In this document: one piece after another, positions 1-64,000 of the stretch
How positions within the stretch are numbered: position 1 is the first letter of the stretch
Layout of the letters: each line of letters opens with the position of its first letter
Origin: a virus
DNA: 64,000 nucleotides
Virus record (IMG/VR): IMGVR_UViG_3300008267_009160
Location: 1 to 64,000 of that record
Strand: one strand, 5' to 3'
Notes under the pieces: model-generated
The model's database searches: none
Told to the model about the DNA's origin: nothing
Seen by the model: the letters and a program-made list of their open reading frames with translations, nothing else
Made by a program: the position numbers and the translations under genes

Positions 1-345
1 TTCTTCTTCTAACGGATCTCCATCTTCGAATGCCATATCCAATTTACCTTCTTTAGCCATTGCTCGTAAATGACTTCTTAACGGCTGCTGGTAGTGTACC
101 CATTCGTGAATCATAGTATCGATGATATCCATTATCGTCTTATTCTTATCTTTGCTTACGAAGATCGTATTTTCTATCCAATCATACTCTCCGTAAATTC
201 CTTCAGTAAGGTAGTCTTCTTTTCGATACTGCAAGTCCGGATATGGTCCGTTTATCTTGCTCCTCCCGTAATTAGATACACACCACCAATACACTTTTTC
301 GACATCTGCTCTAGTTGGCTTGCTCTGTTTAGTTCTCTTCTTCAT
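1..345 (-). CDS. Putative HEXXH metallopeptidase-like protein (partial)
   Basis: The first 115 codons of a gene read leftward off the window edge; the C-terminus is missing. The ATG at 345 follows an A/T-rich leader with no Shine-Dalgarno sequence. Around residues 78-82 the protein reads H-E-W-V-H, the zinc-binding and catalytic signature of HEXXH metallopeptidases (SprT-like and related families), after a basic, aromatic N-terminal part. The third zinc ligand would lie further on and cannot be seen. The family assignment is therefore tentative, and it could be a non-catalytic relative. Confidence 0.6.
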   Translation of the reverse strand, partial: MKKRTKQSKPTRADVEKVYWWCVSNYGRSKINGPYPDLQYRKEDYLTEGIYGEYDWIENTIFVSKDKNKTIMDIIDTMIHEWVHYQQPLRSHLRAMAKEGKLDMAFEDGDPLEEE

Positions 346-438
346 AGTTATACCTTTTACGTGGTTAAAGATACAACCTATTTCTTAGAGTTAAAACTAT
401 CCTCTGCTCCTAGCAGCAATTATAAATATAGAACTGCT

Positions 439-858
439 TTACTTTTCGTTGAGAACTTCTTTAAGAGGCTTAGTCCATCCACCGTACTGTGAGGTAGCAA
501 TCCAGCCTGTTTCGGGATCGTAAAGGTAGTTGAACTCCTCGGCGATCTTGTTACTGTAAAACTCTTCCAGGGTAGTGGTCTTAGCTTCTGAGTTTTTCTC
601 GTTTCGATCTCGTCCGTAGAAGACGCAAACATCTTCTTGAGGATCATCAAAGGTATGAGTAGCGTCTGAAGAAGCGGTGATCTTCTCGTTTAAGGAACTA
701 AGGTCTCCTAGTTCTAAAATCTGATCGATCAATTCTGGATCGGTATAATACTCTTGTAAGAGTACTCCGTTATGTTCAGGGTATCCGTCCCAGTGACAGT
801 ATACAGAGGTTACTGAACCATCAGAATTTAACTTGCCAATTCGTGAACGTGTTGCCAT
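439..858 (-). CDS. Conserved phage protein of unknown function
   Basis: A 139-residue soluble, acidic protein. Its N-terminus (MATRSRIG, then an S-V-Y-C-H-W-D-G-Y-P-E block near residues 18-28) matches a pattern I recognise from uncharacterised proteins common in tailed phages. No catalytic motif, signal peptide or membrane segment is visible. The start is supported by an A/T-rich leader and by spacing to the RadA-like gene upstream, about 25 nt away. Probably an accessory early protein, but the function is unknown. Confidence 0.7.
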   Translation of the reverse strand: MATRSRIGKLNSDGSVTSVYCHWDGYPEHNGVLLQEYYTDPELIDQILELGDLSSLNEKITASSDATHTFDDPQEDVCVFYGRDRNEKNSEAKTTTLEEFYSNKIAEEFNYLYDPETGWIATSQYGGWTKPLKEVLNEK

Positions 859-883
859 GTGTTTATATATTTTTGGTTAGGAA

Positions 884-1732
884 TTAAGAACGGGAGTAGG
901 TTACTTGCTCCCGTGTGATGTTGAATGCGAGTCTTTCGCCAGCAGTTCCGAGACGGTTCTTACTGAACTCCATTATGCAACGATTCTCTTCTCTATCGCG
1001 AGACATTTCGAGCATTGCGGAAGTCATATGCTTAAGACGGTTGCTTCCTAAGAAGTCTCCGTTCTTAGTTACTTGCTGAATAATCAGGAAGCAGGTATAT
1101 AGGCTAGCTTGGTTGTAGCCTTCGTTATGCTTTTCCATAAGATCTAAAATCCAGCTCTCAGCTTGAGACTTAGACATTCCGGAGTAATCCTGAACGGTAC
1201 GGCACACCTCAGCCCAAGAGTCTATGAGCACAAGATCGTAACCGTTCTGCAAGATTCGTTCGATAGCTACAACAGGATTCGTCTTAGCATAGTCGGCCAG
1301 GAATAGGATATCCAGGTCAGCGAAAGCAGGGAAACGTTTACAGTAGCGGAACATATCTATTCGGCCCATCTCTCCGGAGATGAATAGAACTTTCTTACCA
1401 GATCGCTTCGCACGATCTACAAAGTCAAGACCTACAGTCGACTTACCTACACCGGGACTACCGATAAGGATTACGTTTGTAGCGGGCATAAAGCCGCCTT
1501 CGGAGGAAATAAACTGGTCAAGATTCTTATTACCAGTTCTGATTGGAGAGAAGATTTGCTGATCAAAATTTAGATCTTTAATCCTAACGGTGTTTACATC
1601 GAAGGTACCGTAGTTAGTTTCCATTTTAGGAACTGAAGGATTGTTGCTGATTAGTCCGAGAGTCTTTGCTCGAACATAACCTACCATCTTACCCGTAGCA
1701 GGGTTCAGGAATTTTTGTTGTGTTAGATTCAT
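884..1732 (-). CDS. RadA/RecA-like P-loop ATPase
   Basis: A 282-residue RecA-fold ATPase. Walker A (GSPGVGKST) is at residues 91-99 and a Walker B strand (YDLVLIDS) near 165-172. The layout resembles the RadA/Sms and KaiC/DnaB group, without the N-terminal zinc finger or the C-terminal Lon-like domain of full RadA. It probably acts on DNA in recombination, branch processing or helicase loading. It is distinct from the UvsX-like recombinase at 53644-54720. Two near-identical promoters sit directly upstream (1766-1797 and 1847-1877), suggesting strong or doubly timed expression. Confidence 0.75.
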   Translation of the reverse strand: MNLTQQKFLNPATGKMVGYVRAKTLGLISNNPSVPKMETNYGTFDVNTVRIKDLNFDQQIFSPIRTGNKNLDQFISSEGGFMPATNVILIGSPGVGKSTVGLDFVDRAKRSGKKVLFISGEMGRIDMFRYCKRFPAFADLDILFLADYAKTNPVVAIERILQNGYDLVLIDSWAEVCRTVQDYSGMSKSQAESWILDLMEKHNEGYNQASLYTCFLIIQQVTKNGDFLGSNRLKHMTSAMLEMSRDREENRCIMEFSKNRLGTAGERLAFNITREQVTYSRS

Positions 1733-1765
1733 AACCTATTATTGTTTTACTTTTGACTGATATAA

Positions 1766-1797
1766 CTAAAGATAGATACTTTTTTTCAGACTAGCAA
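1766..1797 (-). promoter_or_regulatory. Bacteroidetes-type promoter P2 of the RadA-like gene
   Basis: On the minus strand TTG (1795-1797) is followed by a 20-nt spacer and TATCTTTAG (1766-1774), matching the Bacteroidetes -33 TTG / -7 TAnnTTTG arrangement. An A-tract precedes the TTG. The spacer begins with CTAGTCTGAA, shared with three other promoters in the window. Confidence 0.65.
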
Positions 1798-1846
1798 CTT
1801 TTTGTTGATCTTTTTTTTCTATCTTTTGCTTTCTCATTAATATACC

Positions 1847-1877
1847 GAAAGATAGGAACTATTTTTCAGACTAGCAA
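1847..1877 (-). promoter_or_regulatory. Bacteroidetes-type promoter P1 of the RadA-like gene
   Basis: TTG at 1875-1877, a 20-nt spacer starting CTAGTCTGAA, and TATCTTTC at 1847-1854 (minus strand). It is a near copy of P2, about 80 nt upstream of it, and lies just downstream of a terminator hairpin. Confidence 0.65.
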
Positions 1878-1890
1878 CTTTTTTTCAAAC

Positions 1891-1922
1891 AAAAAATAAC
1901 CCACTGAGAATCAATGAGTTAT
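1891..1922 (-). terminator. Intrinsic terminator after the gene at 1948-2238
   Basis: On the minus strand ATAACTCA pairs with TGGGTTAT (one G-U pair) around an 11-nt loop, followed by a run of six T. It ends the upstream transcript before the two promoters of the RadA-like gene. The sequence GAGAATCAATGAGTTAT occurs twice (about 1905-1921 and 1934-1950), so the terminator arm is duplicated. Confidence 0.6.
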
Positions 1923-1947
1923 ACCTAACTACTTGAGAATCAATGAG

Positions 1948-2238
1948 TTATGATTTCTTAAATTTTCCCTTGGTTTGAGGGCCAAATTCTTCAACCGATA
2001 TAGGTCCGTATGGGAACTTTTTTAGGTCGTATGTCCATCGACTATCTACGTTTCCTTCTTCGTCTTTGTATAGGACTACAAACTTTGTTTCTTTCTGAAA
2101 CTTTTCTTCTTTGGCTTCTCGAGGACCTCTTCTACTAGCTAGTACCTGTTCTACTTTTTGAGATATATCTTGCTCGGGGAGAGCATTATTGGTTTTGCCG
2201 TAGAGTTGTTTTTTCTTTTCCTTACTTGCCTTTGACAT
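1948..2238 (-). CDS. Small hypothetical protein
   Basis: A 96-residue, highly charged, lysine-rich protein with no recognised domain. Its ATG overlaps the end of the next upstream gene (stop at 2222), so the two are translationally coupled. A terminator follows at 1891-1922, making it the last gene of its operon. The C-terminus is basic. The function is unknown. Confidence 0.6.
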   Translation of the reverse strand: MSKASKEKKKQLYGKTNNALPEQDISQKVEQVLASRRGPREAKEEKFQKETKFVVLYKDEEGNVDSRWTYDLKKFPYGPISVEEFGPQTKGKFKKS

Positions 2239-2473
2239 TCTTTGCTCCCTTTACTGCTGGTTTTTTAGTGCTCTTGTTCGCCGGAGCTTTCTTTGCAGTA
2301 GATTTCTTTTCAGATTTGATAGCAGGTAATGCGCTTGCACCTGCAGTCGGAGTGACTACCGGGAAGTTAGTCATTTCAAAATCGATCTTGTCAGATTCAA
2401 CGGGGAGGATTTCTTCGGCAACAGCTTCTTTGTTTCCTGTAAACCAGCTCTTAAGTTTTTTTAAAAGGCTCAT
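2222..2473 (-). CDS. Small lysine/alanine-rich protein
   Basis: An 83-residue protein beginning MSLLKKLKSWFTGNKEA and ending in a long low-complexity Lys/Ala/Thr/Pro tail (about residues 50-83), like a nucleic-acid-binding or histone-like tail. The frame is open to an earlier ATG at 2563, giving 113 residues. I prefer 2473 because its leader is strongly A-rich and the sequence there looks like a natural N-terminus, but the longer form cannot be excluded. No known family. Confidence 0.5.
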   Translation of the reverse strand: MSLLKKLKSWFTGNKEAVAEEILPVESDKIDFEMTNFPVVTPTAGASALPAIKSEKKSTAKKAPANKSTKKPAVKGAKNVKGK

Positions 2474-2549
2474 TGTGTTTTGTTTTGCGTTTTGGATTGT
2501 GAAATTGTTTATGATAAAAATACTATACTCTTCTTCGGTAAATGGTCTT

Positions 2550-2708
2550 TTAAGGAGTCCCATTTCTTTTATCTAGTTTGTTATAAATAGTTTGTTTTTT
2601 ACTACCAAGCTCTTTTAATTTAGCGAATCTACTGTCCGCTTTTAAGATCTTATTAGCTACTTTCTCTAACGCTTTTCTCTTTAGGGAGTCTTTCTTTTCT
2701 TCTTTCAT
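2550..2708 (-). CDS. Very small basic protein
   Basis: A 52-residue lysine-rich ORF (MKEEKKDSLKRK start, ending in LDKRNGTP). It overlaps the 3' end of the gene at 2653-2847 by 56 nt in another frame. Predicted to be helical and basic. It fills the gap between neighbouring genes and has an A-rich start context. The overlap makes it uncertain, and no function can be suggested. Confidence 0.4.
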   Translation of the reverse strand: MKEEKKDSLKRKALEKVANKILKADSRFAKLKELGSKKQTIYNKLDKRNGTP

Positions 2709-2847
2709 CTACTAGTCTTTGAATTGCTGGTGTTAAATATCTGTTCCATGGGTTGGTATCTAACTCTACCTTTACTCTCGGTAACCTTGGATATTTAATC
2801 TTGTCTTGAAACCTTTCTTTGTAACCTGCTATTTTATTAGTTTGCAT
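2653..2847 (-). CDS. Small basic hypothetical protein
   Basis: A 64-residue protein starting MQTNKIAGYKERF; a longer form from a GTG at 2862 is possible but less likely. The centre is rich in proline and arginine and the C-terminus is strongly charged. It overlaps the upstream gene by 11 nt, typical of a compact phage operon. No family recognised. Confidence 0.5.
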   Translation of the reverse strand: MQTNKIAGYKERFQDKIKYPRLPRVKVELDTNPWNRYLTPAIQRLVDERRKERLPKEKSVRESS

Positions 2848-3061
2848 AAGCTGATCTTTCACATAGAATTGATTTCCACTCTTTACAGGTTCCGATTATG
2901 GCTGTAATGCTATGCGGTATAGCTTCTTTATCTAACAGCCTAAGTATCAGAGTCTGCATAGTCTTTCTCCTATCAACATGAAGTAGAGGATCAATTCCAG
3001 CTGGCACATACCTGTCAACAAGCTCACTGACTATTAGTTCAGTATCCTTATCTACTTTCAT
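2837..3061 (-). CDS. Small hypothetical protein
   Basis: A 74-residue protein starting MKVDKDTELIVSELVDRY, chosen because this ATG falls just after the stop of the upstream gene (3072); upstream TTG starts would overlap it. Mostly helical, with a cysteine pair near the C-terminus. The function is unknown. Confidence 0.5.
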   Translation of the reverse strand: MKVDKDTELIVSELVDRYVPAGIDPLLHVDRRKTMQTLILRLLDKEAIPHSITAIIGTCKEWKSILCERSAYAN

Positions 3062-3071
3062 TTTAACCAAA

Positions 3072-3392
3072 TTAGGCTTTTTTTGGCTTTTCAACAACTT
3101 GTTCTAGCTCCTTAATTAATCCTTGAATCTGGCTACACCTTTCATACATTTCATTTTCACTAAAAACTTCTAAGCATTTTGTTAGAGCAAAGCTCCATTG
3201 ATCTTTTTCAAGTTTAAACTTATATACGTTCAAAGGATCCTCTCTAAGCTGTACATCAAATACATTTACTGTCTTATACTTTTTAGTCATCCCTCTTTTT
3301 ATAGAAGCATATATTACTTCTGTTATCTCTAAGTCATTAGATTCTAACTTAGCTTTAAATTCACTTAAGGTACTTACAGCTATTTGTTTCAT
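3072..3392 (-). CDS. Hypothetical protein, paralogue of 6386-6769
   Basis: A 106-residue acidic protein. Its C-terminal half carries a pattern W-x2-A-L-x2-C-x-E, a short gap, then E-x-Y-E-x-C-x2-I-x2-L. The same pattern occurs in the 127-residue protein at 6386-6769, so the two appear to be diverged copies of one helical domain. No known family. It lies at the left border of the glycan island. Confidence 0.55.
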   Translation of the reverse strand: MKQIAVSTLSEFKAKLESNDLEITEVIYASIKRGMTKKYKTVNVFDVQLREDPLNVYKFKLEKDQWSFALTKCLEVFSENEMYERCSQIQGLIKELEQVVEKPKKA

Positions 3393-3396
3393 TTAA

Positions 3397-4413
3397 TTAT
3401 TTTAATTGTTCAAGGATACTTGTCATATACTTCAACCAAGGCTCTTTAATAAATAGCTCCCTAGCAGTAGTATAAGCCTGTTTACTGCAGTACGCCCAAT
3501 ACTCCTCGTCTGCCCATAAATCGTAAGCTTTGTTACTTCCGGCGGGTACATCGTCTGCAGCGACACTTAGTTCTGGATGGCATAAACGTTGAGTGTCAAC
3601 TTGTTCGTTACCTATTACTGGTATTCCTAGGTATGCACAGTTGAGGGAAAAGGTTCCAGCTGCAACTGTAGGCATCATATGAACTCCTATTTTAAAGGTA
3701 GAAAGTTCTTTCATCCAATCTATCCACGACAGATAGGGAAGGTGTTTAACTAGGATTTCTTCTCCAGGTCTTTTATTGTGCATAGAAGGTACCCAAGCCT
3801 CGTATCCTTTGTCAATTAAGTACTTAGATACTTTGTAGCTTTTCATACCTCCATACCACCTACAGAAGTTTCCTCCTATTATGAGCTTCTTCTCACGAAT
3901 AGGAACTTTATCGACAATCTGTTTTACACTGTCTTCTATGAGGAGAGTTCTCATAACAGCTACTTGTTTACCGTAGACCGAGTAGTATGCCTTGTCTGCT
4001 TCATTGTGGCAGAAAATAGCATCACTTTGATCTAATATAATCTCATGGTATATTTGTTCTGTTAGACTGTAGTCTTCCGGGAACCAACTTGGCCCTTCTT
4101 GAACGAAACATACTTTACCGTTCTGGCTCTTAAGTGTTGGAATAATTTTGTCTAGAGTTCCACTACTGCAGAACATATTATACAACCTAGGCGGCTGTGT
4201 ATTAGACAGTGTTAGCCCTTCAGCATTTAACTCAACATTTCCTTTAGGCCAGATTATAAAGACAAAATCAAACCCGGAGACGCTTTTGTAATTAAAGAGA
4301 GAGAAGTGTTCTGCGTCTAAGGCATGCATCCAGGCAAACTCAGTTCGCATATTAGGGTAGTTTGCAGGAATCTTACCTGTCATGCCCATTTCGGTTAGGA
4401 AAGCAATTTTCAT
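3397..4413 (-). CDS. Glycosyltransferase, GT4-like
   Basis: A 338-residue protein with a GT-B-type layout. The N-terminal part starts with a short beta strand (MKIAFLTEM). The C-terminal Rossmann half includes an I-G-V-H-M-M-P segment near residue 245 followed by C-A-Y-L-G-I-P-V-I-G, the usual sugar-nucleotide region of GT4 enzymes. It probably adds a sugar to a phage or cell-surface glycan. Its start abuts the stop of the fucose-synthase-like gene, indicating co-transcription. Acceptor and sugar cannot be read from sequence. Confidence 0.65.
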   Translation of the reverse strand: MKIAFLTEMGMTGKIPANYPNMRTEFAWMHALDAEHFSLFNYKSVSGFDFVFIIWPKGNVELNAEGLTLSNTQPPRLYNMFCSSGTLDKIIPTLKSQNGKVCFVQEGPSWFPEDYSLTEQIYHEIILDQSDAIFCHNEADKAYYSVYGKQVAVMRTLLIEDSVKQIVDKVPIREKKLIIGGNFCRWYGGMKSYKVSKYLIDKGYEAWVPSMHNKRPGEEILVKHLPYLSWIDWMKELSTFKIGVHMMPTVAAGTFSLNCAYLGIPVIGNEQVDTQRLCHPELSVAADDVPAGSNKAYDLWADEEYWAYCSKQAYTTARELFIKEPWLKYMTSILEQLK

Positions 4414-5343
4414 TTATACAACCTGTTTCGTGATCAAATATTCGTATGTATGTTTAACTGCAGCTTCAAACGGTGTTAGTTTGAAATTAGGGAATACTTG
4501 TTTTAATTTTTCGTTACTAGCATCTTTTCTGTACTGCCCATCTAAATCTCCGGAGTATCTAATTTCAAAATGTTCTAATCCTAAAGCTTTTAACGTAGCT
4601 AATGTTAGTTCGTTTATAGATAAAACTTCCGAGGGGCATACGTTAAGGTTAGTATAGGTGTTAGTCTCTATCATCTCTACTATTAGCCTAGCTAAATCTT
4701 TTGCATACATAAACTGTCTAAGAGGCTTACCTGTTCCTAGTAATTCAATATAAGACCTGCCTTCTTTTTGAGCAACTATAATTTTTTTCAACAAAGCGCT
4801 TACAAAATGACTTCCTTTATCGTCGTACTTATCGTATTCGCCGAAAAGGTTACACGGTGTAAGGTAGCAGTAATTACTGTTGTTATTCGTAGCATTGATT
4901 ACATCTACGTGGACTCCCATAACCCTCTTTGCATATCCGTATCCGTAGTTGGTAGGAGTCGGAGGTCCGAAATGTAGATCTTCTTCTTTCATAGGGTATT
5001 GAAACTCTTCTATACGGTCAAAGTTATCCGGGAATACACAAGTACTGAGAGCTGTGATAAAATTGTTTACTTTAAATTCTCGACAAGCTCTGACAATGTT
5101 AAAGTTCATCATTAAGTTATCTTCGAAATAAACCAGCGGTCTTTCAATATTATCTCGAATACCTCCCACTACTGCAGCTAAGTGTATTACAATTTCCGGC
5201 TTGTACGACTGTACGTAGCTGTAAGTATGAGAAGGATTTAATAAATTAAGCTGATGTGAGGAGGGGTAATCTGCTTGTGGGAGTAGTTCTCTTAAGTACT
5301 TACCTACCATACCACTTCCGCCTGTAACTAGTATTCTTTTCAT
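4414..5343 (-). CDS. fcl: GDP-L-fucose synthase-like reductase/epimerase (Fcl or ColC type)
   Basis: A 309-residue short-chain dehydrogenase. The NAD(P)-binding GGSGMVG is at residues 8-14, an S-T-C-V-F-P block typical of GDP-fucose synthases at 100-105, and catalytic Tyr135-x3-Lys139. Fcl converts GDP-4-keto-6-deoxymannose to GDP-L-fucose. The related ColC performs the same epimerase/reductase step on the 3-deoxy intermediate to give GDP-L-colitose. The gmd gene (13079-14047) and a ColD-like PLP enzyme (14040-15200) are in the same island, so either product is possible. Confidence 0.85.
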   Translation of the reverse strand: MKRILVTGGSGMVGKYLRELLPQADYPSSHQLNLLNPSHTYSYVQSYKPEIVIHLAAVVGGIRDNIERPLVYFEDNLMMNFNIVRACREFKVNNFITALSTCVFPDNFDRIEEFQYPMKEEDLHFGPPTPTNYGYGYAKRVMGVHVDVINATNNNSNYCYLTPCNLFGEYDKYDDKGSHFVSALLKKIIVAQKEGRSYIELLGTGKPLRQFMYAKDLARLIVEMIETNTYTNLNVCPSEVLSINELTLATLKALGLEHFEIRYSGDLDGQYRKDASNEKLKQVFPNFKLTPFEAAVKHTYEYLITKQVV

Positions 5344-5345
5344 AT

Positions 5346-5975
5346 TTAGTATCTTGATATAAATTCAGATCCATCTCGATCAGGATCTGCTGTATATTGA
5401 TTAATCCTATCTAAAACATCTCTATCTAAATCCCAATCTACGGGAACTGTTTTATGCTTAGCTGCTCCAAAATCTTCTAGAAGTCTCTGCTCTCGACTTG
5501 TAAATATATCTCCTACGTGAAGATAGTAGCAATTGTAGCAAAGTAATTCTAAATTCTCCAATCGCCAATCACTCTTAATACCGCTCTTAAAATTTAAAAG
5601 CAAAGGTACTTTAAAGTCTATAACTCTCTTTTCGTTAAAGCCACATTTACAACATTCATTAGATAGGTATCCCTCTACTAGTAGTCGATGCTTTAGCTTA
5701 TTAATATTGTAGGACTCTATACTCATACCTTCCTGAAGTAATTTATGAAGGTGAGGTTCTTTAGAAAGAGAGTTAAATTTAGGAATACCTTTACCGGCTT
5801 TATTCTTATGAAGATCAAATAAAGTTAATCCAGATTTTTCATCTCTATACAATTTAGAGTAAAGTCTATAGGTAGGAAAAGAAACATTCAAGAATCTTGC
5901 TGCACCGCGATTACTTTGAGTACGAGACATTGCGTACCTGATCTGCTGTTCAGTCAAAAGTACTGCTTTCGGCAT
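5346..5975 (-). CDS. HNH-type endonuclease with N-terminal helix-turn-helix
   Basis: A 209-residue protein. Residues about 8-35 look like a helix-turn-helix (resembling the recognition part of phage homing endonucleases). The C-terminal half has two CxxC knuckles (C-C-K-C near 110 and C-Y-N-C near 149) flanking an L-E-N-L-E-L-L-C segment typical of HNH nucleases. It lies between the sugar genes and unrelated small genes, as expected of a mobile homing-endonuclease insertion. The first HNH histidine is not obvious, so activity is uncertain. Confidence 0.6.
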   Translation of the reverse strand: MPKAVLLTEQQIRYAMSRTQSNRGAARFLNVSFPTYRLYSKLYRDEKSGLTLFDLHKNKAGKGIPKFNSLSKEPHLHKLLQEGMSIESYNINKLKHRLLVEGYLSNECCKCGFNEKRVIDFKVPLLLNFKSGIKSDWRLENLELLCYNCYYLHVGDIFTSREQRLLEDFGAAKHKTVPVDWDLDRDVLDRINQYTADPDRDGSEFISRY

Positions 5976-5976
5976 A

Positions 5977-6396
5977 TCACTTTTCTAATTTAGGATTGAC
6001 TCTTAACATCAGGTTCCATAGATCGAGAGGAGTCTCTAGAGTAATCTCGTTTCCGTCCGTACCTATTAATGTGTTTAAGCTCTGGTCTGGGTTTGTTCTC
6101 TCCCAGAGATAAAATGTTATTAATTCAAAGCATTCTTTTCCATATTTAGCTAGTAGTAGCATATCTATAATTTCAAGAAAGCCTTCATCGTAGGTTCCGA
6201 AATCTACTTTTAAATCTGCATATAGTAGAGTGCTGCGGGTTGATACAGCTTCTAAGTGTTGTATTACTTGCAGGAAAAGTTCTCTTTGTTTATCAAATTC
6301 TTTCTTCGTTCTGCGCTTTAAGTTGGAATTTACATTCAAAATTTGATCTACTGCTTGTCTAACTATCTCTAACCCTTTTTGTTCATTACTGTCCAT
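5977..6396 (-). CDS. Hypothetical protein
   Basis: A 139-residue, mainly helical, soluble protein with no recognised motif. It overlaps the upstream gene (stop at 6386) by 11 nt and abuts the HNH gene, so it belongs to the same operon. The function is unknown. Confidence 0.55.
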   Translation of the reverse strand: MDSNEQKGLEIVRQAVDQILNVNSNLKRRTKKEFDKQRELFLQVIQHLEAVSTRSTLLYADLKVDFGTYDEGFLEIIDMLLLAKYGKECFELITFYLWERTNPDQSLNTLIGTDGNEITLETPLDLWNLMLRVNPKLEK

Positions 6397-6769
6397 TCCT
6401 TTTACTTTTAGAACTTTTATTTCGGATTGTTGTAGGTATCTTATTGTACTGGTCTAGCTTTGAAAGTACTTCTTTTATCTCTATACATTTCTCAAAATCT
6501 TCTTCATCTGTATAGTACTCCATGCATGCATTTAAAGCATTCTTCCAAAACTTATAAGGTATTTCAATACAGTACCCGGAGTTATTAACCTCCATTATGG
6601 TTGCATCTTGCTTATTAGTCTCAATAGCTCTCTGTATACCTTTAGGAGTTTCTTTACGTACCAAGTCTAAAATTGGTTCATACTCCATTAACTCTTCTAC
6701 ACTAATCCCTTTTAGTGGAGTTATAACCAAGTTAGGTACTTTATTATTTAGCCCTACTCTTTTTTTCAT
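6386..6769 (-). CDS. Hypothetical protein, paralogue of 3072-3392
   Basis: A 127-residue protein. Residues about 78-115 repeat the W-x2-A-L-x2-C-x-E ... E-x-C-x2-I-x2-L pattern of the protein at 3072-3392, indicating a shared helical domain and an old duplication on either side of the fcl/GT4/HNH genes. The N-terminus is basic. No catalytic motif is seen. Confidence 0.55.
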   Translation of the reverse strand: MKKRVGLNNKVPNLVITPLKGISVEELMEYEPILDLVRKETPKGIQRAIETNKQDATIMEVNNSGYCIEIPYKFWKNALNACMEYYTDEEDFEKCIEIKEVLSKLDQYNKIPTTIRNKSSKSKRNGQ

Positions 6770-6770
6770 A

Positions 6771-7100
6771 TTAAGCTCCTTTAATGACTCTGTTCATTAC
6801 AAAGTTAGCGATCGAGGCTAAAGGTAGCATAAAACCGATAACCGTTGGATCTTGAACTTCAGTGTCTCTATCTATTTGCAATCCCTGCTCGGCAAATTTC
6901 TTCTGTAGAATTACAGCTATCTTATTTGCTAGATCATTTAGCTTTCTAATATCTAACTGCTGCTCTGATTGAGGGTAGAATCTAATCTTAACTCCTCTCT
7001 TAGTTTCGTTGATATTAGTATCAAATTGAACTGCGAAAGATACTCCTTCGAGTTTAACTTTATACTGCGGTTTTGGAATTATAGCGGCTTCTTTAATCAT
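6771..7100 (-). CDS. Hypothetical protein
   Basis: A 109-residue protein starting MIKEAAIIPK. This ATG is preferred over a TTG at 7139 because it avoids overlapping the upstream glycosyltransferase gene and follows an A/T-rich leader. Predicted mixed alpha/beta, with a C-terminal hydrophobic stretch (about residues 88-104) that could be a membrane or packing helix. No recognised family. Confidence 0.5.
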   Translation of the reverse strand: MIKEAAIIPKPQYKVKLEGVSFAVQFDTNINETKRGVKIRFYPQSEQQLDIRKLNDLANKIAVILQKKFAEQGLQIDRDTEVQDPTVIGFMLPLASIANFVMNRVIKGA

Positions 7101-7117
7101 CGTTTTATAATAAATAT

Positions 7118-8332
7118 CTAGAAAATATTTTTGAACCAAGGTTGAATCATTTCTCGAGAATCAAGACTATCTACTCTTATGATAAATCTATCCCAATTAT
7201 AAACTCCGGGTTCTGCGGTTTGTTCAATTACAAAGGGTATATTCTGAATAAAATCAGTATAGTGTCTAGGGGTGAAAGAAGTTCCGTCGAATAGTATCGT
7301 TATAGCTGTTTTAGGAAGTCCGCTGCCAAGTTCGTGAAACTTACCGCTTAGATCAAACAAAGTCTTTTTTTGTTCAGAGACTAAATACTCCTCGTATGAG
7401 CAATCCACCCACATTTCATCACACCACGGTTCTAATAAATATATAAGCTCTTGATCACAGTTGGTAATTATAAAAGCAGTTTCATACCTCTTAGTTACAA
7501 TAGGGAGCAACTCTTCGTTATGTAGGACATTAATCTTCCACTTCCTCCACCACTCTCTAAATTTATTCTTTCTAAGCTGAGTATACTCTTCCGAGTCTTC
7601 TGGTTTAAGCCATACGTTTCCTTCTCCTAGATTTATTTTATTCTGTATCTTTACTCCATCTTTAAACCTACTTCCTCTACAAGTCATATGGTACACAAAA
7701 GCATCTCTAGCTTGTACAAATTTATATCCGGCTAAAAACATCCTATTAAAGAGATCCGAGTCTTCAAGCTCCATTGGAGCAAATAACTTATCATGACCTC
7801 CTATTTTTATAAAATCTTCTTTATACATAATCCACGGAGCAAAAACACCTTCGGTTATCCTTCCTTGCTCTTGCTCTGAAGTTTGTTTGGCAAAAACTTC
7901 AAACTCCTCGAATTTAAAATCTTCTGGTTCTAGTCCGAAATCCTTTACTATCTTTTCAGGTCCCGGTGGATGGAGGGGAGGTTCTATCCTAGTTAAAGAA
8001 ACAACAGTGCCTGGCTTTACATGCTTAGTAGCATTAATATAAGTTTCAGACATTACCATATCGGCATGAAATATAGCAAAGACTTCGTTAGAGCAAAGCT
8101 TAACTCCTTGATCATATAACACAGTATGTCCTACTCTCTCTTCTTCAAAGTTTCTATAAATCTCTACATTAGGATCTCTAGTCCTTATAACTTGTAGCCA
8201 CTCCCAGGTACCGTCTGTTGAAGCATCGTCTAGTAGTACTATCTGGCTGCTCCAATATTTTCGAATGCTATGATAGGCTTGTTTTAAATACTTAAGGTTA
8301 TTCCTACTTGGTATAATAAAGCTTATGTCCAT
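7118..8332 (-). CDS. Glycosyltransferase, GT2 family
   Basis: A 404-residue enzyme whose first ~230 residues form a GT-A fold: IIPSRNN near residues 6-12, L-L-D-D-A-S-T-D for nucleotide binding near 33-40, and H-A-D-M as a DxD-like metal site near 89-92. The E-L-E-D-S-D-L block near 185-192 resembles the catalytic-base region of GT2 enzymes. The C-terminal ~150 residues are an extra domain of unknown role. It probably transfers a sugar in surface or virion glycan synthesis. Confidence 0.75.
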   Translation of the reverse strand: MDISFIIPSRNNLKYLKQAYHSIRKYWSSQIVLLDDASTDGTWEWLQVIRTRDPNVEIYRNFEEERVGHTVLYDQGVKLCSNEVFAIFHADMVMSETYINATKHVKPGTVVSLTRIEPPLHPPGPEKIVKDFGLEPEDFKFEEFEVFAKQTSEQEQGRITEGVFAPWIMYKEDFIKIGGHDKLFAPMELEDSDLFNRMFLAGYKFVQARDAFVYHMTCRGSRFKDGVKIQNKINLGEGNVWLKPEDSEEYTQLRKNKFREWWRKWKINVLHNEELLPIVTKRYETAFIITNCDQELIYLLEPWCDEMWVDCSYEEYLVSEQKKTLFDLSGKFHELGSGLPKTAITILFDGTSFTPRHYTDFIQNIPFVIEQTAEPGVYNWDRFIIRVDSLDSREMIQPWFKNIF

Positions 8333-8367
8333 ATATTAAAGATATACTATTTTATTCTTATAACCAA

Positions 8368-9150
8368 CTATATCACTATCCAATCAGAGCAGTAAATATC
8401 TCTAGTATCCCAACTTGCATATGCTGGTCCAAACCATTTCTTAGGTGCTACAACAATCTTATTCTTATTCTCATTTAACCATGCTGCCCACCAGCTAAAT
8501 GTTGAGTTAACTATTATGTTATGGGTACAGCAGCTCATTAAAAGCAGGTCATCTGAGTCTTTATTTCCTTCTACAAAGAAGAAATTATCTCCTTGGAAAG
8601 TATACTTACACCACTCTATATCATCTGAGAAGATTAGATATTTTGTATCAGCAGGCATATTGCTCATTGCTTGATAATAGTATTCTAAAGGCTGAATAGG
8701 GTGGTGTTGCTGCCTGCTTAGGTAGTCTCCTCTTCTTACGTGTAGGGAGCATAGAGTCATACCTTCGTAATGCTTAAAAAGCTGCAGAGCTTCTTCTTTC
8801 TTAGTAGGTGTAAATAAATCTCTTATAAACTGCTCACAGTGTTTAAAGTATTTTTCACTTTGGAAATAACCGTCTAGCAGTATACTATTTTCGTAAACAG
8901 GTATTTCCTCATAATTAAAACTAGGTTCTTTATATCTTTGAAATTCTTGCAGAGGTAGGTTTACTGGGATTATTTTCTCGAAAAGATCTTCTCTATAAGT
9001 GTTAAAAGAATTATGTACAGGAAAAGTATCTTGTAGGGTTATTATAGGAGTATGTCCATTTTTAAGAGCATACCCGTATACAGCTGCTATCTGAAACATA
9101 AAGTTTCCTAATCCTCCTACTAGCTTAGTCGTTACTATTTTACTTGTCAT
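8368..9150 (-). CDS. Alpha-1,2-fucosyltransferase-like enzyme (GT11)
   Basis: A 260-residue protein with the hallmarks of GT11 fucosyltransferases: GGLGNFMFQ at residues 12-20, the H-V-R-R-G-D-Y donor-binding motif at 137-143, and an N-S-T-F-S-W-W-A-A-W-L block near 225. Members transfer L-fucose (or a related sugar) from a GDP donor. With gmd and an fcl-like gene in the same island, the phage seems able to make both the donor and the transferase. It overlaps the methyltransferase gene upstream by 11 nt. Confidence 0.85.
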   Translation of the reverse strand: MTSKIVTTKLVGGLGNFMFQIAAVYGYALKNGHTPIITLQDTFPVHNSFNTYREDLFEKIIPVNLPLQEFQRYKEPSFNYEEIPVYENSILLDGYFQSEKYFKHCEQFIRDLFTPTKKEEALQLFKHYEGMTLCSLHVRRGDYLSRQQHHPIQPLEYYYQAMSNMPADTKYLIFSDDIEWCKYTFQGDNFFFVEGNKDSDDLLLMSCCTHNIIVNSTFSWWAAWLNENKNKIVVAPKKWFGPAYASWDTRDIYCSDWIVI

Positions 9151-9769
9151 AGTTTTTATTTTCCCAACATTCCCATATAAACTCGTATTCGTATCTTAGT
9201 TTAAATCCAAGAGATGTTAAACCTTGTTGTATTAAGTTTCTCCTTTCAGTACAGTTCTCTATAAAGCTATGAAACTGTACTTGTACAAATCTAAATCTTT
9301 TTAGAATATCACTTTGTATCCATTTTTCAAAAAGAGGATATTCTTCTCCTTCTATATTAACCTGTATTAGGTCGACTCTACCTATGTTGTACTTCTCTAA
9401 AAGAGCTTCTAAAGTTATACATTGAACATCATACTCTACTCCGAAAGAGCTATACGCTGTAGATGCATCTCCTGATGCATACAGTTTTATTACTTTAGGC
9501 TCGGTGCTTATTGCGATATTCTCTACAGAAATCTTTTCTTCGTAGTTTGGTATATTTGTAGTAAGTCTAGATACCATTCTGTTGTAAAAGCTAGGTATTG
9601 GCTCTACTGCTACAACTCTACAGTTATATCTTCGTACTATATTCTCTGTCCATAGCCCTTCGTATCCGCCTAACTCTAGAACTATAGAATTCTCAGTTAG
9701 AGGATAATCTAAGATGTGAGTATTGTCGCCATCACCCTTATTCCATTTCTTATGTGCTTCTGTTAACAT
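9140..9769 (-). CDS. FkbM-family SAM-dependent methyltransferase
   Basis: A 209-residue protein. VLELGGYEG (about residues 30-38) is the S-adenosylmethionine-binding loop, VVAVEPIPSF (about 52-61) the acidic strand 2, and I-Q-V-N-I-E-G-E-E near 137-145 the FkbM signature. FkbM enzymes O-methylate sugars and natural products. Here it probably methylates a glycan residue. It sits between two fucosyltransferase-like genes, overlapping both by 1-11 nt. Confidence 0.75.
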   Translation of the reverse strand: MLTEAHKKWNKGDGDNTHILDYPLTENSIVLELGGYEGLWTENIVRRYNCRVVAVEPIPSFYNRMVSRLTTNIPNYEEKISVENIAISTEPKVIKLYASGDASTAYSSFGVEYDVQCITLEALLEKYNIGRVDLIQVNIEGEEYPLFEKWIQSDILKRFRFVQVQFHSFIENCTERRNLIQQGLTSLGFKLRYEYEFIWECWENKNYDK

Positions 9770-10572
9770 TATGCTCTACTTAATATGTTATCCACTACCT
9801 GTTTAAGTCTATCTAACAAAGTCATATAGGGTTTAGCTGCAAAATAATTTCTTTGTACAGAATCTAACCTATCAAAATAATCTTCTACTCTGAGATTATT
9901 TACTGTTGTGATCGCTTCATCTGCGGACTGTACGATGAAGAAGCCTTTTGTATCAAAAAAATCACATATATTACTGCAACCGTAATATACGGGAATTGTC
10001 TTAGTTATCAAACAGTCTATGATTTTTTCTGTAAAACAATTCTTCTGTGCCGTATTTTCAATACAGAGGTGAAACATAGAATTAAACATAGGTGTTTTTG
10101 TATCTCCTAAAACTTTATTTCCATATAGATTAGGAACACCGCCGTGTCTACTTATATAAAAATCTGTAGGTATCTGTATTTCAGGTTGCCTAAAATAAAT
10201 TTCTTTTCGTAGTCTGTGACCGTAGGTTATTTCTTTAAACCCTGTTAAATGAGATACTTGAAATTTTTTCTGGGTTGTTAGGTCATAATCCCATACCCAG
10301 GCTGTACCGAAAGCCATAAACCAGGCGTTAGGACAGTTTTGAAGAATTTCTTCATCGTACGTGATAATAGCGTCAAATAGCTTCGCATAGCTAATAGCTG
10401 TCTGCTTAAACCTGCTTATTTCTTCGACTTCTTTTACCCAGAGTATATTAAAGGTATCTGAGAATATTTCAACATTTTCTACTGTATCTACGAACAAGCG
10501 TACCGGTCTTTCAAATTCTATTTCTATTTCAGGCCAGGTATTATCAGTTGTACTATATAAGATTTGTTTCAT
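9769..10572 (-). CDS. GT10-like fucosyltransferase
   Basis: A 267-residue protein. Its C-terminal half contains C-I-E-N-T followed by F-T-E-K-I-I-D-C-L and T-I-P-V-Y-Y-G (about residues 172-201), the conserved GDP-fucose-binding region of GT10 (alpha-1,3/1,4-fucosyltransferase) enzymes. The length is shorter than bacterial FucTs with heptad repeats. It supports a glycan carrying GDP-derived 6-deoxysugars. Overlap with neighbours shows co-transcription. Confidence 0.75.
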   Translation of the reverse strand: MKQILYSTTDNTWPEIEIEFERPVRLFVDTVENVEIFSDTFNILWVKEVEEISRFKQTAISYAKLFDAIITYDEEILQNCPNAWFMAFGTAWVWDYDLTTQKKFQVSHLTGFKEITYGHRLRKEIYFRQPEIQIPTDFYISRHGGVPNLYGNKVLGDTKTPMFNSMFHLCIENTAQKNCFTEKIIDCLITKTIPVYYGCSNICDFFDTKGFFIVQSADEAITTVNNLRVEDYFDRLDSVQRNYFAAKPYMTLLDRLKQVVDNILSRA

Positions 10573-11440
10573 GTAGAACTTCTTTTAGTTTTACTAACTT
10601 CTCTTCATCTATATTAATATCCGGTATATGTCGGTTGTAAAATAGTTTGTAGTATAGTGCAAACCTTTCTAATGCCCATTTTCCATACCCGGGATTAGTA
10701 TCTTGCATTCCTTTATTATATATTCTCATACCGGTACCTATACCTGCAAAATGAAACAGTAGCTCCCCAAAGTCCATATCGCTATTTAAATAGGAGTACT
10801 TATTTACCCTACCTCTTTCGTTACTTATACCTCCGACTAAGTCTTCGTTTAATATAGCAATCTTACCTCCGTTATGTAAAATATCAAAAGCGACTGGATC
10901 AAAGAAATCTAAAACAGGATGATTAAGAGGGTTGTAAATACCTTCTATCATTAAGGATAGTACTTCTGGTTTAAGATCAGATATCTTGTTCTTGTTAAAG
11001 CCGAAAAAATATGTCTGAGTAACATCTGAATATCCTCGTATGTTATCTATTCCGTTTAAATTATTTTTATAGCAACGGACTGGGCCAATAAGGTCGTACC
11101 CTTCTTCGATCTTATCGTAAATAAGACTTAAAGCTTCTTTTCTAAAAATAACATCACTGTCAATATGAATAATGTAATCATATTCTTTTGCATATTCTTT
11201 TATTACCTGAGTCCATATATAAGCTGTGCCTGCGTGTCCTCTAGAGTAATGAAAATGGACTGAGGGGTCGAGTACATGGTAGTCTGCGTTGGAAAAAATA
11301 CCAACTTCATTAAAATCAGTATTTATACCAAAAACATTAATTTTAGTTTTAGGGTGATACTTGTAGAAAGACTCTAAACATTTTCGAGCTACAAAACCAC
11401 AGCTGTAAGCTTCTGTGAAAAGAAATATTTTTTTATCCAT
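10553..11440 (-). CDS. Glycosyltransferase with DxD motif
   Basis: A 295-residue protein starting MDKKIFLFTEAYS; the ATG at 11440 is preferred to an upstream TTG. Residues about 84-91 (Y-I-I-H-I-D-S-D-V) give a DxD metal-binding motif of GT-A enzymes, and a preceding G-H-A-G-T-A region resembles GT8-type proteins. Sugar and acceptor are unknown. It is part of the continuous 8368-16512 operon with short overlaps. Confidence 0.65.
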   Translation of the reverse strand: MDKKIFLFTEAYSCGFVARKCLESFYKYHPKTKINVFGINTDFNEVGIFSNADYHVLDPSVHFHYSRGHAGTAYIWTQVIKEYAKEYDYIIHIDSDVIFRKEALSLIYDKIEEGYDLIGPVRCYKNNLNGIDNIRGYSDVTQTYFFGFNKNKISDLKPEVLSLMIEGIYNPLNHPVLDFFDPVAFDILHNGGKIAILNEDLVGGISNERGRVNKYSYLNSDMDFGELLFHFAGIGTGMRIYNKGMQDTNPGYGKWALERFALYYKLFYNRHIPDINIDEEKLVKLKEVLHETNLI

Positions 11441-12335
11441 TTTTAAACAGATCGCTTTTATACTTAAGAAATGCAAGACGGTCTTCTAGCGGTAGAGATT
11501 GGTAGTAATGCCAAACTTCTCTCATAGCTCCTTCTAATGGATTGCTATTCCATACAGGGTCGTGATACATATGAAATACATCGATATGAGGATTATCTGC
11601 ATATTCAATATGTCCAATTTCATCAAGTACCTTACTCCAAAACATCTGATCCTCTACCGCGTAGCCCCAGAATATCTCAGGATCAAAACCTCCTACTCTA
11701 GTGAAAGCTTCTTTAGTTATTAAAATAGAGCCTCCTTTAGATCCTTTGAGCTGCGGTTCTGAAACCCAAGGAGGGTTATTTTGTAGTTCGTTATGATCTA
11801 GAGTAGCTTCCAGTAATCTTTCAGTCCACGACGGGTTTACATATAGCACGCATCTGCCACCAAAAGGTTGTAAGCATTGTACTTCTGGGTTTAAGTTTTT
11901 TTCTAATCTAAGAAAGAAGTCTTTCTTAACTATTATATCTAAATCATGTAGAAGATAGTACTTTGCTTTATTTGAATACTTAACTCCGAAGTTATAAGCA
12001 AAGCTGCGGCTATAAGTTGCGCGTACGTTACCGGGAGTGTAAATGTAATTAACATCACCAGTAAGCTTTTCTTCACTGTAAGGTGCAATATCGTGTTCAA
12101 CAAAAGTTAAAAGTATGTTAGTAAACCTATTACTTTCTGTTTTATTATCAAAGTAATATCTTATAGCTTCTTTGAAAGTTCTAACTGTTGTATCTAAAAA
12201 GTTATACCTTCCTTGAAAACCTACTATGACGTTTATGTCGCAATCTTCGTCACTGAGGAGTTTAATCTTTGAAAGAGTTTGTATCTCTGCATAATCAATT
12301 CTATTCTGATCTACTACTCTGTATAGTTCATTCAT
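11433..12335 (-). CDS. Glycosyltransferase, GT2/galactosyltransferase-like
   Basis: A 300-residue GT-A protein. The segment L-L-H-D-L-D-I near residues 125-131 is a DxD-type site, and G-G-F-D-P-E-I-F-W-G-Y-A-V-E-D near 213-227 is the acceptor-side block seen in chondroitin-polymerase and galactosyltransferase-C domains. Probably a chain-extending transferase. The start overlaps the next GT2 gene by 8 nt. Confidence 0.7.
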   Translation of the reverse strand: MNELYRVVDQNRIDYAEIQTLSKIKLLSDEDCDINVIVGFQGRYNFLDTTVRTFKEAIRYYFDNKTESNRFTNILLTFVEHDIAPYSEEKLTGDVNYIYTPGNVRATYSRSFAYNFGVKYSNKAKYYLLHDLDIIVKKDFFLRLEKNLNPEVQCLQPFGGRCVLYVNPSWTERLLEATLDHNELQNNPPWVSEPQLKGSKGGSILITKEAFTRVGGFDPEIFWGYAVEDQMFWSKVLDEIGHIEYADNPHIDVFHMYHDPVWNSNPLEGAMREVWHYYQSLPLEDRLAFLKYKSDLFKNG

Positions 12336-13089
12336 CTTCGTATAATTTTTCTAAAGGAGTATATACAGGCATATTCTGAATAACACGATCTACTCTCTTT
12401 ATCTCTTCCTGTAGATACTTTGATTCATTATAAGGATTTTCTACATTGTAGACATACAGTATCTCGGGAATATATTGACTTTTATCTATACCGCACATCT
12501 CTAACATAGGATATTGAAATACTCTATCTCCAGATAATGCGAAATGTTCTCCAGTATCCGGATCTATAAAGTCTTCAGATTTTATCTTTAAAAATAACTC
12601 TCGTTTGAAAGTCCTTAAGTGTGATCCTAACCAGGTATATGTTCTAAATGTTCTTAACGCCCTAACTGTTAAAGGATACTCTCTATAGTGGTATGTTACA
12701 TCTCTATAAGGATATTCTTCGTACGTGCCGTAAGTCATCCAACACCCGGTTTCTACATACTCTTTATTTACTCTCTGTAAAACTCCTGAATGCGGAAACC
12801 AGTCATCACCATCTAAAGTAACAATTATAGATCTAGCAGGTGCTAACTCGACTGCTAGACGGTAATTCTCTACTTGGTACTTTCGAGTCTCGTTACGTAT
12901 TACTCTTAGATTTTTATTTCTAGATTCAAACTCTTTGACTATTTCAAAGCTTCCATCGTCTGAGCAGGCGTCTATGTACAATATATTAAACGACGGGTAG
13001 TCTTGCTCTAATGCGCTAGTTAAAGATTTTTTTACATAACCGATTACATTTCGAGCTGCTATAACAATAGTCACGTGGTTATATGTCAT
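12328..13089 (-). CDS. Glycosyltransferase, GT2 family
   Basis: A 253-residue classical GT2 enzyme: VTIVIAARN near the N-terminus, Y-I-D-A-C-S-D-D-G-S for the nucleotide site, and T-L-D-G-D-D-W near residues 92-98 containing the DxD motif. It is immediately upstream, by transcription order downstream, of gmd, whose stop it overlaps by 11 nt, so it may use a GDP-mannose-derived donor. Confidence 0.75.
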   Translation of the reverse strand: MTYNHVTIVIAARNVIGYVKKSLTSALEQDYPSFNILYIDACSDDGSFEIVKEFESRNKNLRVIRNETRKYQVENYRLAVELAPARSIIVTLDGDDWFPHSGVLQRVNKEYVETGCWMTYGTYEEYPYRDVTYHYREYPLTVRALRTFRTYTWLGSHLRTFKRELFLKIKSEDFIDPDTGEHFALSGDRVFQYPMLEMCGIDKSQYIPEILYVYNVENPYNESKYLQEEIKRVDRVIQNMPVYTPLEKLYEDE

Positions 13090-14047
13090 ACTGCCAGTAT
13101 TCGATCATTTCCTGCAACATCGTTTCAAAAGTATACTTAGGCTTCCAACCTGTCCGCTCTCTTAGTTTTGTTGCGTCACCTTTTAGGTTATTCAGTTCTT
13201 CCGGTCTTAAAAACTTTTCATGCGTTACAACATACTCTCTATAATCAAGACCTAATTCGCTAAATACAAAATCGCACAGCTCGGCTACTGAATGAGATAT
13301 TCCGGTAGCACATACAAAGTCGTCTGGCTGGTCTAGTTGTAGAATTGAATGCATAGCTTCCACGTAATCTTTAGCATGTCCCCAATCTCGGGTTGCTTGT
13401 AAGTTACCTAGTACTAACTTATCTGATTTACCTTGTTTAATCCTGACAGCTTCTTTGCATACTTTATTTGTAACAAAATTTGTACCGCGGCGAGGCGATT
13501 CGTGGTTAAACAGTATACCGTTTGAGATATACATGCCGTAAGAATTTCTATAATTTCTAGCTATGTTATAGCCAAATACCTTAGCACAGCCGTAAGGAGA
13601 TACTGGATGCAAAGGGGTAGTTTCTCTCTGGTATCCATCAGCATCAATTGAGTTGCCGAACATTTCTGAGGAGGATGCTTGGTATATTTTTATCTTAGGG
13701 TTAATTTCTTTTACTGCTTCTAATAGATTTAAAACGCTTAGTCCTGTTGCATTAGCTGTATAAAGGGGCTGGTCAAAAGAGATACGTACGTGAGACTGAG
13801 CAGCTAGATTATAAATTTCATCAGGCTGTACTTTATTTATTACTCTATACAAAGAAGCGATATCAGTCATATCAGCGTAATGCAGTCTAATAAGTCCGAA
13901 AACTTTATCGAGTCTTGCTGTTTGATTCTCAGCTACAGAATTTCTCTTAAGTATTCCGTGAACGTGGTATCCTAATTCAAGCAAATACTCTGCAAGGTAA
14001 GAACCATCCTGTCCGTTTATTCCTGTAATTAAAGCTGTTTTATTCAT
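13079..14047 (-). CDS. gmd: GDP-mannose 4,6-dehydratase
   Basis: A 322-residue extended SDR. The N-terminus GINGQDGSYLAEYLL (residues 9-23) has the GxxGxxG motif, S-S-S-E-M-F-G is at 125-131, and catalytic Tyr152-x3-Lys156. It converts GDP-D-mannose to GDP-4-keto-6-deoxy-D-mannose, the precursor of GDP-fucose, GDP-colitose, GDP-rhamnose and GDP-perosamine. Slightly shorter than cellular GMD (about 345-370). It overlaps the PLP-enzyme gene by 8 nt. Confidence 0.92.
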   Translation of the reverse strand: MNKTALITGINGQDGSYLAEYLLELGYHVHGILKRNSVAENQTARLDKVFGLIRLHYADMTDIASLYRVINKVQPDEIYNLAAQSHVRISFDQPLYTANATGLSVLNLLEAVKEINPKIKIYQASSSEMFGNSIDADGYQRETTPLHPVSPYGCAKVFGYNIARNYRNSYGMYISNGILFNHESPRRGTNFVTNKVCKEAVRIKQGKSDKLVLGNLQATRDWGHAKDYVEAMHSILQLDQPDDFVCATGISHSVAELCDFVFSELGLDYREYVVTHEKFLRPEELNNLKGDATKLRERTGWKPKYTFETMLQEMIEYWQYDI

Positions 14048-15200
14048 TATCGTTAACTATTTTAGATATTAACTCAATCTCCTGTTCTGATAGATCTTGA
14101 TGATTAGGTAAGTAAAAGCCTTGTTGGTGTAGTAATTCACAGTTAGGAAGATCTACTGGTTGGTAGTATGATTTCCAGAAAGGCTGTCTAGCCATTGAGC
14201 CAGCAATAAGGGGTCTTACTTCTATCTTAGCTTCTCTCAATGCCTGTACTATCTTCTCTCGGCTAGGACTGACTACCGGATAGGCAAAATTAGAAATTAA
14301 ATCACTATCTTGTACTTCTAAGGATAGTTTATTGTGTCTGATTAAATGCTTGTAGTATCTGAAATTTCTCTGTCTTTTAACTTTTATATCATCTAGTTTA
14401 CCTATTTGACGTAGTCCTAAGAAAGCTTGTAGGTCTGTTGCTCTAAGGTTAAAACCCGGGTAGTAGAAAGTGTATTGAGCATCAAAATCGGAAATGTTAT
14501 GTCCGTTTCTTAAATGTGCTTGTTCAGAAGGTTCTAAATCTCTATCCCATCCGTGATTTCTCATCATTAAAGATACCCCGGCTAAGAATCTATTATTTGT
14601 ACATACAAAACCTCCTTCTATGGTGGACAGGTGGTGGCCGTAGTATAAACTAAATACAGACATTTCACCAAAGGTTCCTAGCTTTTTGCCTTTGTATTCC
14701 GATCCCATTGATTCGCAAACATCTTCTAATAGCACTACATCGTGTTTTTTACATAGAGCTAGAATAGCATCCATATCAGGAACAAATCCTAAAACGTGTA
14801 CTAGTATAAATGCTGCAGGTTTATGTGTTTTAAATAATTTTTCTAGGTGAGTTAAGTCTACAGCTAAGTTTTCAAGATTACAATCACATAGTATAGGGCG
14901 AAGTCCTAGTTGAGTACAGGAAGTTACATCTGTTATCCAAGACAAGCCTGGAACTATGATCTTATCGTTCTTTAACTTTGCAGTATGTTTTAAGACTGAT
15001 AGCATCAACAACAAGGCTGATGAGCCAGAGTTTACATACGTTGTGTATTTTACTCCTAGGTACTCGGACCATTCTGCTTCTAATTGTCTAGTTAAAGGTC
15101 CTTTAGTTAATTGAGGTGTAGGATTTTGCTGTAGCCATCCTACTAAAGCATCTATATCGCTTCTATCTATAGTATCTGAGACTAGTTTAACTGGTTGCAT
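14040..15200 (-). CDS. DegT-family PLP enzyme with active-site histidine (ColD/RfbH-like sugar 3-dehydratase)
   Basis: A 386-residue DegT/DnrJ/EryC1/StrS fold protein. Aminotransferases of this family have a lysine in the cofactor loop, but here the loop reads S-L-Y-Y-G-H-H-L-S-T-I-E-G-G (residues 184-197), with histidines 189-190. Lys-to-His replacement is the hallmark of the sugar 3-dehydratases: RfbH/DdhC on CDP-sugars and ColD, whose active-site His is at a similar position, on GDP-4-keto-6-deoxymannose. Adjacent to gmd, the ColD reaction towards GDP-colitose is the simplest inference. PLP-binding E159-D160 and S164-M165 regions are present. Confidence 0.8.
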   Translation of the reverse strand: MQPVKLVSDTIDRSDIDALVGWLQQNPTPQLTKGPLTRQLEAEWSEYLGVKYTTYVNSGSSALLLMLSVLKHTAKLKNDKIIVPGLSWITDVTSCTQLGLRPILCDCNLENLAVDLTHLEKLFKTHKPAAFILVHVLGFVPDMDAILALCKKHDVVLLEDVCESMGSEYKGKKLGTFGEMSVFSLYYGHHLSTIEGGFVCTNNRFLAGVSLMMRNHGWDRDLEPSEQAHLRNGHNISDFDAQYTFYYPGFNLRATDLQAFLGLRQIGKLDDIKVKRQRNFRYYKHLIRHNKLSLEVQDSDLISNFAYPVVSPSREKIVQALREAKIEVRPLIAGSMARQPFWKSYYQPVDLPNCELLHQQGFYLPNHQDLSEQEIELISKIVNDNE

Positions 15201-15211
15201 ATAAAGTTTAT

Positions 15212-15880
15212 TTAGTACTTTAGTAAATGTCTACTATCTGTTACTTTCATTTCTATATCAGAATAGTCAGCTTTTTGCCAAGCTAATGCTGGGTAGAAGG
15301 AGTATGTAGGTACTACTGAATGTAGTAATGCTAGCCATACATCGGCGCTAACTACGTTAGTGTATGTAATAGGAGGAGTCATCTCGAGAATTCTGAGTAG
15401 GTGGTATTCTAAATTGTAATGTATGTACTCAAAAGCTTCTTTCCTGTAGCCTATTGCATGAGTAGATAAACTACTTTTACACCTTAAAATATTAGGGTGT
15501 TCTGTTGTATACACTCCGTTGCTGTGATTACCTCCGAAATATAACATACCCCAGTCGCCGGGTACTTGTTCGATATACTCAGCGAAACGTTGGTTAAAGT
15601 CTTCCGGAAATTCAACATCATCTTCTAAGAGCAGTACATTGCCTGCGCCCTCTGCAATTAGCTTATTAAAGAAGCCGACAAAACTATCTAGGTGAGCTAC
15701 ATTAGCTCTATATCTCTGCTCATACTCCGTATCAATAAAAATATCTTTCCAATCGGTAGCTGAATATCTTTCAACTAAGAGATTGTGTTTTTTAAAAACC
15801 TCTTGGGAAGTTTCCCATCTATCTGTTCTCCTATCTAGATTAAGGCAGTATGTTTTATCAAAAAACTGATTAGGTGTCAT
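15212..15880 (-). CDS. Glycosyltransferase family 25 protein
   Basis: A 222-residue protein. C-L-N-L-D-R-R-T-D-R-W near residues 12-22 is the typical start of the LPS biosynthesis GT25 family, and V-L-L-L-E-D-D-V-E-F near 77-86 is its DxD-type motif. GT25 enzymes often add galactose to LPS cores. The start overlaps the upstream GT2 gene by 4 nt. Confidence 0.8.
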   Translation of the reverse strand: MTPNQFFDKTYCLNLDRRTDRWETSQEVFKKHNLLVERYSATDWKDIFIDTEYEQRYRANVAHLDSFVGFFNKLIAEGAGNVLLLEDDVEFPEDFNQRFAEYIEQVPGDWGMLYFGGNHSNGVYTTEHPNILRCKSSLSTHAIGYRKEAFEYIHYNLEYHLLRILEMTPPITYTNVVSADVWLALLHSVVPTYSFYPALAWQKADYSDIEMKVTDSRHLLKY

Positions 15881-16512
15881 AACGTGCTGTATAGTTCGTT
15901 CTGTTTTTCTTGGCGTTCAATAGTCTTAGGATGTATTAAATCATACCCTTCTGGAAGGTAGCTTGCTTCTCTTGCTCCGACTATACGTTCATGCACTTTA
16001 TTTACCCAGCCAATCTCAGAAGTATTCTTAAGTATACGTGTCTGATAATCAGGGTAGTTAACCCATCCATTTTCATTAACATACCATCTCCACTTCAGTA
16101 TATGTTCTTGAGTCAATCCTTCTACTGTATTAATTCTAGGAACAGCATAGAGTTCAACACTAGGGTTAAGTTCCAGTATCTCTGGCAAGGCCGTTAATAG
16201 CTCTTCGGAAGGGTATTCATCAGCGTCTATTTGAAAAATGTAATCTTTAGTACAGCGTCTTTTTAGGTTATTTTTATATGCTGAAAAGTCTTTATTTAAA
16301 GGATAGAAAGTTAGCTTTACGTTGCTGTAGATATTATCTCTAGAATCAGCTAACTGTTTCATAACTTTCTGAACTTCAACAGTAGTGTTCTTTTCATCTG
16401 CTTGTACGACAAGTTCATCTTCTTCTCTCAAAAAGGGTAGGAGTATTTTTCCTAACCTCTCTAATTCCCTATGTTCATTACAAACGGTTACTGCGTAGGA
16501 GATACTAGGCAT
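15877..16512 (-). CDS. Glycosyltransferase, short GT2-like
   Basis: A 211-residue protein similar to the N-terminal half of GT2 enzymes: S-Y-A-V-T-V-C-N-E at the start and I-F-Q-I-D-A-D-E-Y near residues 93-101 with the DxD motif. It is at the short end for the family. It sits at the promoter-distal side of small zinc-finger genes and in the same operon as the GT25 gene. Confidence 0.7.
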   Translation of the reverse strand: MPSISYAVTVCNEHRELERLGKILLPFLREEDELVVQADEKNTTVEVQKVMKQLADSRDNIYSNVKLTFYPLNKDFSAYKNNLKRRCTKDYIFQIDADEYPSEELLTALPEILELNPSVELYAVPRINTVEGLTQEHILKWRWYVNENGWVNYPDYQTRILKNTSEIGWVNKVHERIVGAREASYLPEGYDLIHPKTIERQEKQNELYSTL

Positions 16513-16515
16513 CTT

Positions 16516-16968
16516 TTAAGGTTTGAAGTTGAAAACACCCACATAATCGCAAGCTTCTATAAAGTCTGTTCCGAAAAGCTTAAGCGTTTTTGTATCGCTT
16601 AAGTGTGTTATGTTCTTCTTAGCGTACTTTTCTTTTTCTTCTGCGGTTAATTCTCTAACCAATATACCTGCCCACTGCCAGTCTTCTGAATTAACTCCGT
16701 TAATAAACACTGTTCCTTTTTCCGGAATATTAATAGTAGACGGATACCATTTGCGTCCATCAGAGTCGATCTTTGCTAGGTCCTTATAAAGCTCTGGGTA
16801 TCCGATTTCGAGTTCCTCAAAGTCGAATTCTCCTACTCTCATTAAATCTGTTGTGTTATAACCACACCCCCAGCAAAAATAGCTATTAGCAAATTCACTA
16901 ATGGGAGCTATATAACATGCATCGCATTCGCATAGAGGACAGTGTCCTAAATTATCTCTACTTGTCAT
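16516..16968 (-). CDS. Zinc-ribbon hypothetical protein
   Basis: A 150-residue protein with C-P-L-C and C-W-G-C pairs (about residues 10-13 and 32-35), plus nearby cysteines, consistent with an N-terminal zinc ribbon. The remainder is acidic with no recognised domain. Its ATG overlaps the upstream stop by 4 nt. Could be a small regulatory or nucleic-acid-binding factor. Confidence 0.55.
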   Translation of the reverse strand: MTSRDNLGHCPLCECDACYIAPISEFANSYFCWGCGYNTTDLMRVGEFDFEELEIGYPELYKDLAKIDSDGRKWYPSTINIPEKGTVFINGVNSEDWQWAGILVRELTAEEKEKYAKKNITHLSDTKTLKLFGTDFIEACDYVGVFNFKP

Positions 16969-17186
16969 AGTATTCTTTCTTCTGTTGTTGTATAACTATT
17001 AAATACAGGAATTTCTGTGTGATTTACAACTCCTGCGGGGTACCCTGGTATATAAGGAATGTTGCTAGGAGTGCTTATTTCATTGAGTTCCTCCATTATT
17101 AGTTCCCAATCCTCGGTACTAATTTCACCTTCTCGCTTAGCTGCTGCGAAGCCTTTAAGCCATGTTACGAATTCACTACTTGTCAT
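16965..17186 (-). CDS. Small hypothetical protein
   Basis: A 73-residue acidic protein (MTSSEFVTWLKGFAAAKREG). The W-L-K-G-F-x3-K-x-G-x-I-S-x2-D-W pattern is frequent in uncharacterised small phage proteins. It overlaps the upstream glycosyltransferase by 11 nt. The function is unknown. Confidence 0.6.
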   Translation of the reverse strand: MTSSEFVTWLKGFAAAKREGEISTEDWELIMEELNEISTPSNIPYIPGYPAGVVNHTEIPVFNSYTTTEERIL

Positions 17187-18498
17187 TGCTTGTTGCTTTT
17201 GTAAGTTTTGGAATATTGAGTGTTGGCATTTTAGGGAGAACTAAAGCTTGAAACTTCGGAGCTTTCTCGTTCAAGAACTTATTTAAGAGCTCCGACATTG
17301 CATCAAAGCTAAACTCTTTTTTTGCTTTATAGGCTTGTCGTTTAGCTAGGTCCAAGTACTTATCGTAGTTTTCATATAGTTCTAACATCATTTGATTAGT
17401 CTGAAGAGGGTCTGGTGCAAACCAGGATGCTTCGGCTATAATGGTGTTTTCTACGACTGCGCTTGGATGTACTTTAGTTAAACTACCGGACAATAGAAAA
17501 GTAAATTTAGGGTCTAGAAAATCTGTATGACCAGACCAACCGCTTGCTATAATAGGTTTTTTAACTTGAGTAAATTCAAGAAGGGGTCTTCCAAATCCTT
17601 CCCCTTTTGTGAAGTTAAGCATTGCTTTGACTTTAGGGTGGTTGTAGAGGTAATTAATCTCCTCCTCAGGCAGGTCTCCATATAGTAAATATATTCTAGG
17701 CAAATCTCCCTGTACTACATTTTGAATTTCAGAAAGTCTGCTAAGTATAACGTCTCTGTCAACAATGCTTGCACCGCTCATAGCAGTTTTCAAAATCAAG
17801 GCTGGTTTGTTCTTTCTATTTTTAAAAGTTTCTAAGAAAGCTTTTACCATGTAGCCTACATTTTTTCTATCCTCGTTTATGGAACCGGGTAGCCAATGCC
17901 CGACGAATAGGTAGCAGAAATCTTCTTCGATACTGTCTAAATCCTCTATTAATTCTGTTGCAGGGAGATCTGCATCCTCTATGGAGTAGTATTTATTAAG
18001 ATCAACTCCTTCAAATAAAACTTCAACTGGGACTTTTAATTCGATAACACCTGTGGTCTGATCTTGTTTATTTCTGATTTCTGCTCTAGAATTTACAAAA
18101 ACATTCTTAGCATGATTAGAAGAAACCAATACTAGGTTCATTCTATTACAACCTTCTATCCAAGAAGGATGACATATGTTAGTTTCAATCCCTGCCGTGA
18201 CTCCACAGTTCCATTTGCCTACAGGTTGAAACTCAGTCGGAATTGTAATTTGAAACCAGTAGTCCGGCTGTTTAGGAAGTTGGTTACCTGCCAACATATA
18301 CTTTTTCATCCATCCCCATTCTTGTTCGTGGTCTGATAAGTATCCGAAAGGTAAAGCACCCCATCTTTGAGACATGATTTTAATTTCCCATTCTTCTCCT
18401 TTCTCTTTTATTAGAGCTTTAATAAAATCTCTAGCACGAGCTCCATATCCGGAGTACGTATCTGGTGGAGCAGAAACTACGCATAACGGTTTATTCAT
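17176..18498 (-). CDS. Glycosyltransferase, GT4 family
   Basis: A 440-residue GT-B protein. The N-terminal Y-S-G-Y-G-A-R-A glycine loop near residues 15-22 and E-G-F-G-R-P-L-L-E-F near 305-314 (the E-x7-E element) are typical of retaining GT4 transferases. A paralogue lies directly upstream (18500-19942). The two may add successive sugars of the same glycan. Confidence 0.75.
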   Translation of the reverse strand: MNKPLCVVSAPPDTYSGYGARARDFIKALIKEKGEEWEIKIMSQRWGALPFGYLSDHEQEWGWMKKYMLAGNQLPKQPDYWFQITIPTEFQPVGKWNCGVTAGIETNICHPSWIEGCNRMNLVLVSSNHAKNVFVNSRAEIRNKQDQTTGVIELKVPVEVLFEGVDLNKYYSIEDADLPATELIEDLDSIEEDFCYLFVGHWLPGSINEDRKNVGYMVKAFLETFKNRKNKPALILKTAMSGASIVDRDVILSRLSEIQNVVQGDLPRIYLLYGDLPEEEINYLYNHPKVKAMLNFTKGEGFGRPLLEFTQVKKPIIASGWSGHTDFLDPKFTFLLSGSLTKVHPSAVVENTIIAEASWFAPDPLQTNQMMLELYENYDKYLDLAKRQAYKAKKEFSFDAMSELLNKFLNEKAPKFQALVLPKMPTLNIPKLTKATSNDK

Positions 18499-18499
18499 A

Positions 18500-19942
18500 T
18501 TAGTAAATTAATTTGTGTGTTAGTTTTTTTCGAGGTAATTTAGCAGCATGTATAAGTTCATGTTGCTTTCTAGGTTTCCATGTCTTTAATGTTTCTTCTA
18601 CTCCTTCTATAATATTCTCTCCCATAAGCTCACCTGACATCATAGCTTCTCTAGAGGTAGCCCATTCACGGCCTTTTAAACCTCTTCTTACTCTTTCTTC
18701 AGAGTCAAGGTTGTAACACTCCTCCATTGCTTGTGCTAAGTCTCTAAAGTCAGCCCTATCGTCCCAAATGTAGGGTGTTGCTAGAGATCCCACCATTGAA
18801 GAGTTAGAAGGAAATACCGGTATAGCCCATTCACCACATTCCTTATACGTACCGAAATGGTTAGAGCAAAAATTCTCATTAAAGTCAATCCACTTACCAT
18901 TCTCATCAACAAACCTCATCTGGTCTTGCATACCACCTGTTACAGTTGCTATAAACATCTTACCGCACATCATCGCTTCAGTTAAAGAGAGACCCCATCC
19001 TTCGTTACTAGAAGGAAGACAGACAGCATCGACGCTGTTGTATAGGTACTTCATGTCTGCAGGAGCGTATTTCGCCGGTGTAAATTCTACATTAGTGTGT
19101 TCTGGGTCGCAAAGTAATTCTTTAACTGCTAGGAGGTCTGTACCGTTTTGATCTAGAGGGTCTGTGTGTAGTAGGAGTAAACATTTTTTTGCTTTCTCTT
19201 TTCCTATCTTTTCGCAGAAGACAGTGTAGCCAGCTATAAGATCTGAGGGACTCTTTCTTCTAATATTTCTAGAATTGTATAAAAATACGAAATCGTATTG
19301 CTTATCTTTAAAAAGATTCTTTTTGAATTCTTCAAGCTTTTTAAACTCTTCTTCGTTGTTCTGGTCAATAGGGATAAACATCTTAGAATTTATACCGTGA
19401 GGTACATACTTCAACACTTTATCCTTTGTTTTCTCTCCTAAGACTAGCTTGTTTATATTTAAAGTTTGCTTTGATATAGCAAATAAAGCGTCGCAGGATT
19501 CGTAAAAAGATTTATTATATAGCGGAGCAGGCAGATCATCCCAGATGTTTAAGTACATCATCGGAATTTTCTTTCTAATTTCGCTCTCTATTGCAAATAA
19601 CCAACCCCAGTATCTAGGATCTGTAAAAAAGATTATACCGTCTGGTCTTTCTCTATCGATAAGAAATCGTATCAGATCTGCGTTGCCATATCCATTAGTC
19701 GGGTATATAAGACCTGATGCGTCTGGAATGTTAGCGTTTTGACTTAAGTCCTGAGATATATCAATTACTTTTTGCTTATCTGGATGCTCTATCGCAGCAC
19801 CTAGTTGAACCCAGTTAAAACGGTGACAGGTTTGAACTACTAGCTCTCGAGACATAGTAGCAATTCCTGAATGAAGTCTTAGATCGTCTGATAAAAGTAG
19901 TAGTTTCTTTCTTTTTTCTTTTGGAATGTAACCTTCTCTCAT
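18500..19942 (-). CDS. Glycosyltransferase, GT4 family
   Basis: A 480-residue GT-B enzyme. Near the N-terminus S-D-D-L-R-L-H-S-G-I-A-T forms the glycine-rich acceptor loop; L-P-S-S-N-E-G-W-G-L-S-L-T-E-A near residues 307-321 contains E-x7-E. It is longer than the neighbouring GT4 gene, with extra residues at the C-terminus. One nucleotide separates the two genes. Confidence 0.78.
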   Translation of the reverse strand: MREGYIPKEKRKKLLLLSDDLRLHSGIATMSRELVVQTCHRFNWVQLGAAIEHPDKQKVIDISQDLSQNANIPDASGLIYPTNGYGNADLIRFLIDRERPDGIIFFTDPRYWGWLFAIESEIRKKIPMMYLNIWDDLPAPLYNKSFYESCDALFAISKQTLNINKLVLGEKTKDKVLKYVPHGINSKMFIPIDQNNEEEFKKLEEFKKNLFKDKQYDFVFLYNSRNIRRKSPSDLIAGYTVFCEKIGKEKAKKCLLLLHTDPLDQNGTDLLAVKELLCDPEHTNVEFTPAKYAPADMKYLYNSVDAVCLPSSNEGWGLSLTEAMMCGKMFIATVTGGMQDQMRFVDENGKWIDFNENFCSNHFGTYKECGEWAIPVFPSNSSMVGSLATPYIWDDRADFRDLAQAMEECYNLDSEERVRRGLKGREWATSREAMMSGELMGENIIEGVEETLKTWKPRKQHELIHAAKLPRKKLTHKLIY

Positions 19943-19954
19943 AAACTAATTTAA

Positions 19955-20158
19955 TTACTTAACTTTTGATTCTTGTGGAAGCTGTAAATGATTGTGTGTT
20001 AATATTTGTTTTCTGAATTCTTCATCTGTTAAAAATAAATGTATACACCTGTCTGTTAATTTCTGAAGTGAAAATTTATGGCGTATGCAGAGTATTTTAA
20101 ATTCTTGAAATAAATCAGCGTCAACTTTAACACTGGTTAATTGTTGTTTCGTACTCAT
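19955..20158 (-). CDS. Small ribbon-helix-helix-like protein
   Basis: A 67-residue protein starting MSTKQQLTSVKVDADLF at the ATG at 20158 (an earlier non-ATG start in frame is discounted). The T-S-V-K-V-D strand followed by two helices fits the CopG/Arc ribbon-helix-helix DNA-binding fold, so it may be a repressor or accessory factor. It has its own promoter at 20174-20204 and lies at the junction of the glycan and replication genes. Confidence 0.55.
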   Translation of the reverse strand: MSTKQQLTSVKVDADLFQEFKILCIRHKFSLQKLTDRCIHLFLTDEEFRKQILTHNHLQLPQESKVK

Positions 20159-20173
20159 ATACTTGTTTATAAA

Positions 20174-20204
20174 TAAATATATAAATACAGAGAAAAACAA
20201 TCAA
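20174..20204 (-). promoter_or_regulatory. Bacteroidetes-type promoter
   Basis: TTG (20202-20204), a 20-nt spacer and TATATTTA (20174-20181) on the minus strand, about 16 nt upstream of the ATG of the ribbon-helix-helix gene. Its start point would also transcribe the downstream GT4 genes. Confidence 0.6.
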
Positions 20205-21095
20205 CTATTGAGTATTATTTTTTTTATCACAAATATCGGGTCTATCATTAAAAGGACAAAACTTACAAGAATCCCCAACATTTTTATAATATTCTTTTTC
20301 TACATAAGCTCCTTCAGAAGTAAAGCACTCTGTGATAAAAGATTGAAAATCTTCATAAGCTTTCTTTACTTTAGTCTTTCCGTGAGCTGGTTTGAATTCT
20401 TGCACTCTGTGAATAGGAAACTCTGCTATTTCGGGAACTTTTCTTTTTACAATAAAAAAGGTAACATCTACATCTTCTTCCGATACTTGATTCATATCTG
20501 CAAAAAATCTCTTATAGAGTAGTACCTGATTTACTTTTTTCTCGTCTTTCTTATCTTGATCGGTCCATCCTCTTGTAGATGTTTTTATATCGTATATACT
20601 GTATCTCTTAAGTTTTTTATCGTATAAGATAAAGTCGATAGCACCTTTGAGTGTAACATTGTCTATTCCCTTATTAGCTTGGGTTAAAACAGGTATCTCT
20701 ATACCTATAAGGTCTACATCACGTACAGAAAAATACCTGCTTCTCTTCTTTCTAACCCAGTCTAAGATAGCTAACCCATCTAGGTAGAACTCTTGCAATT
20801 CTTCTTTACTGGAAAAATGCTCGCCGTTATATTCTTGTACTCTTTTTTTATACTCCTCTATAAACCTTTGTTTAAAGTCTAAACAGAGATCCATTTTATC
20901 TGCTGCGGAAGCAGATTGGGTGTACATGACTTTAAGCCATAGCTGTAGTGTCTCGTGAATACTTGTACCGAAGACTAGATGTATCGAAGGTTTAAAATTA
21001 TAGAGACCTTTTACATACTGGGAATACCATAGATAAGGACAAGTCTTATAGAGAGAATACTGTGAGTAAGAAACAGTTTTTTTCTTTCTAGCCAT
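20205..21095 (-). CDS. Cas4/RecB-like PD-(D/E)XK nuclease
   Basis: A 296-residue nuclease. T-C-P-Y-L-W near residues 18-23 and C-K-F-C-P-F-N-D-R-P-D-I-C near 276-288 give the four-cysteine cluster typical of Cas4/AddB iron-sulfur nucleases. G-A-I-D-F-I-L-Y followed by Y-D-I-K-T-S (about 155-180) is the D-x(n)-D/E-x-K active site. No CRISPR array is present, so a replication/recombination exonuclease role, as in many large phages, is likely. Confidence 0.8.
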   Translation of the reverse strand: MARKKKTVSYSQYSLYKTCPYLWYSQYVKGLYNFKPSIHLVFGTSIHETLQLWLKVMYTQSASAADKMDLCLDFKQRFIEEYKKRVQEYNGEHFSSKEELQEFYLDGLAILDWVRKKRSRYFSVRDVDLIGIEIPVLTQANKGIDNVTLKGAIDFILYDKKLKRYSIYDIKTSTRGWTDQDKKDEKKVNQVLLYKRFFADMNQVSEEDVDVTFFIVKRKVPEIAEFPIHRVQEFKPAHGKTKVKKAYEDFQSFITECFTSEGAYVEKEYYKNVGDSCKFCPFNDRPDICDKKNNTQ

Positions 21096-21303
21096 TTGTT
21101 TTGTTCTTCAGCTCCTGCTCTATTCGAGTAATATATAGAAGCCCGTCCATCAACTCTTCTCTAAAGTGCTGGATCCAGTCAAGCAATTCAAGGTCTGTTC
21201 TATCTAAATCAGTACCGTATTTAGCTTTGCCTTTCTTAGCTCTTTCAAGAAACATTTCTCTAACATTCTGAACGATAGAGTCTGGTTGGAAGTTATTCTC
21301 CAT
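21088..21303 (-). CDS. Small conserved phage protein (MazG-like helical)
   Basis: A 71-residue protein starting MENNFQPDSIVQNVREM; the in-frame extension to 21369 begins at a TTG and is rejected. The core R-A-K-K-G-K-A-K-Y-G-T-D-L-D-R followed by L-D-W-I-Q-H and E-E-L-M-D-G-L-L-Y resembles all-alpha MazG-like nucleotide pyrophosphohydrolases or the small phage family related to them. The E-E-x2-D metal motif is visible. Function inferred only. Confidence 0.6.
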   Translation of the reverse strand: MENNFQPDSIVQNVREMFLERAKKGKAKYGTDLDRTDLELLDWIQHFREELMDGLLYITRIEQELKNKTNG

Positions 21304-21529
21304 CTTGTACTCCTTTAAGTGGTTCAGGGATGAACTCTTCGTTAACGTGACTGCATTTAGAGCAGGCAAAAGTGGGTATAGGTAGAACAGAATCTCTGCT
21401 TGAGGCTGTTAGAAATTTAGAAACCTTTCTCAGATATAATACCTCTTTGAAAGTATCGTTGGAGCATTCTTCACATACGATAGGAAGTGTTTTTTCTATC
21501 TGTAAATTAATCTGACCTTGTTCTTGCAT
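21293..21529 (-). CDS. Zinc-ribbon protein
   Basis: A 78-residue protein with C-E-E-C (about residues 19-22) and C-S-K-C (about 56-59) separated by Y-L-R-K-V-S-K-F-L-T. This pattern is familiar from small conserved proteins of T4-like phages. It is next to DNA polymerase and may be a replication or transcription accessory factor. It has its own promoter at 21542-21571. Confidence 0.65.
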   Translation of the reverse strand: MQEQGQINLQIEKTLPIVCEECSNDTFKEVLYLRKVSKFLTASSRDSVLPIPTFACSKCSHVNEEFIPEPLKGVQDGE

Positions 21530-21541
21530 AATTGTTTATTT

Positions 21542-21571
21542 TAAAAATAAGAATTTAATATTAATGAGCAA
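21542..21571 (-). promoter_or_regulatory. Bacteroidetes-type promoter (weaker)
   Basis: TTG (21569-21571), a 19-nt spacer and TATTTTTA (21542-21549) on the minus strand, between DNA polymerase and the zinc-ribbon gene. It would drive 21529 and onward (zinc ribbon, MazG-like, Cas4-like). Confidence 0.45.
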
Positions 21572-21577
21572 ACTTTT

Positions 21578-23887
21578 TTAGTGACCATCTCTAAGATTAT
21601 GTGCTAGCTCCGGTGGTGCTTTTAAGGTAATACCGGAAGGTTGAGTTGTTGTCTCCATTAAGTGTTTGACAATTTTAGCAGCTTCTTGTGCTTGTTCTTC
21701 TTTAACTAAAATTACTAGCTGGTCATGTATCTGGGCAACAACTTGTCCGTCCCAACCCTTCTCTCTAAACGCTCTGTTAATGGCTAGAGCAGCTCGGTTA
21801 ACTACTGATGCAGCGTAAGACTGGATCTGAAAGTTTAGTACGTTATTTAGTCCGTTACGGTAATCTCTATATAGATTCATAACTACTTCTTTGCCGTATT
21901 CAGTCTCTAATTCTTTTCGCACTCTCCAGTCCATTATCCTATCTTGCATACTCTCATAGACCTCTTTCACAACAGGTAAATGTCTGATGCGACCAACTGC
22001 ATTTTTAATATAGCCGTTTTCTTTAACAAACTCCCTAGATTTATTAATCCAGTTTGCAACTCCCGGGAATCCTTCTAGATAAGCAGCGTGAAGTCTTTCT
22101 CCTTCTTTCTGCGGTACTCCTAGTGACATTGCAAGAGCGTAAGGAGACATACCATAAGCAATACCCAGTGAGTAAGCTTTAGCTTTATTACGCTTAGGTG
22201 CATCTAGCTTCTTAAGAAAGTTAGGTGCTTTCTTATCTGCAGAGACTCCTTCTAGTTTTTCAGTCTTAATAGCCACGTAAGAATAGAAATCATATCCAGT
22301 ATCGAATATCTCTTGCAAGTTTTTATCATCCGATATAGATGCAAAAAGATGCGGTTCCAAGGATTCGTAGTCACAATCAATAAAAAGATATCCTGGATCT
22401 GATACAAAGAATGCTCGTATCTGGTTTGTATATTTGATGATAATTTCAGCAGCTTCGCCATCTTCCTTCGGTCTTGGCAGCTGTTGAAGGTCAGATCCGT
22501 ATCGTCCTGATACAGTTCCGTTTTGTTTAAAGTAGGGGTAAAATCTTCCATCTTCTGCGCTAGTTAAAAACCTATCTACATAGGCAGATTTAATCTTCAA
22601 AAGCTTATTATAAATACGTAAATTTTCTGCCCAGGTGTGTTTATCTGAGATAGCTTGGATCATATCGTCGTCAAATTGCGGCTTGCCTTTTGTTGTTTCG
22701 GATAAAGGTTTAATACCTAGTACATCAAAAGCTATCTTACCCATTTGATCTTTTGACTGTATATTAAAGTAATCCCCGTTAGACTCTCTCCACAACTTCA
22801 AGCTAATCCTGGCGATCTCGGTTATATCTAGAAAAGACTTGTCTCCTGTTAAAAGAAAAAACTTAAGGTTACTATCAGGTAGTATAGATATTACTGCTTT
22901 ATTTAAAGTATACTTTCCGGATTTATCCGATTTAGGTAGGTTAAGTTTGTGATGCTCTACAAGAGCTTGAGCAAAGCCTCCTTTGTGTGAGGGAGGGTAT
23001 TCGGCTGTTGCCTGGTCTATAATCCACTTTCGTATTTTAGTATTAGCTAGAAGTTCATCTGTGACTGCTTTTTTATAAGCTTCTAGATCTTTCTCAATTT
23101 CATTCTTAGTTGCTTGTATAAGAGGTATGTCTAACATAATACCTTTTTCCTCCATCGGAATAGTTACTTCTCTATAAAGAGGCATTACTTCGTCTTCAAA
23201 GAAAAACTTATGTAGTCCTTCCTCGACAAGCTTTGTCATAAAGTGGTTGTATATCCTCAAAGTTAAGTCAGTATCGGCTGCAGCGTATTCTGAGAGTATG
23301 TTTAGGTCTGCTTTGTAGATCTCGTAATTATCTTTAGTGGTTGAACCTCCATTCTTCTTAATGCTATCTTTGAGTGCAACCTGCTCTTTGTTAGCTCTCT
23401 CCTCTACATCTAATCCAATCTCTTTCTGTACCATAATTGCAATCTCTTTCAATCCGAAAGGTTTACCTCCGAATCCAAAAGCGCCTTCTTCCCTAACGGT
23501 ATGTACGAGTAATGCAGTATCAGCATGGAGAGAAGGTAGTAGGTCTACTCCATAAAAGTTTTTCGTGAATCGAACGTCGAAAGAGGCATTGTGCATAACA
23601 AGCTTCTTACCTACTAGCATTTCAATAATCTTTCTAGCTAAGGTATGTGCACCAGTCCCTTCTATAATGACTTCTTCTAGAGCTTGCTTATCAGAATTCC
23701 AGACCATAACAGGAAAGTAAAAACCTATTCCTATTTCTCCTGAGACTGAGAATCCAATTACTTTTCCTTTTCTTACGTTAAGACTGTTAGTCTCAGTATC
23801 GAAGGCAATATACTCTGAGTCTTTAATATGCTGGTAGAGTAGCTTTAAAGATTCTTTGTCTGTAACTGTATAGTACTTTTTTTCCAT
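21578..23887 (-). CDS. DNA polymerase, family A, with 3'-5' exonuclease domain
   Basis: A 769-residue polymerase. The N-terminal DnaQ-type exonuclease has F-D-T-E-T (about residues 34-38), H-N-A-S-F-D (about 100-105) and A-A-D-T-D (about 204-208). The polymerase has motif A I-D-C-D-Y-E-S-L-E (about 520), motif B K-A-K-A-Y-S-L-G-I-A-Y-G and motif C I-H-D-Q-L-V. Motif C is HDQ instead of the usual HDE. There is no 5'-nuclease domain; that role is supplied by 52617-53651. Likely the replicative polymerase. Confidence 0.92.
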   Translation of the reverse strand: MEKKYYTVTDKESLKLLYQHIKDSEYIAFDTETNSLNVRKGKVIGFSVSGEIGIGFYFPVMVWNSDKQALEEVIIEGTGAHTLARKIIEMLVGKKLVMHNASFDVRFTKNFYGVDLLPSLHADTALLVHTVREEGAFGFGGKPFGLKEIAIMVQKEIGLDVEERANKEQVALKDSIKKNGGSTTKDNYEIYKADLNILSEYAAADTDLTLRIYNHFMTKLVEEGLHKFFFEDEVMPLYREVTIPMEEKGIMLDIPLIQATKNEIEKDLEAYKKAVTDELLANTKIRKWIIDQATAEYPPSHKGGFAQALVEHHKLNLPKSDKSGKYTLNKAVISILPDSNLKFFLLTGDKSFLDITEIARISLKLWRESNGDYFNIQSKDQMGKIAFDVLGIKPLSETTKGKPQFDDDMIQAISDKHTWAENLRIYNKLLKIKSAYVDRFLTSAEDGRFYPYFKQNGTVSGRYGSDLQQLPRPKEDGEAAEIIIKYTNQIRAFFVSDPGYLFIDCDYESLEPHLFASISDDKNLQEIFDTGYDFYSYVAIKTEKLEGVSADKKAPNFLKKLDAPKRNKAKAYSLGIAYGMSPYALAMSLGVPQKEGERLHAAYLEGFPGVANWINKSREFVKENGYIKNAVGRIRHLPVVKEVYESMQDRIMDWRVRKELETEYGKEVVMNLYRDYRNGLNNVLNFQIQSYAASVVNRAALAINRAFREKGWDGQVVAQIHDQLVILVKEEQAQEAAKIVKHLMETTTQPSGITLKAPPELAHNLRDGH

Positions 23888-23891
23888 ACAG

Positions 23892-23921
23892 TAAATATAA
23901 GGAATTTATAGCGTTATTCAA
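23892..23921 (-). promoter_or_regulatory. Bacteroidetes-type promoter of DNA polymerase
   Basis: TTG (23919-23921), a 19-nt spacer and TATATTTA (23892-23899) on the minus strand, ending 5 nt before the polymerase ATG. The -7 box would place the transcript start at or inside the start codon region, so the leader would be very short or the true start slightly different. Confidence 0.4.
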
Positions 23922-23922
23922 A

Positions 23923-24702
23923 CTATAAAATGTTCTTAGAGCTTCTCTCAAGTCTCTGTTGTTCATCTTGGAACCACCTCCATTTTATATATCTCCAGTC
24001 TGATAACACTCTACTACCGGGGTGTCCTTCTCTTGCGTTTTGAGAATTCCTCATTAGCTCTTTAGTACTTTCAACTTCTCGATATCCCTTTTCCCAGCCT
24101 ATTTTTTCTATTAATTTTAGAGCTTCTGGTGAGTGGGTTGTTCCGTAATGTATATATCGGTAAGTAGAGTCTTTTGGTGCTCTTATTTCCGGGAAATACT
24201 GGGCGATACCGTGCATGTAACCGTCGAAGTATAGTATATCTCCGAATAAGCCGGATGAAGTATTGTTACCGTGTTTCTGCTCTATCCATTCGTATATACT
24301 ACGGTGTGTTGCAGGAAACCAGCAATAGGGTGCTGAGAATATAAAAGAAGGTATTTCGTAGTACTCTTCGAGTCTGTATTTTAAATCTCCCGGATCTGTT
24401 AGTATTGCATCATCATTCCAGATCTGTAAATAGCGCCCTGTAGCTACTCCGTAGAGAGAGTTGTGGTACTCCGGAAGATCCATATAACCTCGTCCTTGCG
24501 GGGATACGATAACTTTCAAATCCGGGCCAGCTAATTTTCTCAAAGCCTCAAAACTAGCAATATCATCGTCATCGATTTTCACACATATCTCTATTGACAT
24601 ATGTTGTCCAAATCCGTTTCGTAGACTTGAAATACATTGATCTAATATTTCAGCTCGGTTTCGAGTAGGGAATAAAATACTGAGCAGAGGGGTGTTGTTC
24701 AT
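23923..24702 (-). CDS. Glycosyltransferase, GT2-like
   Basis: A 259-residue protein: L-L-S-I-L-F-P-T-R-N-R at the N-terminus, V-K-I-D-D-D-D in the nucleotide region and I-W-N-D-D-A near residues 91-96 as the metal site. Clearly paralogous to the upstream 24699-25694 protein (same P-T-R-x-R, G-x-G-Y and W-N-D-D-A motifs). The stop/start overlap of 4 nt shows coupling. Confidence 0.7.
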   Translation of the reverse strand: MNNTPLLSILFPTRNRAEILDQCISSLRNGFGQHMSIEICVKIDDDDIASFEALRKLAGPDLKVIVSPQGRGYMDLPEYHNSLYGVATGRYLQIWNDDAILTDPGDLKYRLEEYYEIPSFIFSAPYCWFPATHRSIYEWIEQKHGNNTSSGLFGDILYFDGYMHGIAQYFPEIRAPKDSTYRYIHYGTTHSPEALKLIEKIGWEKGYREVESTKELMRNSQNAREGHPGSRVLSDWRYIKWRWFQDEQQRLERSSKNIL

Positions 24703-25694
24703 AGTATATTCTCTTTTTTAAGTAATTCAAATAGATCACAGACTTCTGCTTGATATGCCTTCTTTAGCGTAGGCCTCTTTTTTAAAAAACTTAACTTCTG
24801 CTCAAGGGTAAGCTGTGTGTATTGGTACCAGTTAAAAAATACTAAGTCTAATATACTCCATTCGTCGTATGTTCTTCTAGCGCTAGGATGGTACATTAGC
24901 CCGGGGTCATTGCGATTTATACTACTTTTATCTTCTATTACCGGTTGCCATCCGGCTTCCCATCCTACCTCTGCTATTAATGCAGATACATCTTCTGATT
25001 TATATTCGTTGTGGGAGTTTATAATCCTATCACCTTCCCAGTGAGAATATTCGTAAGTTGCGATATCTTCAAACTGAAGGAGTTCATACTCTTCCGGGCT
25101 TATGTGTCCTTTGACAGAAACTTTTACGTGGTCTGCGAAGTAGACATCCACAAAGACCATACCTTCGAAGATATGTCTATCCCCTCTATACCCGTGTGTT
25201 TCTCTTAAACGTTCCCATATACCCCAGTGTATAATTCTAAAGTAACATTTTTCTCCTCGAGCCTCAGATCTAATAATACACGGTAGGTCTTTATTCCTGT
25301 TAAGGAGTATTTGCGCTAAATTACCGGGAGTATCCAACCAGGCATCGTCGTTCCACAACATAAGGTAGGTTCCGTTACTTATACTGGCTAAATCATTCCA
25401 GTACTTGCCCATAGACCCATATCCTTCTCCTCGTTCTGATATTATATAACGAACGTTTGGGTATTTAATTTTTGAGATCGCTTGAATTGTTTCATGGTCG
25501 TCTGTGTCTACTTTAATGCAAATTTCAATAGGTATTTGCTCTCCTATAGTATCTCTAAGTCTATCGATGTTTTTTTTGAGTATCTTACTTCTATAACGAG
25601 TGGGGTACATTATAGAAAGAAGCGGTATGTTTTCCGGACGTTTATAATTGCAATGCTCCCAAAAAGGAAAGCTATGTATGTACTCTCTAATCAT
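24699..25694 (-). CDS. Glycosyltransferase, GT2-like (paralogue of 23923-24702)
   Basis: A 331-residue protein. I-M-Y-P-T-R-Y-R-S opens the GT-A domain, V-D-T-D-D-H follows, and L-W-N-D-D-A-W near residues 114-120 carries the DxD-like site. It shares motif order with the neighbouring gene and probably arose by tandem duplication. The C-terminal ~100 residues are unique. Confidence 0.7.
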   Translation of the reverse strand: MIREYIHSFPFWEHCNYKRPENIPLLSIMYPTRYRSKILKKNIDRLRDTIGEQIPIEICIKVDTDDHETIQAISKIKYPNVRYIISERGEGYGSMGKYWNDLASISNGTYLMLWNDDAWLDTPGNLAQILLNRNKDLPCIIRSEARGEKCYFRIIHWGIWERLRETHGYRGDRHIFEGMVFVDVYFADHVKVSVKGHISPEEYELLQFEDIATYEYSHWEGDRIINSHNEYKSEDVSALIAEVGWEAGWQPVIEDKSSINRNDPGLMYHPSARRTYDEWSILDLVFFNWYQYTQLTLEQKLSFLKKRPTLKKAYQAEVCDLFELLKKENIL

Positions 25695-26385
25695 AATTAT
25701 AAAAATATTTTACTAAATTCTCATAAGACTTACTTCTGTATGTGGAGTCTAAATCAAAGATAGGATTTTTGTAGTTAGACATGCTATTAGTGTATAAATC
25801 TACTCCTAGTTCTATAGTTGAATTAAAATAACGTTTTACTTCTTTTAGTTCAATAATATCCTCAGATACAAAATCAATAACACCGCTATAGTGTTTATAA
25901 TCTCCTGTTGTAATAAATCTGAGGATATCTTGCATTAGTATGTAGTTGAAAGTAGACTCTCCACTAATACCAATTCGTCCTATGTTTGCTTTTAGTTTTG
26001 TAGCGTGATTAGGTTTCATAGTATCTCCGAACATCATAGGACACCTTAAGATCAAGTCATAGCTATCTAATAGACTTTCCGCAAAGCGTTTAAAAAGAGC
26101 ATAGACAGTCGGAGAAGTTTGGTATACGTCAACTGTTGATATATAGACAAAATATTTATGCGGTAAAGCTTTTAGCTTTTGAGTCAAGAAGATATTATCT
26201 TCCATATACTTCTTGTAGTCTGTTATAGGATACTCCTTATTAAAAGCGCAGTGTATTATTGTATTGTAACCTTCTTCTGAAAGACTATCAAAATTAACTC
26301 TACTCAATCCCTGAGATCCTGGGATGTTTATATGTAAGTATTTACCGAGACCGCTTCTGATGCCTGTAATAAGAAAATCATTCAC
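25687..26385 (-). CDS. Short NAD-dependent epimerase/dehydratase (SDR)
   Basis: A 232-residue protein with an SDR N-terminus: F-L-I-T-G-I-R-S-G-L-G-K (residues 4-15) as nucleotide loop, I-I-H-C-A near 44-48, and Y-I-S-T-V-D-V-Y near 91-98. The usual Y-x3-K is seen as Y-A-L-F-K (about 106-110). Shorter than full epimerases (about 310), lacking much of the substrate domain. Probably sugar-nucleotide modification, working with the adjacent ThDP enzyme. Confidence 0.65.
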   Translation of the reverse strand: MNDFLITGIRSGLGKYLHINIPGSQGLSRVNFDSLSEEGYNTIIHCAFNKEYPITDYKKYMEDNIFLTQKLKALPHKYFVYISTVDVYQTSPTVYALFKRFAESLLDSYDLILRCPMMFGDTMKPNHATKLKANIGRIGISGESTFNYILMQDILRFITTGDYKHYSGVIDFVSEDIIELKEVKRYFNSTIELGVDLYTNSMSNYKNPIFDLDSTYRSKSYENLVKYFYNYD

Positions 26386-26391
26386 AGTATT

Positions 26392-26928
26392 TTATTTTGT
26401 ATTATAGTACTCTGTGTGTTCTATAACCAAAGTTGACTTGGTATCTGAACGTAAGTATGCATGTTGGTAAGCGGATATTGCTTGGTCAGGTTCGGTTAGT
26501 TCAATAACATCTACGTCTGTTAACATTTGCTTTATAGCTTCTGTGTGATTTTGTGAATGTTGGGGTCCTGAATGTAGTGGTGTTTTTGCTCCGATTCCTA
26601 CTCGTATAATAACTTTAGGTGTTAAAATTCCTTTAGACATCTCATTCATCTTATCTAGATGATTTACGAGTTGATTCATAGCTAAAATAAAAAAATCAAA
26701 ACGAGGGTAGCAAGTGATCGGTACGAAGCCTTCTAATGCAAGGCCTGTCGACATTCCCATCTGAGTTTCTTCAAATACAGGAAGTTCTATTCTCTTCTCT
26801 AGAGGAACATTCACCAATGTGCTAGATAAAGCGTGGCCACTTACCTTTACTGCTTGTCCTAAAAAGACTGTATTAGGTTGATTCCCTAACCAGTTCATTG
26901 CTTCTATAATTGCTTCTCTATATTTCAT
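26392..26928 (-). CDS. ThDP-dependent enzyme, PYR-domain subunit (E1-beta/transketolase-like)
   Basis: A 178-residue protein resembling the pyrimidine-binding domain of 2-oxoacid dehydrogenase E1-beta or transketolase. The segment L-P-V-F-E-E-T-Q-M-G-M-S-T-G-L-A-L-E-G (about residues 49-67) carries the catalytic Glu that activates thiamine diphosphate. The usual C-terminal third domain is missing. It overlaps the PP-domain gene by 1 nt, so the two should form one heteromeric enzyme. Confidence 0.72.
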   Translation of the reverse strand: MKYREAIIEAMNWLGNQPNTVFLGQAVKVSGHALSSTLVNVPLEKRIELPVFEETQMGMSTGLALEGFVPITCYPRFDFFILAMNQLVNHLDKMNEMSKGILTPKVIIRVGIGAKTPLHSGPQHSQNHTEAIKQMLTDVDVIELTEPDQAISAYQHAYLRSDTKSTLVIEHTEYYNTK

Positions 26929-27560
26929 TAGAAGTTAACCCATTTACCTGTTCCGTGATGTGGATATTTCATTTCATAAGTATAATATATAACTTTATTA
27001 GGAATTACACATCGCTTACCCCAGGCTGATTCTGTATTTGTATGTACACTATTGTTGTTATCTTCTACAACAAACTGCAAAGGTAGATCGAAGTTTTGAG
27101 AATACTTATAAGCTTCCCAAAATACACCTGTTTCAAAAGTCATATCTCCAATAAAGCACCAGACTTTATCTTTTGAATTCTTTAGCTTGAGTCCTTGTGC
27201 TACTCCTAAAGCAATAGGTATGATGCCTCCTACAATTGAAGATGTGTAGAAGTTAGGATCTGAGTTTATTATACCCATGCTTCTACCTTCTATGATCCAA
27301 TCGCGTAATTTACCGGGATTAACTCCGTGAAGTAATGCATGGTAGTGGTTTCTCCATGCAGAGAATACCCAGTCGGTAGGGGAGATATACTGAAAGAGTT
27401 TGATAAGTTCTGGTTCGTTATTGCCGGATAGGTGTATTGGACCTTTTATTTGCCCTTGCTCGTATAAAGCTTTTATATTATCTTCGAAAGAAGATAGATC
27501 TTCGGCAGTTAGTATAACGTCCCTTCTCTTTTCAAAACTAAAATTAACCGGAAAATGCAT
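26928..27560 (-). CDS. ThDP-dependent enzyme, PP-domain subunit (E1-alpha/transketolase-like)
   Basis: A 210-residue protein with the thiamine-diphosphate motif G-D-M near residue 137 leading to E-D-N-N-N about 28 residues later. The N-terminal region I-H-L-S-G-N-N-E-P contains the conserved substrate-side histidine. Much shorter than E1-alpha (about 320-400). In a glycan island it could transfer a two-carbon unit to a sugar, or make a precursor, rather than feed the host TCA cycle. The reaction is unknown. Confidence 0.72.
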   Translation of the reverse strand: MHFPVNFSFEKRRDVILTAEDLSSFEDNIKALYEQGQIKGPIHLSGNNEPELIKLFQYISPTDWVFSAWRNHYHALLHGVNPGKLRDWIIEGRSMGIINSDPNFYTSSIVGGIIPIALGVAQGLKLKNSKDKVWCFIGDMTFETGVFWEAYKYSQNFDLPLQFVVEDNNNSVHTNTESAWGKRCVIPNKVIYYTYEMKYPHHGTGKWVNF

Positions 27561-27597
27561 TTGATGCTTTTATATAAATATGCATCAATCTAAAAAG

Positions 27598-27684
27598 TAC
27601 CTAGGGCGGGAATCGAACCCGCACGACCTTTTTCGGGTCAAAGGATTTTAAGTCCTTCGTGTCTACCTGTTCCACCACCTAGGC
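27598..27684 (-). tRNA. tRNA-Leu (UAA)
   Basis: An 87-nt class II tRNA on the minus strand. Acceptor GCCTAGG pairs with CCTAGGT, D-arm GTG/CAC, anticodon stem AAGGA/TCCTT with loop CTTAAAA (anticodon TAA), long variable arm, and T-arm with TTCGATT loop. CCA is not encoded. Confidence 0.95.
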
Positions 27685-27688
27685 ATAC

Positions 27689-28061
27689 GCTACTGTTCTT
27701 TGACGTTTTTTATTTTATCCTTTTAAAATTTGTTTACTGCTCGATAACTTACTTTCAAGCTTATCACAGCGTGAATCTATTGTTCTGTAAATATCCTGTG
27801 CGATATCATCAGTCTGTTTTTGAACTTCGTTAATTCGCTGAAAGATATTTCCAGATTCGGTACTTATTGATCGGTAGATATGATCAGTGTTCTCATGTAA
27901 AACCTGTCTTAGGTCTCTGATCTGTGTGTTTAAATTGTTTACCCTAACGAAAGCATAAACAGCAACTGCTGCAATAGCAACAACCGCCACGAATGCTATC
28001 CCTAAACTAAATGATAATAGTTCCATAATTTGTTTCTCCTTATATGTCAAAGAACAGTAGC
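27689..28061. repeat. 18-nt inverted repeat enclosing a small CDS
   Basis: GCTACTGTTCTTTGACGT at 27689-27706 and its complement (17 of 18 matching) at 28044-28061. The arms sit just outside the gene 27715-28026, 5 nt from the tRNA-Leu(UAA) end and 3 nt from the tRNA-Leu(UAG) end. The pairing would loop out the whole mRNA between two tRNAs. On the minus strand the 28044-28061 arm contains a boxA-like TGTTCTTTGACA. Confidence 0.75.
27715..28026 (-). CDS. Small membrane protein with coiled coil
   Basis: A 103-residue protein starting MELLSFSLGIAF at the ATG at 28026, which keeps the gene outside the flanking tRNA. Residues about 5-28 form one transmembrane helix; the rest is a long amphipathic, Q/N/S-rich coiled coil. 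Topology resembles spanins or inner-membrane anchors of lysis and superinfection-exclusion proteins. Similar in layout to 30880-31182. Enclosed by an 18-nt inverted repeat. Confidence 0.65.
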   Translation of the reverse strand: MELLSFSLGIAFVAVVAIAAVAVYAFVRVNNLNTQIRDLRQVLHENTDHIYRSISTESGNIFQRINEVQKQTDDIAQDIYRTIDSRCDKLESKLSSSKQILKG

Positions 28062-28063
28062 TG

Positions 28064-28145
28064 TGCTCCATGAGAGACTCGAACTCTCAAGCCTTGCGGC
28101 ACCAGATCCTAAGTCTGGCGTGTCTACCAATTTCACCAACGGAGC
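28064..28145 (-). tRNA. tRNA-Leu (UAG)
   Basis: An 82-nt class II tRNA. Acceptor GCTCCGT/ATGGAGC, D-arm GTG..CAC, anticodon stem CCAGA/TCTGG with loop CTTAGGA (anticodon TAG), variable arm TGCCGCAAGGCT and T-loop TTCGAGT. Confidence 0.95.
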
Positions 28146-28150
28146 GGTGC

Positions 28151-28228
28151 GTCCCAGTTTGAACAGATAATGTGCTGTTCTCTCATTGCTCCCGTATACG
28201 ACACCTGCGTACCTCGTAGGAGTGGGAC
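28151..28228 (-). ncRNA. Candidate structured RNA A in the tRNA array
   Basis: A 78-nt non-coding stretch between the HETIH gene and tRNA-Leu(UAG). Outer stem 28151-28156/28223-28228 (GTCCCA/TGGGAC on the plus strand). Inside are a compound arm (28189-28192/28219-28222 continuing with 28197-28201/28214-28218) and a 6-bp hairpin 28161-28166/28175-28180. It looks cloverleaf-like but is not a tRNA (no T-loop). Strand assumed minus. Confidence 0.5.
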
Positions 28229-28245
28229 TACAACATCAACGAGCG

Positions 28246-28788
28246 TTAATAGAGAATATTGGTTACTCCTGCTATTAACTGACCTTGTTTTTGAAAAGCA
28301 TCTTCTTCCCAAGGCCTCTTTTCATAGGTAACATTTTCTAAATTAAATTCTTCGCCTTTCCAGTATACAATTCCTGTATTTTGGTCATAGGAGATGTCGC
28401 CGTCTTGGTATTGTGTGAGATGTATTGTTTCGTGGGAAAGTACTTCGATAGCATCTTCTCTATCTAGCTCTGCAATAAACAGGTAGTATATGCCATTGAA
28501 AGACCTAATATGAGCTTTAAGTTCGCCGTCAAACTGCGACTTTGCTTGGTCTGAGAGAGGGTTAATAACAACGGTGATGCCTGTTAGTCCGGCTTGGTCT
28601 AGAGCTATGCTTAGAGCAGTGTCGTAGTAAGTAGGCATACTGTTATTTACTACAGAATTGTTAAACGGTAATTCGACTTGCTTATAAGGCTCTTCTTGAG
28701 TGAAGTTGTTAGCCATCAATATTCCCGCTACTATTAGCAGTGTAACTACTCCGGTAGCTATTCCAATTTTTTTCCAGTTTGATTTCAT
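28246..28788 (-). CDS. Membrane-anchored HEXXH metallopeptidase-like protein
   Basis: A 180-residue protein. Residues about 7-26 form an N-terminal transmembrane anchor after a basic start (MKSNWKK), placing the rest in the periplasm. S-H-E-T-I-H-L-T-Q-Y (about residues 117-126) is an HEXXH zinc site. No cleavable signal is evident. It may act in lysis or on envelope proteins. Located between tRNA genes and the tRNA-like element. Confidence 0.65.
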   Translation of the reverse strand: MKSNWKKIGIATGVVTLLIVAGILMANNFTQEEPYKQVELPFNNSVVNNSMPTYYDTALSIALDQAGLTGITVVINPLSDQAKSQFDGELKAHIRSFNGIYYLFIAELDREDAIEVLSHETIHLTQYQDGDISYDQNTGIVYWKGEEFNLENVTYEKRPWEEDAFQKQGQLIAGVTNILY

Positions 28789-28804
28789 TGTTGATAATTT
28801 TTAG

Positions 28805-28910
28805 CAGCCAGGGGAGGAATCGAACCTCCACGCTTAAATTAAGCGGACACTAAAAGTGCCTGTGTATATCCTTCGGTAGTCATATGCCTACACGTTTTCA
28901 CCACCTAGCT
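28805..28910 (-). tRNA. Atypical class II tRNA-like gene with enlarged D-loop
   Basis: A 106-nt element with a sound acceptor stem (AGCTAGG/CCTGGCT), T-arm (GGAGG TTCGATT CCTCC), variable-arm hairpin (CGCTTA/TAAGCG) and D-stem GTG/CAC. The D-loop is about 34 nt, some 20 nt more than in the neighbouring tRNA-Leu genes, and the anticodon stem is irregular (GGCA/TGTC around CTTTTAG, apparent anticodon TTT, or a 5-nt loop). Body resembles tRNA-Leu. Could be a decayed tRNA, one with an unusual inserted element, or a tRNA mimic. Amino acid uncertain. Confidence 0.5.
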
Positions 28911-28923
28911 TTTTATGCCTTTA

Positions 28924-29133
28924 TTACTTGATAGCTTGGTCGTGAGCAGATTTACCACCACCTACGGAGACGGTATCTTCACTACCTGAAATTTTAGCTA
29001 CAGTACTATCTGTTGCGACAACTGAGCTGTCTGCTACAGCGGTGCTATCAGCGCCGGTGTTTTCGGTTGAAGCGGATCCTCCGCAGGACATCATGGCAAA
29101 CATAACGGCAATTGCAAGAATTGTCTTTTTCAT
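28924..29133 (-). CDS. Small lipoprotein
   Basis: A 69-residue protein: basic start MKKT, hydrophobic segment to residue 15, and lipobox M-M-S-C-G-G with the acylated cysteine at residue 17. The mature part is a low-complexity Ser/Thr/Asp/Ala tract, disordered and probably periplasmic or surface exposed. The form is typical of Bacteroidetes lipoproteins. It has its own promoter (29172-29202). May serve in lysis or superinfection exclusion. Confidence 0.75.
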   Translation of the reverse strand: MKKTILAIAVMFAMMSCGGSASTENTGADSTAVADSSVVATDSTVAKISGSEDTVSVGGGKSAHDQAIK

Positions 29134-29171
29134 ACTTTTTTTTTAATTTTGATTTGTTAATAATTGTAGAA

Positions 29172-29202
29172 TAAATATAGAATAAAAACTTCAGACTTCC
29201 AA
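29172..29202 (-). promoter_or_regulatory. Bacteroidetes-type promoter of the small lipoprotein
   Basis: TTG (29200-29202), a 20-nt spacer starting GAAGTCTGAAG, and TATATTTA (29172-29179) on the minus strand. It shares AGTCTGAA in the spacer with the promoters at 1766, 1847 and 33823. Confidence 0.65.
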
Positions 29203-30111
29203 CTAAAGGCGGGCTCCTACCTTATTTTTTATAATTAACGTATCATTCTGTATATCTGTACAAGCTGTAGGGGTTGGTCCTATCCACCAGGATGCTAAAC
29301 AACTACTGCCAATAGAACCCATAATAGGACCTGTTAGACCGTTACATGGTTTGTATGTGTAAAGTAAATTACAATTAGCATCCCATTGGGCCTGGTGTAG
29401 TAAACCAACAGTATGTCCTGCTTCATGAGATACGCATACTCTAGTTCGTAAAGCATTGTAGCTTAGTGTATTAGTAAATACAAAACACGGAGTATCACTT
29501 CCCCAAAACATACTCCCTACATATGCTACACCTGCTACTCCTGGATATATTTCATTAGAAGTGGTAATTACTACTCTCATTCTTTTTGTTATACTAGCTT
29601 TAAGGTATACGCTTTCATCTGTAGTAACAATTACATTAAATTTAACATAGTCTTTAGATACACTATCTAATATTGTCTGTATATCTGCAGGGTATAATCC
29701 ACTTGGTAAGAGCTGTTTCGGTATACCGTTATTCCAAGATGGGCTGTTTAAGTAGTATCCATCGAAATCTAATAATATAACTGAGCTAGCACCCGGGTTA
29801 TTCCCGTACGGGTATGGATCACAGGCATTACCTATACCATCACCATCAGAATCTAATTGAGTTGAATTTGAAACTTTAGGACAGTTATCATTTATATCAG
29901 GGATACCATCTTTATCAAAATCTCTTAATTTGGTCGATCCTCCGACTCGAGCCATTTCAAACTCTATTCTAGTTTTGAATGAACTATTATCTAGAGGGCC
30001 AAAATCACAAATTTCAACTTTAGGATTACTTGGTTGATTAATTTTCTCTTTAGTACAGGTTGATAGCACTGCTATAAAAAGTATGCAGCAAAGCAATAAT
30101 CTAGTGTTCAT
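29203..30111 (-). CDS. Lipoprotein metzincin-like protease with thrombospondin-3 repeats
   Basis: A 302-residue protein. The signal peptide has a lipobox-like L-S-T-C ending near residue 19. Two calcium-binding TSP3-type repeats lie at about residues 63-100 (D-x-D-x-D-G-I-P-D and D-S-D-G-D-G-I-G). H-E-A-G-H-T-V-G-L-L-H (about 230-240) is the extended HEXXHxxGxxH zinc site of metzincins. An extracellular or periplasmic protease of a kind common in Bacteroidetes but unusual in a phage; possible host acquisition. Role could be lysis, spread or modifying the surface. Confidence 0.82.
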   Translation of the reverse strand: MNTRLLLCCILFIAVLSTCTKEKINQPSNPKVEICDFGPLDNSSFKTRIEFEMARVGGSTKLRDFDKDGIPDINDNCPKVSNSTQLDSDGDGIGNACDPYPYGNNPGASSVILLDFDGYYLNSPSWNNGIPKQLLPSGLYPADIQTILDSVSKDYVKFNVIVTTDESVYLKASITKRMRVVITTSNEIYPGVAGVAYVGSMFWGSDTPCFVFTNTLSYNALRTRVCVSHEAGHTVGLLHQAQWDANCNLLYTYKPCNGLTGPIMGSIGSSCLASWWIGPTPTACTDIQNDTLIIKNKVGARL

Positions 30112-30161
30112 TATAGTAAGGTTGTACTTATAATTAGTTTACAGCCTTAGCAGGACGTCGA

Positions 30162-30623
30162 TTATTTTTTGCATACTGAATCTGCAGCATAAGTCATCAG
30201 GGGGGAATTTCCTTTGTGTCTCACCTTATACCCCATCCCGGTTACTATACCTACTGCTGAAGTGAGAGCTTGGTTTGATTGGTATTTTGGGTCGGGATTA
30301 ATATCAATATCAATCCAGGTTGCTTTAATGTTTAATTCTGATCTTAGCAGTTCTGCTATTTCAACTGAAAACCAAACTTCGTTTAGTAGCCTTGGTGTGT
30401 TTTCTCTTTCTCTACCTGTGTTAAATTTTGAGAAAAGAACATGAGCTCCTTTTCCGGGCTTGTACAGCCCCACTACCAGGGCGTATACTGTTGTGAGTAA
30501 TCTATTTTGAGAATCGCATCCAATTAAAACTTCAACTCCGGGGTTCCTTTCTGTGTAATCTTTTACGTATTTAACTAGGTCTACTCTCTGCTTAGTGGAG
30601 AGTGTTTTAAACTCTCTTTCCAT
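30162..30623 (-). CDS. RNase H-like protein, DUF458/YkuK type
   Basis: A 153-residue protein. I-G-C-D-S-Q near residues 34-39, a later I-D-I-D-I-N-P-D-P near 101-109 and a C-terminal acidic/helix pattern resemble the YkuK (DUF458) family with an RNase H-like fold. Biological role unknown even in bacteria; nuclease or nucleic-acid binding is possible. Next to tRNA-Arg(UCU), so an RNA-related job is conceivable. Confidence 0.65.
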   Translation of the reverse strand: MEREFKTLSTKQRVDLVKYVKDYTERNPGVEVLIGCDSQNRLLTTVYALVVGLYKPGKGAHVLFSKFNTGRERENTPRLLNEVWFSVEIAELLRSELNIKATWIDIDINPDPKYQSNQALTSAVGIVTGMGYKVRHKGNSPLMTYAADSVCKK

Positions 30624-30653
30624 AGTCTTTAATTTTTACGTTTTACCAATCAG

Positions 30654-30725
30654 TAGTCTCACCAAGAATCGAACTTGGATCCACTGCTTAGAAGGCAGTT
30701 GTTCTATCCGTTGAACTATGAGACC
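30654..30725 (-). tRNA. tRNA-Arg (UCU)
   Basis: A 72-nt tRNA. Acceptor GGTCTCA/TGAGACT with a G-U at the end, anticodon stem ACTGC/GCAGT with loop CTTCTAA (anticodon TCT), T-arm CCAAG TTCGATT CTTGG. Confidence 0.95.
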
Positions 30726-30731
30726 AAAAAG

Positions 30732-30860
30732 GAAGAGTTGCTAACGAGCTTTGAATCTTACCTACGCACTGTGAGGTATCTCGTCTTCTTTGTTCGCATT
30801 GCCTGTTCATGGTGCACCAATTCCAGGTTGCCGTGCGTGTCAGTGTTATAACAACTCTTC
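30732..30860 (-). ncRNA. Candidate structured RNA B in the tRNA array
   Basis: A 129-nt non-coding stretch closed by a perfect 9-bp stem (30732-30740/30852-30860). Inside are a 6-bp stem 30764-30769/30833-30838, and a hairpin formed by 30802-30805/30824-30827 with the palindrome TGGTGCACCA at its tip. On the minus strand the closing stem is followed by C then T5, like a terminator, directly before tRNA-Arg(UCU). Strand assumed minus. Confidence 0.55.
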
Positions 30861-30879
30861 AAATCGTTTCGTTATATTC

Positions 30880-31182
30880 TTATCTATTTTGATCTCCTGC
30901 TTTTTTAATAGCAAGGATTGCTTTATCTACTCTTGAATCAACTTTCTTAGAGAGTTCTTGAATTTTTTGATCTGTACTTTTTGATACACTTCCTAGAGTT
31001 TCTGTTATATCTCTTATATCTTCTCTAAATGCTCTAACTTCATCTCTCATCTTTCTATGATCTATAACTACGTATATAACCGTAACAATCATTATACCTA
31101 AAAGAAACATTGAGATTGGGTGTGGTAGTGATGATACTACTACTTCATCAGAAAAACCAGGAAGTGTTTGTAACAGATACAT
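30880..31182 (-). CDS. Small membrane protein with coiled coil
   Basis: A 100-residue protein. Residues about 20-41 (hydrophobic, Ile/Val-rich) form a single transmembrane helix, followed by a basic stretch and a charged coiled coil to the C-terminus. Same architecture as 27715-28026 and 40099-40317. Possibly a spanin, an antiholin partner or an exclusion protein. No family recognised. Confidence 0.6.
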   Translation of the reverse strand: MYLLQTLPGFSDEVVVSSLPHPISMFLLGIMIVTVIYVVIDHRKMRDEVRAFREDIRDITETLGSVSKSTDQKIQELSKKVDSRVDKAILAIKKAGDQNR

Positions 31183-31203
31183 AATCTTTAATTTTTGGTT
31201 TAT

Positions 31204-31302
31204 AAAAAGGTATAGTACACTCTTAATATTGACTCCGACTCTTTTTCAAGCCAGCACCTCCGAAATGACGCTGACGTTGGGATAGGAGAGTCTAACCTTT
31301 TT
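31204..31302 (-). ncRNA. Candidate structured RNA C in the tRNA array
   Basis: A 99-nt non-coding stretch closed by 8 bp (31204-31211/31295-31302), with an inner stem 31237-31242/31287-31292 and a hairpin 31252-31255/31270-31273. It lies between tRNA-Arg(CCG) and the membrane gene at 30880-31182. A/T-rich ends make the closing stem weaker than in elements A and B. Confidence 0.4.
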
Positions 31303-31361
31303 TCAAAGTTAAACAATAGAATTGAACTATAACACAACTCTATATCGAAAGCATACTATTG

Positions 31362-31432
31362 TGGATGATACTGGAATCGAACCAGCGCTTCAAGAGTCGG
31401 AGTCTCGCGTCCTGCCATTAGACGAATCACCC
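31362..31432 (-). tRNA. tRNA with anticodon CCG (Arg by anticodon; Gln/Glu-like body)
   Basis: A 71-nt tRNA. Acceptor GGGTGAT/ATCATCC, D-arm GTCT/GGAC, anticodon stem CGAGA/TCTTG with loop CTCCGAC (anticodon CCG), T-arm GCTGG TTCGATT CCAGT. The D-arm region TTCGTCTAAxGG is nearly identical to the neighbouring tRNA-Glu and typical of Glu/Gln tRNAs, suggesting an anticodon change in such a tRNA. Charging amino acid not certain. Confidence 0.8.
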
Positions 31433-31457
31433 ATCAGATCTGAAAAGATCTTTTCTG

Positions 31458-31531
31458 TTGACCCTGCTGGACTCGAACCAGCTACCCGCAGATTATGAGT
31501 CTGCTGCTCTAACCTGGTGAGCTAAGGGTCA
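31458..31531 (-). tRNA. tRNA with anticodon CAU (Met, or Ile2 if modified)
   Basis: A 74-nt tRNA. Acceptor TGACCCT/AGGGTCA (an unusual T1-A72 pair), anticodon stem GCAGA/TCTGC with loop CTCATAA, T-arm GCTGG TTCGAGT CCAGC. Elongator Met, initiator Met and lysidine-modified Ile2 cannot be separated by sight. Confidence 0.92.
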
Positions 31532-31608
31532 CTGTTAATATTTTAAATATAGTGACTATTTATAAATATACAAACGGTTTCAGTATCTTTAACTTAAATT
31601 TTTAAAAC

Positions 31609-31776
31609 ATGAAAGAACAAGTATTAGGCCTAGTAAGACACGCTTTAACTTTTGTCGGCGGTATTATCGTCGCTAAAGGACTTCTTGACGAGGCTCTTTT
31701 TCAAGAAGTACTCGGCGGAGTTATGACTCTAGTCGGTGCTGTTTGGTCAATTGCTTCTAAGAAGAAAGCAGCTTAA
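31609..31776 (+). CDS. Small holin-like membrane protein on the opposite strand
   Basis: A 55-residue gene on the plus strand, the only convincing one in the window. MKEQVLGLVRHALTFVGG starts an N-terminal amphipathic/hydrophobic helix (residues about 10-24), then a short polar turn and a second hydrophobic helix (about 34-50), ending in a K-K-K-A-A basic tail. This matches small two-helix phage holins (Pam3-gp28 type). A -7-like TATCTTTA lies upstream at about 31584 and a strong terminator follows. It probably permeabilises the inner membrane at lysis. Confidence 0.75.
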   Translation: MKEQVLGLVRHALTFVGGIIVAKGLLDEALFQEVLGGVMTLVGAVWSIASKKKAA

Positions 31777-31800
31777 TCTAACTGTTCTCACTTTTTAATG

Positions 31801-31826
31801 AGCCGGCTTTATGCCGGCTTTTTTTT
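31801..31826 (+). terminator. Intrinsic terminator of the holin-like gene
   Basis: A perfect 7-bp stem AGCCGGC/GCCGGCT with loop TTTAT, followed by a run of T on the plus strand. It ends the plus-strand transcript just before the convergent tRNA-Glu gene. Confidence 0.9.
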
Positions 31827-31827
31827 G

Positions 31828-31899
31828 TACTCGGTACGGGAATCGAACCCGTATCTTATCCGTGAAAGGGATACGTCCTAACCGTTAGACGAACTGAGC
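31828..31899 (-). tRNA. tRNA-Glu (UUC)
   Basis: A 72-nt tRNA. Acceptor GCTCAGT/ACCGAGT (one A-C mismatch), anticodon stem TATCC/GGATA with loop CTTTCAC (anticodon TTC), T-arm ACGGG TTCGATT CCCGT. Confidence 0.94.
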
Positions 31900-31902
31900 G
31901 TG

Positions 31903-31973
31903 TTACTCCGACTGGGCTCGAACCAGGAACTGCAGAATCAAAATCTGTCGTGTTACCATTACACCACGGAGCA
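31903..31973 (-). tRNA. tRNA-Gln (UUG)
   Basis: A 71-nt tRNA. Acceptor TGCTCCG/CGGAGTA, anticodon stem ACAGA/TCTGC with loop TTTTGAT (anticodon TTG), T-loop TTCGAGC. Confidence 0.93.
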
Positions 31974-31979
31974 ATGTAG

Positions 31980-32051
31980 TAGAGTAGACAGGGCTCGAAC
32001 CTGCACGCACTTGCTCCCAAAGCAAGGGACCTACCATTGGTCAACTACTCT
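31980..32051 (-). tRNA. tRNA-Pro (UGG)
   Basis: A 72-nt tRNA. Acceptor AGAGTAG/CTACTCT, anticodon stem CTTGC/GCAAG with loop TTTGGGA (anticodon TGG), T-loop TTCGAGC. Confidence 0.94.
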
Positions 32052-32056
32052 ATTAG

Positions 32057-32128
32057 AGCTCCCATCCGGAATCGAACCGAATTATCTTGATTACAAGTCA
32101 AGTGCATCGCCTGCAATGCTTTGGGAGC
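32057..32128 (-). tRNA. tRNA-Thr (UGU)
   Basis: A 72-nt tRNA. Acceptor GCTCCCA/TGGGAGC, anticodon stem CTTGA/TCAAG with loop CTTGTAA (anticodon TGT), T-loop TTCGATT. Confidence 0.94.
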
Positions 32129-32134
32129 TGTTAG

Positions 32135-32207
32135 CGCGGATGGTAGGACTCGAACCTACAACCTTCGGTTTTGGAGACCGCAACTCTACCAATTGAGCTA
32201 CACCCAC
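32135..32207 (-). tRNA. tRNA-Trp (CCA)
   Basis: A 73-nt tRNA. Acceptor GTGGGTG/CATCCGC, anticodon loop CTCCAAA (anticodon CCA) on a CGGT/ACCG stem, T-arm GTAGG TTCGAGT CCTAC, discriminator G. Confidence 0.94.
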
Positions 32208-32211
32208 GTTT

Positions 32212-32715
32212 CTACTTATTCAATATGTCAATGATCTTCTTCTTTATACCAGCTTCTTTCAGACCCTGGTTATCTTTAGTTCTAACAAACTTATCCCTTG
32301 CATCTCCCTTGTCTAATAGGTCTTTTAAGTCTAAGTCGTCTAGAATAACAAACTGTTTTAAATCAAAGTGATTAATGAAATCCAGCACTTCATTTGCTCG
32401 GTTTTTTTCGAGCCAAGAAAAGCTTACAGGTTTATTCTTTGTAACAGATCTTGGCATTTTATTAATACCGTTATGCTTAAAGATTTCAGCTAACTGAACT
32501 AATCCCCAATGGTGCCTCCAATCAGAACTTACTACAATCTCTGCTTCTGTTTCTTCTACTATTTCGTTTAGGATCTTAACGCATTTCTCATCGAAAGGAT
32601 AAGGTACTCCGAGTTCTTTTGCCCATTCGTATTTTTTCCAAAAGTTAACTCTATTCCTCATAAATTGCTCTTCTGTTGCTACTACTCCGTCGATGTCTAA
32701 AAAAATTACTTTCAT
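32212..32715 (-). CDS. HAD-like phosphatase (Swiss Army Knife RNA repair-like)
   Basis: A 167-residue protein. F-L-D-I-D-G-V at residues 4-10 is the HAD nucleophile motif, V-V-S-S-D-W-R near 60-66 motif II, and V-I-L-D-D-L-D-L near the C-terminus motif IV. The D-W-R-H/L-E pattern is typical of small HAD domains found with RNA-repair proteins in phages. Directly beside the tRNA array, so a role in tRNA end repair is possible. Confidence 0.7.
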   Translation of the reverse strand: MKVIFLDIDGVVATEEQFMRNRVNFWKKYEWAKELGVPYPFDEKCVKILNEIVEETEAEIVVSSDWRHHWGLVQLAEIFKHNGINKMPRSVTKNKPVSFSWLEKNRANEVLDFINHFDLKQFVILDDLDLKDLLDKGDARDKFVRTKDNQGLKEAGIKKKIIDILNK

Positions 32716-32728
32716 ATACTTCAGTTAA

Positions 32729-32760
32729 TAAAAAAGCCCCAGATTTTTATATCCAGGGCT
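32729..32760 (-). terminator. Intrinsic terminator of the large RNA
   Basis: On the minus strand AGCCCTGGAT pairs with ATCTGGGGCT (two wobbles) around an ATAAAA loop, followed by T6. It lies between the large non-coding region and the HAD gene. Confidence 0.85.
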
Positions 32761-33815
32761 CTTTGTAAATTCTTATATTGGTAAAAGTTATCTTACAATA
32801 CATGCCCTGTTGCTTACTGGTTCTTGCCAGCTAGTCGTGGGGGTTGTGTATGTGTTAGATATCTTCATATGATTGTTACTTGTATAAATACACTTGATAA
32901 ATAAAAAACGACCTGAGACTACAGTCTTTATGTTAACTCTTTTGCAGCATTATTGATTCTCTGCTTGTCCAGTACCTTTTGAGCACTATGTTAACAATGC
33001 CGGTTGTTAGGTCAACCACCCCTTGAGGTGCTTTTATTGTGGTCTACTCTCTTCTTACTCTAACCGTTCTACCCTGCCGGGCAGATAAGTCCTTGCGGGA
33101 CTACGATCTTTTCATAAGAATCATTATTGGCTTGCGACCTTTAATGGCAATGGACAACCCATTACTGTGTAGGCATCTTTCGACCGCACCTGGCAAGCGC
33201 TTAAGCTTATTATGTTATTGTAATTTTGCAATCCAATGCAAATAAGTTTGACTTGTGGATTATAGAAGTAGTGGCTTGCCCTGAGCCTGCTCAGCTTTTG
33301 GCCGAGTTGATACTCAACTACTCCTTGAGATGTCCCCATCTCGGTTAACTTTAGACTACTTCATTACAACACCTTGGTAGGTAATCGTAAAGGATATTAG
33401 CAGCACCACCTGTTCTACATCTTACCTTTCGGTTTTAAGTACCCTTTCAGTTCTGGGCGTCGCAATAATATGGTTGGATAAACTATATGTCTTGCATGCA
33501 CCCTTCGGGTTAATCTTATTGCTCTTCCGAGCTCAACCAAACGACCCACATCGCTTAGTCTACCAACCACTTTCCCTACAGTGTTACCCTCAGTACTAAA
33601 GGTCAGTAGATATCCCGATTGCATACTCGAGCTCCTTCCGAAAGGAGCCGCAGATCCACTCAGTCAAATGAATCCACTTTATACCGGTTTCCCGGTTTAT
33701 TTAACGACTATATGCCGCCGACTGCTATTTACTACCGATCTTACTCTCGCAAGCGATTTCAGACCTTCGAAGGGATAACAGTATGTCAAAGAACTTCTGT
33801 TGTTATCTTCTTATC
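32732..33815 (-). ncRNA. Candidate giant structured non-coding RNA (about 1.1 kb)
   Basis: No believable gene lies between groEL and the HAD gene. On the minus strand the stretch begins after a Bacteroidetes-type promoter (33823-33853), contains a 7-bp leader stem GATAACA/TGTTATC (33799-33805/33772-33778) holding a boxA-like GTTCTTTGACA, and ends in the terminator at 32729-32760. Many hairpins close perfectly: ACCGG-GAAA-CCGGT (33682-33695), GCTC-GGAA-GAGC (about 33521-33532), ACC-GAAA-GGT (about 33425-33434), GAGATG-GGGA-CATCTC (33327-33342), GCTCCTT-TCGG-AAGGAGC (33630-33647), AGTTGA-GTA-TCAACT (about 33305-33319), TTTGCA/TGCAAA (about 33225-33242) and GGTTG/CAACC (about 33002-33017). Several are GNRA tetraloops. 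Candidate classes are GOLLD- or ROOL-like RNAs or a new one. Confidence 0.72.
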
Positions 33816-33822
33816 TATAAAT

Positions 33823-33853
33823 TAAAGATAGCTTCTTTAATTCAGACTAACAA
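33823..33853 (-). promoter_or_regulatory. Bacteroidetes-type promoter of the large RNA
   Basis: TTG (33851-33853), a 20-nt spacer starting TTAGTCTGAA and TATCTTTA (33823-33830) on the minus strand, preceded by an A-tract. It sits in the 57 nt after the groEL stop and points into the non-coding region. Near-identical to the two promoters at 1766 and 1847. Confidence 0.7.
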
Positions 33854-33872
33854 CTTTTTTTTAATTTTTTTT

Positions 33873-35519
33873 TTAAAAACCCATTCCCATATCCATCATC
33901 CCAGATCCTTCCTTCTTTTCTTCTTTCTTGTTAAAGATTACGGATTCGGTTGTAAGGATCGTACCAGCCACAGAAGCAGCATTCTCGATCGCAATACGCA
34001 CTACCTTGGTCGGATCAAGCAATCCAGCTTCGAAAGCATCGACTACTTTACCAGCTTTGGCATCGTAGGTGCTGTTACTTAATCCGGACTGCATTACTTC
34101 TGTTGCAATTTCATGCCAGTTCTCAATACCTGCGTTAGCAAGGATTCTAACAAAAGGAGCTTTACATGCTCTTAGTAGAATTTGTTTACCGATATCTTCA
34201 CTGTAATCGCTACCAAGAGTAATATTGTCAACAGCTTTATTAACTGCTTTATACAGAGCAATACCTCCGCCTGATACGATTCCTTCATCAAGAGCTGCTC
34301 GGGTAGCAAATAGTGCATCCTCTACTCTATCTTTCTTTTCTTTTATTTCAAGTTCACTATTACCTCCAACTGAGATTACTGCTACACCTCCGACAAGCTT
34401 TCCGAGCCTCTCTTGTAGTTTTTCTTTGTCGTAGAAGGAAGCTGCTTTTTCGATCTGATCTTTAATGTCTAAAGCTCTTTGCTGAATAGCTTCTTTACTT
34501 CCAACTCCATCAACAATTGTTGTTTTTTCTTTTTCAACTGTTACAGTTCTAGCTTTACCTAAATACTGTTCAAGTACATTGGCGTTAATTTTATCTAGCT
34601 TATGTCCTTTATCTTTAGACAGTACTTGACCGCCTGTAATGATTGCTAGATCTTCAAGTGCTAAGGTTCTTCTTTCTCCGAACTCCGGTGCTTTTACTGC
34701 AACACCTCTTACAATACCTCTTGCTTTATTCACAATTAGGGTAGCTAGAGCTTCTCCGTCTATGTCTTCCGCAACAATTAAGAGAGGTTTATTCTCTGCA
34801 TTAGCTTTAGTCATTACAGGGAGTAATTCAGCTGCTGTTGTAATACGGCCGTCGTACATAAAAATATACGCATCTTCAAGAACAGCTTGCATAGTGTTAT
34901 TGTTCGTCACAAAGTAAGGAGATTTGTATCCTCTATCAAATTGCATACCTTCTACTGTCTCTAATTCAGTTTCACCGGTCTTACTCTCCTCGATAGCAAC
35001 TACTCCATCACGTCCAACTTTTTCAAGAGCTGTTGCGATTAAGTTTCCAATCATCTCATCGTTATTACCTGAGATAGTTGCAACTTGTTTAATCTGCTCT
35101 TCGGTATCTAGTTCTTTAGAGACTTCTTTTAGTGCAGCTACAATCTCTTTTACTGCTTTATCTATACCTCTTTTAACTGCAACAGGACTTACTCCCTGGT
35201 TAATTGCTTTCAAACCTTCTTCTACAATAGTTGCGGCAAGGAGAGTAGAAGTTGTTGTACCGTCTCCAGCTTCATTAGCTGACTTGATGGATACTTGTTT
35301 AACAAGTTGAGCACCGATATTTTCAACCTCGTCTTCGATTTGCGAGAAAGCCTTCGCAACAGTAACGCCGTCTTTAGTAACTTTAATTCCATTTACGTTA
35401 TCTTCAATTAATACTGTTCTACCACCAGGTCCTAGTGTTGATGAAACACTGTTGTTTAATTTCTGGATTCCTTTTAGTAGTTTGTTTTTTAATTCAATTC
35501 CAAATAAGCTGTCAACCAT
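33873..35519 (-). CDS. groEL: Chaperonin GroEL
   Basis: A full-length 548-residue group I chaperonin: N-terminal N-S-V-S-S-T-L-G-P-G-G-R-T-V (about residues 23-36), nucleotide-binding G-D-G-T-T-T-S (about 85-91) and the family's C-terminal Gly-Met tail G-S-G-M-M-D-M-G-M-G-F. It folds proteins with GroES in the cytoplasm. Complete GroEL genes are known only in a minority of large phages. It is coupled to groES (12-nt gap) and probably supports folding of phage capsid or other proteins, or works independently of host GroEL. Confidence 0.96.
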   Translation of the reverse strand: MVDSLFGIELKNKLLKGIQKLNNSVSSTLGPGGRTVLIEDNVNGIKVTKDGVTVAKAFSQIEDEVENIGAQLVKQVSIKSANEAGDGTTTSTLLAATIVEEGLKAINQGVSPVAVKRGIDKAVKEIVAALKEVSKELDTEEQIKQVATISGNNDEMIGNLIATALEKVGRDGVVAIEESKTGETELETVEGMQFDRGYKSPYFVTNNNTMQAVLEDAYIFMYDGRITTAAELLPVMTKANAENKPLLIVAEDIDGEALATLIVNKARGIVRGVAVKAPEFGERRTLALEDLAIITGGQVLSKDKGHKLDKINANVLEQYLGKARTVTVEKEKTTIVDGVGSKEAIQQRALDIKDQIEKAASFYDKEKLQERLGKLVGGVAVISVGGNSELEIKEKKDRVEDALFATRAALDEGIVSGGGIALYKAVNKAVDNITLGSDYSEDIGKQILLRACKAPFVRILANAGIENWHEIATEVMQSGLSNSTYDAKAGKVVDAFEAGLLDPTKVVRIAIENAASVAGTILTTESVIFNKKEEKKEGSGMMDMGMGF

Positions 35520-35531
35520 TTTTTATAAATT

Positions 35532-35828
35532 TTAATTTTCTGAAACAATGCCGATTACTTCTACAGTTTTACAGAGGAAATACTCATCACCTCCTAGTGT
35601 AACTCTCATACTACCTACTTTAGGAATAAGCAATTTGTCACCTACGTCGAACTTTGTTTGAACAAATTGACCGGTTTGAAAGTTATAAAAATCACTATAC
35701 GCGATTACTTCGCCAATAGCTGGTTTTTCTTTTCCTAGATCAGGAATAATAATGTTGCCTGCAAGGATCTCTTCCTCTTCTACAGGCTTGAGCAAAACGT
35801 ATCCGTTTAGCGGTTTTAATACACTCAT
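35532..35828 (-). CDS. groES: Co-chaperonin GroES
   Basis: A 98-residue protein with the Cpn10 fold: L-K-P-L-N-G-Y-V-L-L-K-P start, G-N-I-I-I-P-D-L-G-K-E-K-P mobile loop and G-E-V-I-A-Y-S turn (about residues 24-43), then K-V-G-S-M-R-V-T-L-G-G-D-E-Y-F. It caps GroEL. Standard length (about 95-100), unlike the larger T4 gp31. Gene order groES-groEL is the usual operon order. Confidence 0.94.
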   Translation of the reverse strand: MSVLKPLNGYVLLKPVEEEEILAGNIIIPDLGKEKPAIGEVIAYSDFYNFQTGQFVQTKFDVGDKLLIPKVGSMRVTLGGDEYFLCKTVEVIGIVSEN

Positions 35829-35838
35829 ACTTTTATTT

Positions 35839-35869
35839 TTAATATAGTAAAATTATTTCAGTTCTTCAA
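35839..35869 (-). promoter_or_regulatory. Possible groESL promoter
   Basis: TTG (35867-35869), a 20-nt spacer and TATATTAA (35839-35846) on the minus strand, inside the 3' end of the small gene at 35853-36044 and ~10 nt before the groES ATG. The -7 box is imperfect. Confidence 0.4.
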
Positions 35870-36044
35870 CTATTTCTAACTCGGGAATAAGCTCTACAAA
35901 GTATATCATATCTTCCTTTCTCAAAGCCACGTCAGCACCTGTAAAGTATTTCCAGGCTTCAATATTAGGGTTATACTCTGCTTTAACTTTCTTTTTAAGA
36001 ATGTAGAGCTTGTCGTCGAACTTTATAAACTCGTTTCTAAACAT
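35853..36044 (-). CDS. Small hypothetical protein
   Basis: A 63-residue protein (MFRNEFIKFDDKLYILKKKV). Basic N-terminal half, acidic C-terminus. Located between Hsp20 and groES genes, so possibly co-expressed with the chaperones. No family recognised. Confidence 0.5.
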   Translation of the reverse strand: MFRNEFIKFDDKLYILKKKVKAEYNPNIEAWKYFTGADVALRKEDMIYFVELIPELEIVEELK

Positions 36045-36074
36045 AGAGATAATGACAGGTCTTTTATGTGTAAC

Positions 36075-36476
36075 TTATTGTATTTGTACTTTCTTAGGTG
36101 CTCTCTCTTCAGCAAAAGGAATAGTTAATGTTAATAATCCTTTCTCTAGCTTTGCTTCAATTTTGCCAAGATCAAATTTAGTAGCTATTTTCCAAGCTAG
36201 GTCAAAAGAGCTTTTTTTAATTCCTCTGTAAATAGCAGTTTTTTCGTCGTCGGGTTTTTTATACCTAATACGGAGAATATCTCCTTCAGTTAAAATTTCA
36301 ATTTCCTCTTTATCGAGGCCTACTGCTGCTACTTCAATTGCAATACCTGTCGGTGTTTCGTAGATGTCTGTGGGATGGGAAACTTTCTGGTTAATTCCAG
36401 AAAAGTGGTTTGAGTCTTTAAACAGATCCTTCCATAGAAGGTCGAATTCGTCCAGTGTGAATGGTTTAAACGTCAT
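36075..36476 (-). CDS. Small heat-shock protein, Hsp20/alpha-crystallin family
   Basis: A 133-residue protein. The alpha-crystallin domain runs from about residue 35 (P-T-D-I-Y-E-T) to 125, with L-E-K-G-L-L-T-L-T-I-P as the G-x-L motif, and the C-terminal V-Q-I-Q taking the place of the usual I-x-I anchor. sHsps hold unfolding proteins for refolding by other chaperones. sHsps occur in some T4-like phages, including cyanophages. A promoter lies upstream (36556-36586). Confidence 0.88.
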   Translation of the reverse strand: MTFKPFTLDEFDLLWKDLFKDSNHFSGINQKVSHPTDIYETPTGIAIEVAAVGLDKEEIEILTEGDILRIRYKKPDDEKTAIYRGIKKSSFDLAWKIATKFDLGKIEAKLEKGLLTLTIPFAEERAPKKVQIQ

Positions 36477-36555
36477 AGTTTTAAATTTGTGCTCCCCTTA
36501 GGTGAGCGAGTTAATAAATATGTAACCGAGACCTGTCAAGTATCTCTTGCTTATA

Positions 36556-36586
36556 TAAATATACGTAGTAAAAAAAAGAAAGCCAA
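36556..36586 (-). promoter_or_regulatory. Bacteroidetes-type promoter of the Hsp20 gene
   Basis: TTG (36584-36586), a 20-nt spacer and TATATTTA (36556-36563) on the minus strand, about 80 nt before the Hsp20 ATG. The -33 TTG lies inside the arm of a weak stem (AGCC/GGCT) followed by T-rich sequence, perhaps a terminator for the upstream gene. Confidence 0.6.
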
Positions 36587-36591
36587 CTTTT

Positions 36592-37209
36592 TTAGCGGCT
36601 TTTCAAATAGTTTGTAATCACTCCTCCGAGAACTGCTGCCTCTACTTCTAACTCTCCAATTTCACTTCGAGTTAACTCTCGTTTCTTTTTAGTGTATTCG
36701 ACTCCGAGAGTACCAATGAGTTTATTCTCAATACAGAAAATTGCAAATCCATAGTAGCTTTTACATCCGGTTTCATCAGCTAAGTATTTCATTCCGTAGT
36801 TTTCAGTATCAGGGTCTTTAAAATCTGGAACCGCTAAGTACCCTTTATCGTATACCTCGGCTGTTGTTTTTGCAAACAGAGAAACTGGTATATTCTGAAA
36901 CATCATCTTAGTAGGAGGGATATCTGGTGCTGTTACTTCGTAGAAGATAGAAAACTTCTGAATAGATTTACCTGTTGGTGCGTAGTGTCCTCCGTTATGA
37001 AATTGAGTAATCCAAACTCGATCAGCTTGGTACCTGTCTTTGATTTCTTCTATTTTATGATCAATCGCTCTAGAGAAATTAATCTCTTCAGCAACAGTGT
37101 CTTTTTTCTGAGATTGTCTTGCTTTTATCCACTGTACGGCTATTGGCCCAGCGACACCTGTTAAAAAAGCTCCTAAAATAGTTGCTACTACTTCTTGATT
37201 CCAAGTCAT
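36592..37209 (-). CDS. Membrane-anchored GAF-like domain protein
   Basis: A 205-residue protein. Residues about 7-28 form an N-terminal transmembrane segment, followed by a charged linker and a GAF-like domain from about residue 60, with W-I-T-Q-F-H-N-G-G near 66-74 and G-F-A-I-F-C-I-E-N-K-L-I-G-T-L-G-V-E near 155-172. GAF domains bind small ligands. A sensor or signalling role at the membrane is possible; no output domain is attached. Confidence 0.6.
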   Translation of the reverse strand: MTWNQEVVATILGAFLTGVAGPIAVQWIKARQSQKKDTVAEEINFSRAIDHKIEEIKDRYQADRVWITQFHNGGHYAPTGKSIQKFSIFYEVTAPDIPPTKMMFQNIPVSLFAKTTAEVYDKGYLAVPDFKDPDTENYGMKYLADETGCKSYYGFAIFCIENKLIGTLGVEYTKKKRELTRSEIGELEVEAAVLGGVITNYLKSR

Positions 37210-37265
37210 TATAAGTACGGGATTTACAGTTTTTAATACTAATAAATAGTATAATTTTTCCGTAT

Positions 37266-38321
37266 TTAAAAAGTACTCTGCTTTTCGAATAAACTTAAAG
37301 CTTTCTCATACTCTACGTTGTAAACCTTCTTATTTTTTTGACCTGATATGATTTCAAGTTCGCTACATAAAGCAAGGAATTCGTTAATATCCTTTAAAGT
37401 ACACTGTACTTTTGCGTTGGATGCTAAAGCTTTTAGCTTTGCATTAGAGATAACGGATTCACCTTCTTTTTTTCTTCCGTTTTGAAAATATAAACGAAGT
37501 AATGTTAGATTTAGTTCTAGTTGTTTATATTTAGGAGTTGCTAAGACTTGCTTCATTTCTGAATAAGAAGTCCATTTATAGTATGCGCTAAAAGCTACTC
37601 CAATCAGTATAATAAGTTCTAGAAAAAAGACCATCACGGCAAATGCCAAACTATTCTGTTGAATCTTATCTTCTTGCTTTGTTAACTTACTACCTGTTTT
37701 TTGCTCAAGAATAGCAATACGGGAATCTCTTTCTTGCTCGTATTTCTTAACATCTGCTTCTAACTGCTTAACGGTATTTTGTTGTCGTCTACTAAGCACA
37801 CCATCTTCGTCGTTTTGTTGTATTGCTTGTATTTGCTGTTCTTTTAAAGCTATACGCTGCTGGTATACTGCAGTTATAGAGTCTGCTCCTCTAGTCTGTA
37901 TTGTATCTAGTTTAGACTCTACTGTAGCACTTGTATCAATCAACCTATGTGCTCCGTTTAAAGATAGATAGAAAGATCCAGCAACTAAAGTAAGACATAC
38001 TATAATACCCGATGCTATGTTTACTGTTAATCTTTTTAGACGTAGTATAGTTGCTGTAAGCTGTTCAAAAGCAAATCTCTTAAACAACTCATACCCTGTC
38101 ATAAAGAGTATAATAAAAACGGAAAAGAATAGATCTTGTCCGGAAAATAAGCTAGGTATACTATTGGTTACATCCTTAATAAAAAAGTAACTAAATAGTA
38201 TTAGAAAAATATTTCCTAGAAAAGAAAAGTAATACAGAGTACTACTTAGGGGCTTGAAGTTTTTTTCGAAGTTAAAAGTTTCTAGGTCTGTTTTTAACTT
38301 GTTATACTTATCTAGTTTCAT
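37266..38321 (-). CDS. Multi-span membrane protein with coiled coil
   Basis: A 351-residue protein. Hydrophobic spans lie near residues 26-48, 62-82, 98-125 and 230-250; a long charged coiled coil (about 140-215) lies between spans 3 and 4; and the C-terminal ~100 residues are soluble. No family recognised. Could organise the host membrane or act in exclusion or lysis control. Confidence 0.6.
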   Translation of the reverse strand: MKLDKYNKLKTDLETFNFEKNFKPLSSTLYYFSFLGNIFLILFSYFFIKDVTNSIPSLFSGQDLFFSVFIILFMTGYELFKRFAFEQLTATILRLKRLTVNIASGIIVCLTLVAGSFYLSLNGAHRLIDTSATVESKLDTIQTRGADSITAVYQQRIALKEQQIQAIQQNDEDGVLSRRQQNTVKQLEADVKKYEQERDSRIAILEQKTGSKLTKQEDKIQQNSLAFAVMVFFLELIILIGVAFSAYYKWTSYSEMKQVLATPKYKQLELNLTLLRLYFQNGRKKEGESVISNAKLKALASNAKVQCTLKDINEFLALCSELEIISGQKNKKVYNVEYEKALSLFEKQSTF

Positions 38322-38325
38322 AATT

Positions 38326-38496
38326 TTAGAATTCTTCTATGATTCCTAATATTTCAGCGCCAACCAGTAATCCTCCTGCTGCATTAAAATACCACTGATC
38401 GGCATACATAAATGCGAAGCCAGCAAATACTCTAACAATGGATTTAGCTATGCTGATTCTAAAATGCCAGGTTGATTTACTTTCTTTCGGTTGCAT
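38326..38496 (-). CDS. Small membrane-associated protein
   Basis: A 56-residue protein (start MQPKESKSTWHF). Residues about 14-30 and 38-54 are hydrophobic, suggesting two short membrane segments. Its ATG overlaps the stop of the dCTP-deaminase-like gene, so it is translationally coupled. Below the length used for most ORF calls but well supported by coupling and spacing. Confidence 0.6.
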   Translation of the reverse strand: MQPKESKSTWHFRISIAKSIVRVFAGFAFMYADQWYFNAAGGLLVGAEILGIIEEF

Positions 38497-38990
38497 TAGT
38501 AGTTGGTTTTATTTTGAAACTGTCCGTTATATAGTTCTGCAGGAGTTGGATTTTTAATCATATAAAGCTGACACACTCTAGCATTCTCTTCAATGAAAAT
38601 TGTATCCGATTCTACAAACATTGTTGTTCCCATTGTTTCAGTTTCGAAACCTGGATCCCAGATAGGACTGTTTATCTTAGCTCCTCCTCTGTAGATAGAA
38701 GATCTAGATGTGATAAAACCAGTTGCATTAGCAGGAATCTTAATACCTTCGTTAAAGGTTAATGCGTAGGGACCTTTTGTAAGTCTCCACACTTTCCTCC
38801 CGTCTATATTCTGAAGAGGTACTCTATCAAAACTTTCTGGTTTGACAATGGTTTTTTCTTTTAATACCATGATTCCTCCGAGTATTCTTTCAATCTTCTG
38901 AACGGATAAATCTATACCGACCTGATTGACTTTATGCAAGCTCTGTGGGGCTACTAGATGTGCTAGTACTTCTTCTCCTGTTAGTAACAT
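38496..38990 (-). CDS. dCTP deaminase/dUTPase-superfamily protein
   Basis: A 164-residue protein. R-S-S-I-Y-R-G-G (about residues 93-100) and W-D-P-G-F-E (about 108-113) match the dCTP deaminase signature. Dcd converts dCTP to dUTP, feeding thymidylate synthesis, and related proteins hydrolyse dUTP. In a phage it adjusts nucleotide pools or keeps uracil out of DNA. It starts the small-protein operon running leftwards. Confidence 0.78.
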   Translation of the reverse strand: MLLTGEEVLAHLVAPQSLHKVNQVGIDLSVQKIERILGGIMVLKEKTIVKPESFDRVPLQNIDGRKVWRLTKGPYALTFNEGIKIPANATGFITSRSSIYRGGAKINSPIWDPGFETETMGTTMFVESDTIFIEENARVCQLYMIKNPTPAELYNGQFQNKTNY

Positions 38991-38996
38991 ATTAGT

Positions 38997-39389
38997 TTAA
39001 ATTGGCTCTATAGAATGTGATTGCAATAAGTTTTGTAGATGTATGTAGTAAACATCCCGGGTTGTTGATTCTAAAATATCTCCTACTTCAAACTTCTTTT
39101 CAAAATCTCCTGATTTGAGTAGGAAAGGACTGAGTACTCTAAATTGTCTAGTTCCTTCGTAGACATACTGTGATTCTAATACAGGAGTGGGGATTGTCGG
39201 AGGTGTAGTCTGTGCATAAGGAAATACTTTGTTAAGTACTTGACGTCTTTTATTACATCCACAGTCTTCTTTGCCCATAGCTCGAGCTACACCTTCTGCT
39301 ACTTTATCTATTCCTATTGCATGAGTAATTTTTGCAATAGTATCTCCTAAACCTTCGCTAGGATTTTGAGGGTTAAAATCTTGTGACAT
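38997..39389 (-). CDS. Hypothetical protein with Cys-rich motif
   Basis: A 130-residue protein. Residues about 14-52 (G-L-G-D-T-I-A-K ... D-C-G-C-N-K-R-R-Q) carry a C-x-C-x2-R motif, followed by a Pro/Thr linker and a beta-rich C-terminus. The C-G-C-N-K-R-R block resembles those I have seen in Bacteroidetes phage proteins. The function is unknown, possibly a virion component. Confidence 0.5.
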   Translation of the reverse strand: MSQDFNPQNPSEGLGDTIAKITHAIGIDKVAEGVARAMGKEDCGCNKRRQVLNKVFPYAQTTPPTIPTPVLESQYVYEGTRQFRVLSPFLLKSGDFEKKFEVGDILESTTRDVYYIHLQNLLQSHSIEPI

Positions 39390-39407
39390 ATCTATAAATA
39401 GTTAAAA

Positions 39408-40130
39408 TTAGCATTTATTTACTGCGTTTCTTACGTACATATAGAACTCCTCACGGCATTCTGGCTCGTTAAGGAATGCTCCGGAAAGCTTAGCTGTCTG
39501 CATAGAAGCACCTTGATGCTTAACTCCGCGGCATGATACACAACTATGTTTACTGTCTACAACCACCGCTACTCCTAGGTTATCTGGTATAACAGTATTC
39601 AGGGTATCAAAGATCTGCATAGTTAAATCTTCTTGAATCTGACCTCTTCTAGAATACTGTTCTACTATTCTGTTTAATTTAGAGAGTCCCATTACTTGCT
39701 TAGATTCTCCTGGTATGTAACCTACGTGACATACACCTAAAATCTGCTGATGGTGATGTGCGCATTGAGAGAATACCGGAATATTAGTCTCTACAATAAT
39801 ACCGTCGTAGTTCGAAGGAAAGGTTGTAATCTCACTCATAAGATCGTACCTACCTTTCCAGAGATCATTTACATAGGCCTTAGCTACGCGCTTAGGTGTA
39901 TTCTCACTATTCGGATCACTTTGCCAATTAACACCGAGGGCGTTTAGGAACTTACCGTAGTGGTGTGCTGCTTCAGTAATAATAGCATCTTTTTCTTCTG
40001 AGTTTAGAGAGCGATGCTCTCCTTTGTAAATTAAGTTTGCTAATTGAGTAGAAACTCCGTTAGCAAAACCTACTGTAGACTCTTCGAGTTTTTCAATATT
40101 AACTGTTAACGGTTTTTGCTTGTTGCTCAT
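39408..40130 (-). CDS. folE: GTP cyclohydrolase I
   Basis: A 240-residue enzyme. Q-C-A-H-H-H-Q-Q (about residues 121-128) and C-V-S-C-R-G-V-K-H-Q-G-A (about 198-209) are the zinc and catalytic blocks of FolE, and G-L-S-K-L-N-R-I-V is the conserved helix. It converts GTP to 7,8-dihydroneopterin triphosphate, the first step to preQ0. With queD, queE, queC, queF, dpdA and a formyltransferase nearby it supplies the DNA-modification pathway. Confidence 0.93.
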   Translation of the reverse strand: MSNKQKPLTVNIEKLEESTVGFANGVSTQLANLIYKGEHRSLNSEEKDAIITEAAHHYGKFLNALGVNWQSDPNSENTPKRVAKAYVNDLWKGRYDLMSEITTFPSNYDGIIVETNIPVFSQCAHHHQQILGVCHVGYIPGESKQVMGLSKLNRIVEQYSRRGQIQEDLTMQIFDTLNTVIPDNLGVAVVVDSKHSCVSCRGVKHQGASMQTAKLSGAFLNEPECREEFYMYVRNAVNKC

Positions 40131-40317
40131 ATTTCTTTAATTGTTCTTTTAATTTATCGATTTGTTCTTGAAGTTCCAACGTTTTTTGGGAATGCAAAGT
40201 AATTAATCCTACAATATTAACACTCACTACAGTTTCAAACTGAGTGAATCTGAACCATACGTAGGCTTGTGCACCACAGAGTGTTAGCAGTACTATTGTG
40301 AAGATGTCAAAGCTCAT
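40099..40317 (-). CDS. Small membrane protein with coiled coil
   Basis: A 72-residue protein. Residues about 4-22 form one membrane helix, followed by a charged Q/K/E coiled coil. It overlaps folE by 32 nt. Architecture like 30880-31182 and 27715-28026. Confidence 0.5.
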   Translation of the reverse strand: MSFDIFTIVLLTLCGAQAYVWFRFTQFETVVSVNIVGLITLHSQKTLELQEQIDKLKEQLKKYEQQAKTVNS

Positions 40318-40327
40318 TTATTTTGTT

Positions 40328-40699
40328 TTAATTTTTATCGTAACATTCTTTACATAATTGTCCTGCTCCTTCAACGTACCCGTACCTGAAGTTAATATTA
40401 ACATCGTAAGTGTAAGGAGTTTCTTTGCCGCAGATAATGCAATGCTCTATACTGTTAGAGTTTAACTCTCCTGGAACTTCAATACCCCAGCAGTTTGGGC
40501 CGCCGTCGTAAGTCATTCTCTTACTCCAAAGGTCCGGTGCTTTTCTCATAAAATAACCTAGGTCGTAGTTATTAGGAAGCAGTAGTGTAAGTCGTCTTAG
40601 AACCTCGTAGACATCTTCTGGTGTTTTAGCTTTTTTAAGCTTTTCTTCTAGGTTTGTAATAGCATTAAGAGTGTGCTGGTTAAAGGTGGGAGTATTCAT
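40328..40699 (-). CDS. Hypothetical protein with C-terminal zinc ribbon
   Basis: A 123-residue protein. C-I-I-C-G-K-E (about residues 87-93) and C-K-E-C (about 117-120) near the end form a zinc knuckle. The N-terminal part is helical, without recognised motif. Location between sugar-nucleotide and queuosine-type genes gives no clear clue. Confidence 0.55.
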   Translation of the reverse strand: MNTPTFNQHTLNAITNLEEKLKKAKTPEDVYEVLRRLTLLLPNNYDLGYFMRKAPDLWSKRMTYDGGPNCWGIEVPGELNSNSIEHCIICGKETPYTYDVNINFRYGYVEGAGQLCKECYDKN

Positions 40700-40709
40700 A
40701 ATTAAACAT

Positions 40710-41573
40710 TTACTTTTCTAATTGTTGTATGTAGTTTAATAATCTGTCTTTAGGTGCCCATCCTAATCTTTCTACAGCATCACTATTAACACGTAAAGTC
40801 TTTCTATAATTACCTTGTTGCTCTGGGATGTTTATTGTTTCACATCCGAATTTATCGCAGAACATTTTAGCTACTTCGTTTACAGAGTAGTTACATCCTG
40901 TACCTAGCTCCCAAGCATCTTCATGCTTCTCATCAGACTCGGCAACTCTTATAAGCCCATCTACGATATCTTGAACGTGTGTGAAATCTCTACGTTGCTC
41001 TCCATCACCTACAATCGTCAGTTTCTCATTATTCTGAAGCTGTTTTCTCCACACCCCGATTACTGCAGCCATATGACTGTCTACTAGCTCACCAGGACCG
41101 TATACATTATAGAATCTAACGATTTCTGCGTTAAGCCCAAAACATTTAGTGCTCATCTTTATCCACTGCTCTCCCATGTACTTTGTCATAGCGTAGGGGG
41201 ATAATTCTGGGTTGTGGTGTTTAGATGATGATCCTGCGTATATAAGTTTAGCGCTTACTTTCAAAGCGTAATCAACTACCTGTCTAGTTCCCTCTACATT
41301 AGAGGTAAAAGTTTGTCTAGGTTGTGCAAAAGAAGGTTGAATTCTACTTAACGCGGCAAGATGAAAAATATACTTATAATTCTTTAAAGCAACATTTTCC
41401 ATGGCTCTTACATCACCTCCTAGGAAATTTGCACCTATCAGGTCAACATCCTTGGCTTCTTTTCCTATACTTAAATTATCTATTACATCGACATTATAGC
41501 CTCTGAGTAGAAGCTCTTTAGTTAGGGCATATCCTACAAAGCCACATCCTCCGGTTACTAGTACATTTTCCAT
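40710..41573 (-). CDS. NAD-dependent epimerase/dehydratase (UDP-sugar 4-epimerase-like)
   Basis: A 287-residue extended SDR. V-L-V-T-G-G-C-G-F-V-G (residues 4-14) binds NAD, L-I-Y-A-G-S-S-S-K carries the catalytic Ser, and Y-A-M-T-K (about 126-130) the Tyr/Lys. Resembles UDP-glucose 4-epimerase or GlcA epimerases. Supplies glycan precursors away from the main island. It is 3 nt from queE. Confidence 0.8.
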   Translation of the reverse strand: MENVLVTGGCGFVGYALTKELLLRGYNVDVIDNLSIGKEAKDVDLIGANFLGGDVRAMENVALKNYKYIFHLAALSRIQPSFAQPRQTFTSNVEGTRQVVDYALKVSAKLIYAGSSSKHHNPELSPYAMTKYMGEQWIKMSTKCFGLNAEIVRFYNVYGPGELVDSHMAAVIGVWRKQLQNNEKLTIVGDGEQRRDFTHVQDIVDGLIRVAESDEKHEDAWELGTGCNYSVNEVAKMFCDKFGCETINIPEQQGNYRKTLRVNSDAVERLGWAPKDRLLNYIQQLEK

Positions 41574-41576
41574 AGT

Positions 41577-42413
41577 TTATACATTTAATGTTTTATTCCA
41601 AGCTGCAATATGCAAACGAGTTAATCCTCTAAAGCGGTATTTTTTAGCCATTTCAAGACAGAACTGAGTGCGTTCTTCAAAATCAGCTACATCGTCTAAT
41701 CCAGGCATACAAACTATATTCTTAAGAGGAATATTTAACGGAGTTACAAATTCTTCAAATATCTCCTTAACATCTTCTTCGGTACTGATAACGAATTTAA
41801 ACTGGTAGTTTTTATGCTCCATAATACGCTTAAGAGCTGCTTCATTAAAGCGTTGTGATTTAGTCATCCCCGAGTTTGCTAGCTTAGGAGAGCAATTAAT
41901 CTGGTCGAGCATTTTAAAGAGAGGTTCGTCAATATAGACTGTGCCGTTGGTTTCAATCTCGTAATACGGTCTGACAGTGTTATCGAGGTGTCTTGCAAGC
42001 CAGTAATTGGTAAAGTTAACGATTGATTGTTGATGTCCTTTTATTGTCGGTTCGCCGCCAGTCCAAATAATATGAACATTGCCATCTAGAATATCCTCGT
42101 AAACACCTTCTTCTTTCCATCGGTTAATTAGGTATTCGAATTCTTTATCTTCTCCTCTCCACAACCACTGGCTTGTACTATCACAAGTCCAGGTTGCTTT
42201 ACCTTCAGCATGTAAGTCTCCTATAAAGATTTCTCCATCTTCTAGCTTCTGCTCTTTAGCTAACATATTAGTGAATACTCTACTCATACCGCAAGTAAGG
42301 TTGCAGATACCTAAACGAACAAAGTAAGAAGGTATTCCCGAAGAGATGCCTTCACCTTGTATTGAGTAGAAGTCAGAGCTGATTAATAATTTTTTTGGAT
42401 CTATTTTACTCAT
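41577..42413 (-). CDS. queE: 7-carboxy-7-deazaguanine synthase (QueE)
   Basis: A 278-residue radical-SAM enzyme. I-Q-G-E-G near residues 18-22 and W-T-G-G-E-P-T near 118-124 are QueE motifs. The cluster cysteines are Cys37, Cys41 and Cys77 (C-D-S): the last is about 35 residues further than the canonical CxxxCxxC spacing, so a large insertion lies inside the cluster-binding loop. It makes 7-carboxy-7-deazaguanine from carboxytetrahydropterin. Confidence 0.88.
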   Translation of the reverse strand: MSKIDPKKLLISSDFYSIQGEGISSGIPSYFVRLGICNLTCGMSRVFTNMLAKEQKLEDGEIFIGDLHAEGKATWTCDSTSQWLWRGEDKEFEYLINRWKEEGVYEDILDGNVHIIWTGGEPTIKGHQQSIVNFTNYWLARHLDNTVRPYYEIETNGTVYIDEPLFKMLDQINCSPKLANSGMTKSQRFNEAALKRIMEHKNYQFKFVISTEEDVKEIFEEFVTPLNIPLKNIVCMPGLDDVADFEERTQFCLEMAKKYRFRGLTRLHIAAWNKTLNV

Positions 42414-42661
42414 AATTTACTTTTTTGTTCTTGTATAAATTGAAGATAAGGAATCCATTTTACATATGTAAGTTCTTCGTCTGGGAATCCTAATAGTATA
42501 TTGCCGGTTTCGTCTTTTGCTATCATAGTAAATCCGAAGCCTTCACATATCATATGAATTCCGTATTCAGGTTCTAGAGCTTCTGCTTCTTTTTCGATAT
42601 CGAAATCCCAAGGAAATTCCGGGTCATTTATTTCGCAGTATTGTTTACTAAACTCTGCCAT
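42410..42661 (-). CDS. Small acidic hypothetical protein
   Basis: An 83-residue acidic protein (MAEFSKQYCEINDPEFPWDFD). It overlaps queE by 4 nt and the tiny gene upstream by 14 nt, so it is embedded in the modification operon. No motif recognised. Confidence 0.55.
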   Translation of the reverse strand: MAEFSKQYCEINDPEFPWDFDIEKEAEALEPEYGIHMICEGFGFTMIAKDETGNILLGFPDEELTYVKWIPYLQFIQEQKSKL

Positions 42662-42791
42662 TTGTAATCGTTTTTATATAATTTAAAACAAAACTAACAT
42701 TAGGCCATTCGGTTACTGCTGCAAAAAAACTAAGGTGTTTTTCTCCGCAGAGGCCTATTGCATGTTCTAAAGCGTGCAATACTTCGCTCAT
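42648..42791 (-). CDS. Very small hypothetical protein
   Basis: A 47-residue ORF (MSEVLHALEHAIGLCG start) whose ATG overlaps the stop of the upstream gene as TGATG, and whose end overlaps the downstream start. Two-sided translational coupling supports it being real. The function is unknown. Confidence 0.5.
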   Translation of the reverse strand: MSEVLHALEHAIGLCGEKHLSFFAAVTEWPNVSFVLNYIKTITNGRV

Positions 42792-43018
42792 CAGTCTTGT
42801 CTTTGTTTTTCTTTAATCTGCTTTCTACGAGCAGCTTTCTTAGAGATAGTCTTTTCTTTCTTCTGCTCTTGAACTTCTTGCTGTTCAGTTTTTTCTCGAG
42901 TTAAAGCTTTCCATTCGGATTTAGCTACATACTGCCATTCTCTGCCTACCATGTTGTAAGCTTGTTGATCTGTAACACGGATAATGTTTCCGGTCTTTTC
43001 GCTTTTTAAACACTTCAT
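42791..43018 (-). CDS. Small hypothetical protein
   Basis: A 75-residue basic protein. The first 35 residues (M-K-C-L-K-S-E-K-T-G-N-I-I-R-V) look like a small beta domain; the C-terminal half is a Lys/Gln/Arg-rich helical tail. Possible nucleic-acid binding. No family known. Confidence 0.5.
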   Translation of the reverse strand: MKCLKSEKTGNIIRVTDQQAYNMVGREWQYVAKSEWKALTREKTEQQEVQEQKKEKTISKKAARRKQIKEKQRQD

Positions 43019-43041
43019 TGGTTATTCCTCCATGTTTTAGG

Positions 43042-43560
43042 TTATAGAAATTTTGAAATTTGACTTAGACGCTCTTCTACCGTGCCTCTTAGTACCACTA
43101 CTTTTTCTTCTGGGATATGTTGCTTTATAAATTGTATGATAATATCGTCAATCTTACTTTGTAATTCTTGCCAAGCTCCACCGGGCCTACCTTCATCTAT
43201 AACATAACCAAACTCAATAGGTATGTAAAAAAAGTACTCTACCCGGTCTTTAGTTTCCTCAAACAAATTTATAATTCCTTCAACATCTACATCGGGTGCT
43301 AGTATTTGAGAGTATATAATACAGTCAATTACGCTTCGAGTACTAATTACGTTCTTATGAGTAAGGTAATTCTGATATGCCCAAGCAGAAAGTTCGTTAA
43401 TTACGTATTGCTGTTCGTCGAGAGAAAAATCTAACGATTTAGCAATCTTAGTTACCGGCCTTGAAAATCCATCTGTAACATAGTAATCTGGATAGTGCTT
43501 AGCAACTTCCTTAAGCAGAGTACTTTTGCCTACTCCGTGAGCTCCTAGTAGTATTTTCAT
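43042..43560 (-). CDS. P-loop kinase/ATPase
   Basis: A 172-residue protein. G-A-H-G-V-G-K-S-T at residues 6-14 is Walker A. The size, an R-S-V-I-D-C segment near 77-82 and a lid-like arginine region suggest a nucleotide or nucleoside kinase, or a NadR-like ATPase. It lies between the formyltransferase and QueE operon parts, so nucleotide metabolism is plausible. Substrate unknown. Confidence 0.65.
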   Translation of the reverse strand: MKILLGAHGVGKSTLLKEVAKHYPDYYVTDGFSRPVTKIAKSLDFSLDEQQYVINELSAWAYQNYLTHKNVISTRSVIDCIIYSQILAPDVDVEGIINLFEETKDRVEYFFYIPIEFGYVIDEGRPGGAWQELQSKIDDIIIQFIKQHIPEEKVVVLRGTVEERLSQISKFL

Positions 43561-43587
43561 TAAGTCTTTTGTTAAAGATAAGCTTTA

Positions 43588-44151
43588 TTATTGGAACTGC
43601 CAAACTTTAGTAAAGAAATATTTCCAAGATTCTAAGGAAGTTCTCCTCAGTAATGCATAAGCATGATCCGCATTAATAGTTATATTCTTTGTCCTAACCT
43701 CAGCTACTACTCTACCGGAATCTAATTGTGGGATTACTTCATGTATAACACTACCGCAGTCCGGATAGTCTGCTTGCTTTCCAGCAATTGCTTCTTGCAT
43801 ATTAAATCCTTTTAACTCAGGATACTTAGTTATAAGAGCAGGATGTCCATTGTAGATACTACCTGCGTATCGACCAAAAAACCCTGCTGGAATTATTCTC
43901 AAGTAACCGTGTAGTGTTATAAGTTTCTTGCTCAACAAAGTTTTACTTAGGTAGTCTTCTAAGACAGGCTTAAACGGTATAATCATTATGTCTACCTCAT
44001 TCTGCTTAAATATCTCCAGGTTTTCTGCTGTTATCTTACCTAGGTTATTGGTTACAACAAGACTGGGGAGATACCCAATCTCTTTACTTATAGCTATTAC
44101 TTCAGATCCAGTTTGAGAAATAAGTACTCCCCAGCTTTCTTGCTTTTTCAT
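43588..44151 (-). CDS. PurN-fold formyltransferase, candidate dPreQ1 formyltransferase (DpdN-like)
   Basis: A 187-residue protein starting MKKQESWGVLIS at the ATG at 44151, directly after the queF stop. N-G-H-P-A-L-I-T-K-Y-P (about residues 99-109), G-S-V-I-H-E-V (about 132-138) and L-D-S-G-R-V match the folate-binding and catalytic Asn/His/Asp of glycinamide-ribonucleotide formyltransferase. Placed between queF and the kinase, it most likely formylates preQ1 in DNA, the role proposed for DpdN, rather than purine synthesis. Confidence 0.75.
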   Translation of the reverse strand: MKKQESWGVLISQTGSEVIAISKEIGYLPSLVVTNNLGKITAENLEIFKQNEVDIMIIPFKPVLEDYLSKTLLSKKLITLHGYLRIIPAGFFGRYAGSIYNGHPALITKYPELKGFNMQEAIAGKQADYPDCGSVIHEVIPQLDSGRVVAEVRTKNITINADHAYALLRRTSLESWKYFFTKVWQFQ

Positions 44152-44152
44152 A

Positions 44153-45067
44153 TTACTGTCCCATTGCTTTTTTAGTGTATACTTTTGCATCGATTAATGC
44201 TTGTGGTATTAAATCCAGCCTAGTAGCACGTACAGGGTTGATATCTAAAGATCCTCTTCTAGAATACAGTAACATTACAACACAATCTTTTACTTGAGGA
44301 ACACTCGTTAGAGCTGTAAACAGCTTTTCACTACAAAATTCATGAAACTCATTAACTTCCCTCAAGGCTATAACCTCTTTTAATAAGGATTGTAAATCTA
44401 AAATACCACCCTCAGTTTTAATGTGAAAATAAGCTGCTCCAGTATCTTTCTGCTTAGTATGTCGACATCTAGAACGTAGTGCGTTAGTGAAAACTTTAAA
44501 CTCACTGCCATGCCCTTCTTTTATTTTAAAATGAAAATTCTCGGCAGTATAGTCTGTTATCTCCATTTTCTCTAGCTTTTCATCGCCGATATAACCTTCC
44601 AGTAGCCTGTATCCTGAAGCTGGATCTGCTTCTACTAGTACGTCAAGCTCATCACCAGGTCTAAAGAATCCAACTTCAACCGGAGCTTGAATAGCTTCTG
44701 AAATATCATGTTTAACTTGAGCTTCATATGCTGCGATTGCTTCTTTAATGGTACCTCCCATCTTACACATATCAAAAGTATTCAAGTAAAGTTTAAAAGA
44801 TTTAGACTCTACCATAAACTCTGATGATGCAGGATATACAATTTTTAAAGTTCCAGCTACAGGAAGTCCGTTGTTAAGTAGGAAAGTAGCTTCGTGACAA
44901 TGCCATGTATCGTATCCTACAAACTCGTCCCCTTTAATGCCCCAATCTTCTCTAGCTAGCTTTCTAGGCATCGGCACTAGGAAAGAAGAATCAAATTTAT
45001 CTGTTGTGATTGCGTAACTGCCCTGTTGACCTAGGTGCTTACTTGCAATGTCGTTCATTCCACTCAT
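44153..45067 (-). CDS. queF: preQ0 reductase (QueF, bimodular)
   Basis: A 304-residue NADPH-dependent 7-cyano-7-deazaguanine reductase of the long, two-module form. V-E-S-K-S-F-K-L-Y-L-N (about residues 86-96) is the QueF substrate motif, L-R-S-R-C-R-H-T-K-Q carries the catalytic Cys, and F-H-E-F-C plus R-R-G-S-L-D-I-N-P are the usual C-terminal blocks. It reduces the nitrile to the aminomethyl group of preQ1. It overlaps dpdA by 4 nt. Confidence 0.92.
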   Translation of the reverse strand: MSGMNDIASKHLGQQGSYAITTDKFDSSFLVPMPRKLAREDWGIKGDEFVGYDTWHCHEATFLLNNGLPVAGTLKIVYPASSEFMVESKSFKLYLNTFDMCKMGGTIKEAIAAYEAQVKHDISEAIQAPVEVGFFRPGDELDVLVEADPASGYRLLEGYIGDEKLEKMEITDYTAENFHFKIKEGHGSEFKVFTNALRSRCRHTKQKDTGAAYFHIKTEGGILDLQSLLKEVIALREVNEFHEFCSEKLFTALTSVPQVKDCVVMLLYSRRGSLDINPVRATRLDLIPQALIDAKVYTKKAMGQ

Positions 45068-45873
45068 AGTTTTTTTCCTTTTATAATTTGACGAATAGTT
45101 AAGACGTTATGTGAGATAGATCTCATTTGATCTGGAGTTATTGTTCTATCCAGGTTATCGGCAAGCTTCTCTTTAGGTTTAGGTTTGTCTGTTCCTCCCC
45201 AGCTAAAGTTAATATCGTTCCAGCCGTATACAATAGGTGCAGAAGAATCTACAGAGTAGATAAGTTCTTTATCCTCTTTTGTATAGAGTACATACTCGGA
45301 ATAATTTTGAAGACCTAAGAGATGCACCTGTAAGTGATTATCCTTCAATACGTTCTTCATATGCTGAAAGACAATATAACGTATGTTATGGTAGTCTGTG
45401 CCTGGAATGGTATCGTAAGGCATAGCTACGATCTCAATTGCTGGGCATTGTCTTTTCCAGTAGGTAATCTCGTTAAGAGATTTGTATAGCTCTCCCATAT
45501 TGGTACCTTGTATAACAGCAATAAGCTTGAAAGGTATTCTATGTAAGCTTCCATATCTGTTTTCTAAAAACGAAAGGAATGCTTTTAAGAACTCGATAGT
45601 TTTATCACAATCGTTAACCCAGTCGGGAACTACTACATGGGTAGGTTTAACGCGTTCTGCTGCTTCAATTAAGATTTCAAAATCAACAGATTTTCCTAAT
45701 TCAAAAGCACTATTATCTAAAATAGAAAAAGTTGCATTTTTACACTTTCTAATATAGAAGTCTGTATACTCTTGATCTTGTCCAATCAAGTGAGCTAGCA
45801 CATAAGGGTAGTCGTTAATAAGGTCGTGAATAGGAAATAACTGCTTTGGAATTTCGTGGCTAATTAAGGTCAT
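45064..45873 (-). CDS. dpdA: DpdA-like DNA guanine transglycosylase
   Basis: A 269-residue TGT-fold protein. I-L-D-N-S-A-F-E-L-G (about residues 51-60) and V-V-V-P-D-W-V (about 80-86) supply two of the aspartates, and Y-S-V-D-S-S-A-P the putative nucleophile Asp of a tRNA-guanine transglycosylase. It is shorter than cellular TGT, lacks a zinc cysteine cluster, and sits in an operon of preQ0 genes, as DNA-modifying DpdA proteins do. Expected to exchange guanine in DNA for a 7-deazaguanine base. Confidence 0.8.
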   Translation of the reverse strand: MTLISHEIPKQLFPIHDLINDYPYVLAHLIGQDQEYTDFYIRKCKNATFSILDNSAFELGKSVDFEILIEAAERVKPTHVVVPDWVNDCDKTIEFLKAFLSFLENRYGSLHRIPFKLIAVIQGTNMGELYKSLNEITYWKRQCPAIEIVAMPYDTIPGTDYHNIRYIVFQHMKNVLKDNHLQVHLLGLQNYSEYVLYTKEDKELIYSVDSSAPIVYGWNDINFSWGGTDKPKPKEKLADNLDRTITPDQMRSISHNVLTIRQIIKGKKL

Positions 45874-45879
45874 TTTATT

Positions 45880-46740
45880 TTATTTTTGATATTCTGCTAA
45901 TACTTTTTCAACATGCTCTTTAGCTACAGTCCATTTTACAGGCCCAGTTTCGTCAGCATAAGCTACAGGATCAGGACGACCTAGCTTAATAAATGCTTCA
46001 ATACGCTCTACTGATGCTGCTGATTTATAGTCTGAATACCAGTCTAATTCAGTACTAGCATTTGTTGCGAAAGAGATCGGCTTGTAGCTGGTATTAGTAC
46101 GTTTATATACTTCGTTAAAATCTAAACCTAGTGCTTCGCAGCATTCTTCTCCATCTTTTAAAATATCAAATTTATTTAGTTCAAGATAAGGAGTATAGTG
46201 TGATACTAAATGCGAATCCCAATTACCAATTTTAAATGCTTCAAAATCAGCATCACGAAACTCTTGTCTACAATCAGGATAAATTGCATGATCGCCGGCA
46301 TGTATTCCCATTGCAATAACTACCTCTTGACCTACAGCACAATCATCTGTAATCGTTTTTGTTGCAATTGAAAGTGCTACTGCTTGAATAAGTGAAGCAA
46401 AGATTTTATTACGGTTAGGAACAACGGTATCTTTCATATTGTCCTGCTCATAATGTCCTTCTGGAACATCCCATCCTCCTTCTACGAGAGCAGAATTAAG
46501 GAGTTTTGTTATTCCGTCAATTTTAATAACCTGATGTCTTACAAAATTGTCTGTTTTTGTAAAAAACATTTTATCGTTAATATAACCCACTAGGGATTTA
46601 GCTCTTTCTAATTCGACTTTATGCTTTTGGCCATAGTCAAAACTAAGAGCTGTTACTTCGTAGCCGTTAGCTAGAAGGTGTAAAAGGAGAGTAGAGGAAT
46701 CCATTCCTCCTGAAAGGCTGAGAACTGCTTGCTTTTTCAT
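45880..46740 (-). CDS. queC: 7-cyano-7-deazaguanine synthase (QueC), zinc-ligand-poor
   Basis: A 286-residue enzyme. S-L-S-G-G-M-D-S-S (residues 8-16) is the PP-loop, V-V-P-N-R-N-K (about 121-127) and Y-P-D-C-R-Q (about 172-177) are QueC motifs. It makes preQ0 from carboxydeazaguanine with ATP and ammonia. The C-terminal four-cysteine zinc cluster of cellular QueC is absent: the equivalent region reads T-N-T-S-Y-K-P and D-Y-K-S-A-A-S. Longer than typical (about 225-240). Confidence 0.9.
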   Translation of the reverse strand: MKKQAVLSLSGGMDSSTLLLHLLANGYEVTALSFDYGQKHKVELERAKSLVGYINDKMFFTKTDNFVRHQVIKIDGITKLLNSALVEGGWDVPEGHYEQDNMKDTVVPNRNKIFASLIQAVALSIATKTITDDCAVGQEVVIAMGIHAGDHAIYPDCRQEFRDADFEAFKIGNWDSHLVSHYTPYLELNKFDILKDGEECCEALGLDFNEVYKRTNTSYKPISFATNASTELDWYSDYKSAASVERIEAFIKLGRPDPVAYADETGPVKWTVAKEHVEKVLAEYQK

Positions 46741-46784
46741 CTTTTAAAGTATATTGTTTGAGGAAGTATTTACTTATTAAACGC

Positions 46785-46985
46785 TTACTCCTCGTTCAAG
46801 CGTTGCATTTTATCTTTAAATTCTTCTTCTGTTAAATCTCTATAAGTAGGTCCTAAACCGTAATCCATATCTACAAGCACCCAGTCATTCTGAATTAAAA
46901 ACCGGTCGTTGTGTTTTTCGTTCCATTCATATTCTACAAAAACTAAATACTCTTCGTAAGTCTTAAAAGGAAGTTGTTGTGTCAT
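46785..46985 (-). CDS. Small acidic hypothetical protein
   Basis: A 66-residue protein (MTQQLPFKTYEEYLVFVEYEW). Aromatic and acidic, probably a small alpha/beta protein. Between queC and a PD-(D/E)XK-like gene. No motif recognised. Confidence 0.55.
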   Translation of the reverse strand: MTQQLPFKTYEEYLVFVEYEWNEKHNDRFLIQNDWVLVDMDYGLGPTYRDLTEEEFKDKMQRLNEE

Positions 46986-46986
46986 A

Positions 46987-47433
46987 TTAGAATAATTGTC
47001 TTATAAGATAATTACTATTTACCGGTAAAGCAAATAAATCTTTATTTTTACCACATAGTTTAAAGTTTCGACCTTTAACGTAGTTTCTCATTTCGTTAAG
47101 ATCGTAAATGTAGCAATGATTATTGTCTAGATCGTAGGTAAGTATGCTATCGGCCTTGGAGGTATAAAACCATCCGAGAGTACCGGTTGGGTGTTTAATT
47201 ACTTCTAAGAAAGTAAATCCGTTCCTAATGTTAGTTTTAATATCTGCACGATCCCATTCTTGGGTACGTTTATTAAAAACTTCTACGTCAAAACCTTTCT
47301 TTTGCTTAAACTTATACTCTTGGTAATCGGTATAGTCTTTTAGTTCTATACCTCTCTCTAAAAGCTGTTCAATAACATTAACTTCACCTGCTCTACCTTT
47401 TTTGTAAGCTTGGGTACTTTCAAACTTATTCAT
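46987..47433 (-). CDS. Possible PD-(D/E)XK endonuclease-like protein
   Basis: A 148-residue protein starting MNKFESTQAYKKG at the ATG at 47433; an in-frame TTG start at 47493 would overlap queD. G-R-A-G-E-V-N-V-I-E near the N-terminus and G-F-D-V-E-V-F followed by D-R-A-D-I-K-T-N (about residues 46-70) could be the Glu and Asp-x-Lys of a restriction-endonuclease fold. Similar small proteins in phages include Holliday-junction resolvases. Tentative. Confidence 0.5.
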   Translation of the reverse strand: MNKFESTQAYKKGRAGEVNVIEQLLERGIELKDYTDYQEYKFKQKKGFDVEVFNKRTQEWDRADIKTNIRNGFTFLEVIKHPTGTLGWFYTSKADSILTYDLDNNHCYIYDLNEMRNYVKGRNFKLCGKNKDLFALPVNSNYLIRQLF

Positions 47434-47446
47434 AACTGTTTTATTT

Positions 47447-47911
47447 TTAATTTTCGTAAGTAGCGCTATTTCTTTCGTTTTCTCTAAACTCAACCTTTAC
47501 TACCTTAACTCTACCTTCTGTTTCTTCTTGTACGAAAGCATTTACTTTTTCAAAAACAAATTTAGCAAATTGCTCTGCTCCTACAGCAGGAAGCTCTCTC
47601 AGCTGTATAACTCCTAAATGATCCATAGTTCTAAATCCGTTAATACCCGGGTCATCTTGTGCTACCAATGTTGTATGGTCAAACATATAATCCATCCAAA
47701 CTTTAGGATTTTTACCATCTATAGTTCCTTTAGCTCGCTTCATGCCTCCAAAATCCCAAACCCAATTACGCTCATCTAATTCACCTTCGAACCAAATCTT
47801 AAAAGATACTCCATATCCATGTAAATACTTACAGTGCGTTCCTTCTGCTTTCCACTGCCTGAATACACAGCTATATCCGTCGAATACTTTTGCTGATGAA
47901 AACTTTGCCAT
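47447..47911 (-). CDS. queD: 6-carboxytetrahydropterin synthase-like (QueD) with altered metal site
   Basis: A 154-residue protein of the 6-pyruvoyl-tetrahydropterin synthase fold. Cys27-x3-His31 matches the catalytic Cys and one zinc His of E. coli QueD (Cys27, His31), but the positions of the other zinc ligands, His16 and His33, are Val16/Phe17 and Tyr33. W-D-F-G-G-M-K and F-D-H-T-T-L are retained. It would convert dihydroneopterin triphosphate to carboxytetrahydropterin. The changed ligand set defines a divergent QueD subgroup. Confidence 0.8.
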   Translation of the reverse strand: MAKFSSAKVFDGYSCVFRQWKAEGTHCKYLHGYGVSFKIWFEGELDERNWVWDFGGMKRAKGTIDGKNPKVWMDYMFDHTTLVAQDDPGINGFRTMDHLGVIQLRELPAVGAEQFAKFVFEKVNAFVQEETEGRVKVVKVEFRENERNSATYEN

Positions 47912-47931
47912 ATATTTTACTTTATTTTAAT

Positions 47932-48468
47932 TTAAGACTTTAATGTCAAATCTTCAACTCCTCTCTCCTCCTCAAAACTAACAGGGTAGTTCTTTACTAA
48001 ATGTGAAGGAGGAGCTTGCCGGACAGGTGTGTATTGAGAAGATATCTGCTGATATAAATCTAAAAGCGTACCATCGAAGTCTTCCATGAGTTGCTCTAGT
48101 ACTTCTTTAGCTATTCTAGTCGACTTGGTTACTTGCTTTTTAAAGTCTTCAAGACGAGTAGCTTCATCTTTATGATAATCTTCCATAAGCCTTCTATACT
48201 TTTCCATGTAAAGGCTTTCTATCTCTCTTCGTTTTTCTAAATCCTGCACCCCTACCTGCCTATCTTCTAACTCATACAAAGCGTATTGAGCCATCCAATA
48301 ATATGGAGAGTGGTCAAAATCACCGTTTTTTATCTTATCAGGAATAGGAGCGTAAGGATGTAAGGTATCCTTAACTTTGCAGTTTCGCCACCATTGAAAA
48401 CGGTTATACTTTATCCGAACAAGTTCAGATAGTTTTTGCTCGATAAAAGGTCTTGGATGACGTATCAT
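47932..48468 (-). CDS. Hypothetical protein
   Basis: A 178-residue, charged, mainly helical protein with a long amphipathic helix at about residues 75-130. It has an A/T-rich leader. No recognised motif. May be structural or a regulatory protein for the adjoining reductase gene. Confidence 0.5.
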   Translation of the reverse strand: MIRHPRPFIEQKLSELVRIKYNRFQWWRNCKVKDTLHPYAPIPDKIKNGDFDHSPYYWMAQYALYELEDRQVGVQDLEKRREIESLYMEKYRRLMEDYHKDEATRLEDFKKQVTKSTRIAKEVLEQLMEDFDGTLLDLYQQISSQYTPVRQAPPSHLVKNYPVSFEEERGVEDLTLKS

Positions 48469-48484
48469 ACCTAAATATAACTAC

Positions 48485-50513
<2,029 letters not shown>

Positions 50514-50557
50514 TTTTAGCGATATTTTTTAAATTTTAGGAATAGAATAACCTTCTA

Positions 50558-50588
50558 CAAATATATGTAGATTAAACCATAAAACCAA
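50558..50588 (-). promoter_or_regulatory. Bacteroidetes-type promoter of nrdJ
   Basis: TTG (50586-50588), a 20-nt spacer and TATATTTG (50558-50565), a full match to the TAnnTTTG -7 consensus, about 45 nt upstream of the ATG on the minus strand. The best promoter match in the window. Confidence 0.8.
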
Positions 50589-50625
50589 TTTTTATTGAAA
50601 AAGTTATAAAGTTTTTCTACACTAC

Positions 50626-50937
50626 TTACGCAGACGGTGTAGGCGTCGGACTTGGCGTGGCAGCCGGGGTGGCGCTGATGCTTGGGGTTGGAGGAGGGAC
50701 GTCAGCGGCGATTCTTCCGCCATTACCTCCGGGAGATCCTCCTACTATTGTATCTTGAGAGGATTGTACAGATTGTACGTATGTATTTGCTCTCTTCTGT
50801 AGATCAGAAGACGGAGCAGCGGCCTGTTTAACTTGCTTTTCAAATTGCTGTTTTAGCAAATTATTTGCTGATAGTTGATTTATTTTGTCTAGTTGTGTTT
50901 TAGACTCTTTTTCGTACTTGTCCTGTAAACTGGCCAT
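50626..50937 (-). CDS. Small Pro/Ser/Thr-rich protein
   Basis: A 103-residue protein. The N-terminal half is a charged helix with Q/K/L repeats, the C-terminal half a Gly/Pro/Thr/Ala-rich, probably disordered tail (P-P-P-T-P-S and T-P-S-P-T-P-T-P). Perhaps an accessory virion or membrane-associated protein. No recognised domain. Confidence 0.5.
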   Translation of the reverse strand: MASLQDKYEKESKTQLDKINQLSANNLLKQQFEKQVKQAAAPSSDLQKRANTYVQSVQSSQDTIVGGSPGGNGGRIAADVPPPTPSISATPAATPSPTPTPSA

Positions 50938-50973
50938 TATTTGTAGTTTAGATCTATTATAAATATCTAAGCG

Positions 50974-52362
50974 TTACTGAGATGGTCCTTGTAACTCAAA
51001 AAATTTCTTACTTAGAAAATCTCTCTCATCTTTGTTAAAGAGCATCGGATTACCGGATCCTGATTGAGTACTGCCAGATGGGAAGATAACATCGTCTCCT
51101 AACTCCTTATCTTGTATATCTATCGCTCCGGTAGAGGTATCCACTACTGCAGGATAGGTCATTCCATCCATACCGTATCTATTTTTCATAATATGAAAGC
51201 GACCTGTACCTCCAACTTTGTCTTGACGCTTTCTAGAAAGAGACATTGCAAAGTCAGCAATCATAATCTTATCGTATGAACCTGCTGCTTTATCTCCCTC
51301 GATAATTTCGTCTTTTGCACCTGCGCGATTAACTTGAGATACGGTCCAGATCGGTATTTTTAGTTCTCTAGCAAGTCCTTTTGAAGCGGTATATACGTCG
51401 TCAATCTCGTCTTTTCTCTCTGAGATTTTTCTAGGTGATCTTAGAAGATCAACATAGTCGATAATTACTAAGTCAGGCTTATACCCTAGATCGGTACATT
51501 TACGTATGTGCGATTCTATAGTGTTTATCGTAGCTTTACCCATAGGGTATTCTTTAATAATTAACTTCCCTGGTAAGGACTGTATAGTCTGTGCTACTTG
51601 TTCTCTATGTAAGTCTATTTGATCGACGGGTATCTTAGTGAAGAAAGCATCGTAACGTTTACCGACATATGATTGTGAAAGCTCTAGGGTGTAGTGTACT
51701 ACTACTAATCCCATTTGTACAGCAGATGCTCCCATATGTACAAGCGACCAGCTCTTACCTCCTCCTGGATTACCGAATATCAATCCGAAATCGCCAGAAC
51801 CTAGTCCTCCAGCTAGTAGTCTATCTACAACAGGCCATCCTGTAGCTACCGGACTTCTTTCTTCACCTCTATACCTTGTTTCGATATCTTTAAGGTACTC
51901 ATGTCCTATATTCTTATCCTGACCTGCTTTTAGAGCTGAGTCGACAAGTACTCGAATTTCATCGTAATTGCCTATATTTAAAAGGTCGACTGAAGAGAGG
52001 AGTGCTTTCTTTAGCTGTTGATTCTTACAGAAGTTCGAGAATTCTTGTTCTACATACTCTTGATCATCGTAGGTAGCTTTATAAGCTTCCTTCAATTGCT
52101 CGACGACAGTGGTCTTAAGTACTTCGTTATCTATCTTCTTAACTTCAATCTTAAGGGAATCTAGCGTAGGAGTTGTATTGTACTTATAGTAGTATCTTAA
52201 TAACTCTTTGACTACCCACTTGTGACTTGGATTATCGAAGTAGTCTTCGTCTAAGACATCGTGAATATTTTGTAGAAATTCTTTATGTTTCAGCAGTGAG
52301 GCTATAACCTTTATTTGAAACGAATTTCCATAACTTGATAACTGGTGGAGTGCTGTTGGCAT
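50974..52362 (-). CDS. DnaB/gp41-like replicative helicase
   Basis: A 462-residue RecA-fold helicase. Walker A G-N-P-G-G-G-K-S at about residues 197-204 and L-V-I-I-D-Y-V-D-L (about 298-306) as Walker B; the later E-R-K-D-E-I-D-D and G-S-Y-D-K-I-M regions fit motifs H2-H4. The N-terminal part is the helical collar. It should unwind DNA at the phage fork. No separate primase gene is seen in the window. Confidence 0.88.
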   Translation of the reverse strand: MPTALHQLSSYGNSFQIKVIASLLKHKEFLQNIHDVLDEDYFDNPSHKWVVKELLRYYYKYNTTPTLDSLKIEVKKIDNEVLKTTVVEQLKEAYKATYDDQEYVEQEFSNFCKNQQLKKALLSSVDLLNIGNYDEIRVLVDSALKAGQDKNIGHEYLKDIETRYRGEERSPVATGWPVVDRLLAGGLGSGDFGLIFGNPGGGKSWSLVHMGASAVQMGLVVVHYTLELSQSYVGKRYDAFFTKIPVDQIDLHREQVAQTIQSLPGKLIIKEYPMGKATINTIESHIRKCTDLGYKPDLVIIDYVDLLRSPRKISERKDEIDDVYTASKGLARELKIPIWTVSQVNRAGAKDEIIEGDKAAGSYDKIMIADFAMSLSRKRQDKVGGTGRFHIMKNRYGMDGMTYPAVVDTSTGAIDIQDKELGDDVIFPSGSTQSGSGNPMLFNKDERDFLSKKFFELQGPSQ

Positions 52363-52375
52363 ATTTTATTTTAGA

Positions 52376-52570
52376 TTATTCAAAAAGAACAAAAGTGAGG
52401 CCGAGAGGTAGAATGGACTTAAATTTGTCATCTGAATGGATCTCTATAATCTGTTCAGGGTAGAAGAATTTAACTTCTGCGTTTCTGTAGAGAGTAGCTT
52501 TACTGTCAGGGTCATTGTAGTTAGTAATAGAAACTCTTTTCTGATCTACGTTGTAAACTAATTTAAACAT
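52376..52570 (-). CDS. Small hypothetical protein
   Basis: A 64-residue beta-rich protein between the helicase and exonuclease genes. No motif recognised. Start context is A/T-rich. Perhaps a small replication accessory factor. Confidence 0.5.
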   Translation of the reverse strand: MFKLVYNVDQKRVSITNYNDPDSKATLYRNAEVKFFYPEQIIEIHSDDKFKSILPLGLTFVLFE

Positions 52571-52616
52571 ATAGCTTTTATTTTTTCTGTAATTTAAAAT
52601 AACTAATTCTATTCAA

Positions 52617-53651
52617 TTATCCAACTTTCTTCTTGTAGGCTTTTAGGTAAGTGAAGGTATCATGTAACCACATTTGGGGATTAGCAATACTCCCTCCTAG
52701 CATATCTTCATTGTACATCCTCAAGAAAGCGGCGTTGTTCATATCCTGTTGAGGGTCGTCTAGAACACTTCTTATAAGTTCTTTATTTTCTTCTGAAATT
52801 AAAGGTTCGTGTAGGTTCATTAGAGTCTCGTTTATCTCTAACTGCTTCCTGTATTGAAGTATGCTACCGTAGAGTTTATTTTGCTCTAATCGCTCTTCTG
52901 ATGCTTCTAGTATGTGAGGTAGTGTGTACCTTGTTGACTGTTTAAACTCTGGAAAAAGTTTAAGTATCTTTTTTGCTTGAAGGCCTCTAATACCGGGTAC
53001 ATTATCTGATTGATCTCCTGCAAGTATTTTATAGTTTAAGTAATTTTGAGGAGTAATACCTAATTCATCTACCACTGCTTTAGGAGAGTAGAATTTCTTC
53101 TTTATAGGACTGTACAGCGTTACTCTGTCGTTGACAAGCTGTAAGTAGTCTTTATCGGAAGATACGATGTATACTTCTTCTTCTAACTGTTTAGATAAAT
53201 ACCCGATTACATCGTCTGCTTCTACCTTATCTACTATAAGTAAATCAACAGGGAGTTGTCTTAGGTAGTCTATCAGCCTTACAATCTGGTTTGTTATAGC
53301 TTCTGATTCTTCTTCCTTCGTATCAAACCCGTCCCAGTTGGTAACTCTGGTTAACTTTCTATTAGCTTTGTATTCAGGGTAGAGGTTTCGTTTTGCTGTA
53401 GATCCTCCTAGTCCATCGAATACTAAAATAACTCGAGTTGGTTTTATAGTTCGGATAACAAATCCTATAGACTTTAAGTACCCGGTTAGACCTCCTATAT
53501 GGTGACCGTGAGCATTCAAATGCTTCACCATTACAAAGGATCTTAAAAAGGTGTTCATGCTATCGATTAAGAGAACCCTGCTATGTAAATGCAGGGTCTC
53601 TTGTTTCGATTCTTTTAGGCTATTAAATATAGCTTGGTATTCTTTATTCAC
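52617..53651 (-). CDS. 5'-3' exonuclease, FEN/RNase H type
   Basis: A 344-residue nuclease from a GTG at 53651 that overlaps the uvsX stop (frame is open to 53699). L-L-I-D-S-M-N-T-F (about residues 27-35) begins the PIN/FEN domain, V-F-D-G-L-G follows, E-A-D-D-V-I-G-Y (about 148-155) and S-S-D-K-D-Y-L-Q-L (about 167-175) are the acidic centre, and L-A-G-D-Q-S-D-N-V-P-G-I (about 215-226) the H3TH. It removes RNA primers, complementing the polymerase without a 5' nuclease. Confidence 0.9.
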   Translation of the reverse strand: MNKEYQAIFNSLKESKQETLHLHSRVLLIDSMNTFLRSFVMVKHLNAHGHHIGGLTGYLKSIGFVIRTIKPTRVILVFDGLGGSTAKRNLYPEYKANRKLTRVTNWDGFDTKEEESEAITNQIVRLIDYLRQLPVDLLIVDKVEADDVIGYLSKQLEEEVYIVSSDKDYLQLVNDRVTLYSPIKKKFYSPKAVVDELGITPQNYLNYKILAGDQSDNVPGIRGLQAKKILKLFPEFKQSTRYTLPHILEASEERLEQNKLYGSILQYRKQLEINETLMNLHEPLISEENKELIRSVLDDPQQDMNNAAFLRMYNEDMLGGSIANPQMWLHDTFTYLKAYKKKVG

Positions 53652-54720
53652 TGTCGGATGCTTCAAATATGTCTTTAATATCTTCTTCTGTCTCTTCAAC
53701 TACGTCAAAATCTTTACTGCCTAGTATCTGCAGCCATTCCTTTGAGTGTTCTTTTTTATAATTATCAATCGCTTTCTTATCATCAGGAATAAACCCGTGT
53801 ACAGTCATGATAATTCTACCTTCAGTTGTTACACCGGTAATATGGTTCTTATCACAGCTAACTTTTGTTCTCTTAGCAAACTCAACGTTCTTACCGTTTT
53901 TAGTTGCTTTGATCTTATTAGTACCACTGTTAGATACATTACCGAATGTAATAATAAGTGAAGCGTCGAAGAACATGGTATCACCTCCTTTATTCTTCAT
54001 CTTAGGTTGCTCCATCGGACTTCCGGGTTTTGCAACCCAGATCTTATTTACAGCAAGTAAGGTGTTAGTAAAAGGTTGAGATTCTTTTCTGGATAGTACA
54101 ATCTTCTGATTGATAAAGTTCCCGAATTGTTGAGACATTGCTCCGGCGTTCCATTCGTTATTGTTCTTGTTGGATTCAACCGAAAGTCGGGATGGTATAC
54201 TTCCTACAGAGTCCCATAAGAATAACAGGTCGTAAGGTAGGTTACCTTTCTTCTGCTCATCTAAAAGATCTGCGATAAAAGCTGCTACATCCTCGATAGT
54301 ATTTAAGGATGATCTATCCACATAGATAAAGAATCCTTTATAGTCTACAACTTCGCCAGTATCGGGGTCTGCAATTTCATCTACTTGAAAGCCCATCTGT
54401 TTAGCATGTTCCCAAGACCATTTCATCTCGGTTATAATGAATACAGGTAAGATACCTTTCTTCTGTGCAGACACTGCTGCTTCTAGAAGGGCGGTTGTCT
54501 TACCTGTATCAGAATGTCCTCTAAGTAGTGTAATATGGCCCATCGGTATTCCTGGGATAGATAGAACGTCTTGGTAAGATTGGGATAGTTCAATCCACTT
54601 ATCTTCTTTAAACTTTACATTCCCTACTAGGAATTTATTTTTCTTGAAACCTTCTAAATCAAATCCGCCTTTGATAGCTTTTGAAATAGTCGTATTTAAC
54701 GATTCTTTAGCTTTTGCCAT
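53644..54720 (-). CDS. uvsX: UvsX/RecA-like recombinase
   Basis: A 358-residue RecA-fold protein. L-L-R-G-H-S-D-T-G-K-T-T (about residues 65-76) is Walker A with the UvsX-type H-S-D-T-G-K, L-L-F-L-W-D-S-V-G-S (about 162-171) is Walker B. Strand exchange protein for recombination-dependent replication. Located between ssb (54733) and the exonuclease, the usual T4-like replication cluster. C-terminus is acidic. Confidence 0.9.
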   Translation of the reverse strand: MAKAKESLNTTISKAIKGGFDLEGFKKNKFLVGNVKFKEDKWIELSQSYQDVLSIPGIPMGHITLLRGHSDTGKTTALLEAAVSAQKKGILPVFIITEMKWSWEHAKQMGFQVDEIADPDTGEVVDYKGFFIYVDRSSLNTIEDVAAFIADLLDEQKKGNLPYDLLFLWDSVGSIPSRLSVESNKNNNEWNAGAMSQQFGNFINQKIVLSRKESQPFTNTLLAVNKIWVAKPGSPMEQPKMKNKGGDTMFFDASLIITFGNVSNSGTNKIKATKNGKNVEFAKRTKVSCDKNHITGVTTEGRIIMTVHGFIPDDKKAIDNYKKEHSKEWLQILGSKDFDVVEETEEDIKDIFEASDSE

Positions 54721-54732
54721 ATTTTGTTTTTA

Positions 54733-55581
54733 TTAGAACGGAAGGTCATTACCGGGAGTATCTTCTTTAAAAAGATCATCGAACTCTTTATCGATATCCG
54801 GCTTTTGTTTTACGTTTAGAGAATACTTACTGTTCTTAGGAGCAGCAGGCTGTGCTGTTGCTGGAGCTGGTGTTTCAGTCTCTTCCTCTTCTTCTGTAGC
54901 TTCAGTACTACCGGGGTTCAACCATTCGTAAAGACCTTGCTTAAGTTCTTCGTATGTCGGCTTTCTGTACAGCTCAATCGGATCTGGTTGTGTTTCAAGC
55001 CAGACTTTAAGCTGTTTAGCATCTTCAGAAGCAGGAGTTTGTTTAGTCTTAACACGAACTGAAGTCTTGTTAAACTGACGTCCGCTCTGATCAGGACCTA
55101 CTGTCTCTACGATAAGATCGCGACCTTGGTAAGTATCGGTGTAATCTCCTACATCTTCGTCTTCTGCTACAGCAAGAAGCTCCATATAAACCTCTTTACC
55201 GAATTCCCAAAGACGTACGCCCTTGTCTTCTTCGCCTCTAACGATAACTGGTGCAAATACTCTCATCTTCGGTTCTAGCTTTTTAGCTAGTTTAAAATTC
55301 TCAACCGTGTAAGTTTGCTTTTTCAAGCTTTCTGAAAACTCTACGATTGGGTCTTTCTCTCCGAAGTTAACAAGAGAGATCATAGTACGGTTGTTAATAC
55401 CGTAGTGGAAAAAGACTTCCTTAAAAGGATTTTCTTTATTCCATTTGGCAGGAAGCATCCTTACCTGGAATTTGCCAATTGGCGCTTTCCAAATTGACTC
55501 AGCGATCTTGCTTTTGCCACCGCCACCGCGGGTTTGCAAGCTGGCCAATTTTTGCTTAATTAAACTTACGTTCATAGCCAT
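54733..55581 (-). CDS. gp32-like single-stranded DNA-binding protein
   Basis: A 282-residue protein. The N-terminal basic arm (about residues 1-30, with a G-G-G-G-K) and the first F-Q-V-R-M-L-P-A-K-W part are typical of T4 gp32-like proteins; the C-terminus (about 215-282) is acidic/Pro-Ala rich and ends in D-L-P-F, as SSBs do for partner binding. The zinc cysteines of gp32 are not present. It covers ssDNA and recruits UvsX and others. Its promoter lies at 55623-55653. Confidence 0.82.
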   Translation of the reverse strand: MAMNVSLIKQKLASLQTRGGGGKSKIAESIWKAPIGKFQVRMLPAKWNKENPFKEVFFHYGINNRTMISLVNFGEKDPIVEFSESLKKQTYTVENFKLAKKLEPKMRVFAPVIVRGEEDKGVRLWEFGKEVYMELLAVAEDEDVGDYTDTYQGRDLIVETVGPDQSGRQFNKTSVRVKTKQTPASEDAKQLKVWLETQPDPIELYRKPTYEELKQGLYEWLNPGSTEATEEEEETETPAPATAQPAAPKNSKYSLNVKQKPDIDKEFDDLFKEDTPGNDLPF

Positions 55582-55622
55582 TTTGATGTATTTTAAAATT
55601 AAAAGTGAACATATATCTTAAA

Positions 55623-55653
55623 CTAAGATAATGAAAAAAATGATAACAGCCAA
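55623..55653 (-). promoter_or_regulatory. Bacteroidetes-type promoter of the ssb gene
   Basis: TTG (55651-55653), a 20-nt spacer and TATCTTAG (55623-55630) on the minus strand, about 42 nt before the start. A weak stem (AGCC/GGCT over an A-tract) upstream spans the TTG, like the one before the Hsp20 promoter. Confidence 0.6.
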
Positions 55654-55659
55654 CTTTTT

Positions 55660-56082
55660 TTAGAGGCTAATTATCTTATGTATCTTAGTGCTTAGGAGGC
55701 GGATATCATCTCCCTGTGTTAGTAGTACTGTATTTTTATAATCCGCCCATGAAATTCTATAGCTTGTATCTAGAATCCCTTCGTTTAACTGCCTTATTAG
55801 AATGTTTAAGGCATTAATAGTATACAGTGTGTTTGATTCTTTCTTTCTGTGAAGAAGGATCGTATTGTTGAGAATATAAGGAGTTGTATTTTCTGTATCA
55901 ATATTATATGTGCAGAGCAAATCCGTACAATCCTTAGACTCTAATACAAATATTTTATTGTACAGAATCTTATAGTGGGATTTAATCTGATCGAGAGTAG
56001 TGTCTAAACTCTCCTTTGATGTGAATGTACAAAACAGTCTATTCATATAATCAATACCGCTGTAGTCGAAATTATCTATCAT
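55660..56082 (-). CDS. Hypothetical protein
   Basis: A 140-residue protein, Leu/Ile/Asn-rich with a mixed alpha/beta pattern and no recognised motif. It overlaps the PolA-like gene by 4 nt, so the two are co-translated; it could be a partner of that protein. Confidence 0.5.
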   Translation of the reverse strand: MIDNFDYSGIDYMNRLFCTFTSKESLDTTLDQIKSHYKILYNKIFVLESKDCTDLLCTYNIDTENTTPYILNNTILLHRKKESNTLYTINALNILIRQLNEGILDTSYRISWADYKNTVLLTQGDDIRLLSTKIHKIISL

Positions 56083-57410
56083 AAATAGTTGGTTTTCATT
56101 AAAGAATCGTAATCCTTACCGTACTTTGCTTTTACCGGATATTTACTTTCTCGCAAGAGGCTAACAATCTCTAGCAGGAGTTCTTTTCCGTCCTCTACGT
56201 TAAAATCTAATAAGAAAGAGTCGTATACTACTAGGCTTATAAAACTCTTCTTCCCTTCTAATATAGCTTGAAGTTTTGTCAGTAATTCTACGTTTGTTTT
56301 AGTTTCTAAATTTTGTATAAAGTAATTAAATAGTTTGAGTAAGTATATGTCTTCGGATACTTGTAAGGTTCGTCCAGTCGGTAATTGAACTCCTTTCCCG
56401 TACTGGTATGTATTCCAAAGATCATCAAGGTAGGTGCTTAGAGCTTTGTAGAAAGGAATCTCTCTATACTCTTCTTTAATGCCTCCGTATATGTTTTGGA
56501 AGGTTATTTGCTTAGCTTCCTTATATTCTTCTTCTGTGATAGTATCTCTGTTAAAGTACTGTTTTGCAAAATATGTATGAATCGATTGATCTTCTGGTAA
56601 TTCGAAGTTAATCAAATTAGCAATAAGTCTTACGTGGTATGCATCAAAATCAAACTCGACAAAGTAATGGTTCTGAGGTATGAAGCATTTTCTAGAGTGG
56701 TTTTCTTTATTTAGGGCTAGAAAGTTAATACCGTTGAATGCATTTGTAGGTCTCGCAGTTACATTGTACAGGTTATAGTTTGTATATATTATCTGATCTT
56801 CGTAAGAATCTGTTATACTGTGCGGAGTAAAAAATTCTCCAAAGCATTGAGTATCTATTTTAAGTCCTGCTTCTTCTACCTTTTTATAAACTTTTTCGTA
56901 TTGAGAATAAAATTCTAGATCTAAACGAAAAGTCTTAATACAGGTCTCAACTTTAATATAAAGCTCTTCCCAGTATTCGTAGAGTTTCGATATCGGTATA
57001 ACTCTGTTTATATCTTTGTAAACACCGGTGTATCGTTGATAGTAGATGTTTATAAGGGGTGAATCTCCCCTATTCTCCATAGGTTTCTCCCCTCTTTCTA
57101 AAAAACAATAATTGAGGTCTATTAAAGAAAGATCTAAGTAATATGAATGGTATTTACTGTTTAAACAGTATATCTTACTAGCTTTCGATAGTACCTTAAC
57201 TACTTCGAGTATATTAAGTGAAAAGCCTTCCGAATGATCTAGAACTACAATATATCCTTTGTTTTCCGATACGGGACGTATGTAAAGTAGAGAAGGTTTT
57301 GCTAGACGGGGATGCTGATTATCGTTATTAGAGATTAGATTTATGAAGCATGAATCTAGCTTCTCTCCTAACTTTTCTAACTGTTCTTGAGTTTCTACTA
57401 TGTAGTGCAT
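56079..57410 (-). CDS. Divergent PolA-like polymerase-domain protein
   Basis: A 443-residue protein. F-V-E-F-D-F-D-A-Y-H-V-R-L-I-A-N (about residues 257-272) resembles motif A (with the conserved Asp), A-K-Q-I-T-F-Q-N-I-Y-G-G (about 303-314) motif B and V-V-Y-D-S-F-L-L-D (about 398-406) motif C, where HDE has become Y-D-S. No exonuclease motifs are seen. It is about half the size of the full polymerase at 21578-23887 and highly divergent. Either a second, specialised polymerase (repair or translesion) or an inactive structural paralogue. Confidence 0.65.
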   Translation of the reverse strand: MHYIVETQEQLEKLGEKLDSCFINLISNNDNQHPRLAKPSLLYIRPVSENKGYIVVLDHSEGFSLNILEVVKVLSKASKIYCLNSKYHSYYLDLSLIDLNYCFLERGEKPMENRGDSPLINIYYQRYTGVYKDINRVIPISKLYEYWEELYIKVETCIKTFRLDLEFYSQYEKVYKKVEEAGLKIDTQCFGEFFTPHSITDSYEDQIIYTNYNLYNVTARPTNAFNGINFLALNKENHSRKCFIPQNHYFVEFDFDAYHVRLIANLINFELPEDQSIHTYFAKQYFNRDTITEEEYKEAKQITFQNIYGGIKEEYREIPFYKALSTYLDDLWNTYQYGKGVQLPTGRTLQVSEDIYLLKLFNYFIQNLETKTNVELLTKLQAILEGKKSFISLVVYDSFLLDFNVEDGKELLLEIVSLLRESKYPVKAKYGKDYDSLMKTNYL

Positions 57411-57428
57411 TAACCTTTATTTACAATA

Positions 57429-57457
57429 AAAATATAGAAGTTATTTCTACTTATCAA
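57429..57457 (-). promoter_or_regulatory. Bacteroidetes-type promoter of the PolA-like gene
   Basis: TTG (57455-57457), an 18-nt spacer and TATATTTT (57429-57436) on the minus strand, inside the 3' end of the gene 57454-58116. Spacing is 2 nt shorter than in the other promoters. Confidence 0.45.
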
Positions 57458-58116
57458 CTTTTACTTGGTACCGCAAACTTGCTATACTCTTCACCGATAT
57501 AAGTCTTTAATCCAGGAAAAGTTTTATCTTTAGTCTCCACAAGTCTTTTATTCGTATCTACGATACCAGCAACAGGGTATTGCTTATTTACTCTATCGTC
57601 CTTTAGAGGTCCTGTTAGCTTCCAAAATAAGTCTATAACTTGATAAAGATAATCTTGTAGTCTAGACTTTCTATTCCTCATAGTATCATAATTCTCTTTT
57701 GAAATCTCTATAATGTTAGAAGATTCATTTACTTTTTTTGCAAAGTACCTTAAAAAATAACCTCGTTCATAATCCTCCTGGGTGGGTTGTGGGTAGTAGG
57801 GAGTCAACTCTCTTAAGACAACTCCATAAGCGTCTGTATCAGGCTCTCCTTGTGCGAGAGAAACATTTTTAATTTGTTCGTAGCTCAATACAGCGTCTAG
57901 GTCAAACTTACCAGTGCTAACTGATAAATTAGAGGCGGTTTCTATCGGTGTAAGTTTTACATTAGCGTTACTATCAAAAGGATCTGATCCTGTAAAAAAT
58001 TTTCCATCAAAAGTCTTATAATAAGAACCTCTGTATTCTTCTCCTTTTATTGTAAATTCACCTCCGGTTGTTACCTGGTTTGTTATTATTCTGTTTTTAG
58101 GATAATATCTAATCAT
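57454..58116 (-). CDS. Hypothetical virion-associated protein
   Basis: A 220-residue protein with a beta-rich N-terminal part (K-G-E-E-Y-R-G-S-Y-Y near residue 25) and a helical centre. It is the last gene of the virion block, next to the tail amidase gene, and is probably a tail or baseplate component. No family recognised. Confidence 0.5.
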   Translation of the reverse strand: MIRYYPKNRIITNQVTTGGEFTIKGEEYRGSYYKTFDGKFFTGSDPFDSNANVKLTPIETASNLSVSTGKFDLDAVLSYEQIKNVSLAQGEPDTDAYGVVLRELTPYYPQPTQEDYERGYFLRYFAKKVNESSNIIEISKENYDTMRNRKSRLQDYLYQVIDLFWKLTGPLKDDRVNKQYPVAGIVDTNKRLVETKDKTFPGLKTYIGEEYSKFAVPSKS

Positions 58117-58129
58117 ACTACATTTAGTT

Positions 58130-61100
58130 TTAACCAGTCCAGTTTATAGAAGGTAGAGTATCTTTTTTTCCACTTGCTGCAATAACATCTAGTTCTGATA
58201 GCATATCCAGTAAATTGCTTTGAGGCATCGTATCTATCTTTCTGCTAGGGTCTTGTCCTGTACCGTGTGTTACAACACAAGGTTTAGGCGCTGTTCGTAA
58301 ACCTTTATCTGGGAATAATATATCATAGCCGGGATTAAATTTGAATCCAGGAGCTAAGATACCGTCCTTGATAAAGGTTAGTAGTAGATTAGCTAATGCT
58401 GATATTTGAACGCTTGTTAGAGATTGCCATAAGTTATGTCCTCGATAAACCGGATAAGAGAGATGACACTCATCGTAAGGTATGGCTCGCTCGCCGCTAT
58501 AATTTAATATTTGACCGCTAGAAGTACACAGCAAGGCAGGACCGTAAGATTCCATTTCAATTCCTATACTATTAGCATTCATACTAGGAGATGCACCCCA
58601 AGTCGGATCACCGTAGTGGTTAGATTTCCATTTTTTAAATCCTCTAAATCCAGCTATCTTTCCTGTTCGTCCGATAGTAAAATCAGCACTGGCAGGGTTT
58701 ACATCTACGGATCTATTCCAGGTGTTTTGATAGTGTGTTAGCGGATTGTCGTAACTCGATACCGTGTAGTGTATGGTTACATATTTAAAGATGCCGCTGG
58801 CATTACCTTTTGCTGCTCTGGTCCAAGTCTTTCCATCGGTAATAGATGCCATTTGGAAAGCAAAAGGTTGATTATTATAGTCTGATGCTTTTTCTTTACA
58901 GTTGAGTACGGCTTGAACTGGAACTCCTTGAGCAGCTGTTCTTAGAGGAAAAGTTTTCTTTACATCAGCCCATTTCTTAACACCGATTTTTCCACGTTCT
59001 GCTGCGGGAACATACTTATTAATATCCTCCAGGGTTGCAATTTTAAGAGCTTTGCCGGAACATTTAGCTGCTTTCTTTGTTGTACTGTAAGTCGGCGTAC
59101 CTACTACTTCTTGCTTTTCAGGTGGTTTGTAAGCTCCTTTCTTTATAGACTGGTTTAAGACAGATGCTGCTACCTTAACATTTTTAGGTAGATTAATCAT
59201 AGATCCCTTTATGGTAGTATTCCATGCGTTATTAGAAATATCATGTGTTATTCCGGATACAATAAATCCTACTTTAGGGAGTCCGTTAGTTTTGTACTTT
59301 GAAGGAAGTCTATCTCCTGGAATGCAAAATCCTTCATACAGCACCAGGTTACTTATTCCTGCCATAGTCAAGTTGATTGATATCGGCATAATACCGTTAG
59401 CACTTACTCCCATAGTCGCTCCTCCTGCTTCACCGGGGTTCGATTTAAGAAGAGTTGCAGCAGTAATGTAGTAGTTCTTAGCAGCGTCCAGATTTTGAAT
59501 TTTAACCTCTCTAGGAGCTGCTAAGGAGTTAGCAGAGTAGAATCGAAACATAAACTCATTAAAGCTTTGAGCTTCTTGTAGCACTCCAGCATTATCTACC
59601 GGTTGAACCGGCCCTGATTTTTGCTCGGTTTTTTGACCGGCATCAGTAGTTTTATTTTTCATAAGTCTGTCTACTACACCGGCATTAAACTCGGCAAAAG
59701 TAGAACCGTCTTTATTAAGGGTTGATACCTGATTGCCGGGGTCCATTGCTGTGATTGCAAGCATAGATCCTAGCTTGGTGCTAAATTCAGTATTAAGGGA
59801 GAAGCTCTTAGCAACCGAAGGTAGTCCTGTAACAGGTATTCCTTGGTATATACTCGACTCTTTACCTTTTGGGTTTGCATCTAATATCTGGTCGTCGTAT
59901 ATTGTAAGAGTATTGCTGTCGTCGTCATATCCTACTCTAAATTCATTAACATTACCTAAACTTTTTTGTACATCTGTTAGAATTTGCTCTAAAAAAGCTG
60001 CTAGAGTAACGTTAAAATTTCTATCACTATCTGTAAAATTTCTTATAACTCCTAGAAGGTAATCTACATTCAAATAGATCTCCATTATTCTTCCTTCGGT
60101 ATCACTTGCTTTATACTTGCAGTTTTTTAAAAAAGAAGAACCGAAAGGACTTCCCGTTGGTGAAAAGAGCTCTGCTGTGTTTACAGCTGTATTAGGTACA
60201 CTACCTGGGCTTACTTTGTTAATTGTGAAAAGCTTTCCGTAATCAGCATCTGATGCATCTAAGGGTACTATGCAGACTGTAGGATCGGCAGAAAACTGGT
60301 GATTAGTTCTATAACAGAGGTTATTGTTAGGATTAAAGTTTAAGTAGATTAAGGGTTTTTTCTGATTAGCGCTTTTGTTAAACTCGTAAATCATGGCCGA
60401 GTTATGTATGTAGGCTAATAGCAATCCTAGTTTGATATAGCAGTAGAGAGATTGAGAGGTGGTTGCTTCATCTCCGGTATCTCCAGATACTGAACTGAAA
60501 GGTACTAGTAGAACGCTATCTAATCCAGCAAGAGCGTTTCCGCCTGTTGATTTTCCTGTTAGTAAATATTCAGGGTCGTTTCCGTTTTGAAAAGCACTCA
60601 CTACCTCGGGTGCTGCTGTCGAACCACCAGACCATAGTCCTAACCCTGGTGCAAAGTAAGTAGTCGCAATATCCGGAATTGTTGTCTCCACAGGGGTGGG
60701 GTCAGCAGCCGTTAACGTAGTTGTTGCGATAGGTTCAGAAAGAGATCCGGTAGATCCAAATCTTAGTTTCATATCTACTAAGAATCCTTCTAGAGCAGAA
60801 GCCGGTGCAGATCTACCATCTAATAAAGCTTGGTATTGGGATACTGCATCAGCAGCCTCTCCGTTACCGGCTGAAGGAGCTCCTTCTCCGCCGCTATTTG
60901 ATCCGGCGTTTGCACTTGCTAGTAGTTGTTTTCCAATTTTTGAATCAGGGAAAGAAGATATGTTATTTATCTTCAAAGAATCTGTAACGCTACCTATACC
61001 TGTTAATTTTAAAGTACAGTCGTAACTACCATCCGGACCAACACTCCAGTTGAAGTTAGTTACTGTTCCTAACATACCGTCGTAGTTGCCGTCTGTCTTT

Positions 61101-61717
61101 CTTCTAATCTGGTAAATCTTTCTTAGAAGATCTTCTTTAGAAAGGTCTTCATCTTTAAAGACGTCCACCGTGATTGAATCATCTGCTGTATCGAAAGTGT
61201 CATTGTTCTTAATGTATGAACTATGTCCCCACTCTAATAAACAGGTAAATCCGGTTCTAAAAAATAAAGCATCTATAACATCTAACTGAGCTAGGTTATT
61301 GACTCTAAATTTAACATCAGCTACTTTAAGAGATCCTAGGGTACCTACTGTATTTATTGTTGCTGATGTGATGCCGGGCATAGGTCTGTATCCGAATTCA
61401 TCTAAAGCTTTTACTCCTATGTTGTAGGAAGCATCCCAAGATCTCAACCTAGATCCTCCACCAGCAGTCTCAATTGCTGTACCTCCAAACAGTACCCATT
61501 TTCTAGCAAGATTTACTCCACCTTCACCGAGACTTTTTACTAAGTCGCCACCAATAACGGATGCTAGAGAAGTAAGTTTGATCCAGCAGTTATTATCGGA
61601 TATAAATTCTATGTTTTTATTATCCCTAGCTTCGGTCTTAACTAGTTGTCTACTTCTAGCAAAGATCTGCCCTATAGCTTCGTTATTTATCGGAGAACCT
61701 ATTAAATTTTTTGCCAT
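58130..61717 (-). CDS. Tail/baseplate protein with C-terminal N-acetylmuramoyl-L-alanine amidase domain
   Basis: A 1195-residue virion protein. The first ~900 residues are a tail-type domain with beta-rich and Gly/Ser regions. The C-terminal ~200 residues form an Amidase_2 (PGRP-like) domain: V-T-I-H-Y-T (first zinc His) and V-V-T-H-G-T-G-Q-D-P-S-R-K-I-D (second His with the catalytic block). It should open the murein layer during DNA injection. Fusion to the baseplate part replaces a separate gp5-like lysozyme. Confidence 0.8.
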   Translation of the reverse strand: MAKNLIGSPINNEAIGQIFARSRQLVKTEARDNKNIEFISDNNCWIKLTSLASVIGGDLVKSLGEGGVNLARKWVLFGGTAIETAGGGSRLRSWDASYNIGVKALDEFGYRPMPGITSATINTVGTLGSLKVADVKFRVNNLAQLDVIDALFFRTGFTCLLEWGHSSYIKNNDTFDTADDSITVDVFKDEDLSKEDLLRKIYQIRRKTDGNYDGMLGTVTNFNWSVGPDGSYDCTLKLTGIGSVTDSLKINNISSFPDSKIGKQLLASANAGSNSGGEGAPSAGNGEAADAVSQYQALLDGRSAPASALEGFLVDMKLRFGSTGSLSEPIATTTLTAADPTPVETTIPDIATTYFAPGLGLWSGGSTAAPEVVSAFQNGNDPEYLLTGKSTGGNALAGLDSVLLVPFSSVSGDTGDEATTSQSLYCYIKLGLLLAYIHNSAMIYEFNKSANQKKPLIYLNFNPNNNLCYRTNHQFSADPTVCIVPLDASDADYGKLFTINKVSPGSVPNTAVNTAELFSPTGSPFGSSFLKNCKYKASDTEGRIMEIYLNVDYLLGVIRNFTDSDRNFNVTLAAFLEQILTDVQKSLGNVNEFRVGYDDDSNTLTIYDDQILDANPKGKESSIYQGIPVTGLPSVAKSFSLNTEFSTKLGSMLAITAMDPGNQVSTLNKDGSTFAEFNAGVVDRLMKNKTTDAGQKTEQKSGPVQPVDNAGVLQEAQSFNEFMFRFYSANSLAAPREVKIQNLDAAKNYYITAATLLKSNPGEAGGATMGVSANGIMPISINLTMAGISNLVLYEGFCIPGDRLPSKYKTNGLPKVGFIVSGITHDISNNAWNTTIKGSMINLPKNVKVAASVLNQSIKKGAYKPPEKQEVVGTPTYSTTKKAAKCSGKALKIATLEDINKYVPAAERGKIGVKKWADVKKTFPLRTAAQGVPVQAVLNCKEKASDYNNQPFAFQMASITDGKTWTRAAKGNASGIFKYVTIHYTVSSYDNPLTHYQNTWNRSVDVNPASADFTIGRTGKIAGFRGFKKWKSNHYGDPTWGASPSMNANSIGIEMESYGPALLCTSSGQILNYSGERAIPYDECHLSYPVYRGHNLWQSLTSVQISALANLLLTFIKDGILAPGFKFNPGYDILFPDKGLRTAPKPCVVTHGTGQDPSRKIDTMPQSNLLDMLSELDVIAASGKKDTLPSINWTG

Positions 61718-61718
61718 A

Positions 61719-62021
61719 CTACTTTACGTTAAGCCTATTGTACTGTCTTAAGATAGCACTTACATCAACGGGTACTCTGAGCTGTATTCCCGGTTCTGGG
61801 AATAGAGTATCACAAGGTAGGTTGTTTGCTGTAGGTATAATCCACCATAGTGTCTTATCTCCGTAGTAGTTATGTGCTAGGAGATCGTACCTATCTTGTT
61901 GAGTTGATATAAGGTAAATATCGTTATTTGTTGGCGCAATATGCGGGTAGTAATTGGTTGTATAGAGCCTCTTACCTGAATCGCTTTTTACTACTTCTAT
62001 ATCTTGGTATCTGCGGTTCAT
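61719..62021 (-). CDS. gp53-like baseplate wedge protein
   Basis: A 100-residue protein. R-Y-D-L-L-A-H-N-Y-Y-G-D-K-T-L-W-W-I-I (about residues 43-61) is the LysM-like signature of T4 gp53-type baseplate wedge proteins. It abuts the amidase gene by 1 nt. Structural, in the virion. Confidence 0.78.
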   Translation of the reverse strand: MNRRYQDIEVVKSDSGKRLYTTNYYPHIAPTNNDIYLISTQQDRYDLLAHNYYGDKTLWWIIPTANNLPCDTLFPEPGIQLRVPVDVSAILRQYNRLNVK

Positions 62022-62025
62022 ACTT

Positions 62026-64000
62026 TTACGCTTTTAACTGTTGTTGGAAAGAAAGAGGTGTTATATTAGTAGCACTTGTACTACGGCGAGGTAAGAAGTC
62101 ATGTATAGGCGTAAACTGACAGCTAACATCTACTAGCTGAGGAGCTTCAAACATATCACCGTCTAGGTTAATTTCCCAAGGGTAACTGTCTGCAACTGTT
62201 ATATTCATACTAGTAAGAAATCCGGGTTGTTTATAAATATAATCACCTAGAGTCAATTTAACAACTGGGCTTCTCATAAATCCGCTAGATTGGTAATCTG
62301 GATATAGTTGTGATTGTAGGAAGTTCAACTTCTGATACATGGGTTTAAGTTCTTGCTTTGATTCTGCTGCAAGCTTAAAATTAAAAGAAAGAGTTCTTGA
62401 AAATCCATTGTATACGTAAAAGTTCTCACCTCTACCTACATATCTAAACGGTGATAATTCTGCAGTATTATTATCAGAGAAAGAAGTTAAATAGGCTCTA
62501 AAGAGGACAGGTATAACAGCTCCACTGTACATTAAGGCTTCAAATCTAAACTTAATAAGATCTGCAATAGATTTTTCCGGGTCATAGTCTTGCCCGACTG
62601 GTGCTGCTGTTACTTTATCAGATCGGCCAGGTCCTGCAATACCGATTCTACTCTGAAGATTGTTAGTAGTGTAATCTACAAGCTTGTAGCCTATTTTATC
62701 TGGAGAGAAAGAACCTGCTCCACCTGCTGCTCCTTCTATCGTACTTCTAAAATCAGTTAAGTTAGCATCAGTCCATTTTTTTCCAGATGCACCTAATACC
62801 GATTGTTTGTAGAGTAAGCTATAGTTAAAAGTTTTAGCCCCGTTATTAGAGTTGTTTGGGTCGCCTGGGTTAGCACTAGAGTTAAGGGTATCGGTTTTAT
62901 CTCCAGTATTTGTTTCTCTTTTTAGAATTACTTTATCACTAGGGCCGATTGGGTACTCATATATAACATTTGGATTAGAAGGATTAGTAGTTACCTTATC
63001 GTTTCCTTTTATAATTTGCTTATCGGAAAAATCAGCAGACTTGCCGATTAGTTTTCCTGCTAACACTGCTAACCTACTCTCGTTATTAACGTCTACGGTA
63101 TTGTTTGTTAAAGTTTGACCGTAAGGAACAGATCCGAAAAGACCTGCTTTAGCAACTGTTACAGTTTTGTCGACATACGCTGTTGTCTGTAAAAGTTCTT
63201 TTAATGTTTTATAGGTTCCGTTTTGATACAAAGGTATCGGCGGGTTTACGTCGTATAGCGGACTTGTATCAAAATCTGGATTTCTTTTTATAATGGTTTG
63301 GCCAATACCTCTCTTTGCTCCTGGACCTCCTTCATACTTTAGTAAGGTAAATCGATCTTCTGGAATAAAAAGGTTCTTATTAGCAGTTGTGGTTTGCTTA
63401 GTAAATATTTTAGCTTTTAAAAGAGCTACAAGTCTATTGTCTGTATCAGGTTTTGCTTTATTAGAAGTCTGAGTATATTTTACGTAGCCAGGAGCGTTAG
63501 CTTGTAGATCTTCTGGTTTGGTAATAAGAATATCCTGCAGTGTTGCATTTACTCCTTGAGCATTTGCGTAGAGAGATGTTGCAGGATTGGCTTTATATAG
63601 ATCAGAGTTATCTTGGTATCTCTGTATAGTAGTTGTTCCGAGACCTCTTTCAGAATTAGGGCCTCCCGGATACTGTATTAAGGTTGTTCTATCTTGAGGA
63701 ATGTACAGGTTCTTATTTGTTGTTGTTTCTGCACTATACATCTTAGAGCGGAGTAAAGCTACTAATCTGTTATCGGTATTAGGTCTTTCTAGATTCGACT
63801 GTTCTGTGTATTTGAGATAACCTGCTTTAGTTGACTTTAATCCTTCTTTTGTAAGTACGTATATATCCGCCAAAGTAGTAGTCTCTCCTTCTTGATTCTT
63901 ATAAAGAGAAGAAGCAGGATTTGTTCTCAGCAAATCTGAGTTATCAGCATATCTAGGGATGGTTGTTAATCCTATACCGTATACTGATCCAGGTCCGCCT
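62026..64000 (-). CDS. Large tail protein with tandem ~110-residue repeats (partial)
   Basis: The reading frame is open to the right edge of the window, so the start lies outside. It contains tandem units of about 110 residues, each with G-G-P-x(3-4)-G-x-G-x-T-x-I-x-R, N-P-A-x-S-L-Y, P-x-T-D-N-R-L-V-A-L-L and N-K-N-L-x-I-P-x-D-R. At least two full copies and a diverged third are visible; the C-terminal ~280 residues are a different beta-rich domain. Probably a baseplate/tail fibre-associated protein. Confidence 0.7.
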   Translation of the reverse strand, partial: GGPGSVYGIGLTTIPRYADNSDLLRTNPASSLYKNQEGETTTLADIYVLTKEGLKSTKAGYLKYTEQSNLERPNTDNRLVALLRSKMYSAETTTNKNLYIPQDRTTLIQYPGGPNSERGLGTTTIQRYQDNSDLYKANPATSLYANAQGVNATLQDILITKPEDLQANAPGYVKYTQTSNKAKPDTDNRLVALLKAKIFTKQTTTANKNLFIPEDRFTLLKYEGGPGAKRGIGQTIIKRNPDFDTSPLYDVNPPIPLYQNGTYKTLKELLQTTAYVDKTVTVAKAGLFGSVPYGQTLTNNTVDVNNESRLAVLAGKLIGKSADFSDKQIIKGNDKVTTNPSNPNVIYEYPIGPSDKVILKRETNTGDKTDTLNSSANPGDPNNSNNGAKTFNYSLLYKQSVLGASGKKWTDANLTDFRSTIEGAAGGAGSFSPDKIGYKLVDYTTNNLQSRIGIAGPGRSDKVTAAPVGQDYDPEKSIADLIKFRFEALMYSGAVIPVLFRAYLTSFSDNNTAELSPFRYVGRGENFYVYNGFSRTLSFNFKLAAESKQELKPMYQKLNFLQSQLYPDYQSSGFMRSPVVKLTLGDYIYKQPGFLTSMNITVADSYPWEINLDGDMFEAPQLVDVSCQFTPIHDFLPRRSTSATNITPLSFQQQLKA

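Follow-up and report, generated by a model that had tools for sequence, protein, structure and literature searches.

E1 enzymes decarboxylate 2-oxo acids on thiamine diphosphate (ThDP) and then hand the acyl unit to lipoamide. According to PMC4753412, PMC10338323 and PMC12247030, the E1-like pairs AviB1/B2 (avilamycin), Pau11/12 (paulomycin) and EvdU5/EvdS3 (everninomicin) are proposed to move a two-carbon unit onto the ketones of NDP-sugars, and KbDH-alpha/beta has been found in vitro to couple pyruvate, as its only donor, to ketones including sugar analogues. PMC12247030 also states that ketone-accepting alphaKADH2 enzymes have no experimental structure, and it gives CDP-3,6-dideoxy-4-keto-glucose as the substrate of YerE; a YerE-like enzyme, JanthE, is represented by PDB 8rph (PMC12188165). 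A substrate of the YerE type is what a 4,6-dehydratase and a 3-dehydrase together produce. The locus described here lies in a stretch of viral DNA of 64,000 nucleotides, referred to as the window (IMG/VR record IMGVR_UViG_3300008267_009160, positions 1 to 64,000), and encodes a compact pair of PP- and PYR-domain subunits (Table 1).

The genes follow each other on the minus strand in the order PP, PYR, a 232-aa SDR and two GT2-type glycosyltransferases, the PP and PYR ORFs overlapping by one base (TAATG), which suggests that their translation is coupled. PP matches the Pfam family E1_dh (1.1e-11, 44.7 bits against a cut-off of 22) and PYR matches Transket_pyr (1.8e-10, 41.2 bits against a cut-off of 27), so that the original prediction of PYR and PP subunits of a ThDP enzyme, made from the sequence alone, holds for both by Pfam and by the E1 folds described below. 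Its claim that the third domain is missing is likewise borne out: neither PP nor PYR has a Pfam match to Transketolase_C, and the PYR ORF stops right behind the PYR domain. The best NCBIfam matches are pyruvate dehydrogenase (PDH) E1-alpha for PP (1e-24) and E1-beta for PYR (1.2e-13), each far under its curated cut-off, and in PHROG the two halves of the 405-aa phrog_34187 match PP and PYR at 6.6e-53 and 1.7e-31. A transketolase identity for the pair, split-gene forms included, was considered and is disfavoured, since Transketolase_C is absent and the best profile match is not a transketolase.

Table 1. Positions of the gene pair, of its sugar island and of further features mentioned in the text (window positions unless a locus or genome is named)
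Feature	Position	Strand	Remarks
PP subunit (E1-alpha-like, 210 aa)	26928..27560	(-)	GDM...EDNN Mg/ThDP motif, H43, H72, H201
PYR subunit (E1-beta-like, 178 aa, without C-terminal domain)	26392..26928	(-)	Catalytic Glu E53, H124
Short divergent SDR (232 aa)	25687..26385	(-)	Putative reductase acting on the new branch or ring
GT2-type glycosyltransferase (331 aa)	24699..25694	(-)	PF00535, 23.5 bits, cut-off 23.3; candidate for product transfer
GT2-type glycosyltransferase (259 aa)	23923..24702	(-)	PF00535, 27.7 bits, cut-off 23.3; candidate for product transfer
ColD-type PLP sugar 3-dehydrase	14040..15200	(-)	His at Lys position, YGHHLSTIEGG; PDB ColD 2gms 2.1e-53
GDP-mannose 4,6-dehydratase (GMD)	13079..14047	(-)	TIGR01472 6.1e-117, 390.6 bits, curated cut-off 415; PDB GMDs from 7.1e-98
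GDP-fucose-synthase-like SDR (Fcl)	4414..5343	(-)	NF047922 3.5e-42, 144.9 bits, under equivalog cut-off 500
tRNA genes (10)	27597-32207		Nearest ends 37 bases upstream of PP start
GroEL- and GroES-like genes	33873-35519 and 35532-35828		Recognised by eye
QueE- and QueC-like genes	41577-42413 and 45880-46740		PHROGs
Split transketolase-like pairs	L140:10531-12272, L062:13744-15449, L015:6472-8207		Profile-checked
Split transketolase-like pairs	L077, L176, L182		By cluster membership
Module of JanthE/YerE-like ThDP enzyme, PanB-like 3-methyl-2-oxobutanoate hydroxymethyltransferase and SDR	L070:1763-5321 (and L060 counterparts)		PanB-like: TIGR00222 over cut-off; module beside ColD
PYR and PP genes with a radical SAM gene between them	L003:7397-9615		735-kb phage record LR756501.1
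ORFs annotated 'phosphoheptose isomerase'	L001:12474-12812, S-SM2 157418-157729		Cyanophages
Small conserved protein, cluster 7	e.g. L178:1795-2193		YLPTLSELIDRLSI, ~132 aa
L-2-hydroxyglutarate oxidase match near the pair	L183:15293-16462		Over NCBIfam cut-off
Member of the same cluster	L174:15232-16401		

Predicted models of the subunits reached a pLDDT of 93.2 for PP (96-row alignment) and 94.3 for PYR (92-row alignment). The PP model aligns with human PDH E1-alpha over 200 residues (VIA-align, Z 20.2, 2.6 A, 24% identity), its residues 2-209 covering residues 12-271 of the 362 in that chain, and the PYR model aligns with E1-beta chains over 171-172 residues (VIA-align, Z 24.2, 1.5-1.7 A). 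Lower-scoring fold matches were a split transketolase (Z 15.3) and DXS (Z 14.8) for PP, and DXS (Z 18.7) and transketolase (Z 17.8) for PYR. In a phmmer alignment to 1ni4, H43 and H72 of PP sit on histidines of E1-alpha. The glutamate of E1-beta is matched by E53 of PYR. H43, H72, G138, N168 and H201 are invariant in the 96 aligned PP sequences and D139, M140, E166 and D167 are conserved in at least 90% of them, while E53, H124, R76 and R109 are invariant in the 92 aligned PYR sequences; the cyanophage S-SM2, which lies outside the 96-row PP alignment, carries Met at the position of H72. The active-site Glu and the GD..NN motif, which the original prediction expected at the ThDP, are thus retained at the level of sequence and fold. 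H43, H201, H124 and E53 presumably correspond to human alpha-His63, alpha-His263, beta-His128 and beta-Glu59, and we read the YPHHGTG segment near the end of PP as the likely counterpart of the YHGHS loop of E1-alpha. Domains, predicted fold, catalytic Glu and Mg/ThDP motif together assign the pair to the E1 (alphaKADH2) superfamily.

Among the matches listed, relatives are encoded in 562 of 599 viral stretches for alignment A1 and in 567 of 599 for alignment A2, and a scan of genome contigs gave at least 19 loci, three of them full-length E1. The locus set was drawn from the best 80 matches of each viral scan, in which one locus may be matched twice; its 186 loci form 124 groups at 95% identity, of which 109 are viral (a lower bound) and 15 come from genome contigs, the window's phage being one of the 124 (L033). 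A bacterial acoAB in a record labelled as phage (L004) and the window's own copy (L013) were removed before counting, as were matches weaker than E 1e-45, which took out the full-length E1 loci L030-L032. PP and PYR are adjacent in this order in 70 of the 109 viral groups, separated in 26 and in reverse order in 6, with the genes fused in 2 and a single subunit seen in 5; split subunits have median lengths of 208 (PP) and 178 (PYR). As 102 of the 109 viral groups, the window's included, carry both subunits as separate genes, a chance gene call is excluded and PP and PYR are confirmed as a two-gene E1-type ThDP enzyme. Among 197 Pelagibacterales genomes 5 have the compact form (227-318 bits, all further matches reaching 121 bits or less), as do 2 of 296 Actinomycetota genomes (281 and 299 bits, the next 117); the pair is rare in cells and forms a mainly viral clade. 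A concatenated tree of 136 tips unites all 122 compact pairs in a clade of their own (support 0.965), with 14 full-length pairs outside it, and places the window in a viral clade of 24 members (support 0.997). No paper on this phage enzyme family was found in a literature in which subscription journals were largely out of reach; by their titles and abstracts, publications on the 'transketolase central region' held nothing concerning cyanophages, and the words heptose, thiamine and transketolase are absent from PMC11898729, which treats SAR11 O-chain clusters.

The surroundings of the relatives were compared through ORF clusters, whose names (ColD, GMD, Fcl, RmlC etc.) rest on one annotated representative each; the ColD family (cluster 4) includes a few Lys-type members, and the 'GMD' cluster (cluster 5) mixes several 4,6-dehydratase-like SDRs. 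The representative of the RmlC-type 3,5-epimerases matches PF00908 at 1.4e-40, that of the DegT proteins near the pairs has ColD 2gms as its best match (1.5e-57), and that of the 4,6-dehydratases is closest in the PDB to GDP-D-glycero-D-manno-heptose 4,6-dehydratase 7us5 (3.3e-113, the next at 2.3e-58); further neighbour clusters comprise Fcl-like SDRs, HldE kinase and nucleotidyltransferase domains, HddA, a cupin and radical SAM enzymes. In the window's clade the typical order is RmlC, PP, PYR, ColD, Fcl, an SDR of the window's type, Fcl, GMD and HldE kinase. With 'directly downstream' meaning the first ORF to follow that has 80 aa or more and survives the overlap filter, the ColD family stands directly behind PYR in 21 of the 24 listed loci of this clade, and in 18 PP has an RmlC-type epimerase immediately before it; at a distance of up to 10 kb from the pair, 20 of the 24 have a GMD-family SDR, 19 an SDR of the window's family and 18 an HldE kinase. 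Elsewhere in the family the picture varies: in a second clade, distant and for the most part viral, 28 of 31 loci have the ColD family no further than 10 kb away; of the 27 loci of a third, viral clade 2 have it, although 26 have RmlC and 25 have Fcl; and a fused/SPASM clade has it in 0 of 10. Over all, ColD, GMD, SDR-6 or Fcl clusters occur within 10 kb of the pair in 110 of 119 listed loci. The position of the PLP lysine in the DegT proteins of the 124 loci is occupied by His in 71 and by Lys in 3, a His-type DegT lying within 10 kb in 63 of the 124 listed loci and a Lys-type in 3.

Control sets qualify this association. Of the best 80 phage stretches anchored on GMD, none of which has the pair, 34 carry a His-type DegT and 9 a Lys-type, so that the His:Lys ratio of 71:3 at pair loci differs from 34:9 at a Fisher p of 0.008, calculated with kinship ignored, while the presence of a His-type DegT is similar in the two sets (63/124 and 34/80). 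Starting from the window's ColD subtype, 2 of 79 loci (from the best 80 matches listed) have the pair no more than 10 kb away, and among whole records of 40 kb or more it occurs in 2 of 43; another set of whole records of this size gave 2 of 30, the same two records. Of 80 loci of the K-type DegT, 3 have the pair. Many phage sugar islands have ColD and lack the pair, and ColD is no predictor of it; only the reverse link, from the pair to ColD, is strong, by adjacency, in the window's clade, and this adjacency is stronger evidence than counts of DegT presence.

Several neighbouring genes deserve mention in their own right. In the related phage loci L060 and L070 a second module with a ColD of its own lies several genes upstream of the pair and consists of a JanthE-like ThDP enzyme, a PanB-like enzyme, an SDR, ColD and a GMD-family SDR; the JanthE-like protein of L070, the member tested, matches 8rph at 8.8e-130, and the PanB-like enzyme might provide an uncommon 2-oxo acid as donor, from which a longer branch could be put on the sugar. 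In L003, C-methyltransferase-like genes recognised by eye flank the pair region on both sides. The ORFs annotated as phosphoheptose isomerases in L001 and S-SM2 look like small capsule phosphatases and not like SIS isomerases, the L001 ORF (the sole one tested) matching TIGR01689 at 5.8e-06, under the cut-off. The small protein of cluster 7 is found in 49 of 124 loci, and its representative has no Pfam match. The compact pairs of L022, L024, L025, L027 and L029, MAG contigs labelled archaea, Deltaproteobacteria and Desulfobacterales, lie near SPASM radical SAM genes in place of ColD, four of the five with B12-type radical SAM genes as well, and the function of these SPASM-associated pairs may differ.

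The window has its own version of such a sugar island. That the pair adjoins a short SDR and glycosyltransferases, as originally noted, is upheld by the SDR family, in which G8, G14, S83, Y95 and K99 are invariant (18 aligned), and by the two GT2 genes, which pass the PF00535 cut-off; the ColD, GMD and Fcl genes complete the sugar-island setting. The SDR itself has no Pfam match at E <= 0.1, and the profile of its family matches RmlD-type SDRs (3.7e-6). The window's ColD is closer to 2gms than to the E1 dehydrase 3bcx (4.9e-44), has no NCBIfam equivalog over its cut-off and belongs to a different subtype, with 32-35% identity to the ColD of its clade members L041, L042, L060 and L043. It adjoins GMD, the enzyme expected upstream of it, about 11 kb from the pair, and neither ColD nor RmlC is next to the pair. 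As a candidate supplier of the 3-deoxy-4-ketosugar acceptor it may possibly serve colitose instead, Fcl may draw off the 4-ketosugar towards fucose or colitose, and the ColD/GMD/Fcl set as a whole could equally make colitose. In a near-identical record of 180.9 kb (G001) the pair and ColD recur, both 100% identical, and a second GMD-family gene lies at 167.8-168.9 kb; Transketolase_C is absent from this record and from the window's. RmlC, HldE kinase, HldE nucleotidyltransferase and a JanthE-like enzyme were unmatched at 1e-8 in seven pieces of G001 and in the window, and a hexose derived from GDP-mannose is therefore more likely than a heptose as the sugar of the window's phage. Comparison of ten window proteins with PHROG returned phage replication genes (DnaB-like helicase, UvsX-like, SSB, ribonucleotide reductase), and the QueE- and QueC-like genes suggest, by sequence, 7-deazaguanine modification of the phage's DNA; GroEL- and GroES-like genes and a group of tRNA genes lie beyond PP.

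With moderate confidence, and by analogy with the sugar-branching enzymes, we interpret PP and PYR as a minimal E1-type ThDP carboligase that would add a two-carbon unit to an NDP-4-ketosugar. The subunits would assemble as alpha2beta2 and decarboxylate a 2-oxo acid, most likely pyruvate, the resulting hydroxyethyl or acetyl carbanion going to the C4 ketone of a sugar instead of to lipoamide. The enzyme would accept a 4-keto sugar of the 6-deoxy or 3,6-dideoxy kind, bound to GDP (or to another NDP) and supplied by the 4,6-dehydratase and the ColD-type dehydrase, and the product would be a C4-branched sugar, whose branch the adjacent SDR may reduce and which the glycosyltransferases would place on a phage or host surface glycan. 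The phage operon would fit the logic of YerE, in which dehydratase and 3-dehydrase precede the two-carbon addition, and the sugar is probably a heptose in many relatives and a hexose from GDP-mannose in the window. The two-carbon branch on a sugar, suggested at the outset, is the best supported of the functions considered, and the neighbourhoods of other phages, with ColD directly behind PYR, speak for it while stopping short of proof. More tentatively, and with some doubt, we suggest a virus-dominated pathway to C4-branched 3,6-dideoxy sugars, often derived from heptose and hence of nine carbons, that are made by no known organism, with a minimal E1 carboligase without a third domain as the smallest E1-type enzyme attacking a ketone, and with surface glycans decorated or remodelled during infection.

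Other readings of the pair can be weighed against the same data. One is that the enzyme passes a C2 unit to an aldose phosphate in the manner of transketolase or DXS, giving sedoheptulose-7-phosphate or a deoxy-ketose for a heptose pathway with kinase and nucleotidyltransferase genes that are often close by, and it would suit the HldE-type kinases found within 10 kb in 46 of 119 loci (HddA-type in 16 of 119) as well as the fused genes of S-SM2, P-TIM68, L023 and L028, which have HldE-type kinases and a Zn-alcohol dehydrogenase and no ColD nearby. DXS and transketolase are also among the fold matches, at lower Z, but the profiles of PP favour PDH E1 over transketolase (2e-5), and 6 of 124 loci (3 of them profile-checked) hold a separate split transketolase-like pair besides the compact one, possibly for hydroxyacetyl transfer in the same islands. 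The one occurrence of Transketolase_C in 20 carrier records is inside such a split transketolase, in one of these six loci. A SIS-type phosphoheptose isomerase (PF13580) occurs in 0 of the 20 records, a step that the host may supply, and hosts already make sedoheptulose-7-phosphate; on balance we think this transfer unlikely. Lower still in our estimation stands plain decarboxylation of a 2-oxo acid, or acyloin synthesis, which would yield an aldehyde or acetoin-like block for a glycan substituent and form no C-C bond at the ring. Compact ThDP decarboxylases with two short subunits are known, as in the sulfopyruvate decarboxylase ComDE; PYR resembles the 168-170-residue chains of AzcB/AzcC 9u8q (TM to target 0.66-0.67, 13% identity), and the Zn-alcohol dehydrogenase beside the four fused genes could reduce an aldehyde. 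Sequence and fold are nevertheless of the E1/transketolase type, the ComD/ComE profiles of NCBIfam, the beta profile TIGR03846 included, match neither PP nor PYR at E <= 0.1, and sugar SDR or ColD-family clusters lie close to nearly all the pairs.

That the phage supplies an E1 to the host's pyruvate dehydrogenase E2, as an auxiliary to central metabolism, would explain why the E1 active-site histidines are kept, but we hold it to be very improbable: the C-terminal domain of E1-beta, whose half of the chain carries the E2-binding surface in Bacillus-type E1, is absent, and the genes are located in sugar operons. Moreover, E2 core and lipoyl domains (PF00198, PF00364) were found in 0 of 20 carrier records, two of which are the window's phage and some of which are near-duplicates or fragments, while the same searches gave matches in 10 and 14 of 14 control genomes; the pair is thus not part of a phage-encoded dehydrogenase complex. 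We attach hardly any weight to a decayed or non-catalytic remnant, to which the position of the window's pair away from ColD and RmlC, unlike most of its clade, and the Met at the third residue of the canonical GDG might point, given that the ORFs are intact and coupled by TAATG, the catalytic residues are invariant and the Met of GDM is itself conserved to at least 90% across the family.

If the carboligase reading is true, some 100 or more environmental phage groups encode a sugar enzyme that forms C-C bonds, whose type is known chiefly from antibiotic clusters and which here has a minimal form that would show which parts of E1 are needed for addition to ketones. It would also point to so far unrecognised branched sugars on phage or host surfaces, with a bearing on receptor exclusion and host range, and could provide small biocatalysts for tertiary alcohols.

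Compared with known systems, the phage pair shares the fold, ThDP motif and catalytic Glu and His of pyruvate dehydrogenase E1 alpha/beta, but has no C-terminal domain and no E2/E3; PYR lacks the C-terminal domain of the beta chain and a full E1-alpha chain exceeds PP by about 150 residues, so that 210 and 178 aa stand against ORFs of ~320-375 and 305-390 aa in most of 16 full-length E1 pairs. The compact decarboxylases AzcB/AzcC and ComDE likewise consist of two short subunits, but belong to another ThDP family; AzcB/AzcC match PYR weakly in structure, and ComDE gives no match by profile. To the same family as the window pair belongs phrog_34187, a 'transketolase central region-containing protein' of the cyanophages S-SM2 and P-TIM68, in which PP and PYR are fused in one chain of ~380-402 aa beside a Zn-alcohol dehydrogenase and an HldE-type kinase, with no ColD nearby. 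YerE, JanthE and ErwE share the proposed reaction and its partners, a 3,6-dideoxy-4-ketosugar from a dehydratase plus 3-dehydrase, yet they are single chains of the acetolactate-synthase type whereas the phage enzyme has two short E1-type chains, and a YerE-like enzyme is a separate gene family (cluster 48) in 7 of 124 pair loci (one member tested). Closest are the alphaKADH2 pairs AviB1/AviB2, Pau11/Pau12, EvdU5/EvdS3 and KbDH-alpha/beta, described in PMC12247030, PMC4753412 and PMC10338323 as likewise E1-like, situated in branched-sugar clusters and using a C2 unit with pyruvate as donor. The phage pair, likened to these sugar-branching enzymes by description, has nucleotide-ketosugar genes nearby as they do, and differs in being virus-borne and set in a surface-sugar or heptose context.
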